DNA of 64,000 nucleotides, taken from positions 124,001 to 188,000 of the forward strand of contig NZ_JABFCZ010000001.1 in assembly GCF_014692675.1 (NCBI RefSeq), given 5' to 3'. Both the position numbers and the translations under genes were made by a program. This DNA is from Roseibium aggregatum (lineage in GTDB: Bacteria > Pseudomonadota > Alphaproteobacteria > Rhizobiales > Stappiaceae). Below are positions 1-64,000 of this stretch, one piece after another. Each line of letters opens with the position of its first letter. Within the stretch, counting starts at the first letter, position 1. The notes beneath the pieces are model-generated. The model saw only the letters and a program-made list of their open reading frames with translations, had not been told where the DNA came from and did no database searches.

Positions 1-547
1 TGGCCGTTTCGCTGTCGATGTCGAACCAGGCGCAGCCGTGGTCGTCCGCCGTCCGGCCGTAAAGAACGAACGGAACATCGGCCTCGCGCAGCAGATGGAC
101 GCGCGGATCGTCGACCAGGGTGCGCGGTAGAATGAAGCCGTCGACCTTGCGTTCGTCGGCGAGCTTGCACAGCAGGCGGAAGGTATCGGTGTCACTTGCC
201 GCGGTTGCCACGGTCATGGTCCAGTCGGCGGCGGAAGCCGCTTCAGAGACGCCGTCGAGGAAGTCGGCCAGGAACGGCCGGTGCCGGTCGTATTCGCTGA
301 TCTGGATGATCAGCCCGATGGAACGGACCCGGCCCGTGCGGATCGCCTGGGCATTGCTCAAGGGGCGGTATCCGAGGCGCTCGGCCGCATCGCGTACCTT
401 CAGACGGGTCGATTCCGAAATATCCGGATAGCCGTTCAGCGCGCGGCTGACCGTGCTCTTGGTCATGCCGAGACTGTCGGCCACATCCATGATCGTGACC
501 CGCTGTCTGCGCAGCGCTGTTCGCACCTTAAAGGCGTTCGGTTCCAA
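1..547 (-). CDS. LacI-family transcriptional regulator (N-terminal part, cut by window edge)
   Basis: The minus strand reads an N-terminal LacI helix-turn-helix (TIMDVADSLGMTKSTVSRAL, about residues 18-37) with the usual hinge (RLGYRPLSNAQA) and the start of the periplasmic-binding-like effector domain (VRSIGLIIQISEYDRHRPF). The C-terminal part lies outside the window. I place the start at a TTG codon because GGGAGG sits nine bases upstream; no ATG gives a full-length HTH. LacI-family proteins bind palindromic operators and respond to small molecules, often sugars. A perfect 16-bp palindrome lies 36 bp upstream, so autoregulation is likely. It may also control the aldehyde dehydrogenase next door, but that gene ends toward this one, so the link is only positional. 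Confidence 0.9.
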   Translation of the reverse strand, partial: MEPNAFKVRTALRRQRVTIMDVADSLGMTKSTVSRALNGYPDISESTRLKVRDAAERLGYRPLSNAQAIRTGRVRSIGLIIQISEYDRHRPFLADFLDGVSEAASAADWTMTVATAASDTDTFRLLCKLADERKVDGFILPRTLVDDPRVHLLREADVPFVLYGRTADDHGCAWFDIDSETA

Positions 548-582
548 AGCCGTTTTCCTCCCGTTGCCTTCAAGTGAAAGCT

Positions 583-598
583 CCGAAACCGGTTTCGG
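583..598. promoter_or_regulatory. Candidate LacI-family operator (perfect 16-bp palindrome)
   Basis: CCGAAACCGGTTTCGG is a perfect palindrome centred on CCGG. Its core GAAACCGGTTTC is typical of LacI/GalR operators. It lies between the LacI-type start codon and the upstream gene end, where an autoregulatory site would be expected. The assignment follows from symmetry, core sequence and position. Confidence 0.75.
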
Positions 599-734
599 CA
601 ACCCTTTTATTGATCTTTGCGCGCGAAGCCGCCCGTTCGGACGGATCCGCTGCGATCATCTTCAATTGTCAGGGAATGGATGCGGAGGCCCTGATGCAGG
701 CTCGCGCCGCAACAGAATCTCGCGGCGAAATAAT

Positions 735-763
735 AAACCCCGGGCGGTTAACGCCCGGGGTTT
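735..763 (-). terminator. Rho-independent terminator of the aldehyde dehydrogenase gene
   Basis: A 12-bp perfect stem (AAACCCCGGGCG pairing with CGCCCGGGGTTT) encloses a 5-nt loop and, on the minus strand, continues into TTTATTATTT. It lies 17 bp after the stop codon of the dehydrogenase gene, as expected for an intrinsic terminator. Confidence 0.85.
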
Positions 764-779
764 GCAGACTTCGGAAAGG

Positions 780-2216
780 TCAGGACTTCTGCGTCACGAA
801 GCGGGTGTCGAGATAGGCCTCGAGCGCCTCCGATCCGCCCTCGGTGCCGTAGCCGGAATCCTTGACACCGCCGAAAGGCACTTCGGGCAGCGCGAGGCCG
901 AGGTGGTTGATGGTCAGCATGCCGGCCAGGACCCGCGAGCCCAGCGCCTGCGCGACATCGGTCGAGCCGGTGAAGGCATAGGCCGCAAGGCCGAAGGGAA
1001 GCCGGTTGGCTTCGCCGATGGCGTCATCCAAGGTGGAGAAGCGGTTGATCACGGCGAGCGGTCCGAAGGGCTCCTCGTTCATGACGCGGGCTTCGGTCGG
1101 CACGTCGGTCAGCACCGTCGGCTCGAAGAAATAGCCCTGGTTGCCGATGCGATTGCCGCCGGTGGTCAGCTTGCCGCCCCGGTCGACCGCTTCGTTGATC
1201 AGGCCTTCAAGGGCCGGGATGCGGCGCTCGTTGGCGAGCGGGCCCATGTCGACGCCGTCTTCCAGGCCGTTGCCGACCTTCACCGCCTTCGCAGCCTCGG
1301 TAAAGCCTTCCATGAACCGGTCGGCGATGGCGTCCTGCACCAGGAACCGGGTCGGCGACACGCAAACCTGGCCGGCGTTGCGGAACTTGTGGGTCGCCAT
1401 CATCTTCACGGCCTTGTCCACATCCGCGTCGTCAAACACCATGACCGGTGCGTGGCCGCCAAGCTCCATGGTGGCGCGCTTCATATGCAGGCCGGCAAGC
1501 GCGGCGAGCTGCTTTCCGACCGGCGTGGACCCGGTGAAGGTCACCTTGCGGATCACCGGATGCGGGATCAGGTATTCGGAGATTTCAGCCGGCACGCCGA
1601 AGACCAGCCCAACCACGCCCGCCGGAATGCCGGCATCGACGAAGCAGCGGATCAGTTCCGCCGGAGACGCGGGCGTTTCTTCCGGCGCCTTGACGATGAT
1701 CGAACACCCGGTCGCGACCGCGGCGGAGAGCTTGCGCACGACCTGGTTGATCGGGAAGTTCCACGGCGTGAAGGCGGCGACCGGACCGACGGGAACCTTG
1801 ACAGTCATCTGCAGCACGCCGGGGGCGCGGGCCGGAATGACCTGGCCGTAGGTGCGGCGGCCTTCCTCGGCGAACCAGTCGATGACGTCGGCGCCGGCAA
1901 GCACTTCCATCTTGGACTGGCCCAACGGCTTGCCCTGCTCGCGCGTCATCATCCAGGCAATGTCGCCGGCGCGCTCGCGCAGCAGGTCGGCCGCCTTGCG
2001 CATCAGCTTGGAGCGATCATAAGCGGAGGTCTGGCTCCAGACCGCAAAGCCTTTTTCCGCCGCGGCCAGGGCACGGTCGAGATCCGGCTTGGTCGCGTGG
2101 GGTATCGTGCCGATCTCTTCCTCGGTGGCCGGGTCGAGAACGGGAATGGTCTTGCCTTCGGCGGCATCGCACCATTCGCCATCGATGAAAAGCTTAACGT
2201 CAGGATAGGACTGCAT
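780..2216 (-). CDS. gabD: NAD(P)-dependent aldehyde dehydrogenase, succinate-semialdehyde dehydrogenase type
   Basis: A 478-aa cytosolic aldehyde dehydrogenase of normal family length. Visible motifs are the cofactor-binding TPWNFPINQ segment, the FTGSTPVGK Rossmann turn, the general-base glutamate in MELGG, and the catalytic cysteine in [12 protein letters not shown]. The start is the ATG preceding [14 protein letters not shown]; the open frame extends upstream but that part is not family-like. Closest in character to GabD-type enzymes that oxidise succinate semialdehyde to succinate. The substrate is not certain: the ELGGHAP motif has His where many members have Asn, and related enzymes act on glutarate semialdehyde or glycolaldehyde. 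It is monocistronic with its own terminator. Confidence 0.8.
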
Positions 2217-2477
2217 CTTGGAACAACCGTGTTTTGGAACGCGCGCTGCCGGACGGCAGCGCCTTTCAGGAAAATCCGGGGGCCGATCGATCACGAAAAC
2301 CGAATCCGGCAGACGGCCGCTATTACAGACTTCTGCCTGTCTGATAATCAACCCATCGAGCCTAACAGATTTTCGGACAGTGCATTGACAAAAGCGCAAG
2401 GCCGACACGGCCAAGCGCGTCTGAAGCTCCGTTCCCGACCGGCGACAGGTCCCGCTACCGGGTCGGGGCCACCGGCC

Positions 2478-3803
2478 TCACGACATGGAAGGCCTGGTCT
2501 CGTTCAGTTGCCTGGCGACGATGTCGTGATTGAGCCAGAGGACCGGGCCGGTGGGATCCGCCATTTCGCGGAAGATCAGCGTTCCCGTTGCCTCGACGAC
2601 CAGGGCGCTCAGGTGGTCGGTGATGAGCGCGTTCCTGTCCTTGTGCATCTTGGTGATTTCCTGGGAGGCGGTGATCACGATCTCGGCGAGATCGGGCGCG
2701 TTCGGCGCCGGCCAGCTGTCGAAATCCCGGGTCCGTTCCATGACCTTGCTGTTGTTCAGGTCCTGGATCTTCTGCAACACCGTTTCCAGCGGAACGTCAT
2801 CGAGCAGGTTGCCGCAATGCGCCCACTGGGCATCGGCCCAGGCGCCGCCGTCTTCCTTTTTCAGGGCGAGCAGCAGCGAGAACAGGGGCAGTTCGACGCC
2901 GACGAAGATGTCGGAGGAATTGGTGCGGATTTCCGGGCAGTTGAAGACGGAGGCCTTGATACCCTTTTCCCAGCTTTCGGAGGCGATCTGTTCCAGCTTC
3001 TTCTTGGCGTAGCCCTGCGTGTAGTTGGAATAGGTCTGCCATTTATAGGCATCGTTGATCAGGATTTCCGTGCCGTGATAGCCATAGGCGGAATAGTGCA
3101 CATGGTTGCCGTTTCCGACGATCCGGTCGCGGATTTCTTCCGTTCCCTCGATCAGGTGCTGGAAGGTGTTGGCGGTGACTTCCTCGAAATTCTGCAGGAT
3201 CAGCTTGCCGAGATCGCTGGCAATGAAGTCGTCGGACGACAGGAACCGGTCGCCCCGGCCCTTGTAGATGCGGTTTGCCAGCGCCAGGAAGATCTTCGCC
3301 TTGGGCACGCCGCCCGCCATGGTGTGGGCAAAGAACACGTTCCGGCCTTCGGGGATCATGTCCTTCAGCTGGGCAAAGGCTTGCTCGGCCGCCGACTTGA
3401 AACGATCCACGCCGATCTGCCGGCATTTTCCGAGATAGTCCCAGTCGAACTTTTCGTCGTACCAGGTGTTCATGGAAAGCTGGTTGATGACATCGCGCGG
3501 CGTAAGCCCGCCGTCCGGCGCATCGAGGTCGAAGCCGGCCATCAGCGGCACGTTGATGATCCGTCCGCCCAGATGCGCTTCGGCGGCTTCCAGTTCTTCC
3601 GGGGTCAGCGGCCGGAGGCTGTTGTCCTCGGTACGCCGCCCGACCGTAAAGCCGATGATCTCCATGCCCGCGGCCCGGGCTTCATCGACCAGGCCGTTCG
3701 CGTATCCACGATCAAAAAGTTCGCCGAACAGAACAAAGACGTCTCCCTTTTTGAAAAGCCCTGCCCCGGGAAGATTTCTCAGTGAAACTCTTTGACCCAT
3801 CAT
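2478..3803 (-). CDS. Probable FabMG-family enoyl-ACP reductase-like protein
   Basis: A 441-aa soluble protein beginning MMGQRVSLRNLPGAGLF, with no signal peptide or membrane segment. An N-terminal nucleotide-binding-like stretch (GDVFVLFGELFDRGYANGLVDEARAAGM) is followed by a long helical region. I associate this sequence type with the FabMG family, reported as unusual enoyl-ACP reductases linked to triclosan tolerance in metagenomes; this rests on memory of the family, not on catalytic residues I can point to. The chosen ATG has AAAGGA five bases upstream. A GTG ten codons earlier (3833) is in frame and gives TIGLLKES before it, but lacks a ribosome-binding site. It is a single gene, separated from the dehydrogenase by about 260 bp. 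Confidence 0.5.
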   Translation of the reverse strand: MMGQRVSLRNLPGAGLFKKGDVFVLFGELFDRGYANGLVDEARAAGMEIIGFTVGRRTEDNSLRPLTPEELEAAEAHLGGRIINVPLMAGFDLDAPDGGLTPRDVINQLSMNTWYDEKFDWDYLGKCRQIGVDRFKSAAEQAFAQLKDMIPEGRNVFFAHTMAGGVPKAKIFLALANRIYKGRGDRFLSSDDFIASDLGKLILQNFEEVTANTFQHLIEGTEEIRDRIVGNGNHVHYSAYGYHGTEILINDAYKWQTYSNYTQGYAKKKLEQIASESWEKGIKASVFNCPEIRTNSSDIFVGVELPLFSLLLALKKEDGGAWADAQWAHCGNLLDDVPLETVLQKIQDLNNSKVMERTRDFDSWPAPNAPDLAEIVITASQEITKMHKDRNALITDHLSALVVEATGTLIFREMADPTGPVLWLNHDIVARQLNETRPSMS

Positions 3804-4425
3804 TGATTCCTTTAGAAGACCAATAGTTGTCACCCGGGAATGAGAAAATCAATCGACAGATGATCTCTTCAATCCAGGCGCGACATGTCTCATCCCCTGC
3901 GTTCGGCTGCCGGCTTCATTTCAGAAGTCTTTTTTACGCCTTTGACCCACGGACGAAAAAGCTTCCGACGTGTATGCACAGTCACCGACCGCCGCAAGCA
4001 CTTTACCAATCAAAAATGATTGCAGGCTGAAACAGCCGGAGACACGGGATGTCGGTATCTGTATTTCGCCGGCGCAGGAAATGACATGCGCTCTGATACA
4101 TCGCGGCTTATCAAGGATTTATGACAGGAAAGGCTCAAGATATTCGTGCGAAGGCTTACAGCTGACGCCCCAGTGTCTTATATAGAAATTTGTGCGCGCC
4201 GCTGGTTGGGTGGTATGAGCACGCGATAATCCCATATCTCTGAATGAGCATATCAAATATGCTTGGTCGCAGCTTACTGCTAGCCATAGCAATTCTGCAC
4301 TTGCGACGAATCAGTAGTTTTTACAGGGCAACAGTTTTGAAATGAAAGCCCTCGATTATCAGTGGTTGAGATGATGAGACTTGCACTTTCCATTGTAAGG
4401 ATTAACATCTTCTGGGGAGTGATTG
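3804..4425. other. Gene-free AT-rich stretch upstream of the toxin-antitoxin-like module
   Basis: About 620 bp with no convincing coding frame on either strand. Base composition drops toward AT from about 3.85 kb and stays low through the next two genes. It must hold the promoter of the FabMG-like gene (reading left) and that of the MerR/DUF433 gene (reading right), but I cannot assign exact promoter elements. No inverted repeats or insertion-sequence ends were seen. Confidence 0.6.
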
Positions 4426-5070
4426 ATGGACAAGCGCGATTCTGAGACGATCGTTTCAGCGTTTACCGAAGAGCAAGTTGAACGTCTTACTGGGATCAGT
4501 AAGCGTCAACTACGTTATTGGGACCGAATAAATTTCTTCGCTCCCAGCATGGGCTTCGAAGACCGCAACTTGCCCTATAGTCGCATTTATTCTTTTCGCG
4601 ATATCGTATGCCTCAAAGTTTTGGATAGACTTCGCAATGAGGCCAAGGTGTCTTTAGCCCATTTGCGAGGGGTCAAGGATAAACTCTCACATTTAGGCGA
4701 TGACCTCTGGTTAAAGACGACTCTTTATGTCCTCAACAAAAAGGTCGTGATCGATAACCCAGAGACATCCGCGAAAGAAGAGGTTGTTTCCGGACAAGGC
4801 GTGTTTCAAATACCTCTAAAAATCGTCACCGGAGACCTGAAAAATGCCGTCTTACAATCAAGGAAACGTGACGATTCCGACATAGGCCATTTTGAAAAGA
4901 AAAAAGGAATTGCGAGGAATCAATTGGTCATTTCGGGCACTCGTATTCCGGTCCGCAGTATAAAAGCTTTTGCCGAAGCTGGATATTCCGTAGCTGAAAT
5001 CCTGAGGGAATATCCCACGCTCACAGAAAAAGACGTAAAAGCTGCAATAGAATATGAAGAAGCGGCTTGA
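4426..5070 (+). CDS. Antitoxin-like protein: MerR-type HTH fused to DUF433
   Basis: A 214-aa protein. Residues about 12-70 form a MerR-type winged helix (FTEEQVERLTGISKRQLRYW, then YSRIYSFRDIVCLKVLDRLR). Residues about 158-205 form a DUF433 domain (VISGTRIPVRSIKAFAEAGY, then AEILREYPTLTEKDVKAAI). DUF433 proteins are typical antitoxins of VapB45-like type. The fusion suggests autoregulation by the MerR domain and toxin binding by the C-terminus; the role is inferred from family and neighbour. ATG is preceded by GGGGAG; an in-frame TTG lies one codon earlier. Codon use is clearly more AT-rich than the surrounding genes, suggesting acquisition. The stop overlaps the next start. Confidence 0.8.
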   Translation: MDKRDSETIVSAFTEEQVERLTGISKRQLRYWDRINFFAPSMGFEDRNLPYSRIYSFRDIVCLKVLDRLRNEAKVSLAHLRGVKDKLSHLGDDLWLKTTLYVLNKKVVIDNPETSAKEEVVSGQGVFQIPLKIVTGDLKNAVLQSRKRDDSDIGHFEKKKGIARNQLVISGTRIPVRSIKAFAEAGYSVAEILREYPTLTEKDVKAAIEYEEAA

Positions 5071-5477
5071 CGGGATCTAAAACAACCCTACGCGTTTTGT
5101 TAGATGCTGGCGTTCCCGCATCAGTCGGGAGAGCATTTATTGATGCAGGGCATTTCGTTATTTACCACAATGATGTTCTTGCTGAAAAAACACCTGATGA
5201 TGTCGTATGCGCAGCTGCGCTAAGTAACAACGCTATTTTGGTCGCTGTAGATGGCGACATGAAGCAGTTCGCAAAGCAATACGGCGGCCAAAGCGCAAGA
5301 GGAAAGAGATTTGCGAATTTGAGCATAATTCGACTTCGCTGTAATGAAGTACTTGCTTCAAAAAGAATTTCTCAAGCAATGTCATTGATTGAACACGAAT
5401 GGGATTTTTCTATATTAAAGAAAGCAAGAAGAATGTGGGTAGACATAGCCGCTCACAGCATACTTACCAATAGATGA
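5067..5477 (+). CDS. DUF5615 PIN-like toxin candidate
   Basis: A 136-aa protein starting LRVLLDAGVPASVGRAFIDA after a short lead, with the acidic positions expected of a PIN-like fold: D near residue 13 (VLLDAG), D about 45 (TPDDVV) and D about 63 (AVDGDMKQF). DUF5615 proteins are usually paired with DUF433 antitoxins and are proposed RNases; nuclease activity here is inference. Translation starts at TTG, which overlaps the antitoxin stop codon (TTGA), so the two are coupled. Low GC content matches its partner. No RNA target can be read from sequence. Confidence 0.75.
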   Translation: MTGSKTTLRVLLDAGVPASVGRAFIDAGHFVIYHNDVLAEKTPDDVVCAAALSNNAILVAVDGDMKQFAKQYGGQSARGKRFANLSIIRLRCNEVLASKRISQAMSLIEHEWDFSILKKARRMWVDIAAHSILTNR

Positions 5478-5555
5478 CAACACCTCTTTTTGGTAGTTTA
5501 ACAGCCTGAAAACCAAATCATTTTAGCTGACGCTTTTAGGCGCTTCCCCCGCCTC

Positions 5556-6914
5556 TCACCGCCCCGCATTCGCACGAAACTCCTGCCAGATCCGGCGGCC
5601 GGACTGCTGCAGGGCGTCGCGTTGGGTGCGCGCCGGGGCGCCGACCAGTTGGCCGTCCCATTTGCGGATCCTGCCGTCGATCAGGACCGTGTCCACGTTG
5701 GCGATGCCGGCGTGGAACAGGATTGCGGGCACGGGGTCCACGACCGGGAACATGTTGAGCCGGCCGCAGTCCAGAAGGACGATGTCGGCCTTCTTGCCCG
5801 GGGTCAGCGAGCCGATCCGGTGGTCCAGCCCGAGCATGCGCGCGCCGTCGATGGTCGCCCACTGCAACGCCTCGCGGCTCGGCACGGTGATGCTGTCCGG
5901 GCAGGTTCCCTTTTCGGCCAGGGAGACGAGATTGTCGCAATGGCGAGCCGCCTGCAGGGCCACGCGGGTGACGGAGAACATGTCGCCGGTCATGGAGCTT
6001 TCGATATCGGAGCCGAGCGAGATCCGGCCGCCTGCCTTGCGCAGCTGGGTGGTCAGCGGGTCGCCGAAGCCCATCTGCAACTCGACCTCCGGCGTCAGCG
6101 TGAAGCTGACGCCCCGATCCACCAGCAGCTTCAAAAGGTCGTCGTTCAGGATATTGCCGTGGACGATGTTGATATGGGGGCCGAGCAGGTCCAGGTCGGC
6201 GAGCCGTTCGAAACCGTCCGGTGTCAGGAACTTGCCGCTGACATGCATCGAGGCGACGAGCCCCATGTCCTTCGCAAGACGGAAATCGGCTTCGCAGACC
6301 TCCCAGACGCTCATCTGCGGGCCGAGGATCGCCAGTCCCATGGTCACCAGGGCCTCGTCGTCAGACAGGCGGCCTTCGCGCAGGCGCCGGACTTCGGCGA
6401 CGGGCATTGGCAGTTCGGAGAAATGCTTCTGCCCCGGCTTCGGATCGGGCTTGGGCGATCCGTGCAGGAAGACGGCCCGGATGCCGGACGCGACCAGTCC
6501 GTCGATCGCGGCGTCAGTGTGGTCCGGCGTCGGGTTGTTGTGGCACCAGTCGGCAAGGGTCGTCGTGCCCGACGAGATCTGGTTCAGGGCGCCGAAATGG
6601 TTGGCGATGCGAATGTCGTCCGGCCGGAAATACCCGGCGAGTCCCGCGTGCATGGCCCGCAGGTACTCTGAGATCGTCCAGTCGGCCGCCACACCCCGCA
6701 AGCCCGTCTGCCAGGTGTGGATATGCGCGTTGACGAAGCCCGGCATCGCGATCCGGCCGGCGCCGTCGATGACCCTGACTTCCTCGGAAACATCGATATG
6801 CGGGGCGACCTCCAGGATCCGGTCGTCCTCGATCAGGATCGACCCGGTGGTGAGATCCCCGATCGTGTCGTCCATGGTGACGACGATGGCATCCCGGATC
6901 AGCGTTTTCGTCAT
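5556..6914 (-). CDS. Metal-dependent amidohydrolase, ATZ/TRZ-type
   Basis: A 452-aa cytosolic amidohydrolase of the ATZ/TRZ-like branch (deaminases and chlorohydrolases of heterocycles). The metal-binding set is visible: HIH in MPGFVNAHIHTWQ, His in SMHVSGK, His in IVHGNIL, and Asp in SLGSDIES, plus the family motif TPEVELQMGFG with its glutamate. The C-terminus carries the usual GSLTPGKKADIVLLD strand. It is the last gene of the catabolic operon, 9 bp after the TRAP permease gene, so it probably acts on the imported compound or an intermediate. Whether it deaminates or opens a ring cannot be decided from sequence. Confidence 0.85.
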   Translation of the reverse strand: MTKTLIRDAIVVTMDDTIGDLTTGSILIEDDRILEVAPHIDVSEEVRVIDGAGRIAMPGFVNAHIHTWQTGLRGVAADWTISEYLRAMHAGLAGYFRPDDIRIANHFGALNQISSGTTTLADWCHNNPTPDHTDAAIDGLVASGIRAVFLHGSPKPDPKPGQKHFSELPMPVAEVRRLREGRLSDDEALVTMGLAILGPQMSVWEVCEADFRLAKDMGLVASMHVSGKFLTPDGFERLADLDLLGPHINIVHGNILNDDLLKLLVDRGVSFTLTPEVELQMGFGDPLTTQLRKAGGRISLGSDIESSMTGDMFSVTRVALQAARHCDNLVSLAEKGTCPDSITVPSREALQWATIDGARMLGLDHRIGSLTPGKKADIVLLDCGRLNMFPVVDPVPAILFHAGIANVDTVLIDGRIRKWDGQLVGAPARTQRDALQQSGRRIWQEFRANAGR

Positions 6915-6923
6915 CGGGCAACC

Positions 6924-8876
6924 TCACAGAAGAACAAGCGCAATCCCGGGAACCAGGATGAGCAGGATAATGAATAGGATCATGGTAACGACATAGGGCG
7001 CCACACCGGCGAAAATATCGCCCAGGCTGGCGAACCCGTCGGGCAGCGAGCCCTTGACGACGAAGACGGACAGTCCGAACGGCGGCGTCAGCAGGCCCAC
7101 CTCCACGGCGATGATGCTGATGATGCCGAACCAGATCGGGTCGCCGCCGAAGGCGCTGATGACCGGCAGGGCGATCGGCAGCACGATCAGGAGAATGGAG
7201 ACGGAATCGAGGATCATCCCGAGCAGGATGACCAAGACCATGTAGGCGAGGCAGAAGCCGATCAGCGACAGGTTGAGCGCGCTGATGAACTCGGTCATCG
7301 AATTGGGGATCGAGGACAGGGCGAGCATCCGCGAATAAAGGCTCGCGGAGATGATCAGGAACAGGATGCCGGCGGTGATGAAGCCGGTTTCCAGCACCAC
7401 GCGCTTCACTGTTTCCCAGGTCAGCCTGCGCCGCGCGGCCGCAATCACATAGGCGCCCAGCGCGCCGATGGCCCCGGCCTCGGTCGGGCTGAACACACCG
7501 CCGTAGATCCCGCCCATGACCAGCAGGATGAGGAAGACGACCGGGGCAAGGTTGCGGCAGATTTCACCGAACGACATGCGCTCGCCGTCAAGACCGGGCA
7601 TCGGGTCGCCGACGAATTTCGGGAAGAAGCTGACGAGCGCAATGTTCAGAAGGCAGAAGCATGCCGCAAGCAGGACGCCGGGCACGATGGCAGCCACAAA
7701 CAGCGCTCCGACCGAGGCCTCGGCGATCAGGCCGTAGATGATCAGCAGGATGCTCGGCGGGATGAGCATGCCGAGAATGGAGGAGCCGGCGACGACGCCG
7801 ACGGCGAAGCGCTTGCTGTAGCCGCCTTCCACCATGGGCGGCACGGCGATGCGGCTGAAGACGGCGGCCGACGCAATGGACGACCCGGTGATGGCGGCAA
7901 AAACCGCGTTGGCGGCCACCGTCGCATTGGCAAGACCGCCGCGGATCCCGCTCAAAAGAAAGACCGCGACCCGGAAGGCGTCGCGGCCGACATCGGCCCG
8001 GTCGAGCACGAGGCCCATCATGACGAAAAGGGGCACGACGCCGAATTCGAAGGAGCGCACGGTGCCCGACGCCGCCAGACCCATGGCGTTGTCGGCGATG
8101 GAAATGTTGCTGCGGATCGCCCAGATCGCGATGAACGACATGGCGATCAGAGAAAACGCGACCGGCATGCCGCAGGCGACCAGCGCGAACAGGCCGGCGA
8201 AGGCCAGAAAGCCCAGCTGGATGCGGGTCAGGTCGCCATAGGCCATGGCCAGCAGGAACAGAATGCAGACGGCGATGAAAACCAGCAGGCCGATGAGCCC
8301 CTGCCGCTGGGCCCGATCGCCGGAGAGGGACCGGATCAGCCCCGCAGTGTTGACGGCAAGAACCCGGAACGCCTCCGCGGCCGCGACGACCGCTCCGAGC
8401 GCGGTCACGAGCTTGAAAGGCCAGAGCGGCATCTGGAAGGCGCCGACCGCACCAGAATATTCGCCGTCTGCCCAGGCGGACCAGGCATCGTCGCCGAGCC
8501 AGGTGACGATGCGCGCCAGAAGCAGGAAGGCGATGCAATAGTAGATCGCCTTGGTGCCCTCGGCGAGAACCGGCCTCCGCTCCTCCCATGCCCCCATGAT
8601 GAAGTCGGTGGCGATCATCTTGCCGTTGCGGATGGCGGCGCCAAGCTGGCAGAAGATACAGGCGACGATGGAATAGGCGACGAACTCCGCCACGCCGTTG
8701 AGCGGCAGGGACAGGAACTTCCGCGCCATCACGTCGACGAAGATGAGCAGCATGAAGCTGGCGACGACGGTCGAGCCCACGGCGGTGAAGCCCGTGGACA
8801 GGGCGGCAAGCGCATCGTCCGCCTTTTTCCAGAGGGAGCCCCCTTTGCCGGCGGCCTCGGTGTTTTCACAGGTCAT
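6924..8876 (-). CDS. TRAP transporter permease, fused DctQ-DctM subunits
   Basis: A 650-aa inner-membrane protein. The first ~170 residues form the four-helix DctQ small subunit (GFTAVGSTVVASFMLLIFVD, SLPLNGVAEFVAYSIVACIF). A linker leads to the DctM large subunit with about 12 segments and family motifs such as GMPVAFSLIAM, GSSIASAAVFSRI and LTPPFGLSVFV. DctQM proteins drive sodium- or proton-coupled uptake of substrates delivered by a periplasmic binding protein, here the product of the preceding gene. No strong ribosome-binding site precedes the ATG, consistent with lower expression than the binding protein. A strong hairpin lies between the two genes. Confidence 0.92.
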   Translation of the reverse strand: MTCENTEAAGKGGSLWKKADDALAALSTGFTAVGSTVVASFMLLIFVDVMARKFLSLPLNGVAEFVAYSIVACIFCQLGAAIRNGKMIATDFIMGAWEERRPVLAEGTKAIYYCIAFLLLARIVTWLGDDAWSAWADGEYSGAVGAFQMPLWPFKLVTALGAVVAAAEAFRVLAVNTAGLIRSLSGDRAQRQGLIGLLVFIAVCILFLLAMAYGDLTRIQLGFLAFAGLFALVACGMPVAFSLIAMSFIAIWAIRSNISIADNAMGLAASGTVRSFEFGVVPLFVMMGLVLDRADVGRDAFRVAVFLLSGIRGGLANATVAANAVFAAITGSSIASAAVFSRIAVPPMVEGGYSKRFAVGVVAGSSILGMLIPPSILLIIYGLIAEASVGALFVAAIVPGVLLAACFCLLNIALVSFFPKFVGDPMPGLDGERMSFGEICRNLAPVVFLILLVMGGIYGGVFSPTEAGAIGALGAYVIAAARRRLTWETVKRVVLETGFITAGILFLIISASLYSRMLALSSIPNSMTEFISALNLSLIGFCLAYMVLVILLGMILDSVSILLIVLPIALPVISAFGGDPIWFGIISIIAVEVGLLTPPFGLSVFVVKGSLPDGFASLGDIFAGVAPYVVTMILFIILLILVPGIALVLL

Positions 8877-8920
8877 GGATCGTGGAACGCATCTGCCCGG
8901 GGTCCGATTAGAGAAGACGG

Positions 8921-8946
8921 CGTCCCCGTCCGCTTGGACGGGGACG
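8921..8946 (-). promoter_or_regulatory. Intercistronic hairpin between binding-protein and permease genes
   Basis: A perfect 11-bp stem (CGTCCCCGTCC / GGACGGGGACG) with a 4-nt loop, in the 88-bp gap after the TRAP binding-protein stop codon. It is not followed by a U-run on the minus strand, so it is more likely an mRNA-protecting or partially attenuating structure than a full terminator. Such elements raise binding-protein output relative to permease; function here is inferred from position. Confidence 0.7.
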
Positions 8947-8964
8947 CGATGTCTGCGGCAAGCC

Positions 8965-10050
8965 TTAAATGTTAGCCGACCAGTCGCGCAGCGGCTCGGC
9001 GCCCTGCGCCTTCACCGTTTCCATGAAGGCCTTCATGATGTCGCGCGCCGGTACGCCGGGCTTCTCCGTGGCCTCGACCCAGGCCTTGCCCAGGTCCGGC
9101 ATGCGGTCGACCCACTCCTTCTTCTGCTCCATGGGCATGTCGGAGACATGCGCGCCTTCCTTTTCGAAGGCTTCGAAGACCTGCTTCTCGCGCGCGACGA
9201 TCAGGCGGGCGTTTTCCTCGGAGTATTCGCCGCCGAGTTCCGCCAGCACCTGCTGCACGTCTTCGGGAAGCGACGCGTAGGTATCGGCATTGATGCCGAA
9301 GCCGCCGAAGGTCAGCGGGCCGGTGTCGACCCGGGTCACATAGGGCGCAACCTCATGCAGCTTCAGCGGATAGGCGCCCGTGGAGATCAGGAGCACGCCA
9401 TCGCCCACACCGGTCTGCACCTGGCTGTACATCTGGGGAATGCCGGTTGCGACCAGGGACGCACCGAGCGGTTCGATCCAGGGCGCAAGCGACACCCCGC
9501 CGAGGATCTTCAGGCCTTCCAGATCGGAGAGCTTTTCGATCGGCTTCTTGGTGTAGAGGCTGTAGCCGTCGGAGCAGCAGGAGCCGAAGAAACGGATCTT
9601 CTGCTTGGCCCATTCCTCCTTCATCGCCGGCTGTTCGGCGTTGAGCAGGTTCATGGTGTTGATCGCCTGCGCCACCGTCTGGGTGGCGAAAGGCGTCGAA
9701 TACATGATGTTCTGCAGGGGCAGGCTCGCCGGTTCGAACAGGGAGCCGATCCAGCCCATGTCGGTGAGCTGCGTCGTCACTGCCTCGAGGGTTTCATTGA
9801 AATTGTAGAGCGTGCCCCCGAACGCTTCGGTCCAGTCGATCCGGTAGTCGGAGCCCCTCTCCTCCAGAAGCGCGTTCGACTTGTCGACGATGACCGTTTT
9901 CAACGGGCCGACCCACGGAATGATCAGCGGATGGCTGGATGCGATCGTCAGCGGAATGGTCTTTTGCGCAAACGCCCGGCTCCCTCCCAGAAGCGGTAGT
10001 GCTGTTGCCGAGATCATCGCCGTGACAGCGGTCCTTCGCGTAATCTTCAT
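8965..10050 (-). CDS. TRAP transporter periplasmic substrate-binding protein (DctP-type)
   Basis: A 361-aa exported protein. The ATG is set by AGGAACAGGAA just upstream. The N-terminus KITRRTAVTAMISATALPLL ends at AFA, a good signal-peptidase site; the twin arginine suggests Tat export is possible. The mature part shows the DctP pattern: IASSHPLIIPWVG, a QLTDMGWIGSLFEPASLP hinge region, and SDLEGLKILGGVSLAP in the second lobe, where family members carry a carboxylate-binding arginine; I see LKILGG instead of the classic LKxR, so the ligand may not be a simple dicarboxylate. It delivers substrate to the DctQM permease encoded next. Confidence 0.88.
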   Translation of the reverse strand: MKITRRTAVTAMISATALPLLGGSRAFAQKTIPLTIASSHPLIIPWVGPLKTVIVDKSNALLEERGSDYRIDWTEAFGGTLYNFNETLEAVTTQLTDMGWIGSLFEPASLPLQNIMYSTPFATQTVAQAINTMNLLNAEQPAMKEEWAKQKIRFFGSCCSDGYSLYTKKPIEKLSDLEGLKILGGVSLAPWIEPLGASLVATGIPQMYSQVQTGVGDGVLLISTGAYPLKLHEVAPYVTRVDTGPLTFGGFGINADTYASLPEDVQQVLAELGGEYSEENARLIVAREKQVFEAFEKEGAHVSDMPMEQKKEWVDRMPDLGKAWVEATEKPGVPARDIMKAFMETVKAQGAEPLRDWSANI

Positions 10051-10215
10051 TTCCTGTTCCTCCCAGAATTTTAGATTTATTCCTCCGTAGTTCTGACGAG
10101 ACCCACCTTCCAAATTGGCTAGTCCAGAATGAAATCAACCTGCCGAAGCGTCAAGAGCGGTTATGCCAATTGAATTCCGGCTGCCCTGACGCCTTCGGTT
10201 CGAAGTGCTTACGCC

Positions 10216-11076
10216 TCAGTCGAAATTGTTCGGCCGTCCCTGGCGCACGTAGTCGACGACGGAGGCGATGCCCTGCTTGGTATGGATCGCCTTCTTCTTG
10301 GCGACATGGCCGAACATCTGGATGCCGAAACCGCCGTCGAGATCGTTGACGATGCGCTGCTTCCACGGACGGCGCACGATCTGGGTCGTCAGACGGCGGG
10401 TGGTCCGCGGCTGGGTCATGATGTGGTCGGCGATGGTGAACGCCCGGTCGATCAGCTGGTCGCGCGGCAGGACCTCGTTGACCATGCCCCATTCCAGCGC
10501 CTGCTGCGGCGTGATCGCCTGGCCCGTCAGGAGCGCATAGGCCGCCCGCTTCACGCCCAGAAGTTCCTGGAAACAGTTGTGAATGCCGTCCGCCGGGCAG
10601 GAGCCGATGTCATAGTGCAGGTCGAAGATGGTGGCATCGTCCGCAGCCAGCGAGATGTCGCACATCAGGACGATTTCGGAGTGGAAGCCCGGGCCGTTCA
10701 TGAGGCCGATCGTCGGGATCTCCAGATCGTTGATCAGCGAGCTGACGTTGATGCGCCCGTCCTTGTAGGCATATTCATACGCCCAGTATTCCATGTCCTC
10801 TTCTTCCAGCGCAAAACCGTTCGGATCGGAATCCATCATGAATTCCTCGCCGGAACCGGTCAGGATCGTGATCTCGTTTTTCGGATCGGCGCCGACGACC
10901 TTGAGCATCTGGCCGAGTGCCCGGTGGTTTTCCACGCTGAGCTGGATCGGGCCGCCGAGCGTATGGGCCTCGACCAGCAGGACGCCGTCGTCGCGGCGGC
11001 TCATCTTGAAGAAGTCCTTGAAGGTCTCCTTGTATTCGTCGAAGTCGGGTGTGGATACGAACTGCTGAAGAGACAC
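10216..11076 (-). CDS. Crotonase-superfamily hydrolase resembling 6-oxocamphor hydrolase
   Basis: A 286-aa crotonase-fold protein starting at GTG, ten bases after GGAGG. It lacks the paired glutamates of enoyl-CoA hydratases. Instead it carries His132 (GFHSEIVLMCD), His154 and Asp163 (DLHYDIGSCPADGIH), with the His-to-Asp spacing of nine residues that I remember for His145/Asp154 in 6-oxocamphor hydrolase, a C-C bond-cleaving beta-diketone hydrolase. The N-terminal DDGVLLVEAHT and C-terminal QALEWGMVNEVL also match that type. I infer retro-Claisen cleavage of a (possibly cyclic) beta-diketone rather than CoA chemistry. It sits mid-operon in the catabolic cluster. Confidence 0.72.
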   Translation of the reverse strand: MSLQQFVSTPDFDEYKETFKDFFKMSRRDDGVLLVEAHTLGGPIQLSVENHRALGQMLKVVGADPKNEITILTGSGEEFMMDSDPNGFALEEEDMEYWAYEYAYKDGRINVSSLINDLEIPTIGLMNGPGFHSEIVLMCDISLAADDATIFDLHYDIGSCPADGIHNCFQELLGVKRAAYALLTGQAITPQQALEWGMVNEVLPRDQLIDRAFTIADHIMTQPRTTRRLTTQIVRRPWKQRIVNDLDGGFGIQMFGHVAKKKAIHTKQGIASVVDYVRQGRPNNFD

Positions 11077-11115
11077 TGTTTCCTCCTGTCTTTTCTCACC
11101 TGTTGCCGTGGGCGA

Positions 11116-12012
11116 TCATTCGGGTTTGATGGTCATGCCCGCGGACTCGGCCTGGACCTGGAACAGGGACAGGAAGTCGTCGTCGCGGTGGCCGCGTCCG
11201 ATGGCGTTCTGGATAAGCTGCATGACGCCCGCCCCGACGGGCATCGGCATCTCCTCTTCCCGCGCGATGGCAAGCCCGAGGTCGAAATCCTTGCGCAGGA
11301 GTTCGGTGGTGAACGTCGGGGTCCAGTCGAGCGACAGCATGTCGGGCGTGCGTTTGCGCACCCAGTCGCTGGCAAGCACCGTGTTGTTCAGGAATTCCAG
11401 AAATGCCGAGCGCGGCACGCCGGACTTTTCCGCCAAAGCCGTCACCTCGCTCAGGGACTGCACGATCATGCCGAGATAGAGGTTGTGGCAGATCTTGACG
11501 ACGCGCGCCTGCTCGCCCTCGCCGACCCAGACCGAGGTCTTGCCGATGGCATCAAGGTATGGCCGTGCGGCCTCATAGGTCGCCTTCGGGCCGGAGGACA
11601 TCAGGATCGACTGGCCTTCCGCCACCACATGGGGATTGCCGCTGATCGGCGACGCCAGGAATTCGACGCCCTTTTCGCGGGTCAGCCGCCGCATCTCCGC
11701 CGAAGCCTCCGCGCTGACGGACGAACAGTCGACGATGATCCGCGGCAGCTTCGGCGCGGTGAGCAACCCGCCGTCGCCGGCAACGACCTGTTCCAGATCC
11801 TTCGTCGTCGACACCATAATGAAGACAACGTCGGCCGCCGCCAGATCGTGGATCGTGTCGGCGACCTTCGCCCCGGCTTTGGCCAGATCGTCGGTCTTGG
11901 ACCGGGTCCGGTTCCAGACCGTGACGTCATTGCCTGCCCGGATCAGCCGGCCGGCCATCGCGGCGCCCATTCGCCCGGTGCCGAGCCAGCCAAGTGTTAG
12001 TTCGGAACTCAT
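11116..12012 (-). CDS. NAD(P)-dependent beta-hydroxyacid dehydrogenase-like oxidoreductase
   Basis: A 298-aa cytosolic protein of the 3-hydroxyisobutyrate/tartronate-semialdehyde reductase family. The N-terminal Rossmann motif is GWLGTGRMGAAMAGRLI; the substrate-side signature is DCSSVSAEAS, and the likely catalytic lysine lies in RVVKICHNLYLG about residue 170, followed by the all-helical C-terminal domain. The start is set at the ATG before SSEL, with AAGGAA nine bases upstream; another ATG three codons earlier is possible. It lies between the transketolase and crotonase genes, so it probably reduces or oxidises an intermediate of the same pathway. The substrate is unknown. Confidence 0.85.
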   Translation of the reverse strand: MSSELTLGWLGTGRMGAAMAGRLIRAGNDVTVWNRTRSKTDDLAKAGAKVADTIHDLAAADVVFIMVSTTKDLEQVVAGDGGLLTAPKLPRIIVDCSSVSAEASAEMRRLTREKGVEFLASPISGNPHVVAEGQSILMSSGPKATYEAARPYLDAIGKTSVWVGEGEQARVVKICHNLYLGMIVQSLSEVTALAEKSGVPRSAFLEFLNNTVLASDWVRKRTPDMLSLDWTPTFTTELLRKDFDLGLAIAREEEMPMPVGAGVMQLIQNAIGRGHRDDDFLSLFQVQAESAGMTIKPE

Positions 12013-12050
12013 CTCCGCCATTTCCTTTTCTGTGCCATTCGCCTGCCGGC

Positions 12051-13055
12051 TCAAACCGGCGCGTATTCGCCCGGAGCCGCGTCGACGACCGGTGCGGCGG
12101 GTGCCGCACCCGGCCGGGACAAAGCGGACCAGACCGCATCGATGATGTCCTGCGTGCCAAGCTTGTATTTCTTGAAGAGCGGCGGCGCGGTGCGTGCGCC
12201 TTCCGCAAAGGTGTCGCGCAGGCCGATCCGCCGCAGCGGGCAACCGATGCCGGCCTCCGCCATGACTTCCGCGACCGCCGATCCGAGCCCGCCGACGATC
12301 GTATGGTTTTCCGCCGTCACCACGAGCTTCGAGCGACGCGCGACATCCAGGACGGTGCCGCTGTCGAGCGGCTTGATCACCGGTACGTTGACGACCCGGG
12401 TCGAGACGCCGCCGGCATCGAGCGCCTCGGCGGCTGCGATGGCCGCCGACAACATCATGCCGTTGGCGAGGATGGAGGCCTCGTCGCCCTCCTTGATGAT
12501 CTGGGCCCTCGTCATGGAGAATTCGTGGTCGTCATCGAAGATCACCGGGATCTCGCCGCGCTTCAGGCGCAGGTAGACCGGGCCCGGATGATCGACGATC
12601 GCCGGCAGAGCCTTGCGGATCTCGACCGCGTCCGCCACGTCGACAACGGTCATGTTCGGGATCGCCCGCATCGGGGCCACGTCCTCGATGGCCTGATGGC
12701 TCGGACCGCCCGGACTGGAGACGCCCGGCATGAAGCCGACGATGCGAACCGGCAGGTTCGGATAGGCAACCGAGTTCACGATCTGGTCGAGCGGCCGGCG
12801 TGTCGAAAAGACGCCGAAGGAATGCACGAAGGGAATGTGACCGCAGCGGGCCAGCGCGCCGGCCATGCTGACCATGTTGGCCTCGGCCATGCCGGCGTGA
12901 ATGAACCGTTCCGGAAACATGTCCTGGAACAGGTCGATCTCGCACTGGCGGGTCAGGTCGCCGGTCAGGCAGACGATTTCGGTACGCTCGCGCGCCAGAT
13001 CGACCAGCGCCTGGCCGTAGGGCTTCAATACCGTTGCATAGGGACGATTACGCAA
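12051..13055 (-). CDS. Transketolase-like protein, C-terminal (pyrimidine-binding) subunit
   Basis: A 334-aa protein matching the second half of split transketolases: a pyrimidine-binding domain with the catalytic glutamate in HAGMAEANMVSMAGALA, the SSPGGPSHQAIEDVAPMRAI segment, and a C-terminal transketolase_C domain (VTAENHTIVGGLGSAVAEV). Start at TTG, supported by GGAGG six bases upstream and by an 8-bp overlap with the end of the N-terminal subunit gene. With its partner it should transfer two-carbon ketol units using thiamine diphosphate. Residues 310-334 are an Ala/Pro-rich tail beyond the usual fold. Confidence 0.9.
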   Translation of the reverse strand: MRNRPYATVLKPYGQALVDLARERTEIVCLTGDLTRQCEIDLFQDMFPERFIHAGMAEANMVSMAGALARCGHIPFVHSFGVFSTRRPLDQIVNSVAYPNLPVRIVGFMPGVSSPGGPSHQAIEDVAPMRAIPNMTVVDVADAVEIRKALPAIVDHPGPVYLRLKRGEIPVIFDDDHEFSMTRAQIIKEGDEASILANGMMLSAAIAAAEALDAGGVSTRVVNVPVIKPLDSGTVLDVARRSKLVVTAENHTIVGGLGSAVAEVMAEAGIGCPLRRIGLRDTFAEGARTAPPLFKKYKLGTQDIIDAVWSALSRPGAAPAAPVVDAAPGEYAPV

Positions 13056-13845
13056 GACGGGCCTCCAGTTCCGCAACGGCCGCCTCGGCAAGTTCTTCCG
13101 GCAGCTTGATGAAATGCCCGTCCGCGCCTTCGGGTAAGACCGACAGACCGTGTACGGTGGAGGTCCGGCCGATGACCACCGCGGGCCTGCCGGCCTGAAC
13201 CGCCTGGCCCAGCGCCCCGTCGACGGCATCGGCGTCATGTCCGTCCACATCGAACGCCGCCCAGCCGAAACTCTCCCATTTCGCTGCGATCGGCTCGAGG
13301 GTCGTGATGGATGACACCGGGCCATCCACCTGACTGTCGTTGGCGTCGAGAAGGACGGTCAGATTGTCGAGCTTGTTGTGGGCGGCAAAGAGAGCGGCTT
13401 CCCAGAGTTGACCTTCTTCCAGTTCGCCGTCGCTGATGAAGGCAAAGACCCGGCTGTCCGTATTGCCCGCCATTTTCAGGGCCAGGGCAAAGCCGCAGGC
13501 GCCCGACAGACCCTGGCTCAGCGAGCCGCCGGTCAGATCCACCGCCGGCGACTTTTCCGTGCCGATGGCTTCCAGACGGGACCCGTCATGGCCGTAGGTT
13601 TCCAGAAGCGCCTCGTCCAGTTGGCCGATTTCGGCGGCGGCGGCGAAGGCCGCGATGATGTAGTGGCCCGGCGAGATCACGATCCTGTCGGTGTCCGGCC
13701 GGTAATGACGGGCATAAAGGGCTGCGAAAAGTTCGGCCGACGACAGCACCTGGCCGAGGTATCCAAAGCCGTGCGGCGCAACCATTCGAACCGCGCGCAA
13801 GCGCAGCCGGTCCGCAAAGCGACCGAGATCCCTGTTCGGAATCAT
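13048..13845 (-). CDS. Transketolase-like protein, N-terminal (ThDP diphosphate-binding) subunit
   Basis: A 265-aa protein corresponding to the first half of transketolase. It holds GHYIIAAFAAAAE, GGSLSQGLSGACGFALALK and the thiamine-diphosphate motif SDGELEEGQLWEAALFAA with LLDANDSQVDG. The usual GDG is SDG here. ATG is preceded by GGGAGG. It is the first gene of the catabolic operon and overlaps the C-terminal subunit gene. Split transketolases of this kind often belong to dedicated sugar or polyol catabolic routes rather than the pentose phosphate pathway; that is an inference from context. Confidence 0.9.
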   Translation of the reverse strand: MIPNRDLGRFADRLRLRAVRMVAPHGFGYLGQVLSSAELFAALYARHYRPDTDRIVISPGHYIIAAFAAAAEIGQLDEALLETYGHDGSRLEAIGTEKSPAVDLTGGSLSQGLSGACGFALALKMAGNTDSRVFAFISDGELEEGQLWEAALFAAHNKLDNLTVLLDANDSQVDGPVSSITTLEPIAAKWESFGWAAFDVDGHDADAVDGALGQAVQAGRPAVVIGRTSTVHGLSVLPEGADGHFIKLPEELAEAAVAELEARLA

Positions 13846-14167
13846 GATATCCTCCCATTCAAAGTGGATTAGCCACTTTTTCTTTTTTGATAATCGTCCT
13901 GCGCTTCGGCTGTCAATCGGCATTCAATCCCGCAGTGCGGTATTTCCGCTGGAATTGAATACTATTGGCTGCTTTCTGCTATTTTTTAGCTATCAAAAAT
14001 TACGCACGAGAATTCTTCCGGTTCCGCGACCGGTATTGTCCCGACCATCGAGTTGACCGATTTTGCTTAATCGGACAGGCCAATTGTGATCCAATGTCGA
14101 CTTTTCGGCGATCAAGAGGTCGGATTCGGGCCTGAAAACTTGCCTGAAGTCAGGTATGGAGCGCCCC

Positions 14168-14181
14168 AATCTACGTAGATT
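14168..14181. promoter_or_regulatory. Perfect 14-bp palindrome, candidate GntR operator
   Basis: AATCTACGTAGATT is self-complementary over all 14 bases. It lies in the 452-bp divergent intergenic region (13846-14297) between the transketolase operon and the FadR/GntR gene, next to a second inverted repeat. The rest of that region holds no gene that I can support. Confidence 0.55.
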
Positions 14182-14208
14182 CACTATGTGGACAGATGCC
14201 ATATAGTG
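14182..14208. promoter_or_regulatory. Imperfect inverted repeat, candidate operator in the divergent promoter region
   Basis: CACTATGTGG and CCATATAGTG form ten-base arms with one mismatch and a 7-bp spacer. It directly follows the 14-bp palindrome, so two dyads abut in the divergent control region. FadR-subfamily regulators bind such dyads; which of the two is used cannot be read from sequence. Confidence 0.5.
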
Positions 14209-14297
14209 AGATCGATACCGGCCAAGCCACATTGACATTGGTCGGCAGCCGACTATACCGGCATAAGAACAGGTTAGGAGCCATACCGGGGAATTCG

Positions 14298-15080
14298 ATG
14301 GCACGCACGAAGCTGCTTCAGGACAAGCACCTATGGAACGCCATACCGGAGATGGCGGCGGATCGCGAAAACGGACATCCCCTGGCGGCGGAAGACCTCG
14401 CATCCCAGATCCAGGACTTCATCATCGCGCAGAACCTGTCGGAAGGCGCAAGGCTCCCGTCGGAGCGCGACCTCGCCAAGATGTTCGGCACCAGCCGGCC
14501 GACGGTCAGCCAGGCGATCCGGATCCTCGTGGTCAAGGGCCTGATCCAGTCCCGGCGCGGCTCAGGATCCTACGTCACGCGACGGCCCCAGGAGAGCCTG
14601 GCCGCTTCGGTCAACCTGATGCTGGATCTCGACCGGGATTCGGTGCACCACCTCAATGACCTGCGCCTGTGGCTTGAAACCATGGGCATTGTCGAGGCGG
14701 TGGAACGGGGAACGGACGCGGAAATCGCGGCCGGAGAAGCAGCCCTTGAGCTCTTGAAGGAAAGCACCGGCGACATTTCCGCCTGGATGAGCGCCGACAC
14801 CGAGTTCCACTCCACGCTCGTGCGCGCTTCCCATAACCCCTATCTGTCGTCGATCTTCGAAAGCGTGCACACCACGCTGATCGAGTACGAATACCGGGTC
14901 TGGGTCGACAAGGGCACGGTCCCCAAATGGCTGCGGAAAACGGAAGCCGCCGCCGTGACCGCCATCCACGAACCGATCCTGCAGGCATTCAAGAACCGGG
15001 ATGCCGAAGCCGGCAAGATCGCCGTCCTGCACCATCACTACGTCATGGCGCAGCACCTGATCGCCAGCCATTCCGAATAG
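14298..15080 (+). CDS. FadR-subfamily GntR transcriptional regulator
   Basis: A 260-aa regulator. Residues about 28-95 are a GntR winged helix (LASQIQDFIIAQNLSEGARL, PSERDLAKMFGTSRPTVSQA, RRGSGSYVTRR). The rest is a helical FCD effector domain with metal-ligand-type positions: D in SADTEFHSTLVRASHNPYL and His in LHHHYVMAQHL. The start ATG follows GGGGA. It is divergent from the transketolase/TRAP operon and most likely represses it until a pathway metabolite binds. Two dyad sequences lie in the shared intergenic region. Confidence 0.9.
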   Translation: MARTKLLQDKHLWNAIPEMAADRENGHPLAAEDLASQIQDFIIAQNLSEGARLPSERDLAKMFGTSRPTVSQAIRILVVKGLIQSRRGSGSYVTRRPQESLAASVNLMLDLDRDSVHHLNDLRLWLETMGIVEAVERGTDAEIAAGEAALELLKESTGDISAWMSADTEFHSTLVRASHNPYLSSIFESVHTTLIEYEYRVWVDKGTVPKWLRKTEAAAVTAIHEPILQAFKNRDAEAGKIAVLHHHYVMAQHLIASHSE

Positions 15081-15110
15081 ATCGCAGCACGGATACCTGT
15101 GACCGGCCGT

Positions 15111-16196
15111 TCAACGATTTGCGGCCCAAAGCACGTCCCGCGCGATCTGATCGAGCGGGCTGATACGGTCGACCCCGCCGCGCGCGATCGCTTCCTTCGG
15201 CATGCCGAAGACGACGCAGCTCGCTTCATCCTGGGCGATGGTGAACGCGCCGGCCTGTTTCATCTCCAGCATGCCGCGGGCACCGTCATCCCCCATTCCG
15301 GTCATGATGACGCCGACCGCATTGCCGCCGGCCGAACGGGCCGCGGAGCGAAACAGGACATCGACGGAGGGACGATGGCGCGACACCAGCGGGCCGGTCT
15401 TCACCGACACGTGGTAACGCGCGCCCTGGCGCTCCAGCATGATGTGCCGGTCGCCGGGCGCGATCAGCACATGGCCGCGCAGGACCGGATCCCCGTTCTC
15501 CGCCTCCTTGACCGTCACCTCGCACAGGCCGTCGAGGCGGCGGGCGAAGGCGGTGGTGAATTTCTCCGGCATGTGCTGGACGATGACGATGCCCGGCGCG
15601 TTGGCCGGAAGGGTCACAAGGAAATCCTTGAGGGCTTCCGTCCCGCCGGTCGAGGCGCCGACGCAGACCACCATCTCGGTCGTCTTTGCCATCGCCCGGC
15701 CGGTCGGCGGCGGCAGGACCGCATCGGCGGTCAGCTTCTTGCCGTCGTCCGCGCCCGACCCCATACCTGCGCGGGGCCGGCGGCCGCCGACCCGGGCCTG
15801 GGCTGCCGCCTTGACGACGTCGCAGATCCTGAGCGCGGATTCGGCAAGATGGTCGGCGGCGCCGATCTTCGGCTTGACGATGATGTCGACCGCACCCGCC
15901 TCAAGCGCCTGCATGAGGGTCTCGGAGCCTTCGACGGTCAGCGAGGAGCACATCACCACGGGAACGGGCCGCTGCGCCATCAGCTTGCGCAGGAAGGTGA
16001 TGCCGTCCATGCGCGGCATCTCCACGTCGAGGGTGATAACGTCGGGAACCTCTTCCTGGATGCGGCGGGCGGCGACGAAAGGATCGGACGCGACACCGAT
16101 GACCCGGATGTCCGGATCGCTCTCCAGCACGGCCGTCATCGTCTGCCGGACGCTTGCGGAATCATCGATGATCAGGACGCGGACGGACTTGGGCAT
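15111..16196 (-). CDS. cheB: Chemotaxis response regulator protein-glutamate methylesterase CheB
   Basis: A 361-aa two-domain protein. Residues 1-125 are a receiver with DD at 11-12, phospho-acceptor Asp57 ([14 protein letters not shown]) and KP near 109. After a linker, the methylesterase domain has the catalytic Ser in [11 protein letters not shown], His in VQHMPEKF and Asp in [11 protein letters not shown]. It demethylates chemoreceptor glutamates when phosphorylated by CheA, giving adaptation. It is the last gene of the che operon, 142 bp after cheR, so it may also have its own promoter. Confidence 0.97.
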
Positions 16197-16338
16197 TCAG
16201 GACACTCGCGGCAGGACTGCCTCACCCCGCAAGGACCATGACCCGGAGGTCCGGCTTCGGAACGGGCGATTCGGAATCATCTTATCAAATAGACCGCAGC
16301 ACATCGTCGGGCAATGACGCACACGGAAGCCTCATGGA

Positions 16339-17196
16339 TCACAGCCGCTGGAAGACCGTATTGGAGATCATGCGCAGCGGCAGGCCGAAACCCGAAATCG
16401 TCTCCGAATGGCCGATCGTGAGATATCCGCCCGGAGCCAGGCAGTCGACGAGCCTGGAGAGCACCTTTGCCTGCGTCGGCTTATCGAAATAGATGAGCAC
16501 GTTGCGGCAGAAGATTGCGTGCATCGGCTCGGTCACCGGATAGGCGTCATCCATCAGGTTCATGCGCGCAAAGCCGACCCGCGAGCGCAGCCGGGGATGG
16601 ATGCGCATGCAATCCATTTCCGGATCCTTCGGTTCGAGCACATATTTGCGCCGCAGCGAAGCCGGCACCGGCCTCAGCATGCCTGTCGGATAGATCCCCT
16701 TGCGCGCGGCCGCCAGAACATCGGTGCTGAGGTCCGTGGCCAGCACCGAATAGCTGCGGAGCATGCGGTCCTCGACGGTCTCCTCCAGCACCATGGCCAT
16801 GGTATAGGGCTCGGCTCCGGTCGAGCATGCCGCGCTCCAGATCCTGAGATCCTCAACGCCGCGCTCCGCCAGATCGGGCACCATGACCTCGCGGAGTACA
16901 TCGAAGTGCTTGGCTTCCCGGAAGAAGTCCGTCTTGTTGGTGGTGACCGCATCGATGAGGAAAATGGCTTCGCTTTCCAGCCCGTCCTCGTCGAAAAGGT
17001 AGCTGCAATAGTTGGAGAAGGTCGCGATACCCGTCGCCCGCAGGCGGCGGCGAAGGCGTCCCTCCAGCATGGTTTTCTTGGTCGGCGGCATCTTGATGCC
17101 GCTGTAATCGTTGATATAGGCCGCCAGGCGCTCGAATTCCCTGGGCTCCAGATGATCGAACGCCGTCTGGGGAGGAGCAATCTTCTGTCTGGTCAC
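16339..17196 (-). CDS. cheR: Chemotaxis protein methyltransferase CheR
   Basis: A 285-aa SAM-dependent methyltransferase. It has the N-terminal helical CheR domain, then FFREAKHFDVL, the SAM-binding WSAACSTGAEPYTMAMV and RNVLIYFDKPTQ. It methylates receptor glutamates and works against CheB. Start is GTG overlapping the cheW stop codon (GTGA), a coupled arrangement. The neighbouring receptor lacks a C-terminal NWETF-type pentapeptide, so CheR must dock on the receptor body. Confidence 0.96.
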   Translation of the reverse strand: MTRQKIAPPQTAFDHLEPREFERLAAYINDYSGIKMPPTKKTMLEGRLRRRLRATGIATFSNYCSYLFDEDGLESEAIFLIDAVTTNKTDFFREAKHFDVLREVMVPDLAERGVEDLRIWSAACSTGAEPYTMAMVLEETVEDRMLRSYSVLATDLSTDVLAAARKGIYPTGMLRPVPASLRRKYVLEPKDPEMDCMRIHPRLRSRVGFARMNLMDDAYPVTEPMHAIFCRNVLIYFDKPTQAKVLSRLVDCLAPGGYLTIGHSETISGFGLPLRMISNTVFQRL

Positions 17197-17687
17197 GCTG
17201 CTGCGGTATCCCTGGCGGTATTGGCAAGCGTGGAGATCTCGCCTTCCGAAAGCAGGCGGGCCAGGTCGATGATGACCACGAAACCGCCGTCGCGCCTGAC
17301 GACGCCCTCGATATAGCCGGATTGCCAGCGTGTGCCGATTTCCGGAGCGGATTCGATTTCATCGCTGTTGAAGGCGGCGACCTCGAACACCCGATCGGCG
17401 ACAAGACCGAGGGTTAACGTGCGCTCTTCAAGCGGGATGTCGATCACCAGCACCCGGGTGTTCGGCGTGGCGACGGTTGCCGTCATGCCGAGACGCAGGC
17501 GCAGATCGATGACCGGCACCCCCTGGCCGCGCACATCCCGCAATCCCAACATGTAGGCGGGGCCGTTGGGGATGCGGAAACTCTCCTCGTGATCGAGGAT
17601 TTCCCGCACCACCGTGACAGGCACCGCGAAGACTTCCTTGTCGAGGCTGAACGTGACGTACTGGGCTTCGGTTGAAGATGTGGCCAT
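17193..17687 (-). CDS. cheW: Chemotaxis coupling protein CheW
   Basis: A 164-aa CheW-like adaptor (YVTFSLDKEVFAVPVTVVRE, GLRDVRGQGVPVIDLRLRLG, LGLVADRVFEVAAF). It links receptors to CheA. I chose the ATG before ATSSTEAQ, with GGCGAG upstream; a TTG two codons earlier overlaps the receptor gene stop. It is the second CheW in this operon, located between the receptor and cheR genes, and its end overlaps cheR. Confidence 0.94.
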   Translation of the reverse strand: MATSSTEAQYVTFSLDKEVFAVPVTVVREILDHEESFRIPNGPAYMLGLRDVRGQGVPVIDLRLRLGMTATVATPNTRVLVIDIPLEERTLTLGLVADRVFEVAAFNSDEIESAPEIGTRWQSGYIEGVVRRDGGFVVIIDLARLLSEGEISTLANTARDTAAA

Positions 17688-17689
17688 GA

Positions 17690-19408
17690 TCAAGCACTCG
17701 CCTTGAAGTTTTCGTCTTCGGCGTCCGGTCCGCCCATGGACAGATCGAGGGCGAAGCCGCGCGCCATTTCCTGCTGTTCGGCGACCGAAGCTTTTTTCAT
17801 GGCCGGCCTGGCCGATGCCGCCGTTCCGTTGACCGGCTTGCCGGCGCCGGCCTTCGGCGCCGCGGGACGGGCAACCGGCGTGGCACCAACCGCGGTCCGC
17901 ATCATGCCGTCGCCGGACGTATCGACCCGGAAGAAGGCAATGGACGCCTGGAGTTCCTCGGCCTGGGCGGCGAGTTCCTCCGAGGTGGCCGACATTTCTT
18001 CGGATGCCCCGGCGTTCTGCTGGGTCACCTTGTCGAGCTGCTGGATCGCCTCGTTGATCTGCGTGGCGCCGATGTCCTGCTCGCGGCAGGCCGCGGAAAT
18101 CTCCGCGACCAGTTCCGCCGTCTTGCGGATGTCCGGCACCAGGCGGTTCAGCATCTCGCCGGCGTCCTGGGCCGACGCCACCGTGTCGCTCGACATGGCG
18201 CTGATCTCGGTCGCAGCCGCCTGGGAGCGTTCGGCGAGCTTGCGCACTTCCGAGGCCACGACCGCAAAGCCCTTGCCGTGCTCGCCGGCACGTGCGGCCT
18301 CGACCGCGGCGTTCAGGGCGAGCAGGTCGGTCTGGCGGGCGATCTCCTGCACGATGGAGATCTTTTCCGCGATGGTGCGCATCGCCTGGACCGCGCTGGC
18401 GACCGCATCGCCGCTTGCCTCGGCATCCTTGGACGACTGGCGGGCGATCTTTTCGGTCTGGGCGGCGTTGTCGGCGTTCTGCTTGATGTTGGAGGCCATC
18501 TCCTCCATCGAGGCCGAAGCTTCCTCAGCGGAGGAAGCCTGTTCGGTCGCACCCTGGGCGATCTGCTCGGAAGCTGCGGAAAGCTGCTGGCTGCCGGCCG
18601 ATACGTTGTCGGAGGCCGAAATCGCGTCGCCGACAATGCCGCGCAGACGTTCGATCATCGTGTTGACATGACCGAGCAGTTCACCGATCTCGTCACGGGT
18701 CTTGATCTCGGCCATCGACGTCAGGTCGCCTTCGGAGACCCTTTGAACCGCCCCAATGGCTGTCTTAAGTCCCTTGCTGATCGTGAGCGCGATCCAGAAC
18801 CCCGCACCGACAGAGACGATGAGGGCTGCGAACGCGATCGCCAGGCTGACGGTGCGGGCTTCCTGATACTGCGCTTCGGCCTGAACATCGGCCTGGTCGA
18901 GACGGGCGGCCTCCAGCTTGATAACTTCGGCCAGGATCTCGTCCATCTCATTGGCGATCCGATCGGCCCGGACCTTGGACGTCCGTTCGGCGCCCTGCGT
19001 GTCGCCGGAGAGCATCATCTGACGGATGCGATCGTCCTCACGACGGAACTCCTTGCTCGCCGCACCCAGCTTGTCCCACAGGGCCTTGCCTTCCGCGGTC
19101 GCCAGTTGCAGCACCCGATCGAAGACCTTGTCGAACTCTTCGCGTTCTTCATCGGATTTGTCGATGTAGCCCTGCATTTCGCTGGTGCTCTCGGCCGAGA
19201 TCAGCTCCTTTTGCTGCCGGATCTGTTCGAGAGCCGCGATATCCAGCTCCTGTGCCAGTTCCAGCCGCTTGGCCGGACCGTTCAGGACCTGGCTGAGGCT
19301 GTCGTTGAGACCTGCCAGGTTGAAGATGCCGTAGCCGGCAAGGCCGACCAGCATCAGGACCAGAAAGCCGAATGTGGCGGCGAGTTTAAGTTTGATTGTG
19401 GCACGCAT
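17690..19408 (-). CDS. Methyl-accepting chemotaxis protein with 4-helix-bundle sensor
   Basis: A 572-aa receptor. TM1 lies at about residues 7-28, a helical periplasmic sensor (4HB_MCP-like) at 30-185, TM2 at about 190-210, HAMP at 211-265, then the signalling domain. The hairpin tip reads [20 protein letters not shown] with [18 protein letters not shown]. The C-terminus is a Pro/Ala/Lys-rich flexible tail (MARPAAPK-like) without a CheR/CheB-docking pentapeptide. A strong AGAAGGAGG site precedes ATG. Encoded between two cheW genes, it is probably the dedicated receptor of this array; its ligand is unknown. Confidence 0.95.
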
Positions 19409-19434
19409 TACTAAAGCCTCCTTCTGGAGAAAAT

Positions 19435-19947
19435 TCAGTTCGCCTCTGCCGCCGGAGCGCGAGAATCCGCTCCGGAAAACAGGGCCTTCAAATTCGGGAT
19501 GATGATGAAATCCGAGCCGCGCTTGACGACGCAGTCGATGTAGTCCGGCCGCCAGCGCATACCGAGGCTGGGCGGCGGCTCGCTCGCCTCCTTCGTCAGC
19601 GTCGTCGTCTCGTTCACCTTGTCGGCACGCAGGCCGACCAGGGTCGGCTCTCCGTCCAGCAGCAACTCGATAACGACGATACGGCTGTCGATCGTGGCCT
19701 CGGCCGCGGGCATGCCGAATGCCAGACGCAGGTCTGCAAGCGGGATGACCTTGCCGCGGAAATTGATGACGCTGGCCACGAAAGGCCTTGCGCCCGGAAC
19801 CGGTGTTTCGGGCAGAAGGTCAAGGATCTCCTGCACGATAACGGCTTCGAGAGCGAAGGTTTCCCTGCCCATGTCGAAGGTCAGCACTTCGATTTCGTCG
19901 GCATGTTTCCAGTGGCCGACGGCCTGTTCGGTTGCGAGTGCGCTCAT
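19435..19947 (-). CDS. cheW: Chemotaxis coupling protein CheW (second copy)
   Basis: A 170-aa CheW-like protein ([55 protein letters not shown]). It diverges well from the other CheW of the operon. The start codon overlaps the cheA stop (ATGA). Two CheW proteins flank the single receptor gene, suggesting mixed or alternative baseplate composition. Confidence 0.94.
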
Positions 19948-22052
19948 CCTGCCTTGCGCAATTGCGCCTCCTGCTGCTGGCCGGCGGCCACGAGGTGACC
20001 GACGTCCAAAATGAGGGCGACGCTGCCATCGCCGAGGATGGTGGCGCCGGAAAAGGTCGCCACATCGTTGTGAAGCTTGCTCATCGACTTGATCACCGTC
20101 TGGTGGTCGCCGATGATCTGGTCGACGACCAGGCCGACGCGTTCCACACCGGTCGAGACCACCACGATCTTCTGGTAGGGATCGGGCTCGGTTCCCGTGC
20201 TGAGGAGTTCGCGCAGGCGGAGGAACGGAACGAGGCTGTTGCGCAAGGAGATGAAACTGCGCCCTTCGGAGCGGACATCGTCCTCGCTCGACAATTCCAG
20301 ACACTCTTCCACCGCCGAAAGCGGGATGACGTAGCGCCCGGAGCCGACGCGCACGAGCAGGCCGTCGATGATTGCAAGCGTAAGCGGAATTCGAAGAGAG
20401 ATTTCCGAGCCCTTGCCCAGGGTGCTCTCGATGTCGATCGTACCGCGCAGGGCTTCCACGGTCTTCTTCACCACGTCCATGCCGACGCCCCGGCCGGAGA
20501 GGTTCGTGATCGCGTTCGCCGTCGAGAAGCCCGGAGCGAAGATCAGCTGCATGACCTCCTGGTCGGTGAGCTGCTGCCCGGGGCTGACGAGACCGGAGGC
20601 CTCCGCCTTGGCGCGCACCCGGTCGCGATCGATCCCGCGGCCGTCATCCTTGATCGAGATGATGACCTCGCCGCCGGACTGGCGCGCCGACAGGGTGACG
20701 CGTCCCGCCTCGCCCTTTCCGGCCGCGGCGCGATCGCCCGGGAGTTCCAGTCCATGATCGACCGAATTGCGAACGAGATGCACCAGCGGGTCGGCGAGGC
20801 GTTCGATGACGGTCTTGTCGACTTCGGTCGCCTCGCCTTCGGTGACGAGCTCGATCTGCTTGCTGGTTTCCCGTCCCAGATCGTGAATGAGCCGGCGGAA
20901 CCGTCCGAACAGGGTGGCGACCGGCACCATGCGCAGCACCATCATGGTGTCGCGCAATTCGCTGGCGAGCCTTTCGACGTCCTCACTGACGGAGCGCAGC
21001 TGAACATCGATGCTGTTGCCTGCGATCTGCGACAGGCGGGACTTGGCAATCACCAGTTCGCCGACCCGGTCCATCAGTTCGTCCAGGCGTTCGGCCGGAA
21101 CGCGCACGTTCTCGGCCGCCCGCTTCTGGCGGGTCTCCTGCACCGGTGCGTTTACAGCCGGGGCGGATGCCTCGGCAGGGGCCTGAGCGGGTGACTGCGC
21201 AGAGGCCTGAGGCGCTGGCTCGGCGACGGCGGCGGGTTCCGCCGCGGCGATCGGTTCCGGATCAGCGGACTGCGGCTCTGCCGGCGTCGCTTGCGCTGGC
21301 GCGCCGCCGGGTTCTTCCTGTTCGATCGACAGTTCCATGTCGTCCATCACGAAGATGAACACATCCTCGATGTCGTCACGCGGTTTGTCGGTCGTCAGCC
21401 GCACGTTCCAGGAAAGATGCAGTTCACTCGGCTCGATGCGATAGAGCGGCGGCACGTTGCCGGTGTCGACCGAAATCTCGCAGTCTCCCAGATCGCGCAG
21501 CTCGTCGAGCAGGGCGAGCGGGTTGGTGCCGTTGGCCATGGCGTTTTCCGGCAAGGTCATGCGGATACGCCAGGTGACGGGCTCGGCGGCAGGCGCGGCG
21601 GATACGGTTTCAGCTTCCGCAGGCGCCCCGGAATTTGCTTCCGGCGCACTTTCAGCGGTTTCTTCGGGCGCTCCGCCGCCATCGGCGACGGCCTGCTGCA
21701 GCTGTGTCAGCAGCCTTTGACCCGTTTCGTCATCCTCCTGGTCCGGCTGTTCGACCAGGGAACGCATGTGGTCACGGGCGGCAAGCACCGCGTGGACCAG
21801 TTCCGGCGTCGCGGGCGCCATGCCCTTGCGCACGCGGTCGAAGGCCGTCTCGCAGTGGTGGGTGAAGGAAGCCAGGGCGTCGAAGCCGAACATGGCTCCC
21901 GATCCCTTGAGCGTGTGAAGGCCACGGAAGACCGCATCGATCAGCGAGGCATCGTCGAGTTGATGCTCCAGATCGAGCAGCCCCTGCTCGATCTGCTCGA
22001 GCAGTTCAGCAGCTTCGGTTCGAAACACCTCGACCGGATCGGGCATGGTCAT
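19944..22052 (-). CDS. cheA: Chemotaxis histidine kinase CheA
   Basis: A 702-aa kinase. P1 (HPt) carries the phosphorylated His46 in GLHTLKGSGAMFGF. A first P2-like segment (WRIRMTLPENAMANGTNPLA, about 155-250) is followed by a Pro/Ala-rich linker (255-310). P3 dimerisation starts at VRVPAERLDELMDRVGELVI. P4 ATPase has HLVRNSVDHGLE, DDGRGIDRD and GRGVGMDVVKK. P5 is CheW-like. It phosphorylates CheY and CheB in response to receptor state. Its start overlaps the cheY stop (ATGA). Confidence 0.96.
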   Translation of the reverse strand: MTMPDPVEVFRTEAAELLEQIEQGLLDLEHQLDDASLIDAVFRGLHTLKGSGAMFGFDALASFTHHCETAFDRVRKGMAPATPELVHAVLAARDHMRSLVEQPDQEDDETGQRLLTQLQQAVADGGGAPEETAESAPEANSGAPAEAETVSAAPAAEPVTWRIRMTLPENAMANGTNPLALLDELRDLGDCEISVDTGNVPPLYRIEPSELHLSWNVRLTTDKPRDDIEDVFIFVMDDMELSIEQEEPGGAPAQATPAEPQSADPEPIAAAEPAAVAEPAPQASAQSPAQAPAEASAPAVNAPVQETRQKRAAENVRVPAERLDELMDRVGELVIAKSRLSQIAGNSIDVQLRSVSEDVERLASELRDTMMVLRMVPVATLFGRFRRLIHDLGRETSKQIELVTEGEATEVDKTVIERLADPLVHLVRNSVDHGLELPGDRAAAGKGEAGRVTLSARQSGGEVIISIKDDGRGIDRDRVRAKAEASGLVSPGQQLTDQEVMQLIFAPGFSTANAITNLSGRGVGMDVVKKTVEALRGTIDIESTLGKGSEISLRIPLTLAIIDGLLVRVGSGRYVIPLSAVEECLELSSEDDVRSEGRSFISLRNSLVPFLRLRELLSTGTEPDPYQKIVVVSTGVERVGLVVDQIIGDHQTVIKSMSKLHNDVATFSGATILGDGSVALILDVGHLVAAGQQQEAQLRKAG

Positions 22053-22417
22053 TTGCCGAGAACCCTCTTGACGAGCTTGACGAGCTGATCCGGCTCAAAC
22101 GGCTTGGTCAGCCAGCCGGTGGCGCCGGCGGCTTTCGCCCGGCTCTTCATGTCCGAATCCGATTCCGTGGTCAGGAACAGGATCGGCACACCGAGCTGGG
22201 ACGGCGTGCGCCGCAGTTCCTCGATCATCTGGATGCCGTTCATGTTCGGCATGTTGAGGTCGGTGACGATCATGTCGAAACGGCCGCTCTTGGCCTTCTC
22301 CAGACCGTCCTTGCCGTCGACGGCCTCGGTCACGGAATAGCCGGCGCCGGTAAGGGCCATGCGGGTCGTCATGCGCACGGAGCTGGAATCGTCGACGGTC
22401 AGAATGTTCGCGCTCAC
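22049..22417 (-). CDS. cheY: Single-domain response regulator CheY
   Basis: A 122-aa receiver. It has the acidic pair at residues 9-10 (TVDD), phospho-acceptor Asp53 (IVTDLNMPNMNG), Thr in LTTESDSD and Lys in LTKPFEPDQ. As the only stand-alone receiver in the operon it is the expected motor-binding or sink regulator for this CheA. It overlaps the STAS gene upstream and cheA downstream by 4 bp each. Confidence 0.94.
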   Translation of the reverse strand: MSANILTVDDSSSVRMTTRMALTGAGYSVTEAVDGKDGLEKAKSGRFDMIVTDLNMPNMNGIQMIEELRRTPSQLGVPILFLTTESDSDMKSRAKAAGATGWLTKPFEPDQLVKLVKRVLGK

Positions 22418-22671
22418 TGCTGAAACTCCTCATGAAGCCAGAATTTCGCGTCCTCGGGACGCATGTTTGTCAGGAAGCCGGCGCGGTCCAGAACGGACCG
22501 CAGTTCATCGCCGGCTCCTTTTGAAAGGCGGATGGTATTGTCGGACAGGTCTGCCTGGAGCCTTGCCGACTGGACGAGCTGCAAAAAGCTGAGATCGATC
22601 ATCGCGCCGTCGGGAATATCGAGAACCACCTCCGCCTGCTGGGCGAGGGCATCGAGAAGCAGGCTGTGCAC
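22414..22671 (-). CDS. STAS-domain protein at the head of the che operon (start unclear)
   Basis: The frame encodes a small STAS domain (LLDALAQQAEVVLDIPDGAM, DLSFLQLVQSARLQA), as seen first in many alphaproteobacterial che operons. The only conventional start with coding downstream is this GTG, giving 85 aa and cutting into the first helix. Coding similarity continues upstream in frame (KLPDALCVREIAAV) to an ATG at 22743, but that reading is interrupted by TAA as codon 4 (ATG GGT AGT TAA). So the gene is either freshly broken, starts at a non-standard codon (CTG at 22695 is possible), or the base is a sequencing error. The 106 AT-rich bases beyond 22743 should hold the che promoter. Confidence 0.7.
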   Translation of the reverse strand: MHSLLLDALAQQAEVVLDIPDGAMIDLSFLQLVQSARLQADLSDNTIRLSKGAGDELRSVLDRAGFLTNMRPEDAKFWLHEEFQQ

Positions 22672-22849
22672 GGCCGCAATTTCACGAACGCACAGTGCAT
22701 CCGGAAGTTTTGCTTCTGCAACTTCTTTATTTTAACTACCCATTTACCCAACTTTTCATTCTTAATATGTACAATTGCCTATATCTATTAATGATATAAG
22801 AATTATATCTAGATTATTATTTCAAATATTACTCCATTTTCTTTTTCGA

Positions 22850-24574
22850 TCAGAAAAGAGCATCTTCGAAGAGATCCTCATCGCTTTGCTCCGACCCGTG
22901 GCCGGCCTGCTCCGGATTTGAAGCCGCATCCACCGGGATGACCGACTGGTGCACGTCGCGTTCCGAGGCCATTGTGTAGAGGGCGAAGAGACGTTCGGAG
23001 AATTCGGCAAGGCGCGGATCAGCCTCCGCCTCGCACGCGCTTGCCGAACCGGACTGCGGCTTGAGAAATGTCGCGGTTTCCTGCAGCAAGGTGCCCAGGT
23101 CGCTGTTGAAGTCGAGTTCTCCGGCAATCCGGCTGATTGTCCCGGCAGCCGCCTCGCCGTGGCGCGAGAGTTCGGCGAGATGGTGCTCCATCTTCTCGTT
23201 TGCCCGGCGCAGAAAGACGATCGCCTCATCGAGCCCGTTGCTCAGGGCGCCGCGCTCGTCCGTATCGGTATCCTCAAGCCGGCTGGCGGATTGCTCCATC
23301 CCGCTGAGCTGTCGGAGAATGTCGTCTGCGAAGGTCCCGAGTTTCTCGGCGAACAGGCCGATCTCCGTTGCAATCACGCCAACCGACCGGCCCTGGGATC
23401 CCAGACGGTGGCAACGCAGATACGCGTTGATGGACAGGCAGCGAATATCGTCCCTCACATCGCGCAGATTGCCGATGCTGCCGGCATTGCCGAGAAGATC
23501 GGACACAATCTCGAGCGTCGCGGTGCGCGCCTCGCGCGCCTTCCGGCCGGTCGCTTCCATATCCTTCACCAGCGAGCGGGCCGTTCCGATCGCCTTTTCG
23601 GCCTCGCCCATAATGTTGCCGTCCGCATTTTCTCCCGCACCGGCGGCGCGCTCGCGCAGGGCAAGGATCGCGTCCCCGTCCTCGGCAAAGCCGTGAATGA
23701 TCGCGACGATATCGCGGGTCTGCTGATCGAAGTCGGCAGCAAGCGCCTGGACCTGGGCCAGCAGCAGACGTTGGGCCGTGACCTCGAAGTGGTCCGAAGC
23801 ACCGTCGCCGAAGGACGGCGCGGCGAGTTCCTCCATGATTTCGATGCCGGCCTGGACATGCTCGATCCGCTGGCGCGTCACGTCGCCGATCTGCAGGGCC
23901 GACAGGACTCTCGCGACCTTGGAGCGTATGCCTTCCGCGAGCGTTCCGACCTGCGTTGCGACCTGCGCAAGCTCGGCCCGGCGGGACCCGATGGAATCGG
24001 TCGCCGCCGTGAGGGTTCCGGAAACATGGGGAACCACGTCGACATAGGACGAGGTGATCTGCTGGCCGTCGGCACAGGCCTGCGTCAGCTGCCCGTTCAG
24101 GCGCTCGACCTTTTTGGAGAAATTCACGATCTGCTGCGATGCCGAGTCAACATAGGAACTGATGTCGTCGGCAAACCCGGTGAGCTCACCGAGCCCGGCG
24201 CCTGTTATCCGGGTGGCCGTCGCACAGGTGCTCAGGTAGTTGAGCGCCTTGTTCATCATTCCGACGACGGGATAGGCGGCGGAGCTCTCGGAGAGGATGA
24301 CGGCAAGGTTGTCCTGTCGCGCCTGCTCGGCATCGGCAAGCCCCTGCAACTGCTGCACCATCGCCTTGAGGTCGGTCGACATGCCGTCGGCTGCACCTGC
24401 ATCGAGCGCGCCCGCGATCTGGCTGATCGCCTCGATCAGGCGGGTCAGGATGTCGTTGACGGACATCAGCGCCTCGCCGCCCTTCAGGAAACGCTCCTCG
24501 ATCCCGGACCGCGCCACCTCGAGCCGGTCGGCGGCAAGGGCAAGCTGATTGTTGTGGGAGGCGACGAAGTTCAA
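22850..24574 (-). CDS. Soluble MCP-like coiled-coil protein, chemotaxis-associated
   Basis: A 574-aa protein that is helical throughout and has no membrane segment or signal peptide. Residues about 420-470 resemble a degenerate receptor hairpin: DIRCLSINAYLRCHRLGSQG followed by SVGVIATEIGLFAEKLGTFA, compared with [14 protein letters not shown] and FAVVAxEVRxLA in real receptors. It starts at TTG, overlapping the stop of the HD-GYP gene (TTGA), with GGGAG seven bases upstream. Location between the HD-GYP regulator and the che operon suggests a cytosolic sensor or scaffold. I cannot assign a known family name. Confidence 0.72.
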   Translation of the reverse strand: MNFVASHNNQLALAADRLEVARSGIEERFLKGGEALMSVNDILTRLIEAISQIAGALDAGAADGMSTDLKAMVQQLQGLADAEQARQDNLAVILSESSAAYPVVGMMNKALNYLSTCATATRITGAGLGELTGFADDISSYVDSASQQIVNFSKKVERLNGQLTQACADGQQITSSYVDVVPHVSGTLTAATDSIGSRRAELAQVATQVGTLAEGIRSKVARVLSALQIGDVTRQRIEHVQAGIEIMEELAAPSFGDGASDHFEVTAQRLLLAQVQALAADFDQQTRDIVAIIHGFAEDGDAILALRERAAGAGENADGNIMGEAEKAIGTARSLVKDMEATGRKAREARTATLEIVSDLLGNAGSIGNLRDVRDDIRCLSINAYLRCHRLGSQGRSVGVIATEIGLFAEKLGTFADDILRQLSGMEQSASRLEDTDTDERGALSNGLDEAIVFLRRANEKMEHHLAELSRHGEAAAGTISRIAGELDFNSDLGTLLQETATFLKPQSGSASACEAEADPRLAEFSERLFALYTMASERDVHQSVIPVDAASNPEQAGHGSEQSDEDLFEDALF

Positions 24575-25734
24575 TGCGCTCTCCCGCTTTTGGGCTGCAA
24601 ATCCGGCGCCCGGCCGGCGGCCGGAATGACGATGCCTTCCAGGCCCGGCAAAACGGGAGACATGTCCGCATGGCGCATCACGTCGACGATCTCCAGCCAC
24701 CTCTGCCGGAAGACGGCGACGCATGACGGGTCGAACTGGGTGCCGGCGTTGGCCACGATCTCGTCATAGGCCTTGGTGAGAGGCCAGGCACGTTTGTACG
24801 GCCGGTCCGAGCACAGGGCGTCGAACACGTCCGCCACGGCCACGATCCGCGCCTCGATGGGAATGTCTTCGCCGGCAAGGCCGTTCGGATAACCCTTTCC
24901 GTCCCAGCGTTCGTGATGGCCACCTGCAATCATGGCGGCGATCCGGACCAGTTCGGACGAGCCGTTTTCCAGCATCTGCACGCCGACGGTGACATGTTCG
25001 CGCATCCGCGCCATTTCCTCGTCGGTCAGCTTTCCGGGTTTGCCCAGGAGTTCGTCGGGAATGCCGATCTTGCCGAGATCGTGCAGCGGCGTTGCCAGGT
25101 AGATCATCCGGCAATGTTTGGGATTCAGCCCGAGACCATCGGCCAGGAGACAGGCGATCAGCGCGACGCGCGAGACATGCGCCCCGGTGCCGCCATCGCG
25201 GGTTTCGATCGCCCGGGCGAGCCGCCAGATGATTTCTTCCTCACGAGCGGCGATTTCCTCGGTTGCGCGCGCAACCGCATCTTCGAGAACGTCATTGTGC
25301 CTGGCCAGCTCCAGCTGCACCTGCCTGAGCCGGAGCAGGTTGCGGGCGCGCGCCTGCAACTCCAGCGGATCGAACGGCTTGTTGAGAAAGTCGGTGGCGC
25401 CCATGCGGATCGCGTCAAGGCGCGTGCTGCGATCCGATTCCGACGTCACCATGACAATCGGAACCGTCTGGTAGCCCTCCTGCCGGCGCAGCCTGGTGAT
25501 GAGTTCGATGCCATTGAGTTTCGGCATGGTGTAGTCGACCAGGACCAGATCATAGGCCTGATCAGCGCATTTCCCGCAGGCGACTACAGGGTCCGCACAG
25601 GTCTCGATGTCAACGTCGAGCCCTTCGGCGATTGCATTCTTCATCGACGCCAATGCAGAAATACTGTCATCGACGATCAGAACGCGCATCAAATGCGGCC
25701 ATGCATCCTGGGATATTTCGCTCTGCGCCCGCAT
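24571..25734 (-). CDS. Response regulator with HD-GYP c-di-GMP phosphodiesterase domain
   Basis: A 387-aa protein. The receiver (MRVLIVDDSISALASM, phospho-acceptor in LVLVDYTMPKLNG) is followed by a helical linker and an HD-GYP domain with HVSRVALIAC, the catalytic HDLGKIGIPD and the signature HHERWDGKGYPNG. It should hydrolyse cyclic di-GMP under phosphorylation control. The ATG at 25734 has a G-rich sequence just upstream; a second ATG at 25689 (MRVLIV) gives 372 aa and is also plausible. It is the first gene in the run leading to the che operon and is coupled to the MCP-like gene. Confidence 0.92.
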   Translation of the reverse strand: MRAQSEISQDAWPHLMRVLIVDDSISALASMKNAIAEGLDVDIETCADPVVACGKCADQAYDLVLVDYTMPKLNGIELITRLRRQEGYQTVPIVMVTSESDRSTRLDAIRMGATDFLNKPFDPLELQARARNLLRLRQVQLELARHNDVLEDAVARATEEIAAREEEIIWRLARAIETRDGGTGAHVSRVALIACLLADGLGLNPKHCRMIYLATPLHDLGKIGIPDELLGKPGKLTDEEMARMREHVTVGVQMLENGSSELVRIAAMIAGGHHERWDGKGYPNGLAGEDIPIEARIVAVADVFDALCSDRPYKRAWPLTKAYDEIVANAGTQFDPSCVAVFRQRWLEIVDVMRHADMSPVLPGLEGIVIPAAGRAPDLQPKSGRAH

Positions 25735-26439
25735 CCGCTGCCCCCTGCGTGTCGATGCGCCCTACTCAAACAAGCCTGTAGATTTTCACCTCAAGGCGAA
25801 TATATTGGATGACGATAGTGTTGAGATTTTCCTAACGCCCGGTTGTACCTCCAAATACATTAATAGAGAAATACGAACCTTATTTAAGCTCTGAGTCTAA
25901 TTTGGCAGCGTTATTAGAAACAAATTTTAATAATATAGAATTTTAACTGAAATATTTATTTATAATATGTAAATACAGAGTCATACACCTCAACCATTGA
26001 TACATATTCCACGCCCTATTCATTCAAAAATATTTCTATAGATAAAATTTTAAATATTTGACGGAGAGTCACTCTCGGCGAAAGCTTGGTTTCGACCCCT
26101 GCCGCTAACCGATCCGGAAATTCGCTTAAGTAGTTTTTCAAGCACCGCGCAGGCATAAAAACGGATTTCGTGACCGATATGCCATCGTTGCCACCTGCAG
26201 ATTCACCCGGTTCAAACAAAAATCCGAAATCAACCAGGTTCCTGCAAATCATGCGGCCTGCAGCAGACATATCGACGATCGGATCTCATTGATCAGCGAC
26301 ACGGATCACGATTTTGGGAATTGCGACGATGAGACGGGCAGGCCCGTGCAAATTTTCTAGTATCAAAAAGACCAATGTGTTCTCGTGAGCTGCAATGGGT
26401 CGGCACTCACGCATTACAGGGGCATTTCGAAGGCTGCGC
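25735..26439. other. AT-rich gene-free stretch between the HD-GYP gene and pobA
   Basis: About 700 bp of markedly AT-rich sequence (lowest GC near 25.85-26.05 kb). No supported gene on either strand; a minus-strand open frame at 26016-26270 looks non-coding. It should contain the promoters of both flanking genes. The composition suggests foreign or decayed sequence continuous with the pobA segment. Confidence 0.6.
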
Positions 26440-27621
26440 ATGAAAACGTCCAAGACAAAGGTCGTAATTGTTGGTGGCGGACCTGCCGGTCTCATGCTCA
26501 GTCACATTCTTGGCCGCTATGGCATCGACAACGCCGTGGTGGAACGACATAGCATGGAACATGTGGCGTCACGCATTCGTGCCGGCGTGTTGGAATATGG
26601 AACGGCTCAACTCCTGAAAGAGCATGGGCTTGCCGAAAGAATGCTGCGCGACGGGAAAGCCAAAAATGGTGCCCTGATCGTGTGGGAAAATCGTCCGGAC
26701 TTCTTCATCGATTTGAAGAAATGGACGGGAAAGCAGATGTGGGCCTGGGGGCAGACCTACATTCAGGAAGACCTGCATGCTGCGTTGACCGCTTCCGGAG
26801 CACAAATGATCCATGAAGCAGCCGATGTTGCACTTCATGATATTACGGACGACCCGTCCGTAACATACGTGAAGGACGGTGTTCGGCACCAATTGAAATG
26901 CGACTTTATTTGCGGTTGCGACGGGTTTCATGGTCCCTCCCGTCAAGCTATCCCTTTAGATGTTCGACGCGAATACGAGCGGGTTTATCCGTTTGCGTGG
27001 TTAGGCATCATGGTCGAGCGCCCGCCGTTGGAGAACTTCACCTATGCCTACCATTCGGATGGAATGGCGATGGCTGCCCAACGCAATCCGATGCTCAGCC
27101 GCTACTATGTCCAGACTCCACTTTCAGACCGAATTGAAGATTGGCCGGACGATCGCTTTTGGGCGACCTTGTTGCGCCGGCTCCCGGAAAACCTGGCAAG
27201 CCAGGTCCAGACGGGACCCTCTATCGAGAAATCGATGGCTCCGCTCCGTTCCTTCGTGTCCGAGCCGCTCAGATGGGGGAAGTTGTTTCTGGCAGGTGAC
27301 GCAGGCCATATCGTACCGCCCACAGGCGCCAAAGGGCTGAACCTTGCATTCTCGGATGTTTTTTATCTCAGTCGGGCCCTGCGCTCTCACTATCTCGAAG
27401 GATCAGATCACTATCTTGAGACCTACTCAGAAATGGCGCTACGCCGGATTTGGGCCTCGGAGAACATAAGTTGGCGGCTGACGAAATTGTTGCACGTTTT
27501 CCCTGATGAAGTCCCGTTTGACCAAAAAATACGTGAAAGTGACTACGATCTATTGCTGGGGTCCGAGCCCGCCCAGCAAGCGCTCGCCCACGAATATCTC
27601 GGCTTGCCATTCGAGGAGTGA
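26440..27621 (+). CDS. pobA: 4-hydroxybenzoate 3-monooxygenase
   Basis: A 393-aa flavoprotein hydroxylase of PobA length. It has the FAD-binding GGGPAGLMLSHILGRYGI, the DG motif (CGCDGFHGPS), the second FAD motif GDAGHIVPPTGAKGLNLA, and substrate-side SRYYVQ. It converts 4-hydroxybenzoate to protocatechuate with NADPH and oxygen. Aligned by eye to the Pseudomonas enzyme, the carboxylate-binding Ser212 position is Ala here (MAAQRNPMLSRYY), with the adjacent Arg kept. ATG follows GAAGG. Codon use is less GC-rich than the core genes, and no pobR-type regulator or pca gene is adjacent, so it looks acquired or relocated. Confidence 0.93.
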   Translation: MKTSKTKVVIVGGGPAGLMLSHILGRYGIDNAVVERHSMEHVASRIRAGVLEYGTAQLLKEHGLAERMLRDGKAKNGALIVWENRPDFFIDLKKWTGKQMWAWGQTYIQEDLHAALTASGAQMIHEAADVALHDITDDPSVTYVKDGVRHQLKCDFICGCDGFHGPSRQAIPLDVRREYERVYPFAWLGIMVERPPLENFTYAYHSDGMAMAAQRNPMLSRYYVQTPLSDRIEDWPDDRFWATLLRRLPENLASQVQTGPSIEKSMAPLRSFVSEPLRWGKLFLAGDAGHIVPPTGAKGLNLAFSDVFYLSRALRSHYLEGSDHYLETYSEMALRRIWASENISWRLTKLLHVFPDEVPFDQKIRESDYDLLLGSEPAQQALAHEYLGLPFEE

Positions 27622-27847
27622 TCGCGGCCTCAACAGGGCATGGGGGAAAGACCAATTCTTATTGGCTGAAGCCGCGGCTTTCGGTCCATAACCGCCGCTG
27701 GCGCTTTGCGCAGCAAATGTCAGCTCCGAGCCGGACGGGCTCAAAGACATCTTCATCCGCGGAGCCGGTTTTCATTCATCCGGCAGCGAAAGCCCGATCC
27801 GCGTCGAATAACGAACATAATGCAGGACTTTTCGCATACGAACGCCG

Positions 27848-28147
27848 CTAAAGCTGCGCGCGGTACCGGCGTTCGAATTCGGTCTCGCTCAAGATCTCTA
27901 TGTTCATTCCTGAATGATCCCAGACGATTTGAGACAGGTTTGCGACGGTCCGTTCCCGGGGCCAGCTTGAACGCTCCATGAGTCCTGCTCTCATTGCCGC
28001 TTTTCCGCAGTACGACATCACTTCCTCGACCGATATTCGCAAAACGGTTTTTGGAACACGCCCTCTCAAGGCGTGCTTGGAGCAGAGTTCTTCGTCGCCG
28101 GACAATTCTGCGGTGTCGTTGATCCGCTCGACTGTCCGTCTAAGCAT
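27848..28147 (-). pseudogene. 5'-truncated fragment of a PPOX-type (pyridoxamine 5'-phosphate oxidase-like) flavoprotein
   Basis: The 99-aa reading resembles only the C-terminal half of an FMN-dependent PPOX-family protein: ERINDTAELSGDEEL, then VPKTVLRISVEEVMSYCGKA with the conserved Cys-Gly-Lys-Ala helix. Family members are about 200 aa, so the N-terminal half is missing. The break lies 18 bp past the 3' end of tRNA-Arg, a classic integration or deletion junction. An ATG happens to open the fragment, so a short product is possible. The 226 bp between this and pobA hold nothing I can support. Confidence 0.6.
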
Positions 28148-28165
28148 TTGATTTTTTTTGGGGAA

Positions 28166-28242
28166 TGGCGCACCGGGGAGGATTCGAACCCCCGACCCCC
28201 AGATTCGTAGTCTGGTGCTCTATCCAGCTGAGCTACCGGTGC
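28166..28242 (-). tRNA. tRNA-Arg (anticodon ACG)
   Basis: A complete 77-nt cloverleaf on the minus strand with 7-bp acceptor stem (GCACCGG/CCGGTGC), D-arm AGCTCAGCTGGATAGAGC, anticodon loop CTACGAA (anticodon ACG), T-arm GGTTCGAATCC and encoded CCA. It matches the bacterial ACG-arginine tRNA. Its 3' end borders a truncated gene and the AT-rich pobA segment. Confidence 0.97.
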
Positions 28243-28473
28243 TTAAGGCCAACGGTCGGGCGGGGACGGTCTTGCGGATAAGCCGCGCAGTCTGTCGTGC
28301 CTGACCTGGCTGGGTCATGTGCGGGCCGCGTGGGTCGCGTTCCCGGACAGGGCGCTACTCCTAATGCCGTCCGTTTTGGAATGCAAGGGCAATTTCATTT
28401 TTTTTGAATCTGCCGCACGGCAAGCCCGAGAAACCGGTAAAACGCCCGGTTCCGGCCTGTTGACATCGTGCGT

Positions 28474-29940
28474 TCAGCTGCGGTCGGGAAGATCGATATT
28501 GAAGCACGCGCCGGGCCGGGTTGCGTCCAGTTCGATCCGGCCGCCATGGGCCTTCAGGAGTTCGGCGGCAATGGCGAGACCGAGACCGACGCCGCCCTGT
28601 TTGGAGCCGCTGTGGAAGGCCTTGAACAGGGCCTTCCGGATGTTTTCCGGAATGCCCGGGCCGGTGTCGGCGACGGTGATATGAACCGACGATCCCTCCC
28701 GCCTGGCGTCAAGGATGATGCGCCGGACAAGGGTCGTGTCCTTTTCCGCCTCCAGCGCCTGCAGGGAATTGCGGCACAGGTTCAAAAGCACCCGGAAGAT
28801 CTGCTCCGGATCCGCATCGACCTCCAGGCCTTCCGGCACCCGGTTTTCAAAGGTGACGGCCGAGTGTTCGGACAGACCCAGGACATCGGCGATGTCCTCG
28901 CCGACGCGGCGCAGCTCGATGAGCCGGCGTTTGGGCGCTTCCTCCTGGGCCTTGCCGTAGGCCATGACCGCCTGGGTATAGCCGACCGCACGGTCGAGGG
29001 TGGCCAGGATCTTCGGGGCGAGCCGGTTGACCGTCGGGTCGGGCACATGCTCCAGGCGCTCCAGGAAGAGCTGGGCGGAGGCCAGAAGGTTGCGCAGGTC
29101 GTGGTTGATCTTCGACACCGCGAGGCCGAGGTCGGCCAGCCTCTGTTTCTGGTTCAAGGTGCGCGAAAGCGCCTCTTCCATGGCCGCGAGACGGACCTCG
29201 GCATCGCCGATCTCGTCCTGACGCCCGGAGATCTTGATAACCCTTGAGGTGTCTTCCGGCGTTTCGGCGAAATTATCCATGGATTCCGTCAGCCGCTGGA
29301 GCGGGCGCACGAACAGGGCGCGCAGGCTGACATAGACGAGCGCGGCGGTGATCATCGAAATCACCAGCGACAATCCGAGGATGCGCCAGGAGAAGGCGAG
29401 CATGTCCGCCTGGAGGAGCTTCACCGGCAGGACAATGTCGACGCGCTTGACGTAGCCCATCTGGCCCTTGCCGACCACGCGCATCAGGCCGTCGCCGGAA
29501 TAGGCGAGCGTGTGGAAGCTCTCCAGGATCGCCCGCAGCGGCGACATCTCGCCCATGTCGACGACGAACTCGACCACCGGGATCGTGTCGCCCATGGCGA
29601 TCAGGCTGCGCCGGCTGCCCTGGTCGAGCGAAATGGCGACGGCGCCGGTGGTGCGCAAGAGTTCCTGCTGCAGACGCGGCGCGATCGTGTTTGTCTCGGC
29701 AAGCACGGAGGCGGCCACACCCGCCGTGGTCAGCCGGTCCTGCAGCCAGTTGTTGCGGAAGTTGGCGACCGAAGGCACATAGATGCAGACTTCCGCCAGC
29801 ATGACGAAGACGATCGTCAGCAGCAGCAGCTTGCCCGACAGGCCGCCCAGACGATACCCCTTGCCCCAGAAGGACAGCACTCTCCTAGCGCGTACTTCAG
29901 GCGGTTCGGCTTTGCCTTGCGGCACGCCTTCATGCTTCAT
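28474..29940 (-). CDS. Membrane sensor histidine kinase
   Basis: A 488-aa kinase. TM1 is LLLLTIVFVMLAEVCIYV (about residues 38-56), a periplasmic sensor follows (about 57-185), and TM2 is near 190-212. A HAMP-like linker precedes the dimerisation helix with H-box VSKINHDLRNLLAS. The ATPase has LNLCRNSLQAL (N-box), VADTGPGIP and GVGLGLAIAAELL. The ATG is chosen by GGAAG upstream. No response regulator gene is adjacent. It is 45 bp after the flavoprotein gene and likely co-transcribed with it and TVP38. Confidence 0.9.
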   Translation of the reverse strand: MKHEGVPQGKAEPPEVRARRVLSFWGKGYRLGGLSGKLLLLTIVFVMLAEVCIYVPSVANFRNNWLQDRLTTAGVAASVLAETNTIAPRLQQELLRTTGAVAISLDQGSRRSLIAMGDTIPVVEFVVDMGEMSPLRAILESFHTLAYSGDGLMRVVGKGQMGYVKRVDIVLPVKLLQADMLAFSWRILGLSLVISMITAALVYVSLRALFVRPLQRLTESMDNFAETPEDTSRVIKISGRQDEIGDAEVRLAAMEEALSRTLNQKQRLADLGLAVSKINHDLRNLLASAQLFLERLEHVPDPTVNRLAPKILATLDRAVGYTQAVMAYGKAQEEAPKRRLIELRRVGEDIADVLGLSEHSAVTFENRVPEGLEVDADPEQIFRVLLNLCRNSLQALEAEKDTTLVRRIILDARREGSSVHITVADTGPGIPENIRKALFKAFHSGSKQGGVGLGLAIAAELLKAHGGRIELDATRPGACFNIDLPDRS

Positions 29941-29985
29941 CTGGCTAACTTCCAATCGGTCTGGCTGGACGGTCGCGCCTACTAT

Positions 29986-31416
29986 CTAACCGAAAAATCT
30001 CAGGAATTGCACGACCCGGCGCACCCAGGGATTTTTCGGCGCTTCGCTATAATAGGAAATTGCGGCCCGGCGCACCAGTTCCCCGAGTGTGGGGTAAGGC
30101 GCCACAAATCCGGCGAGCGCCTTCATCGTCAACTTTTGCGAAATGGCAAGGGACAGGAGGTTGACGATCTCGCCGGCCTGGGTGCCGACGATGTCCGCGC
30201 CAATGAGCCGCCCGCCCGGCCCGGCAATCAGCTTGAGACGGCCAGTGGTCTTGCCTTCCGCCTGCGCCCGGTCGTTGCCGGCATAATCGGCCTGGAGAAC
30301 CTTGATCCTGTCGCCGTAACGGCTCCGGGCTTCGGCCTCGGTGAGGCCGACATGGCCAAGTTCGGGCGAGGTGTAGGTGACCCAGGGAATGAGATCCCGG
30401 TTTTCCTTCGCAGGCAGACGGAACAGGATGGAGCGGATCACCAGGCCCGCATGATAACCCGCCACATGGGTGAATTGCAGACCGCCGGTGACGTCGCCGA
30501 TCGCGTAGATCCGGCGATTGCCGGTCCTCAGGCCCCGGTCGACCTTAATGCCCCTTCGGTCATAGGCGACACCCGCCTTTTCCAGGTCCAGACCGTCGAC
30601 CGTGGGCGTCCGGCCGGTGGCCACGAGAAGATGCGATCCTTCCACCGAATTCCGGCCGCCGTCGGCCGTCTCGGTGGTGACGCTCACCCCTGACCCCGTC
30701 TTTTCAACGCCGGCGACCTTTGTGTCTTCCAGGATCGTGACCCCTTCGGCGCGCAAGGCGTCGATCACGACGGCCGCCAGCTCCGGATCGTCCTTGCCGA
30801 GCGCCTTCTGCGCCTCGAGGACGGTGACCCTGCTGCCGAGGCGGCGATGCGCCTGGGCCATTTCCATGCCGATCGGACCGCCGCCGATAACGATCAGGTG
30901 CTCAGGCGCCTGGCGCAGGTCGAACAGGGTTTCGTTGGTCAGATAGGGCACCGTGTCGAGACCGGAGATCGGCGGCACGGCCGCACGCGACCCTGTGGCG
31001 ACAACGAACCGCCGTGCGCGGATTTCCGTCTCTCCGGCAAGGACACGGTCGGGCGCGGTAAAACGGGCATGCTCCTTGAGGACGGTGACGCCCAGCCCCT
31101 CGAAGCGTTCCTCCGAATCATGGGGGGCGATCGCGGCGATGACCGCATGCACATGATCATTTGCCCGGGCGAAATCGACACCCACGGGGCCGAGGTCGAC
31201 GCCGACCTTCTTTCCTGCCGCTTCGGCGGCGGCCGCCTTTGCCGAAGCGAGCAGGGCCTTGGACGGGACGCAGCCGCTGTTCAGGCAGTCGCCGCCCATT
31301 TTCGCCTGTTCGACCAGGACCACATCGACCCCGAAGGCCGCTGCCGCGGCGGCCACGGACAGGCCGGCCGACCCGGCTCCGATGACGCATATGTCCGGTT
31401 TTAAAACTGAGGTCAT
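29986..31416 (-). CDS. FAD-dependent pyridine nucleotide-disulfide oxidoreductase (Lpd/MerA-like)
   Basis: A 476-aa class I flavoprotein. It shows the FAD motif GAGSAGLSVAAAAA, redox-active pair CLNSGCVPSKALL, NAD motif GGGPIGMEMAQAHRRLG, and second FAD motif YAIGDVTGG. The C-terminal interface domain lacks the HAHPT motif of lipoamide dehydrogenases (AFVAPYPTLGEL instead), and there is no MerA-type HMA domain or C-terminal cysteine pair. It therefore belongs to the uncharacterised branch commonly linked to TVP38 membrane proteins, and that partner gene precedes it by 59 bp. Physiological substrate is unknown. Confidence 0.88.
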   Translation of the reverse strand: MTSVLKPDICVIGAGSAGLSVAAAAAAFGVDVVLVEQAKMGGDCLNSGCVPSKALLASAKAAAAEAAGKKVGVDLGPVGVDFARANDHVHAVIAAIAPHDSEERFEGLGVTVLKEHARFTAPDRVLAGETEIRARRFVVATGSRAAVPPISGLDTVPYLTNETLFDLRQAPEHLIVIGGGPIGMEMAQAHRRLGSRVTVLEAQKALGKDDPELAAVVIDALRAEGVTILEDTKVAGVEKTGSGVSVTTETADGGRNSVEGSHLLVATGRTPTVDGLDLEKAGVAYDRRGIKVDRGLRTGNRRIYAIGDVTGGLQFTHVAGYHAGLVIRSILFRLPAKENRDLIPWVTYTSPELGHVGLTEAEARSRYGDRIKVLQADYAGNDRAQAEGKTTGRLKLIAGPGGRLIGADIVGTQAGEIVNLLSLAISQKLTMKALAGFVAPYPTLGELVRRAAISYYSEAPKNPWVRRVVQFLRFFG

Positions 31417-31475
31417 TTCAGGCTCCGGCCCTGCAAAAAAGAATCACGGGCAAACAAGAATCATCGGCCGACAGC

Positions 31476-32282
31476 TTACCCGGTCGTGCTTTTTTTCCGC
31501 AGCCGTTTGAGGACGACCGGAATAAGGCTGGCAAATCCGAGCACGAAAAGGGCGGCAAGAAGTTCGGGGGTCACGAACGCCCCGACGTCCACCTCGCAAC
31601 TGCCGGCGGCGGCGCAGCCGGGATTGGCCGCTTCCTGGGCCGCGATCACGCTGTCCAGGCCCGAGCCGATAAAGGCGAAGGCGAAGGTTCCCGGGATGAT
31701 GCCCACCAGGGTGGAAAACACATAGGTGCCGACGGGAACGTGGAAGATCGCCGGCGCGATGTTGACGAGCCAGAAGGGAAAGACGGGCGTCAGCCGCAAG
31801 AACAGCAGATAGCTCATGGCGTTTTCCCTGAAACCGCTCGACAGACGGGACAGGAAGGGACCGGCGCGGGCCTTCAGAGTGGTTCCAAGAGAACTGCGCG
31901 CGGCCAGGAAAACGATTGTGGCGCCGAGGGTCGCGGCAAAGATGGTCGCAAGGCCGGCAGTGAGCCAACCGAACAGGAAGCCCCCGGCAATGGTCAGAAA
32001 GGATGCGCCGGGAAACGACAGCGCCACGGAGACCGCATAGATGGCCACGTAAGCGGCAAGCGCCAGCAGCAGATAGGCGTCGACAAATTCCGTCAGGTCC
32101 TGCCGTTCCCGGATCAGGTTGGCCAGCGACAGATACTTGTACCAGCCTTCGGCATAGCCGATGGCCATGACCGCCACCAGCAGGACGATCGGAATCCAGC
32201 GCCTGAATTCATTTGTCGAAGTATTTTCAGCGGACGAATCCGCCGGCGCACCGGCCGGCCTGTCCTGGCCGTTTTCCTTCAT
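31476..32282 (-). CDS. TVP38/TMEM64-family (VTT domain) membrane protein
   Basis: A 268-aa inner-membrane protein with about six segments. The VTT (SNARE-associated/DedA-like) core reads FPGASFLTIAGGFLFGWLTA, then RLTPVFPFWLVNIAPAIFHV and a C-terminal helix followed by KRLRKK. GGGAGTGCT precedes the ATG. These proteins are scramblase- or transporter-like, and their bacterial roles are poorly known. It is first in a three-gene operon with the Lpd-like flavoprotein and the histidine kinase. Confidence 0.88.
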   Translation of the reverse strand: MKENGQDRPAGAPADSSAENTSTNEFRRWIPIVLLVAVMAIGYAEGWYKYLSLANLIRERQDLTEFVDAYLLLALAAYVAIYAVSVALSFPGASFLTIAGGFLFGWLTAGLATIFAATLGATIVFLAARSSLGTTLKARAGPFLSRLSSGFRENAMSYLLFLRLTPVFPFWLVNIAPAIFHVPVGTYVFSTLVGIIPGTFAFAFIGSGLDSVIAAQEAANPGCAAAGSCEVDVGAFVTPELLAALFVLGFASLIPVVLKRLRKKSTTG

Positions 32283-32503
32283 AGCACTCCCACTGCCCAC
32301 GCCCTTGTTCTTACCGTTCCGGCCTACCTGTTTTTCTATTGTATCAGGCACAGACCGGATCGGTTGATAATCAGGTGTACATGATCCCGGTTAAGAAGAA
32401 GCCGGTCTCACCGATAAGTGACCCGCCAGGTGCGCGGCCTCACTTCGATGTGATTACCCGGCGGAGCGGACCGAAGGCATGTGAGAAATGCAGCCGGGTA
32501 TCG

Positions 32504-32532
32504 TTGACTTGCAGGCTCGTCCCCCTTATAAG
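32504..32532 (+). promoter_or_regulatory. Sigma-70-type promoter of rpmH-rnpA
   Basis: TTGACT and TATAAG are separated by 17 bp, about 130 bp before the rpmH start, within the 377-bp gap (32283-32659) between the divergent TVP38 and rpmH genes. Strong, constitutive expression is expected for L34. The left part of that gap shows no gene and should contain the promoter of the TVP38 operon. Confidence 0.65.
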
Positions 32533-32550
32533 CGCGCTCGACCGGGACAC

Positions 32551-32602
32551 GCATTCGAACCCAAGCCTATGAATAGGTGCGCTCTGGCGGCGCTTCGAAT
32601 GC
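32551..32602 (+). promoter_or_regulatory. Structured 5' leader of rpmH
   Basis: GCATTCGAA and TTCGAATGC can pair as a 9-bp stem closing a 34-nt loop in the predicted rpmH leader, downstream of the promoter. This may be an autogenous control structure or transcript-stabilising hairpin; no known riboswitch class is recognised. Confidence 0.4.
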
Positions 32603-32659
32603 TTCCACCAAAAGAATTTTAAGAACAAGGGCCGCGCCCAGTTGCGCGGATTAGGAACA

Positions 32660-32794
32660 ATGAAGCGTACGTATCAACCGAGCCGTCTTGTCCGCAAGCG
32701 CCGTCACGGCTTCCGTTCGCGCATGGCGACGAAAAACGGCCGTCAGGTCCTCGCCCGCCGCCGGGCCAAGGGTCGCAAGCGTCTCAGCGCCTGA
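32660..32794 (+). CDS. rpmH: 50S ribosomal protein L34
   Basis: A 44-aa highly basic protein, [20 protein letters not shown] and onward to KGRKRLSA, an unmistakable L34. It binds 23S rRNA in the large subunit. It is followed by rnpA in the usual order. Confidence 0.99.
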
Positions 32795-32823
32795 TCGGGC
32801 CAACGCATGCGGCGCTGCCGGTG

Positions 32824-33267
32824 ATGTCTGTTCCAGCAACACAGCCCACGCCGCCGCTCATGGAAACACTTAAAAAGCGCTCCGAATTCCTTGCCGTTGC
32901 CAAAGGCGGACGGGTGAATCGGCGCGCTTTTGTGTTGCAGGGCCTCAAGCGCCAACGCGACGGCGAACCCCGTATCGGCTACACGGTCACGAAAAAGACC
33001 GGCAACTCCGTCGTGCGGAATCGAATCAAGCGCCGTCTGCGCGCTGCCGTCGCAGCCCTTCGCCGGGAGGAAATTCCCGAATTCGCCGATTTTGTGCTGA
33101 TCGGACGCGAGGCCGCCCTCACGCTTCCCTTTCAAAACCTGGTCTCGGACCTTAAATCGGGACTACCGCAGGCACTGAAGCCCGGTTCGCCGCATCGCGG
33201 CCGGAAACCGCATCGGGCGAAGGGCGCAGCACAGACAGACACCGTTCCGAGCAGAAAACAGGGGTAA
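32824..33267 (+). CDS. rnpA: Ribonuclease P protein component
   Basis: A 147-aa basic protein with the RnpA signature GNSVVRNRIKRRLRAA and N-terminal ETLKKRSEFLAVAKGGRVN. It assists the catalytic RNA in tRNA 5' maturation. The start is uncertain: ATG at 32824 follows an adjacent GTG; the ATG at 32860 (METLKKR) is the classical N-terminus. Neither has a clear ribosome-binding site, consistent with coupling to rpmH. The C-terminal basic tail is longer than usual. Confidence 0.95.
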   Translation: MSVPATQPTPPLMETLKKRSEFLAVAKGGRVNRRAFVLQGLKRQRDGEPRIGYTVTKKTGNSVVRNRIKRRLRAAVAALRREEIPEFADFVLIGREAALTLPFQNLVSDLKSGLPQALKPGSPHRGRKPHRAKGAAQTDTVPSRKQG

Positions 33268-33272
33268 TCCAG

Positions 33273-35105
33273 TTGTTCTCCGAAAATCGCAATACGATTC
33301 TTGCAATCGTCCTGTCCCTGGTGGTTCTGCTGGGATGGCAGTATTTCATTGCAAAGCCCCAACTGGAGCGTCAGCAGGCGGAAATCCAGGCCCAGCAGGA
33401 CAAGACCGCTCAGGCAGGCGGAAGCGGCACGGCCCAGGATGCCAAGACGCCCGCACCGGCCGGCACGGATCCTGGCCAGGCGAACGCACCGACCTCCGGC
33501 GCTGCCGGCCAGACGGCAGCGATGACGCGCGAGGAAGCGTTGGCCAAGAGCGAGCGGGTCGACATCGACACGCCCCGCGTTTCCGGTTCGATCAACCTCA
33601 CCGGCGGCCGCCTCGACGACCTGCGCCTGAAGGACTACCACGAGACCGTCGACAAGAGCAGCCCGCTGGTCGTCCTGCTGTCGCCGAAAGGCAGCCCCAG
33701 GGCCTACTACGCGGACTATGGCTGGGCCCCCGGTTCGGGAACCAACATCGTCGTACCGGGAGCCGATACGGTTTGGTCGAAGCCCGAAGGCGCCAGGCTG
33801 ACACCGTCGACGCCGGTCACGCTGACCTGGGACAATGGCGCCGGCCTTATCTTCAAGCGGACGTTTTCGATCGACGAGAACTACATGTTCACCGTCGATC
33901 AGTCGGTCGAAAACAACACCGGCTCGGAGGTCAAGCTTTACCCTTACGGCCTTGTCGTCCGCCACGGCAAACCGGACAAGAAGAGCTTCTACATCCTGCA
34001 TGAAGGCATGATCGGCGTCTTCGGCGACAACGGCGTCAAGGAAGTCAAATACTCGACGCTGGAGGAAGACCACCAGGTCAAGCCTCCCGAGGTCGACCAG
34101 GGCTGGCTCGGCGTGACCGACAAGTACTGGGCGACGGCGCTGATCCCGATGCCGGGTTCGACCTTCCAGCCGAGCTTCAAGTACACGCAGGCGTCCGACA
34201 ACTTCCAGGCGGATTTCCTCGGCACCGGTGTGACCATTCCTGCCGGCGGCAGCGCGGACACGAGCTCCTACTTCTTCGCCGGTGCGAAGCAGAAGTCGCT
34301 GCTCGACTCCTATCAGGACGGCCTGTCGATCAAGCAGTTCAACCTGATGATCGACTGGGGCTGGTTCTTCTTCCTGACCAAGCCGATGTTCTGGGTGATC
34401 GACCACCTGTACCACCTGGTCGGCAACTTCGGCCTCGCCATCCTTGCGGTCACCGTTCTGGTGAAGCTGATCTTCTTCCCGCTCGCCAACAAGTCCTACG
34501 TCTCCATGAGCAAGATGAAGCTCGTGCAGCCGCAGATGGCGGAGATCAAGGAGAAATACGGCGACGACCGGCAGAAGCAGCAACAGGCGCTGATGGAGCT
34601 CTACAAGAAGGAGAAGATCAATCCGCTGGCGGGCTGTCTGCCGGTGGTGATCCAGATCCCGGTGTTCTTCTCGCTCTACAAGGTGCTGTTCGTCACCATC
34701 GAAATGCGCCATGCGCCGTTCTTCGGCTGGATCCAGGATCTTTCCGCCCCGGATCCCACCACGGTCTTCAACCTGTTCGGGCTCATTCCCTGGGATCCGC
34801 CGCAGATGCTGATGCTGGGTGTGTGGCCGCTGATCATGGGCATCACCATGTTCGTCCAGATGAAGATGAACCCGGCGCCGCCCGATCCGACTCAGCAGAT
34901 GATCTTCACCTGGATGCCGCTGATCTTCATGTTCATGCTGGCGTCGTTCCCGGCCGGCCTCGTGATCTACTGGGCCTGGAACAACACCCTGTCGGTGACC
35001 CAGCAGTATGTGATCATGCGCCGCCAGGGCGTGAAGATCGAGCTTTGGGACAACCTGAGACGCACGTTCAAACGGAAAAAGGCGGCGACCCAGAGCAAGG
35101 GCTGA
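33273..35105 (+). CDS. yidC: Membrane protein insertase YidC
   Basis: A 610-aa inner-membrane insertase. TM1 is [19 protein letters not shown]; a large periplasmic beta domain spans about 60-350; then the conserved five-TM core with [20 protein letters not shown], the [20 protein letters not shown] motif and a basic C-terminal tail. It inserts membrane proteins alone or with Sec. Start is TTG with AGGGG upstream, 5 bp after rnpA; no yidD gene lies between. Ends in a strong terminator. Confidence 0.98.
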
Positions 35106-35133
35106 CCGCCAGACCGAAAAGACCACGCATCAA

Positions 35134-35163
35134 GGGCCCCGCCGCACGCGGGGCCCTTTCTTT
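35134..35163 (+). terminator. Rho-independent terminator after yidC
   Basis: GGGCCCCGC and GCGGGGCCC form a 9-bp GC stem with a 5-nt loop, followed by TTTCTTTC. It ends the rpmH-rnpA-yidC transcript 28 bp after the yidC stop codon. Confidence 0.88.
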
Positions 35164-35175
35164 CAGGAGGTGTCC

Positions 35176-35829
35176 ATGCACGGTCCCGACCCCGATGCCC
35201 GTTATCCGTTTCCGGGCGCCGCCACCCACACCGTATTCATCAAGAACGTGATTTCCGGTTCCAACATCAGTGCCGGAGACTACAGCTACTACAACGACAC
35301 GCATGAACCCGAACGGTTTCAGGAAAAATGTGTCCGCTACCATTTCGAATTTCTCGGCGACCGGCTTGTCATCGGCAAGTTCTGTGCCCTGGCGACCGGG
35401 GTCGAGTTCATCATGAACGGCGCCAATCACGCCATGACCGGCTTTTCCACCTACCCGTTCCACATTTTCGAAAACGGATGGGAGAAAGGCTTCGATTTCG
35501 ACACGATCGCACAGGGCCTGCGCGGCGACACCGTTGTGGGCAACGACGTCTGGATCGGAACCGGCGCGACGATCATGCCGGGTGTCACGATCGGACACGG
35601 CGCCATTGTCGGCTCCAAGGCTGTGGTTGCGTCGGACGTTCCCGATTATGCGATCGTCGCCGGCAACCCGGCCCGCGTCATCCGCCATCGTTTCGACCGG
35701 GCCACGATCGATGCGCTTCTGGAGATCGGCTGGTGGGATTGGCCGATTACCAGGATCGTCCGGCACCTGAACGCCATTCGCGGCGCGGACCTCGACGAAC
35801 TCGCATCGGCCTGGCGCGACGAGAGATAA
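35176..35829 (+). CDS. CatB-related (xenobiotic) O-acetyltransferase
   Basis: A 217-aa left-handed beta-helix acetyltransferase of the XAT/Vat type. It shows [32 protein letters not shown] with the catalytic-type His, hexapeptide repeats [20 protein letters not shown], and [15 protein letters not shown]. Start ATG follows AGGAGG by six bases. Family members acetylate chloramphenicol, streptogramins or sugar hydroxyls; true resistance activity cannot be inferred. Single gene between yidC and engB. Confidence 0.88.
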
Positions 35830-35880
35830 CGCCCTTCACCACACTCGACGCGGACCCAGATGCGGGATAAAAGCCCAGCC

Positions 35881-36528
35881 ATGAGCGACGAAGAAAAATT
35901 CTCCGAAGACGAACTGGAAGCCGGCCGCCTGCTTTTTGCCAGGCCCTGGACCTTCCTGACCAGCGTCACCGACATGTCCAACCTGCCGGACGCCACGCGC
36001 ACGGAAATCGCCTTTGCCGGGCGCTCCAATGTGGGCAAGTCCAGCCTGATCAATGCGCTGACCGGGCGCAAGGGACTGGCGCGGACATCGAGCACGCCGG
36101 GACGGACCCAGATGCTGAACTTCTTCGTCGCCCCCGAGACGGAGCTGACCATCGTCGACATGCCCGGATACGGCTACGCCCAGGCGCCGAAGGAACTGGT
36201 GGCCGCCTGGACCGAGCTGGTGTTTGCCTATCTGCGCGGACGGCCGACCCTCAGACGGGTGTTTCTGCTGATCGACAGCCGCCACGGCATCAAGAACAAC
36301 GACCTGGAAGCCATGGACCTGCTCGACAAGGCCGCCGTGATCTACCAGGTGGTGCTGACCAAGTCGGACAAGATCAAGCCGGGACAGCTCGCGCGGCTGA
36401 TGGAGGAAACCTCCAAAACCCTGTCGAGACGGCCCGCAGCCTTCCCCGAAATCCTTGCCACGTCATCGGAAAAAGGCATCGGCCTCGACGAATTGCGGGC
36501 CGAAATCCATAGGCTCACCTCCTACTGA
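35881..36528 (+). CDS. engB: Ribosome biogenesis GTPase EngB (YihA/YsxC)
   Basis: A 215-aa TrmE-Era-EngA-EngB-like GTPase with P-loop [15 protein letters not shown], switch [21 protein letters not shown] (G3) and TKSDK (G4). It acts in late large-subunit assembly. An in-frame ATG seven codons upstream (35860) is possible; neither has a strong ribosome-binding site. Position between yidC and argB is a conserved Hyphomicrobiales order. Confidence 0.96.
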
Positions 36529-36616
36529 TCCGACGTTCGGCGATTGAGCGGGCCAGCCTAAAAGGGTATAGCCTGATTTCCGCATGAACGAGCCAAGAGC
36601 GAGTAGAAGTACCATC

Positions 36617-37504
36617 ATGACCACTCCGGAGCATTCCAGCCGCGCCCATGTCATTGCCCAGGCCCTGCCCTACATGCAGCGCTACGACGACCGCACCGTT
36701 GTCGTGAAATACGGCGGTCATGCCATGGGTGACGCGGATCTCGCCCAGGCATTTGCCCGCGATATCACGCTGCTGCGCCAGTCCGGCGTTCACCCGGTGG
36801 TGGTCCATGGCGGCGGCCCTCAGATCGGCAAGATGCTCACCCGGCTCGGGATCGTCAGCGAATTCAAGGGCGGCCTCCGCGTCACCGACAAGGCAACGGT
36901 CGAGATCGTCGAAATGGTTCTGGCCGGATCGATCAACAAGGAGATCGTCCAGGCGATCAATGCCGAAGGCGGCCGCGCCGTCGGCCTGTGCGGCAAGGAC
37001 GGCAACATGGTCACCGCGGAAAAGGTCCGCCGCACCATGGTCGATCCGGATTCCAACATCGAGAAGGTGGTCGATCTCGGTTTCGTCGGCGAGCCGGCGG
37101 ACGTCAACCCGACCGTCCTGAAGCTCGTTCTCAAGGAAGACCTGATCCCAGTCGTGGCGCCGGTCGCACCGGGCACGGACGGCCAGACCTACAACGTCAA
37201 CGCCGACACTTTTGCAGGCGCTATCGCCGGGTCGCTCAACGCCAAGCGGCTCCTGTTCCTGACCGATGTCCCCGGCGTTCTCGACAAGGAAGGCAACCTG
37301 ATCAAGCAGCTCACCGTTGCCAAGGCCCGCGAACTGATCGCGGACGGCACCATTTCCGGCGGCATGATCCCGAAGGTGGAAACCTGCATCGAGGCGCTCG
37401 ACCAGGGCGTGGAAGGCGTCGTCATCCTGGACGGCAAGGTGCCCCATGCGGTTCTTCTGGAACTCTTCACCGACCGTGGCGCCGGGACCCTGATCCGGCC
37501 GTGA
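36617..37504 (+). CDS. argB: Acetylglutamate kinase
   Basis: A 295-aa amino-acid kinase with [23 protein letters not shown], the arginine-responsive family length, and [15 protein letters not shown] for ATP binding. It phosphorylates N-acetylglutamate in arginine biosynthesis. ATG at 36617 is taken as start; a second ATG at 36584 gives an 11-residue longer, unconserved N-terminus. The stop overlaps the next gene by GTGA. Confidence 0.97.
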
Positions 37505-38247
37505 GCGACATCCCCCTTCCCGCCGAAGGCCCGCATGCGCACAGCCAGGACCTGAGGGTGTTCCGGGGCGTCGAGGCCTGGATCTTCGACCTCGACAACA
37601 CGCTCTATCCGGCCGAGGTCGATCTCTTCAGCCAGATCAACCGGCAGATCGCGGATTATATCGCCCGGACGCTGAATGTCGGCGAGGAAGACGCCATTGC
37701 CCAGCGCCGGGCGTATTACCAGAAATACGGCACGACCCTGCGCGGGCTGATGATCGAGCACAAGATCGATACGGACGACTACCTGCGCTACGTCCACGAC
37801 ATCGATTATTCCAACGTCAAGCCGGATCCCGCGCTCGGCAAGGCCATCGAAGCGCTGCCCGGCCGCAAGTACATCTTCACCAACGGCGACCGGCCGCACG
37901 CGGAGCGAACGGCTGCGGCGCTCGGCATCTCCCATCATTTCGAGGACATCTTCGATATCGTCGCGGCGGACCTGATGCCGAAGCCGAACCGGCAAACCTA
38001 CGACCGCTTCCTGGAGCGGACCGGCGTGTCGCCGGTCCGGGCGGCCATGTTCGAGGACCTGCAGCGGAACCTGGAAGTGCCGCATCATCTCGGCATGCGC
38101 ACCGCGCTGATCGTGCCGAAGGGAACGCGGGACATTTTCCGCGACGACTGGGAGCTGGAGGGCGACAACGCCGCCCATGTGGATTTCGTCACCGACGATC
38201 TCGCCGGTTTCCTGAATGCGGTGAACGGCCAGCTGTCGGCGATGTGA
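37501..38247 (+). CDS. HAD-family pyrimidine 5'-nucleotidase-like phosphatase
   Basis: A 248-aa haloacid dehalogenase-like hydrolase. Motif I is [11 protein letters not shown], motif [15 protein letters not shown], motif III lysine KPNRQTYD, motif [11 protein letters not shown]. This matches the SDT1/PHM8 type acting on pyrimidine nucleoside monophosphates; substrate is inferred. It starts at GTG, coupled to argB. Confidence 0.87.
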
Positions 38248-38306
38248 TCACAAGGCCCACCTGTTTAGATAAAAAAACTTCTGGCTTCCGGAAACGCGCG
38301 AATCTA

Positions 38307-38325
38307 GTTTGAGAAAAACTCAAAC
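38307..38325. promoter_or_regulatory. Candidate LysR autoregulatory site
   Basis: GTTTGAG and CTCAAAC form perfect 7-bp arms around AAAAA, fitting the LysR T-N11-A pattern. It lies 15 bp before the LysR start codon, where binding would repress its own gene. Confidence 0.6.
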
Positions 38326-38340
38326 GAACAAATCCGCACC

Positions 38341-39228
38341 ATGGTCTCCCTGCGCGCCCTTCATGCCTTTTCCCTCCTGGCCCGCCATGGCCGGGCCTCG
38401 CTTGCGGCCGAGATCCTGGGCGTATCGCCGTCCGCCCTGTCGCATCTGATGCGCAAGCTGGAAGCGGAACTGGGGGCAACTCTTGTACTGAGGGACGGTC
38501 GCGGGCTGACCCTGACCGAGGAAGGCCAGCGGCTTGCGCTCGGACTGGGAGACTCCTTCGAGCGGATCGAGGACGCCGTCGACAGCTTCAAACGCCGGAG
38601 CCGCACCGAACTCAGGATCAGCACCGTCTCCACATTCGCCACCCGCTGGCTTATTCCGCGGCTGCCCGACTTCCAGTCGATCCAGCCGGATGTGGAGATC
38701 CTGTTGTCCGCATCGACGCGCATGGTCGACCTGGACCGGGAGAACTACGACTGCGCGATCCGGCTCGGCAAGGGCAACTGGCAGGGCGTGGAAAGCGCGC
38801 TCCTGTGGCAGGAACATCTGGCGGTCGCCATGGCGCCGCGACTTCTGCCGGAAGGCGGAGTGCTCAGCCAGGAAACCTTCGCCAGGCTCCGCCTGCTGCA
38901 CAGCGCCGCAAGGCGTGGCGACTGGCCGCTGTGGATGTCAAAGGCGGGCCTTACCCATCCGGACATGACCTCCGGCACGCTGCTTGAAAGCCGGGACCTT
39001 GCCATCCAGGCGGCGATCGCCGGCATGGGCGCGATCGTCATCGACAAGCGGTTCGTGATGTCGGAGCTGGAAGCCGGCCATCTGGTCATGCCCGACTGGC
39101 CGGTGATCGAGCTGGAAACCGGCTACTGGTTCGTGCGGTCGCCGGTGCGGCCCTTGTCCCGCCCGGTCGCCGCTTTCCGGGACTGGCTGCAAAGTGCTGC
39201 GCTGGATGGACGGCCGGGGCCGGAATAA
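38341..39228 (+). CDS. LysR-family transcriptional regulator (GcvA-like)
   Basis: A 295-aa regulator. The N-terminal winged helix reads MVSLRALHAFSLLARHGRAS with LGVSPSALSHLMRKLEAELG. The C-terminal substrate-binding fold runs from about residue 95 (RISTVSTFATRWLIPRLPDF), typical of the GcvA/AmpR-type subgroup. The next gene on its strand is a secreted small protein; its target is not evident. A perfect inverted repeat sits just upstream. Confidence 0.9.
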   Translation: MVSLRALHAFSLLARHGRASLAAEILGVSPSALSHLMRKLEAELGATLVLRDGRGLTLTEEGQRLALGLGDSFERIEDAVDSFKRRSRTELRISTVSTFATRWLIPRLPDFQSIQPDVEILLSASTRMVDLDRENYDCAIRLGKGNWQGVESALLWQEHLAVAMAPRLLPEGGVLSQETFARLRLLHSAARRGDWPLWMSKAGLTHPDMTSGTLLESRDLAIQAAIAGMGAIVIDKRFVMSELEAGHLVMPDWPVIELETGYWFVRSPVRPLSRPVAAFRDWLQSAALDGRPGPE

Positions 39229-39348
39229 TCCTGCCCGGTTCCTTGTTGCGCATTTACGTTTTTGATTTCATAGTCTTCGGCAGTGGAAGCGTTCATCCGA
39301 TAATCTTCGAAACATTTGACCGCTTCCGATCAATCGCGGGGGCGAACC

Positions 39349-39729
39349 ATGAAATATTTCCTGAGCCGTTGGCTCTTCCTGTTTATTGCTGCCTTGTTCT
39401 TTACAGCGCCGGTCACGGTCACGCATGCCGAAACCCTGGAATGGCAGTTCCGGAGCGAGCATCCGAAAGTCGTGGATGTCGAGCTTTATTCCGAATCCAG
39501 ACGCGGACACGTCTGGCCGGGCAACAACAAGGTCTACGTGCTGAACGATTACAGCACCAAGACCATCCGGATTTCCTGCCGGTCCGGGGAAAAGATCTGC
39601 TACGGCGCCTGGGTGCGCAACCGGCAGCGCTCCTATTGGGGCGTCGGCTACAACAACCGAAACCGCTGCCGGAGCTGCTGCTACACCTGCAACGGCGGAC
39701 AGACGAAGATCATCGTCCTCAATCCCTGA
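39349..39729 (+). CDS. Secreted cysteine-rich small protein of unknown function
   Basis: A 126-aa protein with a clear signal peptide (SRWLFLFIAALFFTAPVTVT, cleavage after AHA near residue 27). The mature part is about 100 aa with six cysteines (77, 84, 107, 110, 111, 114), probably forming disulfides in the periplasm or outside, and aromatic-rich segments (VWPGNNKVYVLNDYS, YWGVGYNNRN). I do not recognise the family. It is a single gene between a LysR regulator and an EamA transporter. Confidence 0.7.
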   Translation: MKYFLSRWLFLFIAALFFTAPVTVTHAETLEWQFRSEHPKVVDVELYSESRRGHVWPGNNKVYVLNDYSTKTIRISCRSGEKICYGAWVRNRQRSYWGVGYNNRNRCRSCCYTCNGGQTKIIVLNP

Positions 39730-39765
39730 CGGCAGCCCGGATAACGGGCTGACCTGCCGGGGGCT

Positions 39766-40671
39766 TCAGCGCCCAAGCAGAAGCAGCAGGATCGCGCCGA
39801 CGATCAGAAGGCAACCGGCCAGTTCGGCGCGGTTGATCTTCTCGCGGAAAACGAACCAGGACACCGCGAGCGTGAACACCAGCTCGATCTGCGCGAGCGC
39901 GCGGACATAGGCAACCTGCTGCAGGGTCATGGCGGTGAACCAGCCGGCCGAGCCTGCCACTCCCGCCAGGCCGACCCAGACCGATATCCTCCAGTGCCGC
40001 AGGCTGGCGACAAGTTGCGTGGGCTCCCGCCAGGCCATCCAGAGCGCCATGACCACGGTCTGGAACAGGGTCACGCAGGCAAGCGAAAAGGCGGCCTGCA
40101 TCAGGAACCCCGGACCGCCGAGGGCCAGGGATGCGACCCGGTAGGAGGCTGCGGAGGCGCCGAAAAAGGCGGCCGATGCCAGACCGATCAGCGCCGGCTT
40201 GCCGATCAGAGCGGCCCCGAGTTCGCGCAGGTTCGACGGCGTCTTGGCAAGAGAGATCATTACCACCCCGAGAACGCCGACTGCAATCGCGACGGCCGCA
40301 GCCGGCGTGACGCTTTCGCCCAGCAGGATCAGCCCGAACAGGGCTGCCTGAACCGGCTCCGTCTTGGAATAGGCGGTTCCGACGGTAAAGTTGCGGTAGG
40401 AGAACAGATGGACCAGCAGAAAGGTCGCCACGATCTGCGCCAGGCCGCCGAAGGCCGCCGCCAGGATGAACTGCCCGTTTATGTGCGGCAGTTCATATCC
40501 GCCGACGACGTGCAGGCCGGTCACATAGATGAGCGCAAAGGGAAAGCCGTATCCGAACCGGATGAAGGTGGCGCCAGTGGTTCCAAGCGCCCCTTTAAGG
40601 TGCTTTTGCAGGGCCGAGCGCAGGTTCTGGCAGAAGGCGGCAAAGATGGTGATCGGGATCCAGAGTTCCAT
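39766..40671 (-). CDS. EamA/DMT-family transporter
   Basis: A 301-aa protein with about ten membrane segments in two EamA repeats (first ending near residue 145, second ending LLIVGAILLLLLGR). Acts as a metabolite exporter or importer in the inner membrane; substrate unknown. The ATG before ELWIP is preceded by AAGG; an upstream in-frame ATG gives a charged, unconserved extension. It is convergent with the Cys-rich gene. Confidence 0.88.
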   Translation of the reverse strand: MELWIPITIFAAFCQNLRSALQKHLKGALGTTGATFIRFGYGFPFALIYVTGLHVVGGYELPHINGQFILAAAFGGLAQIVATFLLVHLFSYRNFTVGTAYSKTEPVQAALFGLILLGESVTPAAAVAIAVGVLGVVMISLAKTPSNLRELGAALIGKPALIGLASAAFFGASAASYRVASLALGGPGFLMQAAFSLACVTLFQTVVMALWMAWREPTQLVASLRHWRISVWVGLAGVAGSAGWFTAMTLQQVAYVRALAQIELVFTLAVSWFVFREKINRAELAGCLLIVGAILLLLLGR

Positions 40672-40824
40672 TCCGCGGCCTTGTACCTTTTCCTGTGCGG
40701 TTTCCCGCCTTGAAGACAGGTGCAAGGTTTAGTGCGCCGGCGCGAAGGCGCAATTGACTTGTGCTCAACGGTTCCCGATTGTTATCGTTATACGTGTTTT
40801 CCCGTAACAGACGGAGTCGGTCAG

Positions 40825-41019
40825 ATGGCAACATATGAATGCAAGGTCTGCGGAATGAGCGTCAATGCCACCTGCGGCAAGTGCGGCGCGGAGCTGGTAA
40901 ACGACACGCTAACCCTGGACAACGGCCAGGACGTGCAGATTTCCAAATGCCCGAACGGCCACGGCAAGATCAAGTCGCCGATGTGTTGCGGTCAGGACAT
41001 GGCCTGCGAGGCGGCATAG
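40825..41019 (+). CDS. Small zinc-ribbon-like protein
   Basis: A 64-aa protein with paired cysteines: C6/C9, C17/C20, C42, C54/C55 and C61, arranged as two CxxC knuckles plus a C-terminal CC cluster (YECKVCGMSVNATCGKCGAE). This suggests one or two structural metal sites. GGAG precedes ATG by nine bases. No function can be named; it stands alone between EamA and dapD. Confidence 0.72.
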   Translation: MATYECKVCGMSVNATCGKCGAELVNDTLTLDNGQDVQISKCPNGHGKIKSPMCCGQDMACEAA

Positions 41020-41198
41020 GTGATCGACTGCTCATCGAGAGCGACAGGATAACCGGCCGGCTACAATAAAAGGCCGGACGAAGGATTATTGCCAATCGGT
41101 CACAGCCGTTTTCGACCTCGGCAAGCTTGACACTCCGCCGTCTCGCGGCTTAGGTCCGGCAACCGTTTCAACTGCCTTTGCCGGAGACAAGACCCAAG

Positions 41199-42047
41199 AT
41201 GACCATCGATCTTGCCAGACTCGCCGAAACCATCGACGCGGCATTCGAGGATCGCGCCAACATCGACACGAAAACGACCGGCGATGTCCGCGATGCCGTC
41301 GAGAGGACCCTGAACCTGCTCGACAACGGCCAGGTCCGTGTTGCCGAAAAGAAAGGCGGGGACTGGGTCGTCAACCAGTGGGCCAAGAAGGCCGTGCTCC
41401 TGTCTTTCCGCCTCAACCCGATGGAAGTGATCAAGGGCGGTCCCGGCGATGCGGTCTGGTGGGACAAGGTCGCGTCCAAGTTCGATGGCTGGAGCGCCGT
41501 CGACTTCGAGAAATCCGGCTTCCGCGCCGTGCCGAACTGCGTCGTCCGCCGCTCTGCCTTCATCGGCAAGGGCGCGGTGCTGATGCCGTCCTTCGTCAAT
41601 CTCGGCGCCTATGTGGACGAAGGCACCATGGTCGATACCTGGGTGACCGTCGGCTCCTGTGCGCAGATCGGCAAGAACGTTCATCTGTCCGGCGGCGTCG
41701 GCATCGGCGGCGTTCTGGAGCCGCTGCAGGCCGGTCCGGTGATCATCGAGGACAATTGCTTCATCGGCGCGCGTTCGGAAGTCGTGGAAGGCGTTGTCGT
41801 CCGCGAGGGCGCTGTGCTTTCCATGGGCGTCTTCATCGGCGCCTCCACCAAGATCATCGACCGCAACACCGGCGAAGTCTTCATCGGCGAGGTTCCGGCC
41901 TATTCGGTCGTGGTGCCGGGCAGCATGCCGGGCAAGCCGCTGCCGGACGGCACGCCGGGCCCGAGCCTCTACTGCGCCGTCATCGTGAAGCGCGTCGACG
42001 AGCAGACCCGCTCCAAGACCTCGATCAACGACCTCCTGCGCGACTGA
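41199..42047 (+). CDS. dapD: 2,3,4,5-tetrahydropyridine-2,6-dicarboxylate N-succinyltransferase
   Basis: A 282-aa hexapeptide-repeat enzyme: [40 protein letters not shown] and [16 protein letters not shown]. It succinylates tetrahydrodipicolinate in the lysine/diaminopimelate pathway. ATG is chosen over an in-frame TTG seven codons upstream. dapE, the later enzyme of the same pathway, lies 2.2 kb away on the opposite strand. Confidence 0.97.
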
Positions 42048-42069
42048 TCAGTTCGCAACACATCATTCG

Positions 42070-42100
42070 AAGGCCCGCTCCGCCGGAGCGGGCCTTTCTT
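42070..42100. terminator. Bidirectional terminator between dapD and the isochorismatase gene
   Basis: AAGGCCCGCTCC pairs with GGAGCGGGCCTT around a GCC loop and is followed by TTCTT on the plus side. The two flanking genes converge here, so it probably ends both transcripts. Confidence 0.8.
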
Positions 42101-42102
42101 GT

Positions 42103-42714
42103 TCATACCGCCCGGGCATCTTCGAGTACGAGCGCGAAACGGTCGGCGAGTTCCGTCAGGGCCGCGCGGTGAACGTCCGTCCCGCTCAGGACACCGCCGC
42201 CCGGCACGGGCAGGGCCCGGCTGGCACAGGCCTTTGCCACCACCGCCGACGAATACCCCAGATCGAGGGCGGCCCGGACCATGCTTGAAACGCACATGTG
42301 GGTCATGAAGCCTGCCACGATCAGCTTGCGGACACCCAGTCCGGTCAGCCGGTCTTGAAGGTCGGTCCCGGCAAAGGCATTGGGCAGCGCCTTGCCGACA
42401 ATGATTTCTCCGTCCCCCGGCTCCGCGGCACCGCAGAACTTGCCGCCCTCCGCCTCGATATCGAACAGCCCACCGGAGCGGCCGACATGGCGGACGTGGA
42501 TGACGGGCAGCCCGAGTTCGTCGGCCCTGTCGCGCAGGCGGCTCACCTCGCCAAGCGCGTCGTCAATTCCCTCCAGCGGCAGGGCGCCGGAGACATATTC
42601 CTTCTGGGCATCAATCAGAATGACGGCGGCTTCGCCGGCGGCCGGGGTCGTCCAGCCGGGCACACCGGCGAGTTCCAGCAGGGTTTTCGGACGGTTGAGA
42701 TCCGGGTCGGTCAT
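42103..42714 (-). CDS. Isochorismatase-family cysteine hydrolase
   Basis: A 203-aa alpha/beta hydrolase. Catalytic Asp in VILIDAQKEYV, Lys in IIVGKALPNAF and Cys in THMCVSSMVRAALDLGY are present. The family covers nicotinamidases, ureidoacrylate and phenazine-related hydrolases; substrate unknown. AGGAGA precedes ATG. It is divergent from a LysR regulator, 94 bp apart, and is that regulator's likely target. Confidence 0.88.
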   Translation of the reverse strand: MTDPDLNRPKTLLELAGVPGWTTPAAGEAAVILIDAQKEYVSGALPLEGIDDALGEVSRLRDRADELGLPVIHVRHVGRSGGLFDIEAEGGKFCGAAEPGDGEIIVGKALPNAFAGTDLQDRLTGLGVRKLIVAGFMTHMCVSSMVRAALDLGYSSAVVAKACASRALPVPGGGVLSGTDVHRAALTELADRFALVLEDARAV

Positions 42715-42780
42715 TGCGTTTTCTCCTGTCGTTTGACGGGGACAATAACCGACTCCGCATCTTGCAAAAACGCTCGTTAT

Positions 42781-42797
42781 TGCAGGATAAATCTGCA
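42781..42797. promoter_or_regulatory. Candidate LysR binding dyad in the isochorismatase/LysR divergent region
   Basis: TGCAG and CTGCA flank a 7-bp AT-rich spacer (GATAAAT), within a broader imperfect dyad (TTATTGCAG / CTGCATAAT). It lies 11 bp before the LysR start, in the 94-bp gap shared by the two divergent genes, and fits the LysR T-N11-A type. Confidence 0.55.
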
Positions 42798-42808
42798 TAA
42801 TCGCAGGC

Positions 42809-43678
42809 ATGAGTGACTGGAACGCCTATCATCTTGTCCTGACACTGAGCCGGACCGGAACCCTGGGTGCGGCCGCGCGGGAACTAGGCGTCAACGAGAC
42901 GACGGTGTCGCGCCGGCTTTCGACAGCAGAGAGCGATCAGGGCGCGACCCTGTTCCGGCGGGACGGCCGGAAGCTCGTGCCGACCGAAGCCGGACGGGTT
43001 CTGCTGCAGGCGGCGCAGGCCATGGAAACCGCCCTTCTCAAACAGACCGCGGACCGCAACACGCAAACCGGACATGTGCGGATCAGCACGGTTCCCTTCG
43101 TGCTGGATTACCTGATCGCGCCACGGCTGCCGGAATTTTGCGAACGCTTTCCCGGCCTCACCCTTGAATGCGCGGCGGCGACCGGAACGGCGAGCCTGGC
43201 GCAACGGGAAACGGATATCGGCTTGCGCCTTGCCCGCCCGACGGACGGCAAGCTCATCATCCGGAAGGTGATGGACATCGACCTTCGTCTCGCCGTCAGC
43301 CGCCGGCACCGGGCTCCCGGCGCACTCACCAACTTCATCACCTATGACAGCGGCCTCGACAAGCTGCCGGAAATTTCCGCCATCAGGTCCCATTTCAAGG
43401 GCGAACCGCGCCTGCGGCTCGGCACCCTTTCCGCCGTTTTGCAGGCGGTCAAGGCGGGTGCCGGCGCGGCAATGCTGCCGGACTGGCTCATCAGCGGGGA
43501 TCCGGATCTCACAGAGATCGACCCGACGGTCAGGGCAACCCGCGAATTGTGGATCGCCGTTCACGAAGATCTCACCGAAAGACCTGTTATCCGGACAGTG
43601 CTGACCTGGCTTTCGGAAATTCTGAGCAGGCCCGGGTCAGGACCTAGCCCAACACCCGCACCACCAGTCCAAAGATAA
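42809..43678 (+). CDS. LysR-family transcriptional regulator
   Basis: A 289-aa regulator with winged helix at residues 1-62 (GTLGAAARELGVNETTVSRR) and an effector domain from about 88 (RISTVPFVLDYLIAPRLPEF). It is divergent from the isochorismatase-type hydrolase gene and probably controls it. The last 35 bp overlap the 3' end of the membrane protein gene on the other strand. Confidence 0.9.
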   Translation: MSDWNAYHLVLTLSRTGTLGAAARELGVNETTVSRRLSTAESDQGATLFRRDGRKLVPTEAGRVLLQAAQAMETALLKQTADRNTQTGHVRISTVPFVLDYLIAPRLPEFCERFPGLTLECAAATGTASLAQRETDIGLRLARPTDGKLIIRKVMDIDLRLAVSRRHRAPGALTNFITYDSGLDKLPEISAIRSHFKGEPRLRLGTLSAVLQAVKAGAGAAMLPDWLISGDPDLTEIDPTVRATRELWIAVHEDLTERPVIRTVLTWLSEILSRPGSGPSPTPAPPVQR

Positions 43679-44234
43679 CAAACGAAAGCACTAATTCGAG
43701 AACCACAACACCGAGTGTCACGCTGAGACCCGTTTGCAGCGCAATACGCGCAATGTTGAAGCTGTACCAAAGCGCAACGCCCATAAGAGACAGGGTAATC
43801 AGATCCAGAAATTCCGATGAAACGATACCGGAAAGGTAAAGCAGTCCAGCCAGCATGTAAGCAATCGACACGAGAATGCTCGACCAATTGCGCACTACGA
43901 TGAAGGATACGTAGTTCTTTGATATCCCGACCGGGCCAGCCAGGGAGGCCAGCACGATCGGAAAAACGGTCCAGTCCAAAGCCAGGGTGGTCATTTGCAC
44001 CGCCCAAAAGGTGCCGTTTGGAAAAAACTCCGCCGCGAGTTCGGCATTTTCCAGAATCTGTTTCTTTTCCGCCAGCTCGTTGATCCAGAAAAACGGCAAG
44101 AGCAGGAAAATCACGCCGAAGGACCGCCAGAAGCCTTCAATGCTCCGGTCGAACCAGAGCATCCCTTCGGGCCGGTTGCGGAACAAAAGCCACGACCCGG
44201 TCAGAGCCCGTGCGATTTCCTGCCCGGTGATCAT
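43644..44234 (-). CDS. Multi-pass membrane protein of unknown function
   Basis: A 196-aa protein with about five membrane segments, including SFGVIFLLLPFFWI, TVFPIVLASLAGPVG, SILVSIAYMLAGLLYLSGIV and LGVVVLELVLSFVIFGLVV. I do not recognise the family. It begins 3 bp after the dapE stop codon and is likely co-transcribed with dapE; its 3' end overlaps the LysR gene tail-to-tail. Confidence 0.75.
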   Translation of the reverse strand: MITGQEIARALTGSWLLFRNRPEGMLWFDRSIEGFWRSFGVIFLLLPFFWINELAEKKQILENAELAAEFFPNGTFWAVQMTTLALDWTVFPIVLASLAGPVGISKNYVSFIVVRNWSSILVSIAYMLAGLLYLSGIVSSEFLDLITLSLMGVALWYSFNIARIALQTGLSVTLGVVVLELVLSFVIFGLVVRVLG

Positions 44235-44237
44235 GGT

Positions 44238-45419
44238 TCAGAGCGTCCCGGTATTTGAAAAATAACTGTCCAGAAAGCGGCGGTAGATGGCGGCAAGGCG
44301 GTCCAGATCGTCAACGGCGACACACTCGTCGACCTTGTGCATGGTCTGGCCGACGAGACCGAATTCCACCACGGGACAATAGTTCTTGATGAACCGGGCA
44401 TCGGAGGTACCGCCGCCGGTGGAGAGGTCCGGGACCCGGCCGGTTGCCGCTTCGACGGCGGCCTTCAGGGCCTTAATCAGGGTATCGTCGCGGGTCAGGA
44501 AGGATTCGCTTGCATCGCGCTTGAACTCGATCGACCAGTCCAGCCCATCCGGAGCCGCTGCTTCAAGCGTCTCCAGGATTTTCGCTCTGAGGCTCTCGAT
44601 GGACCATTCGTCGTTGAAGCGGATGTTGAACCGCGCCTCGGCCCGCGCCGGAATGACATTGAACGCCGGATTGCCGACATCGATCGTCACGATCTCCAGG
44701 TTGGAAGGCTGGAACCGGTCGTTGCCCTGATCGAGAACGAGCGCATCGAGCGCGGCCAGAAGTTTCAACAGGCCGGGTATCGGATTGTCGGCCAGATGCG
44801 GATAGGCGACATGGCCCTGGGTGCCCTTCACCGTTACCGTTCCGGATAGCGAACCGCGGCGGCCGACCTTGATCGCATCGCCCAGCCTGTCCGGATTGGT
44901 CGGCTCGCCAACGATGCAGGCGTCGAACCTGTGGCCGTTCGCTTCGGCCCATTCCAGTAGCTTGATCGTGCCGTTGACTGCCGGACCTTCCTCGTCGCCG
45001 GTGATCAGGAACGAGATCGTTCCGCCGAAGTCCGCTCCCCTGTCCTTGACGAAATCGAGCGCGGCGGCGGCGAAAGAGGCAATGCCGCCCTTCATGTCGA
45101 CCGCGCCGCGGCCAAAAAGGACACCGTCCGCAATGGTCCCTTCGAAGGGTCCGTGAGCCCAGTCGGCCTCGTTTCCGGGAGGAACCACATCCGTGTGGCC
45201 GGCGAAGACGAAATGGGGGTGTCCGGAGCCGACGGAGGCGAACAGGTTTTCCACATCCGGTGTGTCCTCGTCGGAAAACACGACGCGGTCGACCCTGAAC
45301 CCGGCTGCCTTCAAGTGCGCCTCAAGGGCGGTCAGCGCGCCACCTTCGGCGGGGGTAACTGACGGACAGCGGATGAGATCGCGGGCTATGGCTGTGGCGG
45401 AGGAAAGCTGGTCGGTCAT
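44238..45419 (-). CDS. dapE: Succinyl-diaminopimelate desuccinylase
   Basis: A 393-aa M20 metallohydrolase. Metal ligands appear in FAGHTDVVPPG, RGAVDMKGG, the ITGDEEGPA glutamates and the C-terminal QTMHKVDE histidine, with the lid dimerisation domain about 180-290. It removes succinate from N-succinyl-LL-diaminopimelate in lysine and cell-wall synthesis. Followed immediately by a membrane protein gene. Confidence 0.97.
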   Translation of the reverse strand: MTDQLSSATAIARDLIRCPSVTPAEGGALTALEAHLKAAGFRVDRVVFSDEDTPDVENLFASVGSGHPHFVFAGHTDVVPPGNEADWAHGPFEGTIADGVLFGRGAVDMKGGIASFAAAALDFVKDRGADFGGTISFLITGDEEGPAVNGTIKLLEWAEANGHRFDACIVGEPTNPDRLGDAIKVGRRGSLSGTVTVKGTQGHVAYPHLADNPIPGLLKLLAALDALVLDQGNDRFQPSNLEIVTIDVGNPAFNVIPARAEARFNIRFNDEWSIESLRAKILETLEAAAPDGLDWSIEFKRDASESFLTRDDTLIKALKAAVEAATGRVPDLSTGGGTSDARFIKNYCPVVEFGLVGQTMHKVDECVAVDDLDRLAAIYRRFLDSYFSNTGTL

Positions 45420-45458
45420 TGAGATCTTTGTCTTTGGAATACAGGTGCGGAAGGAGGG

Positions 45459-45887
45459 TCAGGCTTTCCGCCGGTAGTAGCTGTTCGGCTCAGGGCCGTA
45501 CCGGTTTGGTCCCGGCACACTGCGAATAAAACCCAGAACAAGCACGGTGATAACATTGACCAGGGGTACAAGGATCAAAAGCGCCACGAACCCGGTCACG
45601 CCGATATCCTGACAACGCTTGATCACCAAAGCCAGCTCAACCCACTGCAGGGCGAAAAAGAGCAGGGGAAACAGCGGATTGGATTCGGCAAAGCCGTTAA
45701 TGTCCACCTCACTGAGCGGCGTGGACGGATCGAGGGAACCCCACCACATGTTCATGGCGATGAGGATGACAATCCAGACCACGAACATGCCCAGCCAGTA
45801 GGCCTGTCGTGAAATCCGCCCGATCGGGCTCAGCAACGCCCAGGCAACGCTTGGGGTCAGATTTGCGGGGCGGTCGTTGATCGCCAT
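45459..45887 (-). CDS. DUF805 membrane protein
   Basis: A 142-aa protein with the DUF805 start (LSPIGRISRQAYWLGMF) and three to four membrane segments, plus the conserved RCQDIGVTGF loop. Function of the family is unknown. GGAG precedes the ATG. It lies 39 bp upstream of dapE in the same direction and may share its transcript. Confidence 0.85.
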   Translation of the reverse strand: MAINDRPANLTPSVAWALLSPIGRISRQAYWLGMFVVWIVILIAMNMWWGSLDPSTPLSEVDINGFAESNPLFPLLFFALQWVELALVIKRCQDIGVTGFVALLILVPLVNVITVLVLGFIRSVPGPNRYGPEPNSYYRRKA

Positions 45888-46100
45888 GAAGGCTCCGTGG
45901 TTATCGGTCTTGTGTGATGTGCCGTGGCCTAGGAGTTAGTGGCAACCGCGCTCCGGATCAAGCAGTCGTTATGCCGCGCGAATCTCCCGATCCCTGCCAA
46001 TCTGCTGCGGAAAGTAGTGGTTTTTACGATTGGACAGATCAATTTCACAGGTCATGATGTTCCCCGGCTTTCCGTGGGACGAAAGCCTGGGAGGACATAA

Positions 46101-46919
46101 ATGACAGAAAATACGCAAAATACGGCGGTACCGGCGCGTCCGGTGCTGCGCAAGGATCCTGTCGTTCGGCGGATCACCGGAAATGACGTTATCGATGCGC
46201 TTGCCGCGGGCCTGCGTGATTTCAAGGCCGCTCCGCAATACGGACTGGCCATCGGCATCTTCTTCGCCGTTGGGGGGATGCTCGTCATCCTGACCGCATC
46301 GGCCCTCCAGATGAGCTATCTTTCCTATCCGCTCGCGGCCGGCTTTGCCCTGATCGGCCCGTTCACCGCCGTCGGCCTTTACGAGGTCAGCCGCAGGCTT
46401 GCGGCAAACGAGCCTCTCGGCTGGTCTTCCTTTTTCGGCGTCATGTGGCAGCAGAAGGGACGCGAGATTTCCTGGATGGCCTTCGTGGTACTCTTCATCC
46501 TGATCATGTGGATGTATCAGGTGCGGCTGCTCCTGGCGCTGTTCATGGGGCTACGCTCGTTTGCCTCCTTCAACGAATTCGTCACCGAGGTGATCAGCAC
46601 GCCGGAAGGGCTGCTGTTCCTCGCCGTCGGCCATGCGGTCGGCGCGATCCTGTCGCTCATCCTGTTTTCGCTGACGGTGATTTCGTTCCCGCTGCTACTG
46701 GAGGACGACCGGGATTTCATTACCGCGATGATCACCAGCGTGCGATCCGTGGTGACCTCTCCCGTACCGATGATCGGCTGGGCGCTTGTGGTCACGGTGA
46801 CCCTGATCATCTCGATCGCGCCGGCCTTTGCCGGTCTCGTGATCACCCTTCCCGTGCTCGGACACACGACCTGGCATCTCTACAAGAAATGCGTGGCCCC
46901 GCCGGAGGACGTTTCGTAG
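46101..46919 (+). CDS. DUF2189 integral membrane protein
   Basis: A 272-aa protein with about six membrane segments and the DUF2189 pattern (DVIDALAAGLRDFKAAPQYG, GFALIGPFTAVGLYEVSRRL, ANEPLGWSSFFG). Family function is unknown. GGGAGG stands eight bases upstream of ATG. The gene is convergent with truA. Confidence 0.88.
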   Translation: MTENTQNTAVPARPVLRKDPVVRRITGNDVIDALAAGLRDFKAAPQYGLAIGIFFAVGGMLVILTASALQMSYLSYPLAAGFALIGPFTAVGLYEVSRRLAANEPLGWSSFFGVMWQQKGREISWMAFVVLFILIMWMYQVRLLLALFMGLRSFASFNEFVTEVISTPEGLLFLAVGHAVGAILSLILFSLTVISFPLLLEDDRDFITAMITSVRSVVTSPVPMIGWALVVTVTLIISIAPAFAGLVITLPVLGHTTWHLYKKCVAPPEDVS

Positions 46920-46923
46920 CCGC

Positions 46924-47727
46924 CTAGCTCTCAGCTTCCGCCTTATCCCGCTTCGCCTGCCGGGCGCGGGCGATGTCTTCTTCGGGGCTGCGGTAGTCGA
47001 CCCGGGTGAGATACAGACCGTCGGCGGGTGCGACCGGGCCGCAGGCCGTGCGGTCGCGCGCGGCCAAGGCGGCGCGGACGTCTTCCGCGGTCCAGCGCCC
47101 GTCGCCCACAAGGCGAAGGGTGCCGACCATGGAGCGGACCTGATTGTGCAGGAAAGACCGGGAGGCACACTCGGCGATCACCATCTGCCCCTCCCGACGC
47201 ACCGAGAAGGCTTCAAGCGTCTTTTCCGGGCTCTTGGCTTGGCAGCGTGTATGACGGAAGGTGGTGAAGTCGTGGTGGCCGACGAACACCTGGGCGGCTT
47301 CATGCATGGCGTCGGCGTCGAGCTCCGCCTTCACATGCCATGCCAGGCCCAGTTCATGGGTCAGCGGCGGCACGCGGTTGAAGATCCTGTAGCGGTAGGA
47401 CCGGCGGATGGCCGAGAACCGGGCGTCGAAACCATCGTGCATTTTCTCGCAGGCCAGAATGGCGACCGGATCAGGCTGGCAATGGAAATTCAGCGCGCCC
47501 ATGACCGTCTTGGCCGGCCAGTCCTTGGTCAGGTCCGCATGGGCCACCTGACCGAGGGCATGCACGCCGGTATCCGTCCGCCCGGCGCCGCCGACGGTGA
47601 TCTCCTCGCCGCAAAAGGCCTTGATTGCGCGTTCGAGCACCGCCTGGACGGACGGCCCGTTCGCCTGGCGCTGCCAGCCCACAAACGGCCGGCCATCATA
47701 TTCCACTGTCAGCTTGTAGCGCGGCAT
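46924..47727 (-). CDS. truA: tRNA pseudouridine(38-40) synthase TruA
   Basis: A 267-aa pseudouridine synthase with catalytic Asp in [19 protein letters not shown], plus [12 protein letters not shown] and [15 protein letters not shown]. It modifies uridines 38-40 of tRNA anticodon arms. Last gene of the def-marC-fmt-GNAT-truA run, 7 bp after the GNAT gene. Confidence 0.97.
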
Positions 47728-47734
47728 TCCGGCC

Positions 47735-48274
47735 CTACTCGAATTCCTGAAAGGGCGTGGCGAAGGACACCTCGACGGGAAGATCCCGTTGTCCGGCCTC
47801 CGTCAGGGCGAGCGCCATGAAGGCGGCGCCCGCATAGGGTCCCTGAACCTTTCTGGCCAGGTCCGCATCGAAGCCGAAACGGGGATAGTAGGCCGGCGGT
47901 CCAAGCACCAGAACCAGGTCTTCGCCCAGGTCCTTCATGGTTTCCAGCGACGCCCGGATCAGCGCGGAGCCGATGCCCTGCCGCTGCAGTTCCGGCCAGA
48001 CGGAAACGGGCGCCAGGCAGGCGATGGAAAGATCCTGACCGGCGCCGACACCTGCAGGGGTGACACGGCTATAGGCGATATGACCGACCACCTTGCCTTC
48101 CGGCGTCACCGCCACCTGTTCCAGGATCAGCGCGCCGCAATGGCGCAGGGTATGCACGAGCCGCGCCTCGGTTTCCTGGTTGAACGCGGCGGTGACAAGG
48201 GCCTTCACCACGGCTTCGTCGGCAGGCACCACCGGCCGGATTTCCAGAGCCGAAGCATCAATTGCAGCGTTCAT
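47735..48274 (-). CDS. GNAT-family N-acetyltransferase (YhbS-like)
   Basis: A 179-aa acetyltransferase. The acetyl-CoA motif A is [20 protein letters not shown], with the YhbS-type continuation [20 protein letters not shown]. Substrate unknown. GGGAG precedes ATG. It is located between fmt and truA in the same operon. Confidence 0.88.
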
Positions 48275-48305
48275 CCAATCAGCTCCCGTTTCGTCCGGAC
48301 CCCGG

Positions 48306-49244
48306 TCATGCCAGCGTATCGCCAATCGTCAGCTTGGCGCCGCGCTGAAATTCCTCGCCCGTCATCGGCTTCTTGCCGGCCCGCTGGACCTGCACCAGCC
48401 GGATGCCGCCGTCGCCGCAGGCAATAACCGGGGACCCGTCGACACTTGCGACTTTACCGGGATCTCCATTCACATCGACCAAAGCACTGCGCAGGATCTT
48501 GACCCGTTCCGCCTTGCCGGAAAGCGCCATCTCGCACCAGGCGCCGGGAAAGGGCGACAGGCCGCGGATATGATCATGCACGGTCTTTGCCGGAGCCGTC
48601 CAGTCGATCCGGGTTTCCTCTTTCGACAATTTGGACGCGTAGGTCACGCCGTCTTCCGCCTGGGGCGTTTCGGTCAAGGCGCCGCGCGACAGGGCGGCAA
48701 GCGCGCGCACCATCAGGTCGCCACCGAGACCGGACAAGCGGTCGTGGAGTTCGCCGGCGGTCATGTCCGGCCCGATCTCGACCGTCTCCGACATGCAGAC
48801 CGGGCCGGTATCGAGGCCCGCTTCCATGCGCATGACCTGAACGGCGGTTTCCGTGTCGCCTGCCATGATGGCCCGGTTGATCGGGGCAGCGCCGCGCCAG
48901 CGCGGCAGGAGCGAGGCATGCAGGTTGAGGCAGCCTTCACGCGGGGCTTCCAGGATCGCTTTCGGCAGGAGCAGACCGTAGGCCACAACCACGGCCACAT
49001 CGGCGTCCAGGACGGCGAACCGTTCCTGTTCCTGCCCGTCCTTGAGCGAAACAGGGGTGAAGACCGGGATACCGAAGGTTTCGGCGGCCTCATGCACCGG
49101 AGATTTCTTCACCTCCATTCCCCGGCCCGCCTTGCGCGGCGGTTGGGAATAGCAGGCAACGACCTCGTATCCCTGGCCGACGATTTCCATCAGCGTGGGG
49201 ACGGAGAAGTCCGGGGTTCCCATAAATACGACGCGTAATGACAT
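48306..49244 (-). CDS. fmt: Methionyl-tRNA formyltransferase
   Basis: A 312-aa enzyme: [15 protein letters not shown], the folate-site [20 protein letters not shown] and the GLDTGPV loop, followed by the C-terminal OB-like domain. It formylates initiator Met-tRNA and works together with Def, encoded in the same run. Confidence 0.97.
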
Positions 49245-49291
49245 GATGCCCCGGGCTGGTGCTTTAAATAATCAGCGCCCTTATTGCGTAT

Positions 49292-49924
49292 TTAGGCCAG
49301 TCCGGGCAACAGGGCTTTCAGGCTGCCGACCATCATTTCCATGGCGATGGCGGCGAGGATCATGCCCATGATCCGGCTCATCACGCTGGTCGCGGTCTGG
49401 CCGAGCACCTTGTTCAGAAGGGGCGCTGCGATGAAGGTTGCGCCCAGCAGGGCGATCGCTCCGCCCAGAGCAGCCACATAGGCGATCTCCTGGGTGAGCT
49501 GTTCCGCCTGACCCCGGAAGATGATCAAAGTGGAAATCGTACCCGGCCCGAGCAGGATCGGTACGGTCAGCGGATAGATGGCCGGATTGTCCTGCTCCGC
49601 GTGATGGGCCTGTTCCTTTTCGGTGCCGCGATGGGTGGAACTCTGTTCGCCGGACAGGAGATTGAGCGCGATCAGCAGGATCAGAAACCCGCCGGCAAGG
49701 CGGAAGGCATCGAGGCTGATACCGAAGATCTTCAGGATGGCGGTGCCGGACAGGGCAACGATCGCGCCGCCGACCACGAGGCCGATGATCACCGTAATCG
49801 CCACGCTGCGCTGGGAGGCGGGATCCCGGTCGGAGGTCAGCGACAGGAAAACCGGCAGGTTCGCAATCGGGCTCATGATTGCGAACAGCGCTGCGAACAT
49901 CTTCAGAAAATAGGCAAGATCCAT
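49292..49924 (-). CDS. MarC-family integral membrane protein
   Basis: A 210-aa protein with six membrane segments and the MarC/NAAT pattern (FAALFAIMSPIANLPVFLSL, SGTAILKIFGISLDAFRLAG, ILLGPGTISTLI). Function is unproven; the family was wrongly tied to antibiotic resistance. It is inserted between def and fmt in the same direction. Confidence 0.88.
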   Translation of the reverse strand: MDLAYFLKMFAALFAIMSPIANLPVFLSLTSDRDPASQRSVAITVIIGLVVGGAIVALSGTAILKIFGISLDAFRLAGGFLILLIALNLLSGEQSSTHRGTEKEQAHHAEQDNPAIYPLTVPILLGPGTISTLIIFRGQAEQLTQEIAYVAALGGAIALLGATFIAAPLLNKVLGQTATSVMSRIMGMILAAIAMEMMVGSLKALLPGLA

Positions 49925-49949
49925 GCAGCGCGCCCCCGAGCCGCTGTTG

Positions 49950-50468
49950 TCAGGCTTTCGCGGACTGCTTCGCCTGCTTGGCGAATTTCTTCATCACCCG
50001 GTCGCGCTTCAGCTTCGACAGGTAGTCGATGAAGAGCTTGCCGTTCAGGTGGTCGAGTTCGTGCTGGATACAGGTGGCCAGCAGGCTGTCCGCATCCATT
50101 TCCTGCTCGGACCCTTCCCGGTTCTGGAACTGGACCTTCACCCGGGCCGGCCGTTCGACATCCTCGTAATATTCGGGGATCGACAGGCAGCCTTCCTGGT
50201 AGACGGAGGTTTCCTCGCTCGACCAGACGATCTTCGGATTAATGAAGACAATCGGGTTCTTCGGCTCGTCTTCCTTGGCCACATCCAGCACGAAAAGACG
50301 CTGCAGGATACCGATCTGGCTGGCGGCAAGGCCGATGCCCGGTGCCTCGTACATGGTCTCCAGCATGTCGTCGGCCAGGGCGCGCACGGCGTCGTCCACC
50401 TTGGCGACCGGCTCGCAGACCTCGCGCAGGACCGGATCGGGGATGATGATAATGTCTCGTTTCGTCAT
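49950..50468 (-). CDS. def: Peptide deformylase
   Basis: A 172-aa metalloenzyme with all three motifs: [18 protein letters not shown] (metal Cys) and QHELDHLNG (catalytic Glu, two His). It removes the N-formyl group from new proteins. It heads the def-marC-fmt-GNAT-truA run. Confidence 0.97.
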
Positions 50469-50593
50469 GGGTTCCAAATAGTGAATGACCGGCCGCCGGT
50501 CAATGCGAAAGCCCGGCCGGAGCGGTATTTTGCAACGGTTCGTAAATGCAGGCAAACGCTGCATTTGCGACCGAATCGTTCTATGTTTGTTTC

Positions 50594-51775
50594 ATGCAGC
50601 ATGTTCTCTTTGTATTCGGCGGCCGTCCGTTCACGGTGCTTGAGGTCGGAATCGCCGGCGGTTTCTTCCTGCTCGTCCTTATCGTCTGGCTGATCTGGGG
50701 TATCCGGCGTCAGGTTCGGATCCGTGCCGAGGCCGATACCGCATCGGCAGAGCGCATCCACGAGCTGGAAAGCCATCTGTCGCAGCTCCTGAAGTCGCAA
50801 GGGGAAATGACCGGCCGGATGCAGACCATGGCCGAGGTGTTCGGCTCCCGGCAGTCTGACATGATGCGGGCCGTCAACGAGCGGCTCGACGGCATGGGGC
50901 ACAAGCTCGGCCTGTCCATGGCCGACACGACCAAGCGCACCCACGAGGGACTGCGCCAGCTGCACGAACGGCTGGCGGTGATCGACCGGGCTCAGAAAAC
51001 CATCACCGACCTGTCGGGCCAGGTGGTGGAACTTCAGGCGATCCTGTCCAACAAGCAGACCCGCGGCGCCTTCGGCCAGGGGCGTATGGAAGCGATCATC
51101 CAGGACCAGCTTCCGCCAACGGCCTATGATTTCCAGGCGACCCTTTCCAGCGGCGTGCGGCCGGACTGCCTGGTGCATATGCCCAACGGCGCGCCGTCGC
51201 TGGCCATCGACGCCAAGTTTCCGCTGGAGGCGTTCAACCTCATCCGCAACGCCAAGTCGGACGAGGATCTCAAGTACGCGAACACCCAGTTCCGCAGGGA
51301 TTTCACCAAGCACATCCAGGACATCCGCGAAAAATACCTGGTCCCAGGGGAAACCCAGGACACGGCGTTCCTGTTCGTGCCGTCGGAAAGCGTGTTCGCG
51401 GAACTCAACGAGAACTTCGAGGACCTGGTGCAGAAGTCGCACCGCGCCCGGGTGGTGATCGTCTCACCGTCGCTGCTCCTGTTGTCGATCCAGGTGATCC
51501 AGGCCGTGCTGCGCGACGCCAAGATGCGCGAACAGGCCCATCTCATCCAGGCGGAAGTCGCCCACCTGATGGACGACGTCGGCCGGCTGAACGACCGGGT
51601 CGTCAAGTTGCAGACCCATTTCGGTCAGGCCAACAAGGACATCGACCAGATCCTGATCTCGACAGACAAGATCACCAAGCGCGGCCAGAAGATCGAGGAC
51701 CTGGAACTGGGCGAGCTTCCGGAGACGGACAAGAAAGAAGACCTGCCCCGTCCGAACCTGTCGCTGCAGGGTTAG
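50594..51775 (+). CDS. rmuC: DNA recombination protein RmuC
   Basis: A 393-aa protein. An N-terminal membrane anchor (GIAGGFFLLVLIVWLIWGIR) is followed by a coiled coil (about 45-160) and the RmuC nuclease-like domain (QTRGAFGQGRMEAIIQDQLP, LAIDAKFPLEAFN, AFLFVPSESVFAEL). Implicated in limiting inversions or in recombination. It diverges from def. Confidence 0.93.
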   Translation: MQHVLFVFGGRPFTVLEVGIAGGFFLLVLIVWLIWGIRRQVRIRAEADTASAERIHELESHLSQLLKSQGEMTGRMQTMAEVFGSRQSDMMRAVNERLDGMGHKLGLSMADTTKRTHEGLRQLHERLAVIDRAQKTITDLSGQVVELQAILSNKQTRGAFGQGRMEAIIQDQLPPTAYDFQATLSSGVRPDCLVHMPNGAPSLAIDAKFPLEAFNLIRNAKSDEDLKYANTQFRRDFTKHIQDIREKYLVPGETQDTAFLFVPSESVFAELNENFEDLVQKSHRARVVIVSPSLLLLSIQVIQAVLRDAKMREQAHLIQAEVAHLMDDVGRLNDRVVKLQTHFGQANKDIDQILISTDKITKRGQKIEDLELGELPETDKKEDLPRPNLSLQG

Positions 51776-51783
51776 AACCTGGC

Positions 51784-52656
51784 TTATTCGGCTGAAAGCC
51801 TTCTGATCCCGGTCACATTTCCGAATTCGTTTTCCGCAATCCGCGCAACCGCCCGGTCCAATGGTTCGCTGGCAACGGTCATGGTGTGGCCGTTGGCGTG
51901 AAGCAGGCGGTTCGGGCCCTGGACGATGCCGACATGGCCTTTCCAGAAAACGAGATCGCCACGTTGGAGCGCATCGAGATCCGACGCTTCGACCGGTTCC
52001 CCTGCTCCCGCTGCCTGCATGTCGCTGTCGCGCGGGACATCATGACCGCCGGCCTGTGCGGCGAGCTGGACGAGGGCCGAGCAATCGAGACCCAGGCTTG
52101 TGCGCCCGCCCCAGAGATAGGGGGTGCCGAGAAATTCCTCGGCGACGGCGACCCAATCCTGCTCAAACCGATCCAGACCGGCGAGATGGCGGGCGACGAC
52201 GGCGGAACCGTCGCTCAAAAGCGCGTAATCCAGGCCACGGGTCGTCGCGCTTCCCATGACGGTGACCTTCGATCCCATGGAGATCAGGCCGAGCGGCGGA
52301 AATTTGAGGTCCGGACCGGGATAGCGGTAGGTACGCAGCGCCCGCACGATATGGGTTGGGGCTTCGGGAACGCCGACACCGTCGGAGGAAAACCAGCCGA
52401 TATAACCGTCGGTCTCCAGCTGTCCCCAGGCCCAGCCTTCCATCGTTTCCTCAAAGACCGTAACGGTCTCACCGAACAGAAGTTCGGTGTCGATCGGCTT
52501 GTCGCTCCTGGGCTCGGCGCGCATGGCGAGCCGGTCTGCGGTGACCTGCGCTATCGTCCCGTCGACGAAGCGGTCGGCCTGAACGCGCCCCTCGTAGGCG
52601 CGGGCGGCAAGATCCGGCCTGACGGGGTGTAGACGGCGGTCGAAATTTTCAGACAT
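51784..52656 (-). CDS. NlpC/P60-family C40 peptidase with SH3-like repeats
   Basis: A 290-aa protein. Residues about 45-165 hold SH3b-like segments (LAMRAEPRSDKPIDTELLFG, GWAWGQLETDGYIGWF). The C-terminal NlpC/P60 domain has catalytic Cys in GLDCSALVQ, His in WKGHVGIVQG and a third polar His in LLHANGH. It should cut peptidoglycan stem peptides. No signal peptide is visible, so export would need another route. It faces rmuC. Confidence 0.9.
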   Translation of the reverse strand: MSENFDRRLHPVRPDLAARAYEGRVQADRFVDGTIAQVTADRLAMRAEPRSDKPIDTELLFGETVTVFEETMEGWAWGQLETDGYIGWFSSDGVGVPEAPTHIVRALRTYRYPGPDLKFPPLGLISMGSKVTVMGSATTRGLDYALLSDGSAVVARHLAGLDRFEQDWVAVAEEFLGTPYLWGGRTSLGLDCSALVQLAAQAGGHDVPRDSDMQAAGAGEPVEASDLDALQRGDLVFWKGHVGIVQGPNRLLHANGHTMTVASEPLDRAVARIAENEFGNVTGIRRLSAE

Positions 52657-52737
52657 GTCCTGATCCTGGAACGGCAAGCGTATAGCATGTCGCGTTCATT
52701 CGCATTCACGCCCCCTGCTCTCCTGAATTGTTTTGCC

Positions 52738-52782
52738 GCATGTCTTTATCCCAAAACCGGTACCCACTTTTGGGAGACATGC
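52738..52782. repeat. Palindromic intergenic repeat of a rhizobial type
   Basis: A 45-bp dyad with outer arms GCATGTC/GACATGC and inner arms CCCAAAA/TTTTGGG around a CCGGTACCCAC-type loop. Similar short palindromes with AAAACCGGT cores and CATGTC/GACATG ends occur widely in Hyphomicrobiales intergenic DNA (from memory). A partial copy of the outer arm (AGCATGTCGCG) lies at about 52684-52694. It sits just past the MarR stop codon and may end that transcript. Confidence 0.7.
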
Positions 52783-52783
52783 T

Positions 52784-53134
52784 TTATCTCGGCAGCTCGC
52801 GCGCCTTTTCGGAAACCAGATCGCCGAGATGCTCCAGATAAAGGGCGCCGTCGACGGTCCGGGTGATGATGACGTTGCGCTTGTCGGCCTCGTCCCGCTT
52901 GCGCGACAGGAGCCGCATGCCGCCCAGCGTATCGAGCGCCCGGGTGATCGCGGGCTTGGTCACGTTCAGCTTTGCGGCCAGTCCGCGCACCGTATGGGGC
53001 GGCGGCTCCAGGTAAACCGTCAGCAGGATGGTCAGCTGGCGCGCGGACAGGTCCTGTTCGCTGTCGCGGACAAGCGCCAGATTGACGTCATGCATCAGTT
53101 TCAACGCCTGCGATGCGCGCAGCTCGACCGGCAT
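52784..53134 (-). CDS. MarR-type winged-helix regulator
   Basis: A 116-aa protein with a MarR-like winged helix (LSARQLTILLTVYLEPPPHT, then LAAKLNVTKPAITRALDTLG, and the wing KRDEADKRNVIITRT). Short for the family; AGGAAGTTGCCGCCT precedes ATG. It lies 64 bp downstream of the aminopeptidase gene in the same direction. A weak dyad (AACAGGAAATTGTT, 53176-53189) precedes it. Target unknown. Confidence 0.82.
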   Translation of the reverse strand: MPVELRASQALKLMHDVNLALVRDSEQDLSARQLTILLTVYLEPPPHTVRGLAAKLNVTKPAITRALDTLGGMRLLSRKRDEADKRNVIITRTVDGALYLEHLGDLVSEKARELPR

Positions 53135-53198
53135 AGGCGGCAACTTCCTGTTCCATTCGATTTCAAGACTAACAGAACAGGAAATTGTTTCGGAGCCG

Positions 53199-54593
53199 TT
53201 ATTTTTTATCCGAATAGCGCTCGCTGACCAGATCGAACAGGCAACGGATGCCCTGCGCCTCGCCGCCGGCCGGTTTGCCGGGCTTGTCCATGGGCGTCCA
53301 GCCGTAGATGTCGAAATGCACCCAGGACTGCGCCTTGTCGACGAAGCGGGACAGGAACAGCGCTGCCGTGATCGAGCCGGCAAATCCCGCACCGGTGGTG
53401 TTGATGTGATTGATATCGGCGATCTTGCTTTCGAGGTATTTCATATAGGGCTGCCACAGCGGCAGGCGCCACAGCGGATCGGCACTTGCCTCCGATACCA
53501 GCCCGATCTCCTCCGCCAGATCCTCGTCATCGGTGAAGAACGGCGGCAGGTCGGGCCCAAGCGCGACGCGGGCCGCTCCGGTCAGGGTCGCCATGTCGAC
53601 CAGAAGATCCGGCTCTTCCTCGTCTGCCAATGCGAGCGCATCGGCCAGCACAAGCCGGCCTTCGGCATCGGTATTGCCGATCTCGACGGTCAGGCCCTTG
53701 CGGCTCGGCAGGATATCGCCGGGACGGAAGGCGGAGCCGGAGATCGCGTTTTCCACGCAAGGCACGATGACGCGCAGGCGCACGGGCAGTTCGGCCGCCA
53801 TGATCATGGCCGCAAGGCCGAGCACATTGGCAGCGCCGCCCATGTCCTTCTTCATCAGGAGCATGGCGCTCGACGGCTTGATGTCGAGACCGCCGGTATC
53901 GAAGATGACGCCCTTGCCGACCAGCGTGACTTTCGGCGCGTCTTCCGGGCCCCAGGTGAAATCCGCAAGACGCGGTTCGCGGCTTGAGGCGCGGCCGACC
54001 GCATGGACCATCGGAAAGCCCCGGTCCAAAAGTTCGTCGCCGGTGATGATCTCGCCGGACCCGCCGTTTTCGACAAAGAGCGACCGGATCTCGGCCGCGA
54101 GTTCCTGAGGGCCCAGATCGTTGGCCGGGGTGTTGATCAGGTCGCGGGCGATCTGGACGCCCTTGAGGATCGCATCGATCCGCGCCAGGTCGACGTCGGC
54201 GGGCGCCACGAGCCGCGCCCGGACAGCGCCGTTCTTGCGGTATTTCTCGAACCGGTAGGAGGACAGGGCAAATCCGAGAACCGCGAATTCGGGATCGGGA
54301 AAGCCGTCGGCAAGCGCATAGTCTCCGGCCGGAAGGGCTGCGACCAGACCGCCAAGGGCGAACGGATGAGAAAGCCCGTCCTCTCCGACCGCGACCAGCA
54401 GCGCCGAGCCGGCGTCGTTCGCGGCAGGTACGAGCAGGCTGCTTCCGGGGTCCGCCCGAAAACCGTTGCGCTTCGCCCAGTCCGCTGCCGGCTGTCCAAG
54501 CCCGACGAGGACGGCTTCCAGGTCGTCCTGCCTGACGGCAATGACCGGTGTCGGCTGCTGGGCTTCATTTTCGCGGATCAAGGCTTCACGCAC
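53199..54593 (-). CDS. M17 leucyl aminopeptidase family protein
   Basis: A 464-aa protein. The catalytic domain shows the metal-binding MKKDMGGAANVLGLAAM, GKGVIFDTGGLDIKPSSA, and the family signature NTDAEGRLVLADALALA. It cleaves N-terminal residues from peptides in the cytosol. Followed by a MarR-type regulator and an NlpC/P60 peptidase; co-location of M17 peptidase and NlpC/P60 genes is common in this order. Confidence 0.93.
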   Translation of the reverse strand: MREALIRENEAQQPTPVIAVRQDDLEAVLVGLGQPAADWAKRNGFRADPGSSLLVPAANDAGSALLVAVGEDGLSHPFALGGLVAALPAGDYALADGFPDPEFAVLGFALSSYRFEKYRKNGAVRARLVAPADVDLARIDAILKGVQIARDLINTPANDLGPQELAAEIRSLFVENGGSGEIITGDELLDRGFPMVHAVGRASSREPRLADFTWGPEDAPKVTLVGKGVIFDTGGLDIKPSSAMLLMKKDMGGAANVLGLAAMIMAAELPVRLRVIVPCVENAISGSAFRPGDILPSRKGLTVEIGNTDAEGRLVLADALALADEEEPDLLVDMATLTGAARVALGPDLPPFFTDDEDLAEEIGLVSEASADPLWRLPLWQPYMKYLESKIADINHINTTGAGFAGSITAALFLSRFVDKAQSWVHFDIYGWTPMDKPGKPAGGEAQGIRCLFDLVSERYSDKK

Positions 54594-54683
54594 GGCGGGC
54601 TCCCGACTGGTTCGATTTCATGCCTCACAGGTACGCATCCCGGGCCGGCTTGGCAATATCCCACATGATGCCGACTGGCCCGT

Positions 54684-54698
54684 TTAACCATCCATTAG
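54684..54698. promoter_or_regulatory. CtrA-like box upstream of tadD
   Basis: TTAACCATCCATTAG fits TTAA-N7-TTAA with one mismatch in the second half, 65 bp before the tadD start. CtrA controls pilus genes in Caulobacter; whether this site is used is inference. Confidence 0.35.
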
Positions 54699-54763
54699 GG
54701 TTAATAAACTACTGATTTGGGAGACGGAACGTTCAGTGAAGCTCATGTGTCGAGGTGTCAGAA

Positions 54764-55546
54764 ATGACCCAAACAGTTCAAGGTGAAACCCGGCGGCGCG
54801 CCCGCTACCTGCCGCTTGCGGCCGCGATGACCGCGGCCGTTCTTTTGGCCGGCTGCGCGTCCTCCAGGAACAACAGCGTCGGCACCCATTCCCCGAGCAG
54901 CAGCCTGACCTATGCGAAACCCGGCTCGAGTGCCGCCATGCGGGCGGTGTCGTCCTGGGGAAGCAAATACGAGAAGGACAACAAGGACCGGGCGGCGATC
55001 CTCGGCTATGCCAACGCGCTGCAGCAGAACGAGCAGATCGAGCAGGCCATGGCGGTCCTGCGCGCCGCGGTCATCTCCCATCCGAACGACCGCGAAATCG
55101 CCTCGGCCTACGGCAAGGTGCTCGCCATGAACGGCCGCTTCGACGAGGCTCTGAACGTTCTTCAACGCGCCCAGACGCCGCAGATGCCGGACTGGAAGCT
55201 GATGTCCGCCCAGGCTGCCATCTACGACCAGATGGGCAATCACGAGCGCGCGCGCGGGCTTTATCATCAGGCGCTCAAGATCGCGCCGAACGAGCCGACG
55301 CTGCTCAACAACCTCGGCCTGTCCTATCTCCTGTCCAACGAGCTGCCGGAAGCCGAATATAACCTGCGCAAGGCGGCAGCCCTGCCCGGTGCCGACAGCC
55401 GTGTGCGCCAGAACCTGGCGCTGGCGCTCGGCGTCCAGGGCAAGTTCGCCGAGGCCGAACAGGTCGCACGCTCCGAACTCGATCCAAGACAGGCGGAAGC
55501 CAACATCGCCTACCTGCGCGACATGATCGCGCAATCGCGCGGCTGA
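54764..55546 (+). CDS. tadD: Tight-adherence pilus TPR lipoprotein TadD
   Basis: A 260-aa lipoprotein. The signal peptide ends in a lipobox (AVLLAGCAS). The rest is TPR repeats, for example EQAMAVLRAAVISHPNDREI, FDEALNVLQRAQTPQ and ARGLYHQALKIAPNEPTLLN. TadD is an accessory of the Flp pilus machine and helps secretin assembly. GAGG precedes the ATG; a GTG three codons upstream is possible. Unlike the usual order it is convergent with tadC. Confidence 0.88.
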   Translation: MTQTVQGETRRRARYLPLAAAMTAAVLLAGCASSRNNSVGTHSPSSSLTYAKPGSSAAMRAVSSWGSKYEKDNKDRAAILGYANALQQNEQIEQAMAVLRAAVISHPNDREIASAYGKVLAMNGRFDEALNVLQRAQTPQMPDWKLMSAQAAIYDQMGNHERARGLYHQALKIAPNEPTLLNNLGLSYLLSNELPEAEYNLRKAAALPGADSRVRQNLALALGVQGKFAEAEQVARSELDPRQAEANIAYLRDMIAQSRG

Positions 55547-55585
55547 TCAGCCTTAAACAAAAATGGTGAGAATTGTTGAACCGGC

Positions 55586-55614
55586 GGGCGCGCGATCCTT
55601 CGTGCGCCCCGCTT
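55586..55614 (+). terminator. Terminator of tadD
   Basis: GGGCGCGCGA and TCGTGCGCCC pair as a 10-bp stem (one G-T) around a TCCT loop and are followed by CGCTTTT. It lies about 40 bp after the tadD stop in the convergent gap with tadC, and may stop both transcripts. Confidence 0.75.
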
Positions 55615-55660
55615 TTGTGTCTGCCTTGCTGCCGGGAAGCGCCTTACTTGCCGGGGCGCC

Positions 55661-56644
55661 TTACTTGAAGGAGTCCATGGCCTGCATGACGGCGGGTCCC
55701 ATGATGACGAAGAACAGGACCGGCAGGAAGAATACGATCATCGGAACGGTCAGCTTCGGCGGCAGGGACGCGGCCTTCTTTTCGGCTTCCTGCATGCGCT
55801 GCTCGCGGTTGTCGTCCGACATGACGCGAATGGCGTGACCGACCGGCGTGCCGTAGCGCTCGGCCTGGATCAGGGCCATCATCACGTTCTTCACGCCGTC
55901 GACACCGGTCCGCTTGGCCAGGTTCTCATACGCCTGCCGGCGCTCGCCCAGGTAGGAGAGTTCGGCGTTGGTGAGGGTGAGTTCCTCCGCAAGCGGGATC
56001 GACTGGGTGCCGATTTCCTCCGCCACCCGCCGGAACGCCTCTTCGATGGACATGCCGGACTCCACGCAGATCAGCATCAGATCGAGCGCATCGGGCCACG
56101 CCCGGCGGATCGACAGCTGCCGCTTTGAAATCGCGTTCTGGATGTAGAGGTTGGGCGCGAAGACACCGATACCGCCGACGAAGAGACAGGCGGAAATCTT
56201 GGTGATCGCGGGCGTGTCAGACGGCAGCACCACGAAGGCATAGACAAGGGCCAGCAGGAACAGCACCCCGGGAATGGCGATACGCGCGAACAGGAAGGTA
56301 TAAAGCGGGCCCGTGCCGCGGTAGCCGGCCATGCGCAGCTTGTCCTGGGTCGATGCGTCCGCGAGCATGGTCTTCAGGTTCAGCCGGTCGACGAGGTTCT
56401 TGACCTGCTCCTTCGGCTGCGTCGAGCGCAGGGAGGCACGGGCATCCGTCTTTTCCGTAGCAAGCCTGGCCCGCTCCTTCGCGCGCAGCTTGTCGCGTTC
56501 CAGGGCGACCGACTTCATCCGCGACTTCAGCGTGTCCCGCTCGAAGATCGGCATGACCACGGTAAACAGGGTTCCGGCCACGGCGACCAGGGTCAGGAAG
56601 GCGACCAGGAAGTTGCTGTTGGCTATGCTTGTGAGATCGAACAT
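55661..56644 (-). CDS. tadC: Flp pilus inner-membrane platform protein TadC
   Basis: A 327-aa type II secretion F-domain protein with membrane segments near residues 12-32, 130-155, 165-185 and 300-322, and the F-domain DLMLICVESGMSIEEAFRRV. With TadB it forms the platform for pilus polymerisation. The AGGAGG before its ATG directly follows the CTAG flanking the inserted element. Confidence 0.95.
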   Translation of the reverse strand: MFDLTSIANSNFLVAFLTLVAVAGTLFTVVMPIFERDTLKSRMKSVALERDKLRAKERARLATEKTDARASLRSTQPKEQVKNLVDRLNLKTMLADASTQDKLRMAGYRGTGPLYTFLFARIAIPGVLFLLALVYAFVVLPSDTPAITKISACLFVGGIGVFAPNLYIQNAISKRQLSIRRAWPDALDLMLICVESGMSIEEAFRRVAEEIGTQSIPLAEELTLTNAELSYLGERRQAYENLAKRTGVDGVKNVMMALIQAERYGTPVGHAIRVMSDDNREQRMQEAEKKAASLPPKLTVPMIVFFLPVLFFVIMGPAVMQAMDSFK

Positions 56645-56657
56645 CAGATCCTCCTAG

Positions 56658-56919
56658 AGCGAGGTGCACTTAAATTGACCCATTTGACCGAGGTGATTTT
56701 GTCTGCTGACAAGGCGGATTGCGCGCCGTGGTGTGGGTCCACCACAAGCGCGAGCCAACACAGTCAGCGGGCAAAATCGCCCGGCCCTTCGGGTGGCGAA
56801 AAGCGGCCCATCGGCAGCGTTGCGCCGCTTGCCCGATGCGCCGCATCGCGCTTCACGACGCGCCTTGCCGAGTGATCCGCTTTTCGCCATCATATGGGTC
56901 AATTTAAATGCACCTCGCT
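56658..56919. mobile_element. MITE-like 262-bp element between tadB and tadC
   Basis: 26-bp terminal inverted repeats with one mismatch (left starts AGCGAGGTGCACTTAAATTG, right is its reverse complement) at 56658-56683 and 56894-56919. It is flanked by direct CTAG copies (56654-56657 and 56920-56923). Inside are a second inverted repeat, GGCGAAAAGCGG/CCGCTTTTCGCC (56795-56806, 56877-56888), and a smaller hairpin (GTGGTG/CACCAC). No transposase gene fits, so it is non-autonomous. Removing it plus one CTAG restores a contiguous tadB stop and tadC ribosome-binding site. Confidence 0.85.
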
Positions 56920-57939
56920 CTAGAAATCGAAGTTGATCATCTTGCGCATGACCATGATGCCCACGAACATCCAGAAGAGACCGCCTGCGATGATCAGGTG
57001 ACCGGCCGTTCGCGTGAACAGCATCGAGATATAGTCCGGGGCGACCACATAGATGATGGTCGAGACGACGAAGGGCAGCGAGCCGATGATGGCGGCGGAG
57101 GACTTGGCCTCCGCGCTGAGGGCCTTGATCTTGCGCTGCAGGGCCTTGCGGCTTCTAAGCACCTTGGACAGGTTGCCGAGCGCCTCGGACAGCCCGCCGC
57201 CGGCCTTTTGCTGGATCGCAACGACGATGGCGAAGAAATTGGCCTCCGCCAGCGGCACCCGATCGGGCATGCGCCCGACCGCATCCGTCAGCGAGATGCC
57301 CATGACCTGGGTTTCGACGATCTTGCGGAATTCGCCGGCAACAGGTTCCCGGGCTTCCTTGGCGACGATCTTGATGCAGTCGCCAAGCGGCAGGCCGGCC
57401 TTCACGCCGCGCACGATGATGTCGACCGCATTCGGCAGCTCGTCCAGAAAGGCATTGAACCGGCGCTTGCGCTTGAAGTTGACGAACCAGCGCGGAAAAC
57501 CGAAGCCGCCCACGAAGCCGACGCCGAGGGCAATCAGTATATTGTGGCTGACAATCAGTCCGATCAGCGCGCCGACGACGGCGGATGCGATGCTGAGATA
57601 AATGAAATGCTTGCGTTCCCATGCAAGCCCCGCCTGTTCCAGGCGGACGGCCAGGGAGGCCTTGTTCTGCTTTTGCAGCTTCGCCTTCTGCCGGTCCTCG
57701 AAGTCCTTCAACTGGTCCTGCACGGACTTGCGCCGGCGGTCGCCGTCGCCGACCTTCTTTCTGAGTTCTGCGGATTGCGGCCTGGCGGCGATGCCGCTGA
57801 GACGCTTGTCCCTGCGCCGGTTCCCCGACAGAAGCGGCTGAAACAAGGCATAGATAACGCCGCCGATGCTCAGGGCCACGAGGACCGCGACGGCGATGCC
57901 GGTAACACCGGGTGTCAGAAATGGCTCGAAGGCTTCCAT
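56920..57939 (-). CDS. tadB: Flp pilus inner-membrane platform protein TadB
   Basis: A 339-aa F-domain protein with an N-terminal membrane helix (VAVLVALSIGGVIYALFQ), a cytosolic basic region, central membrane segments (LSIASAVVGALIGLIVSHNI) and DELPNAVDIIVRGVKAGLPL. It partners with TadC. The stop codon TAG lies inside the CTAG copy bordering the inserted element. Confidence 0.95.
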   Translation of the reverse strand: MEAFEPFLTPGVTGIAVAVLVALSIGGVIYALFQPLLSGNRRRDKRLSGIAARPQSAELRKKVGDGDRRRKSVQDQLKDFEDRQKAKLQKQNKASLAVRLEQAGLAWERKHFIYLSIASAVVGALIGLIVSHNILIALGVGFVGGFGFPRWFVNFKRKRRFNAFLDELPNAVDIIVRGVKAGLPLGDCIKIVAKEAREPVAGEFRKIVETQVMGISLTDAVGRMPDRVPLAEANFFAIVVAIQQKAGGGLSEALGNLSKVLRSRKALQRKIKALSAEAKSSAAIIGSLPFVVSTIIYVVAPDYISMLFTRTAGHLIIAGGLFWMFVGIMVMRKMINFDF

Positions 57940-57949
57940 TCAGAGTGCC

Positions 57950-59461
57950 TCAGTCATCTGCGTATTCGGGCATTTCAGAAGCGTCCAGCGCCTGGGCCAG
58001 GCGGTTTTCCTCGCCGAAGTACCGCGCGCGCTCCCAGAACCGGGGACGCCCGATCCCGGTGGACCGGTGGCGGCCGATGATGCGTCCGCTCGGATCCTCA
58101 CCGATCATGTCGTAGACAAAAACGTCCTGGGTGATGATCACGTCGCCTTCCATGCCCATCACCTCGGTGACATGGGTGATCCGGCGCGATCCGTCGCGCA
58201 GGCGAGCTGCCTGAACCACGACATCGATGGAGGAGACGATCATTTCCCTCAAGGTTCGCGACGGCAGTGAAAAGCCGCCCATGGTGATCATGGATTCCAG
58301 ACGCGACAGGGCCTCGCGCGGCGAGTTGGCGTGCAGGGTGCCCATGGAGCCGTCGTGACCGGTGTTCATCGCCTGAAGCAGGTCGAAGGCTTCCGGTCCG
58401 CGCACCTCACCGACGATGATCCGTTCCGGACGCATACGCAGGCAGTTCTTCACCAGATCGCGCATGGTGATCTCGCCTTCGCCTTCCAGGTTCGGCGGGC
58501 GGGTTTCGAGGCGGACCACATGGGGCTGCTGCAGCTGAAGTTCCGCGGAGTCCTCACAGGTGATAATGCGCTCGCTGGCTTCGATGTAGGCCGTCAGGCA
58601 GTTCAGAAGCGTCGTCTTACCGGAACCGGTTCCCCCCGAGATCAGGACGTTGCAGCGCGAGCGGCCGATGATCTGGAGGATCGTCGCCCCCTCCGGCGTG
58701 ATCGAACCGTATTTGACAAGCTGGTCTAGGGTCAGCTTGTCGCGCTTGAACTTACGGATGGTGAGTGCGGGGCCGTCGATCGCCAGCGGCGGTGCGATGA
58801 CGTTGACACGAGAGCCGTCGGGAAGGCGGGCGTCACAGATCGGGCTTGAATCATCGACCCGGCGGCCGACCTGGCTCACGATCCGCTGGCAGATGTTCAT
58901 GAGCTGCGCGTTGTCGCGGAACGAAACGCCCGTCTGCTGCATCTTGCCTTCGGTTTCGATGTAGACCGTATCGGCGCCGTTGACCATGATGTCGGCGATG
59001 TCGTCGCGCGCAAGCAACGGCTCCAGCGGACCGTAGCCCAGAACGTCGTTGCAGATATCCTCCAGCAGGTCTTCCTGCTCGGCGATGGACAGGACGACAT
59101 TCTTCAGCGCGATGATGTCATTGACGACATCGCGGATTTCGTCGCGCGCATCTTCCGGACCGAGACGGCTGAGCTGCGAAAGATCGATCGCCTCGACCAG
59201 GGCGTTGAAGATCTGCGCCTTGGTTTCGTAATATTCGCCCGACTTGCGGCGCTTGCCTTCCTGTTTCGGCGCCGGCGCCTGCGGCGGCGGTTCCACGACC
59301 GGCATTTCGGGCGGCGGCGCGGCGACATCCACCGATGCCTCCTGCGCCTGCGGCACGTCGACGGCAGACGGCTCCGGCGCGGGCGCAGTTTTGGGCTGCA
59401 CCGGCGTGACCGGCCGTACAGTCGCTGCTCCGTTTGGCGTTGAACCGCGTCTACCGAACAT
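57950..59461 (-). CDS. cpaF: Flp pilus assembly ATPase CpaF/TadA
   Basis: A 503-aa secretion ATPase. A Pro/Ala-rich N-terminal extension (residues 1-75) leads into the N-terminal domain ([20 protein letters not shown]) and the ATPase core: Walker [18 protein letters not shown], Asp box [12 protein letters not shown], His box and [12 protein letters not shown]. It powers pilus extension and retraction from the cytosolic face. It lies 10 bp before tadB. Confidence 0.96.
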
Positions 59462-59495
59462 GGCGGCAAATTTCTCCGTTACACATCCTTGCGCA

Positions 59496-60794
59496 CTATC
59501 GGCCGGTCAGTTTCGACAAGAGCGATGAAATACCCGCCTTCTTGATCTTGCCCGGATTGGATTTTCCGGAAACCACATGGGCGATTTCGGTGAACACACC
59601 GGCAACCGGGTTCTTGGCTTCCAGTTCCGCAATCATCTGGCCGTTATTCGCAGCCGTTCCGAAAAGCTGCGGCTCGAAAGGTATCGAGAGCAGCGATGTC
59701 ATTCCGAGCGCGGTCGCGAAGTCCTCCGGCTTGATCTCCGGCCGCTTCGGCACGTTCACCCGGTTCATGACCAGGAGCGGCAGACGGTCGTTCGGCCGCA
59801 GCTGCTTGAGCGTGTCGACAACGTTCTTGGCATTGCGCAGGTTCGCAAGGTCAGGCTCGGCCACCATGACCACTTCGTCGGCGCTGACGAGGACATTCTT
59901 GACCCAGGCGTTCCAGGCATGGGGAACATCGAGCACGATCGTCGGCGTGCTGGCGCGCATGGTGTCCATCAGAAGCTCGAACGAATGCTCGCCGTAGTCG
60001 TAGGTGCGTTCGAGGGACGCCGGTGCCGCAAGTAGGCTCAGGTGTTCGGAGCACTTCGACAGGATGCGGTCGAGAAGGGTCTCGTCCAGGCGTTCGGGTG
60101 CCGAGATCGCTTCGTAGACGCCCTGCAGCGGGTCCTGATTGTAATCGAGCCCTGCTGTCCCGAAGGCCAGGTCCAGGTCGGCGACAACGGTCTCGTTCTG
60201 ATATTCCCGTGCCAGCGCCCAGGCTGCGTTATGGGCGACGGTCGATGCTCCGCATCCCCCCTTCACTCCGAAAAACGCAACCGTGCGTCCCAGCGGTTCG
60301 GACTGGGGATCGCCGTAAAGGTCGCCGATCGCCCGTATCAACTGATAGATGTCGAGCGGGGTAATGAGATATTCGCTGACGCCCCGGTGCATGAGCTCGC
60401 GGTAGAGCGTCACGTCGTTCACATCGCCGATGACGATGACCTTGGTGCCGGCATCGCAATATTCGGCGAGCTGATCGAGTTCGGTGAGGATTTCGCCCTG
60501 ATTGCCGCTGGTCTCGACAATGATGAGATTGGGCGTCGGCGCCTGCGTGTAATGTTCGATCGCGGCCGGGATCCCGCCCATGTGGACCTTCACATGGGCC
60601 TTGGTCATCCGGCGGTCTTCCGCCGCGGCCTCGATGGTTCGCGTCGTTCCGTCGGTCAGGCAGAACCCCTGAACGGAAATGCGCGGAATGGGATGGATCT
60701 CGAACCCTTCCTCCGGACGCTGTTGCGTGGTCTCCGGCATGCCCTCGTGGCCCAAGTCCGCAGCATAATTAGCCATATCCATGTCGATGCTCAT
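59496..60794 (-). CDS. cpaE: Pilus localisation protein CpaE (receiver-like plus MinD-like ATPase)
   Basis: A 432-aa protein. The N-terminal receiver-like domain (about 60-165; IVIGDVNDVTLYRELMHRGV) precedes a ParA/MinD ATPase with deviant Walker A FFGVKGGCGASTVAHNAAWA, DLDLAFGTAGLDYNQ and AEPDLANLRNAKNV. CpaE positions the pilus machine at the pole. AAGG lies upstream of its ATG. Confidence 0.93.
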   Translation of the reverse strand: MSIDMDMANYAADLGHEGMPETTQQRPEEGFEIHPIPRISVQGFCLTDGTTRTIEAAAEDRRMTKAHVKVHMGGIPAAIEHYTQAPTPNLIIVETSGNQGEILTELDQLAEYCDAGTKVIVIGDVNDVTLYRELMHRGVSEYLITPLDIYQLIRAIGDLYGDPQSEPLGRTVAFFGVKGGCGASTVAHNAAWALAREYQNETVVADLDLAFGTAGLDYNQDPLQGVYEAISAPERLDETLLDRILSKCSEHLSLLAAPASLERTYDYGEHSFELLMDTMRASTPTIVLDVPHAWNAWVKNVLVSADEVVMVAEPDLANLRNAKNVVDTLKQLRPNDRLPLLVMNRVNVPKRPEIKPEDFATALGMTSLLSIPFEPQLFGTAANNGQMIAELEAKNPVAGVFTEIAHVVSGKSNPGKIKKAGISSLLSKLTGR

Positions 60795-60803
60795 GACCCT
60801 TCC

Positions 60804-61520
60804 TTACTGCGACACCTGGGCGCCTACGCCTTCTTTGTATTCGGATGCGGTTTTCTTGCCGGTCCGGTAATTTTCGAACACCACGGCACGGCGCTGCTGA
60901 TCCGCCGGCTGGACCGCCCGCGGCGTGATCAGATCGGCCGGGTTGGACACGATCGCGGCGAGATTGGCCTGGGAGGCGCAACCGAAGTTCTCGTAGTCGA
61001 TGTTCCGGTTGAACTCGCCGCCGACACTTCTCGGCCATTCTCCGCAAGGCCCTGCCGTTGCCATGACCCTCGGATAGGACAGGCGGATCGGCGCATCGGC
61101 GGAGCCGTCTTCGACGGAGTAGCTGCGGGTGGTTATCCGGTTTCCGCCAACGCCGCCGCGGTTCAGCGCCCCGCGAATATGGGGAACCACCGCGTGAACG
61201 GCCGCTTCGTTGCCGGCGCCGGCAGGCACGAGGATCTCGACCCGGCCGTTGCCGTTTCTGCGGGAACTTTCCGCGAAGGCCGTGATGGTCTCCGACAGGG
61301 GCGCGTTCAGATTGCGGGTGTTGTAGCCGATCGGCAGGTCCAGTGTTTCCGGCTGCTCGGTGACGACGATCGGATGGCGGACCCTGTAGTCATTGGCGGC
61401 CAGGAGGCTCGTGTCGGAGCTCTGGGTCTGCGACTGACAGCCGGCCAGGAAGACAACCGCCGCGCCCGTGAAACCGGCCCGGATCACAAACGAGGACAGC
61501 TTTTTCGTATATGCCTTCAT
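60804..61520 (-). CDS. cpaD: CpaD-family pilus assembly lipoprotein
   Basis: A 238-aa lipoprotein. Signal sequence with lipobox VVFLAGCQS, then an OmpA-like/CpaD domain (RVEILVPAGAGNEAAVHAVV, and the conserved YENFGCASQANLAAIVSNPA). It acts with the secretin at the outer membrane. GAGG precedes ATG by eight bases. It lies between cpaC and cpaE. Confidence 0.92.
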   Translation of the reverse strand: MKAYTKKLSSFVIRAGFTGAAVVFLAGCQSQTQSSDTSLLAANDYRVRHPIVVTEQPETLDLPIGYNTRNLNAPLSETITAFAESSRRNGNGRVEILVPAGAGNEAAVHAVVPHIRGALNRGGVGGNRITTRSYSVEDGSADAPIRLSYPRVMATAGPCGEWPRSVGGEFNRNIDYENFGCASQANLAAIVSNPADLITPRAVQPADQQRRAVVFENYRTGKKTASEYKEGVGAQVSQ

Positions 61521-61530
61521 CTGCCGTACC

Positions 61531-62985
61531 TCACTTGTAAATAAATCCGACCTGACCCTGGTAGGTCCCGGTCTCCGGCTCACCCGGGCGGCGGAAAATT
61601 TTGTTAAGCCGGTTCAGGAACACCGTTTCGGAATCGCTGGCCGGCATCAGGTTCTGATCCGGCCGGACCAGCTTGCTGGCAGCCACCGGATTGACCGTAT
61701 AGGGGGTCACGAAGACCACGAGTTCCGTCTGCTGGCGCAGGAAATCCCGGCTCTTGAACAAGGCACCCAGGACCGGCAACTGCATCAGACCCGGTATCCC
61801 GTTGATCGACTGCTTGTAGGATTCCTGCAGCAGACCCGCCATTACCAGCGTTCCGCCGGAGGGCAGTTCGATCGTGGATTCCGCCCGGCGGACCTTCAGG
61901 GCCGAAACCGTGATGCCGCCGGTTGTGATCGCGCCGTCGCTGGACAGCTCGCTGACCTCGGTCTTGACCCTCAGGCTGACCCGTCCGGCGGACAGGACAA
62001 CAGGGGTAAAGTCGAGGCCGACACCGAATTTCTTGAATTCGATCGAGATGTTGTTGTCGGTTTGCGCGACCGGGATCGGGAACTCGCCACCTGCCAGGAA
62101 GCTCGCGTTCTCGCCGGAGATTGCCGTCAATGTCGGTTCCGCCAGGGTGCGGATCACGCCGTCACGCTGCAAGGCCTCGACACTGGCCGACAGGCTCGTA
62201 CCGCCGGCCACGAAATTCCCGCCCGCGGACGCCTGGGACACGATCGACGAGTTCACCGGGAAGGTGGCGGAATTGTTGAAGCTGCCGGAGTAATTGCCGA
62301 CGCCGATGGTCCCGCTCAGGTTGACGCCGAGCTGCTTGACGATCGACCGTTCGACCTCGGCGACGGTGACCTTCAGATAGACCTGGTCCTCGCCCTCCAC
62401 GGAGATCATGTTGAGAACATCGGACGCCTTCACGCCGTTGCCGGCGAAACGGGCCGCGATATCGGCAGCCCGCTGGGCGTCTGCGGTATTGCGGGCCGTT
62501 CCCGACAGGATGATATTGCCGCTCACCGAATCGGCCGTGATGTTCGACTTGGGAACGGCGCGGCGGATCAGCCTGGTCAGGTCGGACGTATCCGGTTCGA
62601 CCCGCAGGTTGAATGTCGCAAGTTCCCGGCCGCTCCGGCTGAACAGAACCAGATTTGCCTGACCGGTCTTGTTGCCGAGAACGAAGACCCGATGCTGCGT
62701 GCGAACCACCGCGTCGGCAATTTCGGGATTGGAGACCAGAACGTCGGCGACTTCCTCGGCAAGGTCGATCACCACGGACCGCCCGATGCCGACGCGAAGC
62801 AGACGCTCGGAGACCCGTTCGCCGGCGGCAACATGCACCTGTTTGGGAAAGCTGTCTTCCGCCCGCGCGCTGTCAGGCGACAACAGGCAGGCGGCGAACA
62901 GGGCCAGGATCAGAACCGCAGACCGCATTATGCCTGCGCCGCGTCCGCCCGCTTTTCGGTTTGTTGCATCGAGAAACTTCGTCAT
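61531..62985 (-). CDS. cpaC: Flp pilus secretin CpaC
   Basis: A 484-aa outer-membrane secretin. After a signal peptide (ILALFAACLLSPDSARA) come an N-terminal domain and a BON-like domain (about 120-195), then the secretin core (RTLAEPTLTAISGENASFLA, GEFPIP, VDFTP-like GLDFTPVVLSAGRVSLRVK, VPVLG-like GLMQLPVLGALFKS). Its start overlaps the cpaB stop (ATGA). Confidence 0.95.
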   Translation of the reverse strand: MTKFLDATNRKAGGRGAGIMRSAVLILALFAACLLSPDSARAEDSFPKQVHVAAGERVSERLLRVGIGRSVVIDLAEEVADVLVSNPEIADAVVRTQHRVFVLGNKTGQANLVLFSRSGRELATFNLRVEPDTSDLTRLIRRAVPKSNITADSVSGNIILSGTARNTADAQRAADIAARFAGNGVKASDVLNMISVEGEDQVYLKVTVAEVERSIVKQLGVNLSGTIGVGNYSGSFNNSATFPVNSSIVSQASAGGNFVAGGTSLSASVEALQRDGVIRTLAEPTLTAISGENASFLAGGEFPIPVAQTDNNISIEFKKFGVGLDFTPVVLSAGRVSLRVKTEVSELSSDGAITTGGITVSALKVRRAESTIELPSGGTLVMAGLLQESYKQSINGIPGLMQLPVLGALFKSRDFLRQQTELVVFVTPYTVNPVAASKLVRPDQNLMPASDSETVFLNRLNKIFRRPGEPETGTYQGQVGFIYK

Positions 62986-63752
62986 TGCGTGCCCGCCTGA
63001 CTTGAAACGCCGTATTTCACAAAATTGACTCCCCCCCGGCGACGGATCGGTTCGTTGTCGTCGTCCGAGGAGTCCTGGGCACTTCGCAAGGCCAGGGAAA
63101 TGGTGCCGAGCTGCTGGGACTGGGCGACGATCTCTGCCTGTTCCGGGGTCAGTTCCAGCGTTGCCGTCCGTTTCGGCGAAAGGGACTTTTCATCCTTTTC
63201 GCCGGCGGTGGTCGTGTCGATTGCAAGGACACGAATGTTTTCAAGGAAGGTTTCGCTCAGAACCGAACGATCCTCATTCTGCCGCGTCAGGATCAGGTCG
63301 ACCTTGTCGCCGGGCAGGATGAAGCCGCCGGCGGTGGTTTCCGCTTCAACGCCAACCGCGATCGCGCGCTTTCCTTTCGGCAAAATGGACGCCATGAAGC
63401 CCTTGTCGGTGTTGATGAGACGCTGCGAGCGGATCGGCTCGCCCTGATAGATGGGCGCCTTGGCAATATGGCCGACATAGGTCTCGCCGGCTTTCGGCTC
63501 TTTCTCGTGCGTGATCGCGCCGGGCGGCACCGCGTCGCTCGGCCAGTCGGCCCAGGAAAGGCTCTTTGCAGCCAGTTTCTGACCCAGGCCGATATCCTTG
63601 GCCGCGACCAGAACCTTTGCTTTTTCAGACTTGGCGGGCGCTTCCGTCATCACCTTTTTCGGCGCCGGCGATTGGCTGGTCATAACCATGCGCGCGGCCA
63701 GCAAACCTGCCCCGAGCGCAACACCAAGAACCAAAAGTCGTGCGTACTTCAT
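62982..63752 (-). CDS. cpaB: Flp pilus assembly protein CpaB
   Basis: A 256-aa protein with one N-terminal membrane helix (LLVLGVALGAGLLAARMVM) and a SAF domain (KVLVAAKDIGLGQKLAAKSL) followed by the CpaB/RcpC region (IAVGVEAETTAGGFILPGDK VDLI). It is thought to help secretin function at the cell wall. ATG at 63752 is preferred; a GTG at 63764 is in frame. It is the first visible gene of the cpa-tad operon. Confidence 0.93.
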   Translation of the reverse strand: MKYARLLVLGVALGAGLLAARMVMTSQSPAPKKVMTEAPAKSEKAKVLVAAKDIGLGQKLAAKSLSWADWPSDAVPPGAITHEKEPKAGETYVGHIAKAPIYQGEPIRSQRLINTDKGFMASILPKGKRAIAVGVEAETTAGGFILPGDKVDLILTRQNEDRSVLSETFLENIRVLAIDTTTAGEKDEKSLSPKRTATLELTPEQAEIVAQSQQLGTISLALRSAQDSSDDDNEPIRRRGGVNFVKYGVSSQAGTQ

Positions 63753-64000
63753 CACTGAACTCACAAAATGACGCGCAACGTTCTGCGCAGCTGACCATCA
63801 TCTTGGGGTCCAATTCGTCAAAACATGGTTAATTGGATATGAGAAAATATCGTTAAGAACTTTTAACCTTATTGAATGATTTATGAATACCTTGCAAATT
63901 GCAGTATTATTACCAATCATTAACCATAAGGCCGTGTAGAGACCCACAACACAGAACCAACAGCTTGAAAATTAGTGGAGCGCGGGGAACCAGAAGGTCG
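63753..64000. other. AT-rich control region upstream of cpaB, running off the window
   Basis: About 250 bp with low GC and four TTAA tetramers (63829-63931), including TTAAGAACTTTTAA and two TTAACC copies. The tetramer spacing is six rather than seven, so no full CtrA consensus is seen. The prepilin and prepilin peptidase genes expected here would lie beyond the window edge. Confidence 0.5.

Follow-up and report, generated by a model that had tools for sequence, protein, structure and literature searches.

A predicted catabolic operon of Roseibium aggregatum combining a beta-diketone-hydrolase-type crotonase with a remodelled split transketolase-fold enzyme

Gene organization and candidate operator

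The window, the whole 64,000-nucleotide stretch of Roseibium aggregatum DNA that was analysed, contained eight genes of interest, confirmed by open reading frames, domain searches and sequence. Seven were located on the minus strand, between positions 13845 and 5556, and the eighth, a regulator, was divergent on the plus strand at about 14298–15080. The regulator possessed both a GntR helix-turn-helix domain (Pfam, 1.3e-16) and an FCD domain (1.5e-21) and was therefore of the FadR type, as the original prediction of seven same-strand genes facing a FadR/GntR regulator had it. The first two minus-strand genes encoded the halves of a split transketolase-fold thiamine enzyme: TKN, the N-terminal half (13845–13048; Pfam Transketolase_N, 3.3e-25), and TKC, the C-terminal half (13055–12051; Pfam Transket_pyr and Transketolase_C), which started with TTG and overlapped the TKN stop by 8 nt. 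They were followed by HAD, of the beta-hydroxyacid dehydrogenase family (12021 or 12012 to 11116; Pfam NAD_binding_2 and NAD_binding_11), and by CRO (11076–10216), assigned from sequence, Foldseek and catalytic motifs as a putative crotonase-superfamily C-C hydrolase of the 6-oxocamphor hydrolase type. The TRAP importer consisted of a DctP binding protein (10050–8965; Pfam, 8.9e-24) and a fused DctQ-DctM permease (8876–6924; DctM 2e-79, DctQ 2.4e-12). The last gene, AMH (6914–5556), encoded an Amidohydro_1 protein of the NF006056/PRK08204 subfamily (561.6 bits for a cut-off of 391). The successive gaps along the minus strand were -8, 29 or 38, 39, 165, 88 and 9 nt.

A candidate palindromic operator, AAGTGGATTAGCCACTT (13862–13878, no strand assigned), lay 16 nt upstream of TKN and matched exactly the palindrome AAGTGGMTWAKCCACTT, which is likely, as judged from sequence, to be the operator of the GntR regulator. 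At up to 2 mismatches this was the single site in the window genome. Some of the relatives, nine in number, also had the palindrome ahead of the core operon with up to 3 mismatches, bringing the count to 10 of 22 sequences; at this threshold none was found in the other 12, among them the core-holding loci L062, L065, L067, L071 and L091. The consensus was written after viewing the window and loci L058, L059, L060 and L063, and these five match by construction. Since the shared-word count behind it also took in L064, L071, L091 and L087, only L068, L089 and L090, loci outside the consensus derivation with the palindrome upstream of the first core gene, are independent. Operator-like sites at 2 mismatches were no rarer genome-wide than in a reversed control, so that single weak sites count only by their position. 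Such sites, all with 2 mismatches, were located between the regulator and an Amidohydro_3 gene in genome G805 and upstream of an aldehyde dehydrogenase gene in G780, and lay away from known pathway genes in G781 (three sites) and G782 (one site). The CCGGTAT repeats near the promoter were set aside as operator in favour of the palindrome, which is shared across phyla.

Active sites of the encoded proteins

The TKN/TKC active site was compared to those of human and split transketolases. The thiamine/metal motif and the catalytic Glu were present (SDGExxEG...LDAN and MAEANM), with small variation in relatives. In the window enzyme, the His of GHPGG/GHPTS, a second His, the His of HxGL/HCGV and the Asp of GEDG were replaced, residues which we take to be the ketol-donor, hydroxyaldehyde and phosphate contacts of ordinary transketolase. 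The replacements were found again in 17 of 17 TKC orthologues and 15 of 16 TKN orthologues, the exception (L088) being a fragment. The motif G[FLM]GYLGQxLS was observed in the same 15 TKN proteins, as the fragment does not cover this region; GFMPGxSxPGGPSHQA was present in all 17 TKC proteins, and a C-terminal GEYAPV tail in 16 of them. The active site is remodelled relative to ordinary transketolase, and the loss of several residues binding ketol, phosphate and hydroxyaldehyde leaves the ketol transfer first proposed for this enzyme unsupported. Because equivalents of the donor- and acceptor-binding His and Asp are missing, any cleavage assigned to it is a guess.

The closest solved relatives of CRO by sequence were the two beta-diketone hydrolases (1o8u at 2e-33), and the 12 best Foldseek matches of its predicted fold, modelled with a mean pLDDT of only 68.6, were 6-oxocamphor hydrolase or the Anabaena beta-diketone hydrolase. 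Residues H38, H132, H154 and D163, invariant in 15 of 15 proteins, aligned with the catalytic His/His/His/Asp of 6-oxocamphor hydrolase. We take His45, His145 and Asp154 to be the numbering of three of these in that enzyme; the position of His122 was confirmed by the title of 1szo. The Glu position of 6-oxocamphor hydrolase, presumably Glu244, was occupied by Q253, placed by hand mapping just past the alignment end and also invariant (15 of 15). It is because Gln replaces Glu that CRO is named as being of this type and not as 6-oxocamphor hydrolase. The best reading is that of a predicted 6-oxocamphor-hydrolase-type C-C hydrolase of free 1,3-diketones. Sequence, fold and the kept catalytic residues all support the beta-diketone-type cleavage initially suggested; a general enoyl-CoA hydratase was rejected, as sequence and fold were nearest to CoA-independent hydrolases.

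The nearest solved chains for HAD were 3doj and 2uyy, presumably glyoxylate/succinic-semialdehyde reductase and its relative. An aldehyde dehydrogenase recurring in several Actinobacteria was SSADH-like, and the two enzymes would therefore fit one semialdehyde. In AMH the metal site (HxH, His, His, Asp) was present as HIH, MHVS, VHGN and GSD. The Glu of the HxxE motif is catalytic in COG0402 deaminases. It was absent from AMH and five aligned relatives (HVSG, HISA, HHSN, HVNY, HANS and HVND), and in related loci an Amidohydro_3, M24, arginase-fold or nitrilase-family protein replaced or accompanied AMH; both observations weaken the proposed heterocycle-type hydrolysis. This term and "transketolase" are best treated as family labels, both active sites appearing from their residues to depart from the textbook ones. 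The TRAP binding protein had a Leu where two aligned solved proteins have Arg (GLKILGG versus MEIRGAG), as did its orthologues at L058 and L059, in agreement with the reported lack of the usual carboxylate motif.

Recurrence of the gene set

A further 18 genomes, from Alphaproteobacteria, Actinomycetota and Acidobacteriota, encoded CRO orthologues with 64–90% identity. The split transketolase was encoded at 13 of the 18 CRO loci and elsewhere in the genome in three more, so that 16 of 18 genomes possessed TKC; in a smaller locus set TKC was found at 10 of 14 CRO loci. Identities were 56–82% for TKN and 46–73% for the GntR regulator, an orthologue of which was observed at 8 of the 18 loci of relatives and also at L087 and L129. 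HAD was seen in at least 11 of the 18 genomes by a search that covered part of them; orthologues of the TRAP/AMH pair occurred in no more than two. Genes were called with an in-house ORF caller using a GC-position score, and presence counts are lowered by the contigs of L060, L061, L065, L066, L069 and L095, which end near the core. The full eight-gene set recurred in two other alphaproteobacterial genomes, those of Histidinibacterium aquaticum (L058), with a gene order identical to that of the window, and of Amorphus coralli (L029, the same locus as L059), with a rearranged order. In a control search, four of the five CRO-positive genomes had TKC (at least 65% identity), as against none of the 75 CRO-negative actinomycete genomes; the five positives were hand-picked, four of them were known beforehand to possess TKC, and what the search added was the 75 negatives and G1548. 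The two genomes with CRO and no TKC (that of L070, and G1548) had the most divergent CRO, at 64 and 66% identity; because of these 2 of 18, CRO must have a use without this transketolase.

The conserved co-occurrence suggested as a check was thus positive, since the core recurs and the eight-gene set is found in two other genomes, and a chance neighbourhood was rejected because gene set and operator both recur. The variable parts were the importer (TRAP, or Liv-, sugar- or peptide-type ABC) and the C-N hydrolase. Relatives exchanged the importer and added an aldehyde dehydrogenase, an E1-type thiamine enzyme and an M24 hydrolase. In Streptomyces, an M24-E1-HAD group next to an operator-preceded dehydrogenase was adjoined by an NF006056-like amidohydrolase (378.6 bits), an Amidohydro_3 protein and a peptide-type ABC importer. 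Given the added enzymes and swapped importers, the functional unit seems to extend beyond the window operon.

Outside this group, a search of 397 genomes of the order gave, in addition to the window and Amorphus, 19 more distant CRO-like matches (33–44% identity, E up to 1e-30), spread over 18 genomes. They were excluded from the counts as a different subfamily; at the 18 loci compared (L030–L047, the G310 locus being left out), no TKN/TKC was detected at E 1e-8. Relatives of CRO at E 1e-20 were present in 34 plasmid records, none reaching 60% identity, and most of the annotated ones listed were labelled enoyl-CoA hydratase/isomerase. The CRO and TKC trees were poorly resolved, with good support for 3 of 16 inner branches in the former and for 2 of 13 in the latter. 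In the CRO tree the three alphaproteobacterial full-operon proteins grouped together (91/85) within a mostly actinobacterial set, and alphaproteobacterial L070 stood apart. Transfer between phyla is argued from the 86% identity of window CRO to that of Mycolicibacterium agri, and not from the trees.

Proposed pathway, alternatives and known systems

The genes, their linkage, the shared operator sequence, the family and catalytic residues of CRO and the rebuilt thiamine-enzyme site were established by computation and support one coregulated catabolic operon, as originally put forward. We propose, with about an even chance of being right, a substrate-induced operon organized as follows. Repression by the regulator, acting at the 17-bp palindrome, would be lifted when it binds an intermediate. 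The compound imported by the TRAP system would probably not be held by the usual carboxylate-Arg contact. AMH, or in relatives also the Amidohydro_3, M24, arginase-fold or nitrilase-family enzymes, may break C-N or similar bonds and thereby lead to a free (non-CoA) 1,3-diketone, probably cyclic. CRO would hydrolyse a C-C bond of this diketone in a CoA-independent retro-Claisen reaction, giving a keto acid. This keto acid might then be cut beside its keto group by the split thiamine enzyme, so that an aldehyde acceptor takes up a small acyl or ketol unit and a semialdehyde acid is left. Reduction or oxidation of the latter into central metabolism would fall to HAD, joined in several Actinobacteria by the SSADH-like dehydrogenase. 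We infer in what order the steps occur, that control is by repression, that the 1,3-diketone is the shared intermediate and that a semialdehyde is formed; none of the window genes clearly makes a 1,3-diketone. A broader reading, which we hold more tentatively, is that of an undescribed pathway traded between phyla. Its hub would be the free 1,3-diketone: through a range of importers and C-N hydrolases, different natural products would enter one core formed by a beta-diketone hydrolase and a split thiamine enzyme of a new class. The latter would have ceased to be a ketose transketolase, with a rebuilt active site and a conserved C-terminal GEYAPV tail that becomes ordered only on assembly.

The substrate might instead be narrowed to a hydroxylated six-membered-ring 1,3-diketone with a hydroxyl between the carbonyls, derived from a cyclitol such as an N-substituted aminocyclitol, an option we regard as unlikely. 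CRO would form a 5-keto-hexonate-like acid whose HOCH2-CO-CHOH- end is a ketol donor, which suits a transketolase chemically. Once the thiamine enzyme had removed two carbons, a C4 semialdehyde acid would remain, on which HAD and the SSADH-like dehydrogenase could act. A mutant transketolase reportedly uses 5-ketogluconate as donor. Its formation of tartaric semialdehyde (PMC12016104) provides a precedent. The operon, however, contains neither a cyclitol dehydrogenase nor an aminotransferase. Moreover, in ordinary transketolase a His binds the ketol C1 hydroxyl, and this His is not conserved in the split enzyme. The alternation of unrelated C-N hydrolases beside one CRO would also be explained by a vinylogous amide such as a mycosporine, cut to a gadusol-like enolised 1,3-cyclohexanedione that CRO opens, and two hosts, Amorphus coralli and Histidinibacterium, come from the sea. 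This seems very improbable: a demethylase that would act on the methoxy group was not observed, products derived from gadusol are ill suited to a transketolase, many of the hosts are Actinobacteria whose names suggest life in soil or guts, and the literature search, within its partial coverage, returned no paper on such a bacterial pathway.

It is similarly improbable that the cluster is biosynthetic, or that CRO is a C-C ligase like carboxymethylproline synthase of the same superfamily. Split transketolases do occur in some biosynthetic clusters, and CarB (2a7k) was among the Foldseek matches of CRO, but at rank 31, with the hydrolases 1o8u and 2j5g well ahead in both sequence and fold. Several of the loci have an importer coupled to them, the dehydrogenases belong to the semialdehyde type, and no biosynthetic scaffold enzyme was noticed. 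The scarcity of the TRAP and orthologous AMH genes (2 of 18 relatives) could mean that the pathway is restricted to TKN-TKC-CRO(-HAD), to which an unrelated passenger was joined in one alphaproteobacterial line. We doubt this, because the set stays together in Amorphus despite its rearranged order, amidohydrolases with NF006056 as best family adjoin the core at L071 and L091 (386.8 and 409 bits, cut-off 391), and the Streptomyces M24-E1-HAD group has comparable neighbours. Among named substrates, DMSP (M24 enzyme at 120.6 and 109.8 bits, DddP cut-off 600), sulfoquinovose, ectoine, tropane alkaloids and myo-inositol were considered and found no support.

The enzyme set had been described as matching no known pathway, and this still holds for the sources searched: the libraries yielded no characterised counterpart and the literature search no described cluster of this kind, the latter a weak result as coverage of subscription papers was thin. 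With a CRO-type protein placed in a conserved regulon that has a candidate operator, its substrate can be sought directly, as both the regulator and the TRAP binding protein lend themselves to ligand screening. Two testable enzyme classes are defined, the GEYAPV split thiamine enzyme and the HxxE-less amidohydrolases, whose current names may well mislead on function. AMH scores above the cut-off of the NF006056/PRK08204 family, to which no function is attached, its own name being "hypothetical protein".

The split transketolase of Carboxydothermus hydrogenoformans (6yaj/6yak) has the two-chain architecture, catalytic Glu and thiamine/metal motif of TKN/TKC, which differs from it by the loss of the GEDG acidic residue and the HxGL His, a rewritten N-half active-site region and the GEYAPV tail. 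Sister split transketolases (L107, L108, L110–L115) share about 39–45% identity and, in those compared, a GYxxQ, LPGLTTGYGPSHQ-type active site; no function was found for them in the comparisons made. An SDR-like neighbour, read by eye, was present at six of seven loci (L110–L115, not L109) and a TRAP permease at four of seven, but, unlike TKN/TKC, they were not accompanied by CRO. The sulfo-transketolase pathway of sulfoquinovose breakdown also has a split transketolase and a HAD-family dehydrogenase, and to our knowledge no beta-diketone hydrolase. The window HAD reached 111 bits, below the sulfolactaldehyde reductase cut-off of 348. A transketolase/transaldolase relative has been described (PMC11659671). 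Finally, 6-oxocamphor hydrolase (1o8u, 1szo) and Anabaena ALR4455 (2j5g, 2j5s) share with CRO the crotonase superfamily, the fold and the His/His/His/Asp set at about 30% identity, Gln253 standing in for the Glu of 6-oxocamphor hydrolase. We know of no natural substrate for the Anabaena enzyme. Unlike these two hydrolases, CRO has as partners a transketolase pair, an importer and an amidohydrolase.

Distribution and linkage of the gene set

The seven genes are closely packed on the minus strand (13845–5556), and a GntR/FCD regulator gene is divergent from them. Open reading frames, domains and sequence confirmed the same-strand operon of the original prediction, which encodes the two halves of a split transketolase (TKN and TKC), a beta-hydroxyacid dehydrogenase family protein (HAD), a crotonase family protein (CRO), a TRAP binding protein and permease (TRAP-P and TRAP-QM) and an amidohydrolase (AMH). 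Conservation of the set was probed with CRO. A CRO-like match at E 1e-30 was present in 20 of the 397 genomes of the window's order, and the close form in two of them, the window's genome and Amorphus coralli (88% identity). Amorphus possesses the full set of eight, rearranged to GntR followed by HAD, CRO, TRAP-P, TRAP-QM, TKN, TKC and AMH. The scan of a one-genome-per-species collection, run on two peptide patterns, provided a lower bound of 14 loci (L058–L071, Amorphus included once more). In L058, from Histidinibacterium aquaticum, the eight genes were identical in set and order to those of the window. The close CRO was present in four of 394 sampled genomes of the Streptomyces class (E 1e-80, query's own counted), in one of 341 of the Histidinibacterium order, namely Histidinibacterium itself, and in two of 199 from the phylum of an Acidobacteriales genome, that genome counted. 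The module is rare and scattered across the sampled genomes. The 86% identity between the CROs of the window and Mycolicibacterium agri suggests horizontal transfer.

Co-occurrence was counted over the 18 relative loci with a close CRO (L058–L071, L089–L091 and L095). TKC was present in the same locus in 13 and elsewhere in the genome in three further cases: Enemella (L086), the genome of L069 (L087) and that of L061 (L088, with interrupted frames). It was absent from the genome of L070 and from G1548, whose CROs (64 and 66%) diverge the most. HAD (at least 56% identity) was found in at least nine of the 18 loci and, including L087 and L130, at least 11 genomes; the regulator was found in at least eight loci and, including L087 and L129, at least ten genomes, both counts being lower bounds drawn from the loci examined. 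TRAP together with an orthologous AMH occurred in two relative loci. When 80 genomes were searched for TKC (at least 65% identity) as a control, it was detected in four of the five CRO-positive and none of the 75 CRO-negative genomes, where the best match was 41%. Among matches at E 1e-40 or better in 385 genomes of the class, no TKN above 45% identity was found outside the window's own genome. The linkage of the genes is firm.

A candidate operator

Comparison of upstream regions brought out a palindrome, AAGTGGMTWAKCCACTT, that several of them share. With up to three mismatches, 11 sites were found in 22 sequences, against three in a threefold amount of Markov-shuffled sequence; the match was exact in the window (13862–13878), L058 and L089. 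The site lay upstream of the first core gene or in the divergent region in ten sequences (the window, L058, L059, L060, L063, L064, L068, L087, L089 and L090), of which L068, L089 and L090 are independent, not having been used in deriving the consensus. A second site was present immediately upstream of TRAP-P in L059, the Amorphus locus. At the same tolerance the palindrome was not found in the other 12 sequences, including the core-bearing L062, L065, L067, L071 and L091.

At up to two mismatches, eight of 14 whole genomes had a site, and those of the window, Amorphus, Histidinibacterium and G1023 had exactly one, at the operon. The reversed pattern gave equal or more matches in most of the 14 genomes (eight in the window's genome), so that weak sites are informative by position only. 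Two second sites are telling by where they lie. That of G805 falls between an Amidohydro_3 gene and an orthologue of the regulator (64%), and that of Streptomyces uncialis (G780, the genome of L064) some 100 nt upstream of an aldehyde dehydrogenase gene. The second site of G782 was within an unrelated gene, and none of the three sites of G781 was at its core operon. As judged from these sequences, it is firm that the palindrome, a candidate operator, is shared by part of the family. A repeat, CCGGTAT, occurred five times within about 320 nt (14030–14349) spanning the divergent promoter region and the 5′ end of the regulator gene, and 12 times in the window against 3.3 expected; it was not seen in the corresponding regions of the four relatives compared.

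Importers, hydrolases and neighbouring genes

The G780 aldehyde dehydrogenase is 71.5% identical to one adjoining TKC in L091, and an orthologous gene adjoins the core in L088, L090 and L091. Its neighbours in G780 encode a HAD, an E1-type thiamine enzyme pair, an M24-family enzyme, a peptide-type ABC importer, a protein nearest the AMH family and an Amidohydro_3 protein. Immediately upstream of regulator–TKN–TKC–HAD–CRO, L063 carries genes for a HAD, an M24 enzyme and an E1 pair, the last 65–72% identical to the Streptomyces pair. This second group (L063, 969–5108) has its counterpart in a separate Streptomyces locus (L130/L132), and perhaps two halves of one pathway are joined in this Acidobacterium.

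The C–N hydrolase was of the AMH type in the window, L058, L059, L071 and L091, Amidohydro_3 in L068, L129 and L132, M24 in L063 and L086 (with a fragment in L087), of arginase fold in L065 and of the nitrilase family in L069. The importer was TRAP in the window, L058 and L059, a Liv-type ABC system in L063 (by Pfam) and L090 (from ORF starts only), with a second set in the latter genome (L134, binding protein by Pfam), a sugar-type binding protein or ABC in L065 and L066, and a peptide-type ABC in L132; none tied to the core was noted in the remaining relative loci. From these differences we infer a constant core served by exchangeable front ends. In L134, a single 746 aa protein (5363–7603) fuses the E1 alpha and beta halves of a thiamine dehydrogenase; its gene adjoins the Liv-type importer and a glyoxalase-fold gene and is divergent from the core.

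In the window, an aldehyde dehydrogenase (780–2225), 64% identical to one adjoining CRO in L070 (MarineAlpha12), lies about 3.3 kb past the operon and may be part of the pathway or just a neighbour. The protein at 2478–3833 matched Pfam FabMG (enoyl-ACP reductase, 692.8 bits) and had no NCBIfam match at E 0.001. Just past the operon end, overlapping genes for MerR/DUF433 and DUF5615 proteins (4423–5477; GC 0.51–0.54 against about 0.64) could, as a guess, be a toxin–antitoxin-like insertion. On the other side, chemotaxis-type genes (15111–22052), named from their translations by eye, directly adjoin the regulator: response regulator/methylesterase, methyltransferase, CheW-like, receptor and CheA-like.

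Predicted chemistry and comparison with known enzymes

The predicted beta-diketone-type C–C hydrolase was supported for CRO by sequence and predicted fold. Its best solved relatives were 6-oxocamphor hydrolase (2e-33) and the Anabaena beta-diketone hydrolase (2e-31), with enoyl-CoA hydratases far behind (8e-17 and weaker), and these two hydrolases made up the first 12 Foldseek matches of a model of middling confidence (pLDDT 68.6). H38, H132, H154 and D163 align to the catalytic His45, His122, His145 and Asp154 of 6-oxocamphor hydrolase and do not vary among the 15 proteins aligned. Pattern searches recovered the complete catalytic motifs in 18 of 19 proteins, the L091 CRO missing one solely through a neighbouring Pro to Ser change. 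Gln253 apparently takes the place of the 6-oxocamphor hydrolase Glu. The family assignment is firm, and a free 1,3-diketone is the predicted substrate with moderate firmness. The subsequent thiamine-dependent cleavage can be suggested only tentatively, and a semialdehyde might be an intermediate, since among solved chains HAD is nearest to 3doj and 2uyy, which we take to be semialdehyde reductases, and the best model for the recurrent aldehyde dehydrogenase is succinate-semialdehyde dehydrogenase (544 bits, below the cut-off of 646).

AMH scored far over the cut-off of NF006056, a family without assigned function. Heterocycle-type hydrolysis is doubtful: the metal ligands are kept, but the HxxE Glu of deaminases is absent, the position reading HVSG, HISA, HHSN, HVNY, HANS and HVND in six aligned proteins (the member in L089, 7 kb from the core, is probably unrelated). 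In each of the three TRAP-P orthologues, Leu stands where the carboxylate Arg would be, in agreement with the missing carboxylate motif noticed earlier.

The ketol transfer expected of TKN/TKC is doubtful: the catalytic Glu and the thiamine/metal motif are retained, but the substrate side is remodelled. Tyr takes the place of the GHP His within G[FLM]GYLGQ, AIG[TS]E or SIGTE is found at the next donor His region, and MPGxSxPGG stands in for the HxGL/GEDG loop; in ordinary transketolase, these residues make donor, hydroxyaldehyde and phosphate contacts. Of 17 TKC proteins, 16 end in G[EDA]Y[AS]PV and only the interrupted L088 does not, and this tail was not seen in the five sister split transketolases compared. 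In the AlphaFold monomer (pLDDT 84.3), residues 326–333 were below 50, a value which could also stem from the shallow alignment of 15 rows. Conserved, yet with no order predicted for it in the monomer, the tail may perhaps form an active-site lid or a contact in the assembled enzyme.

Distinct split transketolases related to TKN/TKC have part of the remodelled active site, LPGLTTGYGPSHQ. Those in L110–L115, apparently an uncharacterised family, have their own neighbours, an apparent short-chain dehydrogenase and often an importer (TRAP), which suggests a broader unexplored group. Searches by family, structure and literature, the last with partial coverage, returned no described cluster with this gene set. 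The enzyme superfamilies are all known already; within these searches, it is the gene combination, the candidate operator and the remodelled thiamine enzyme that appear to be undescribed.
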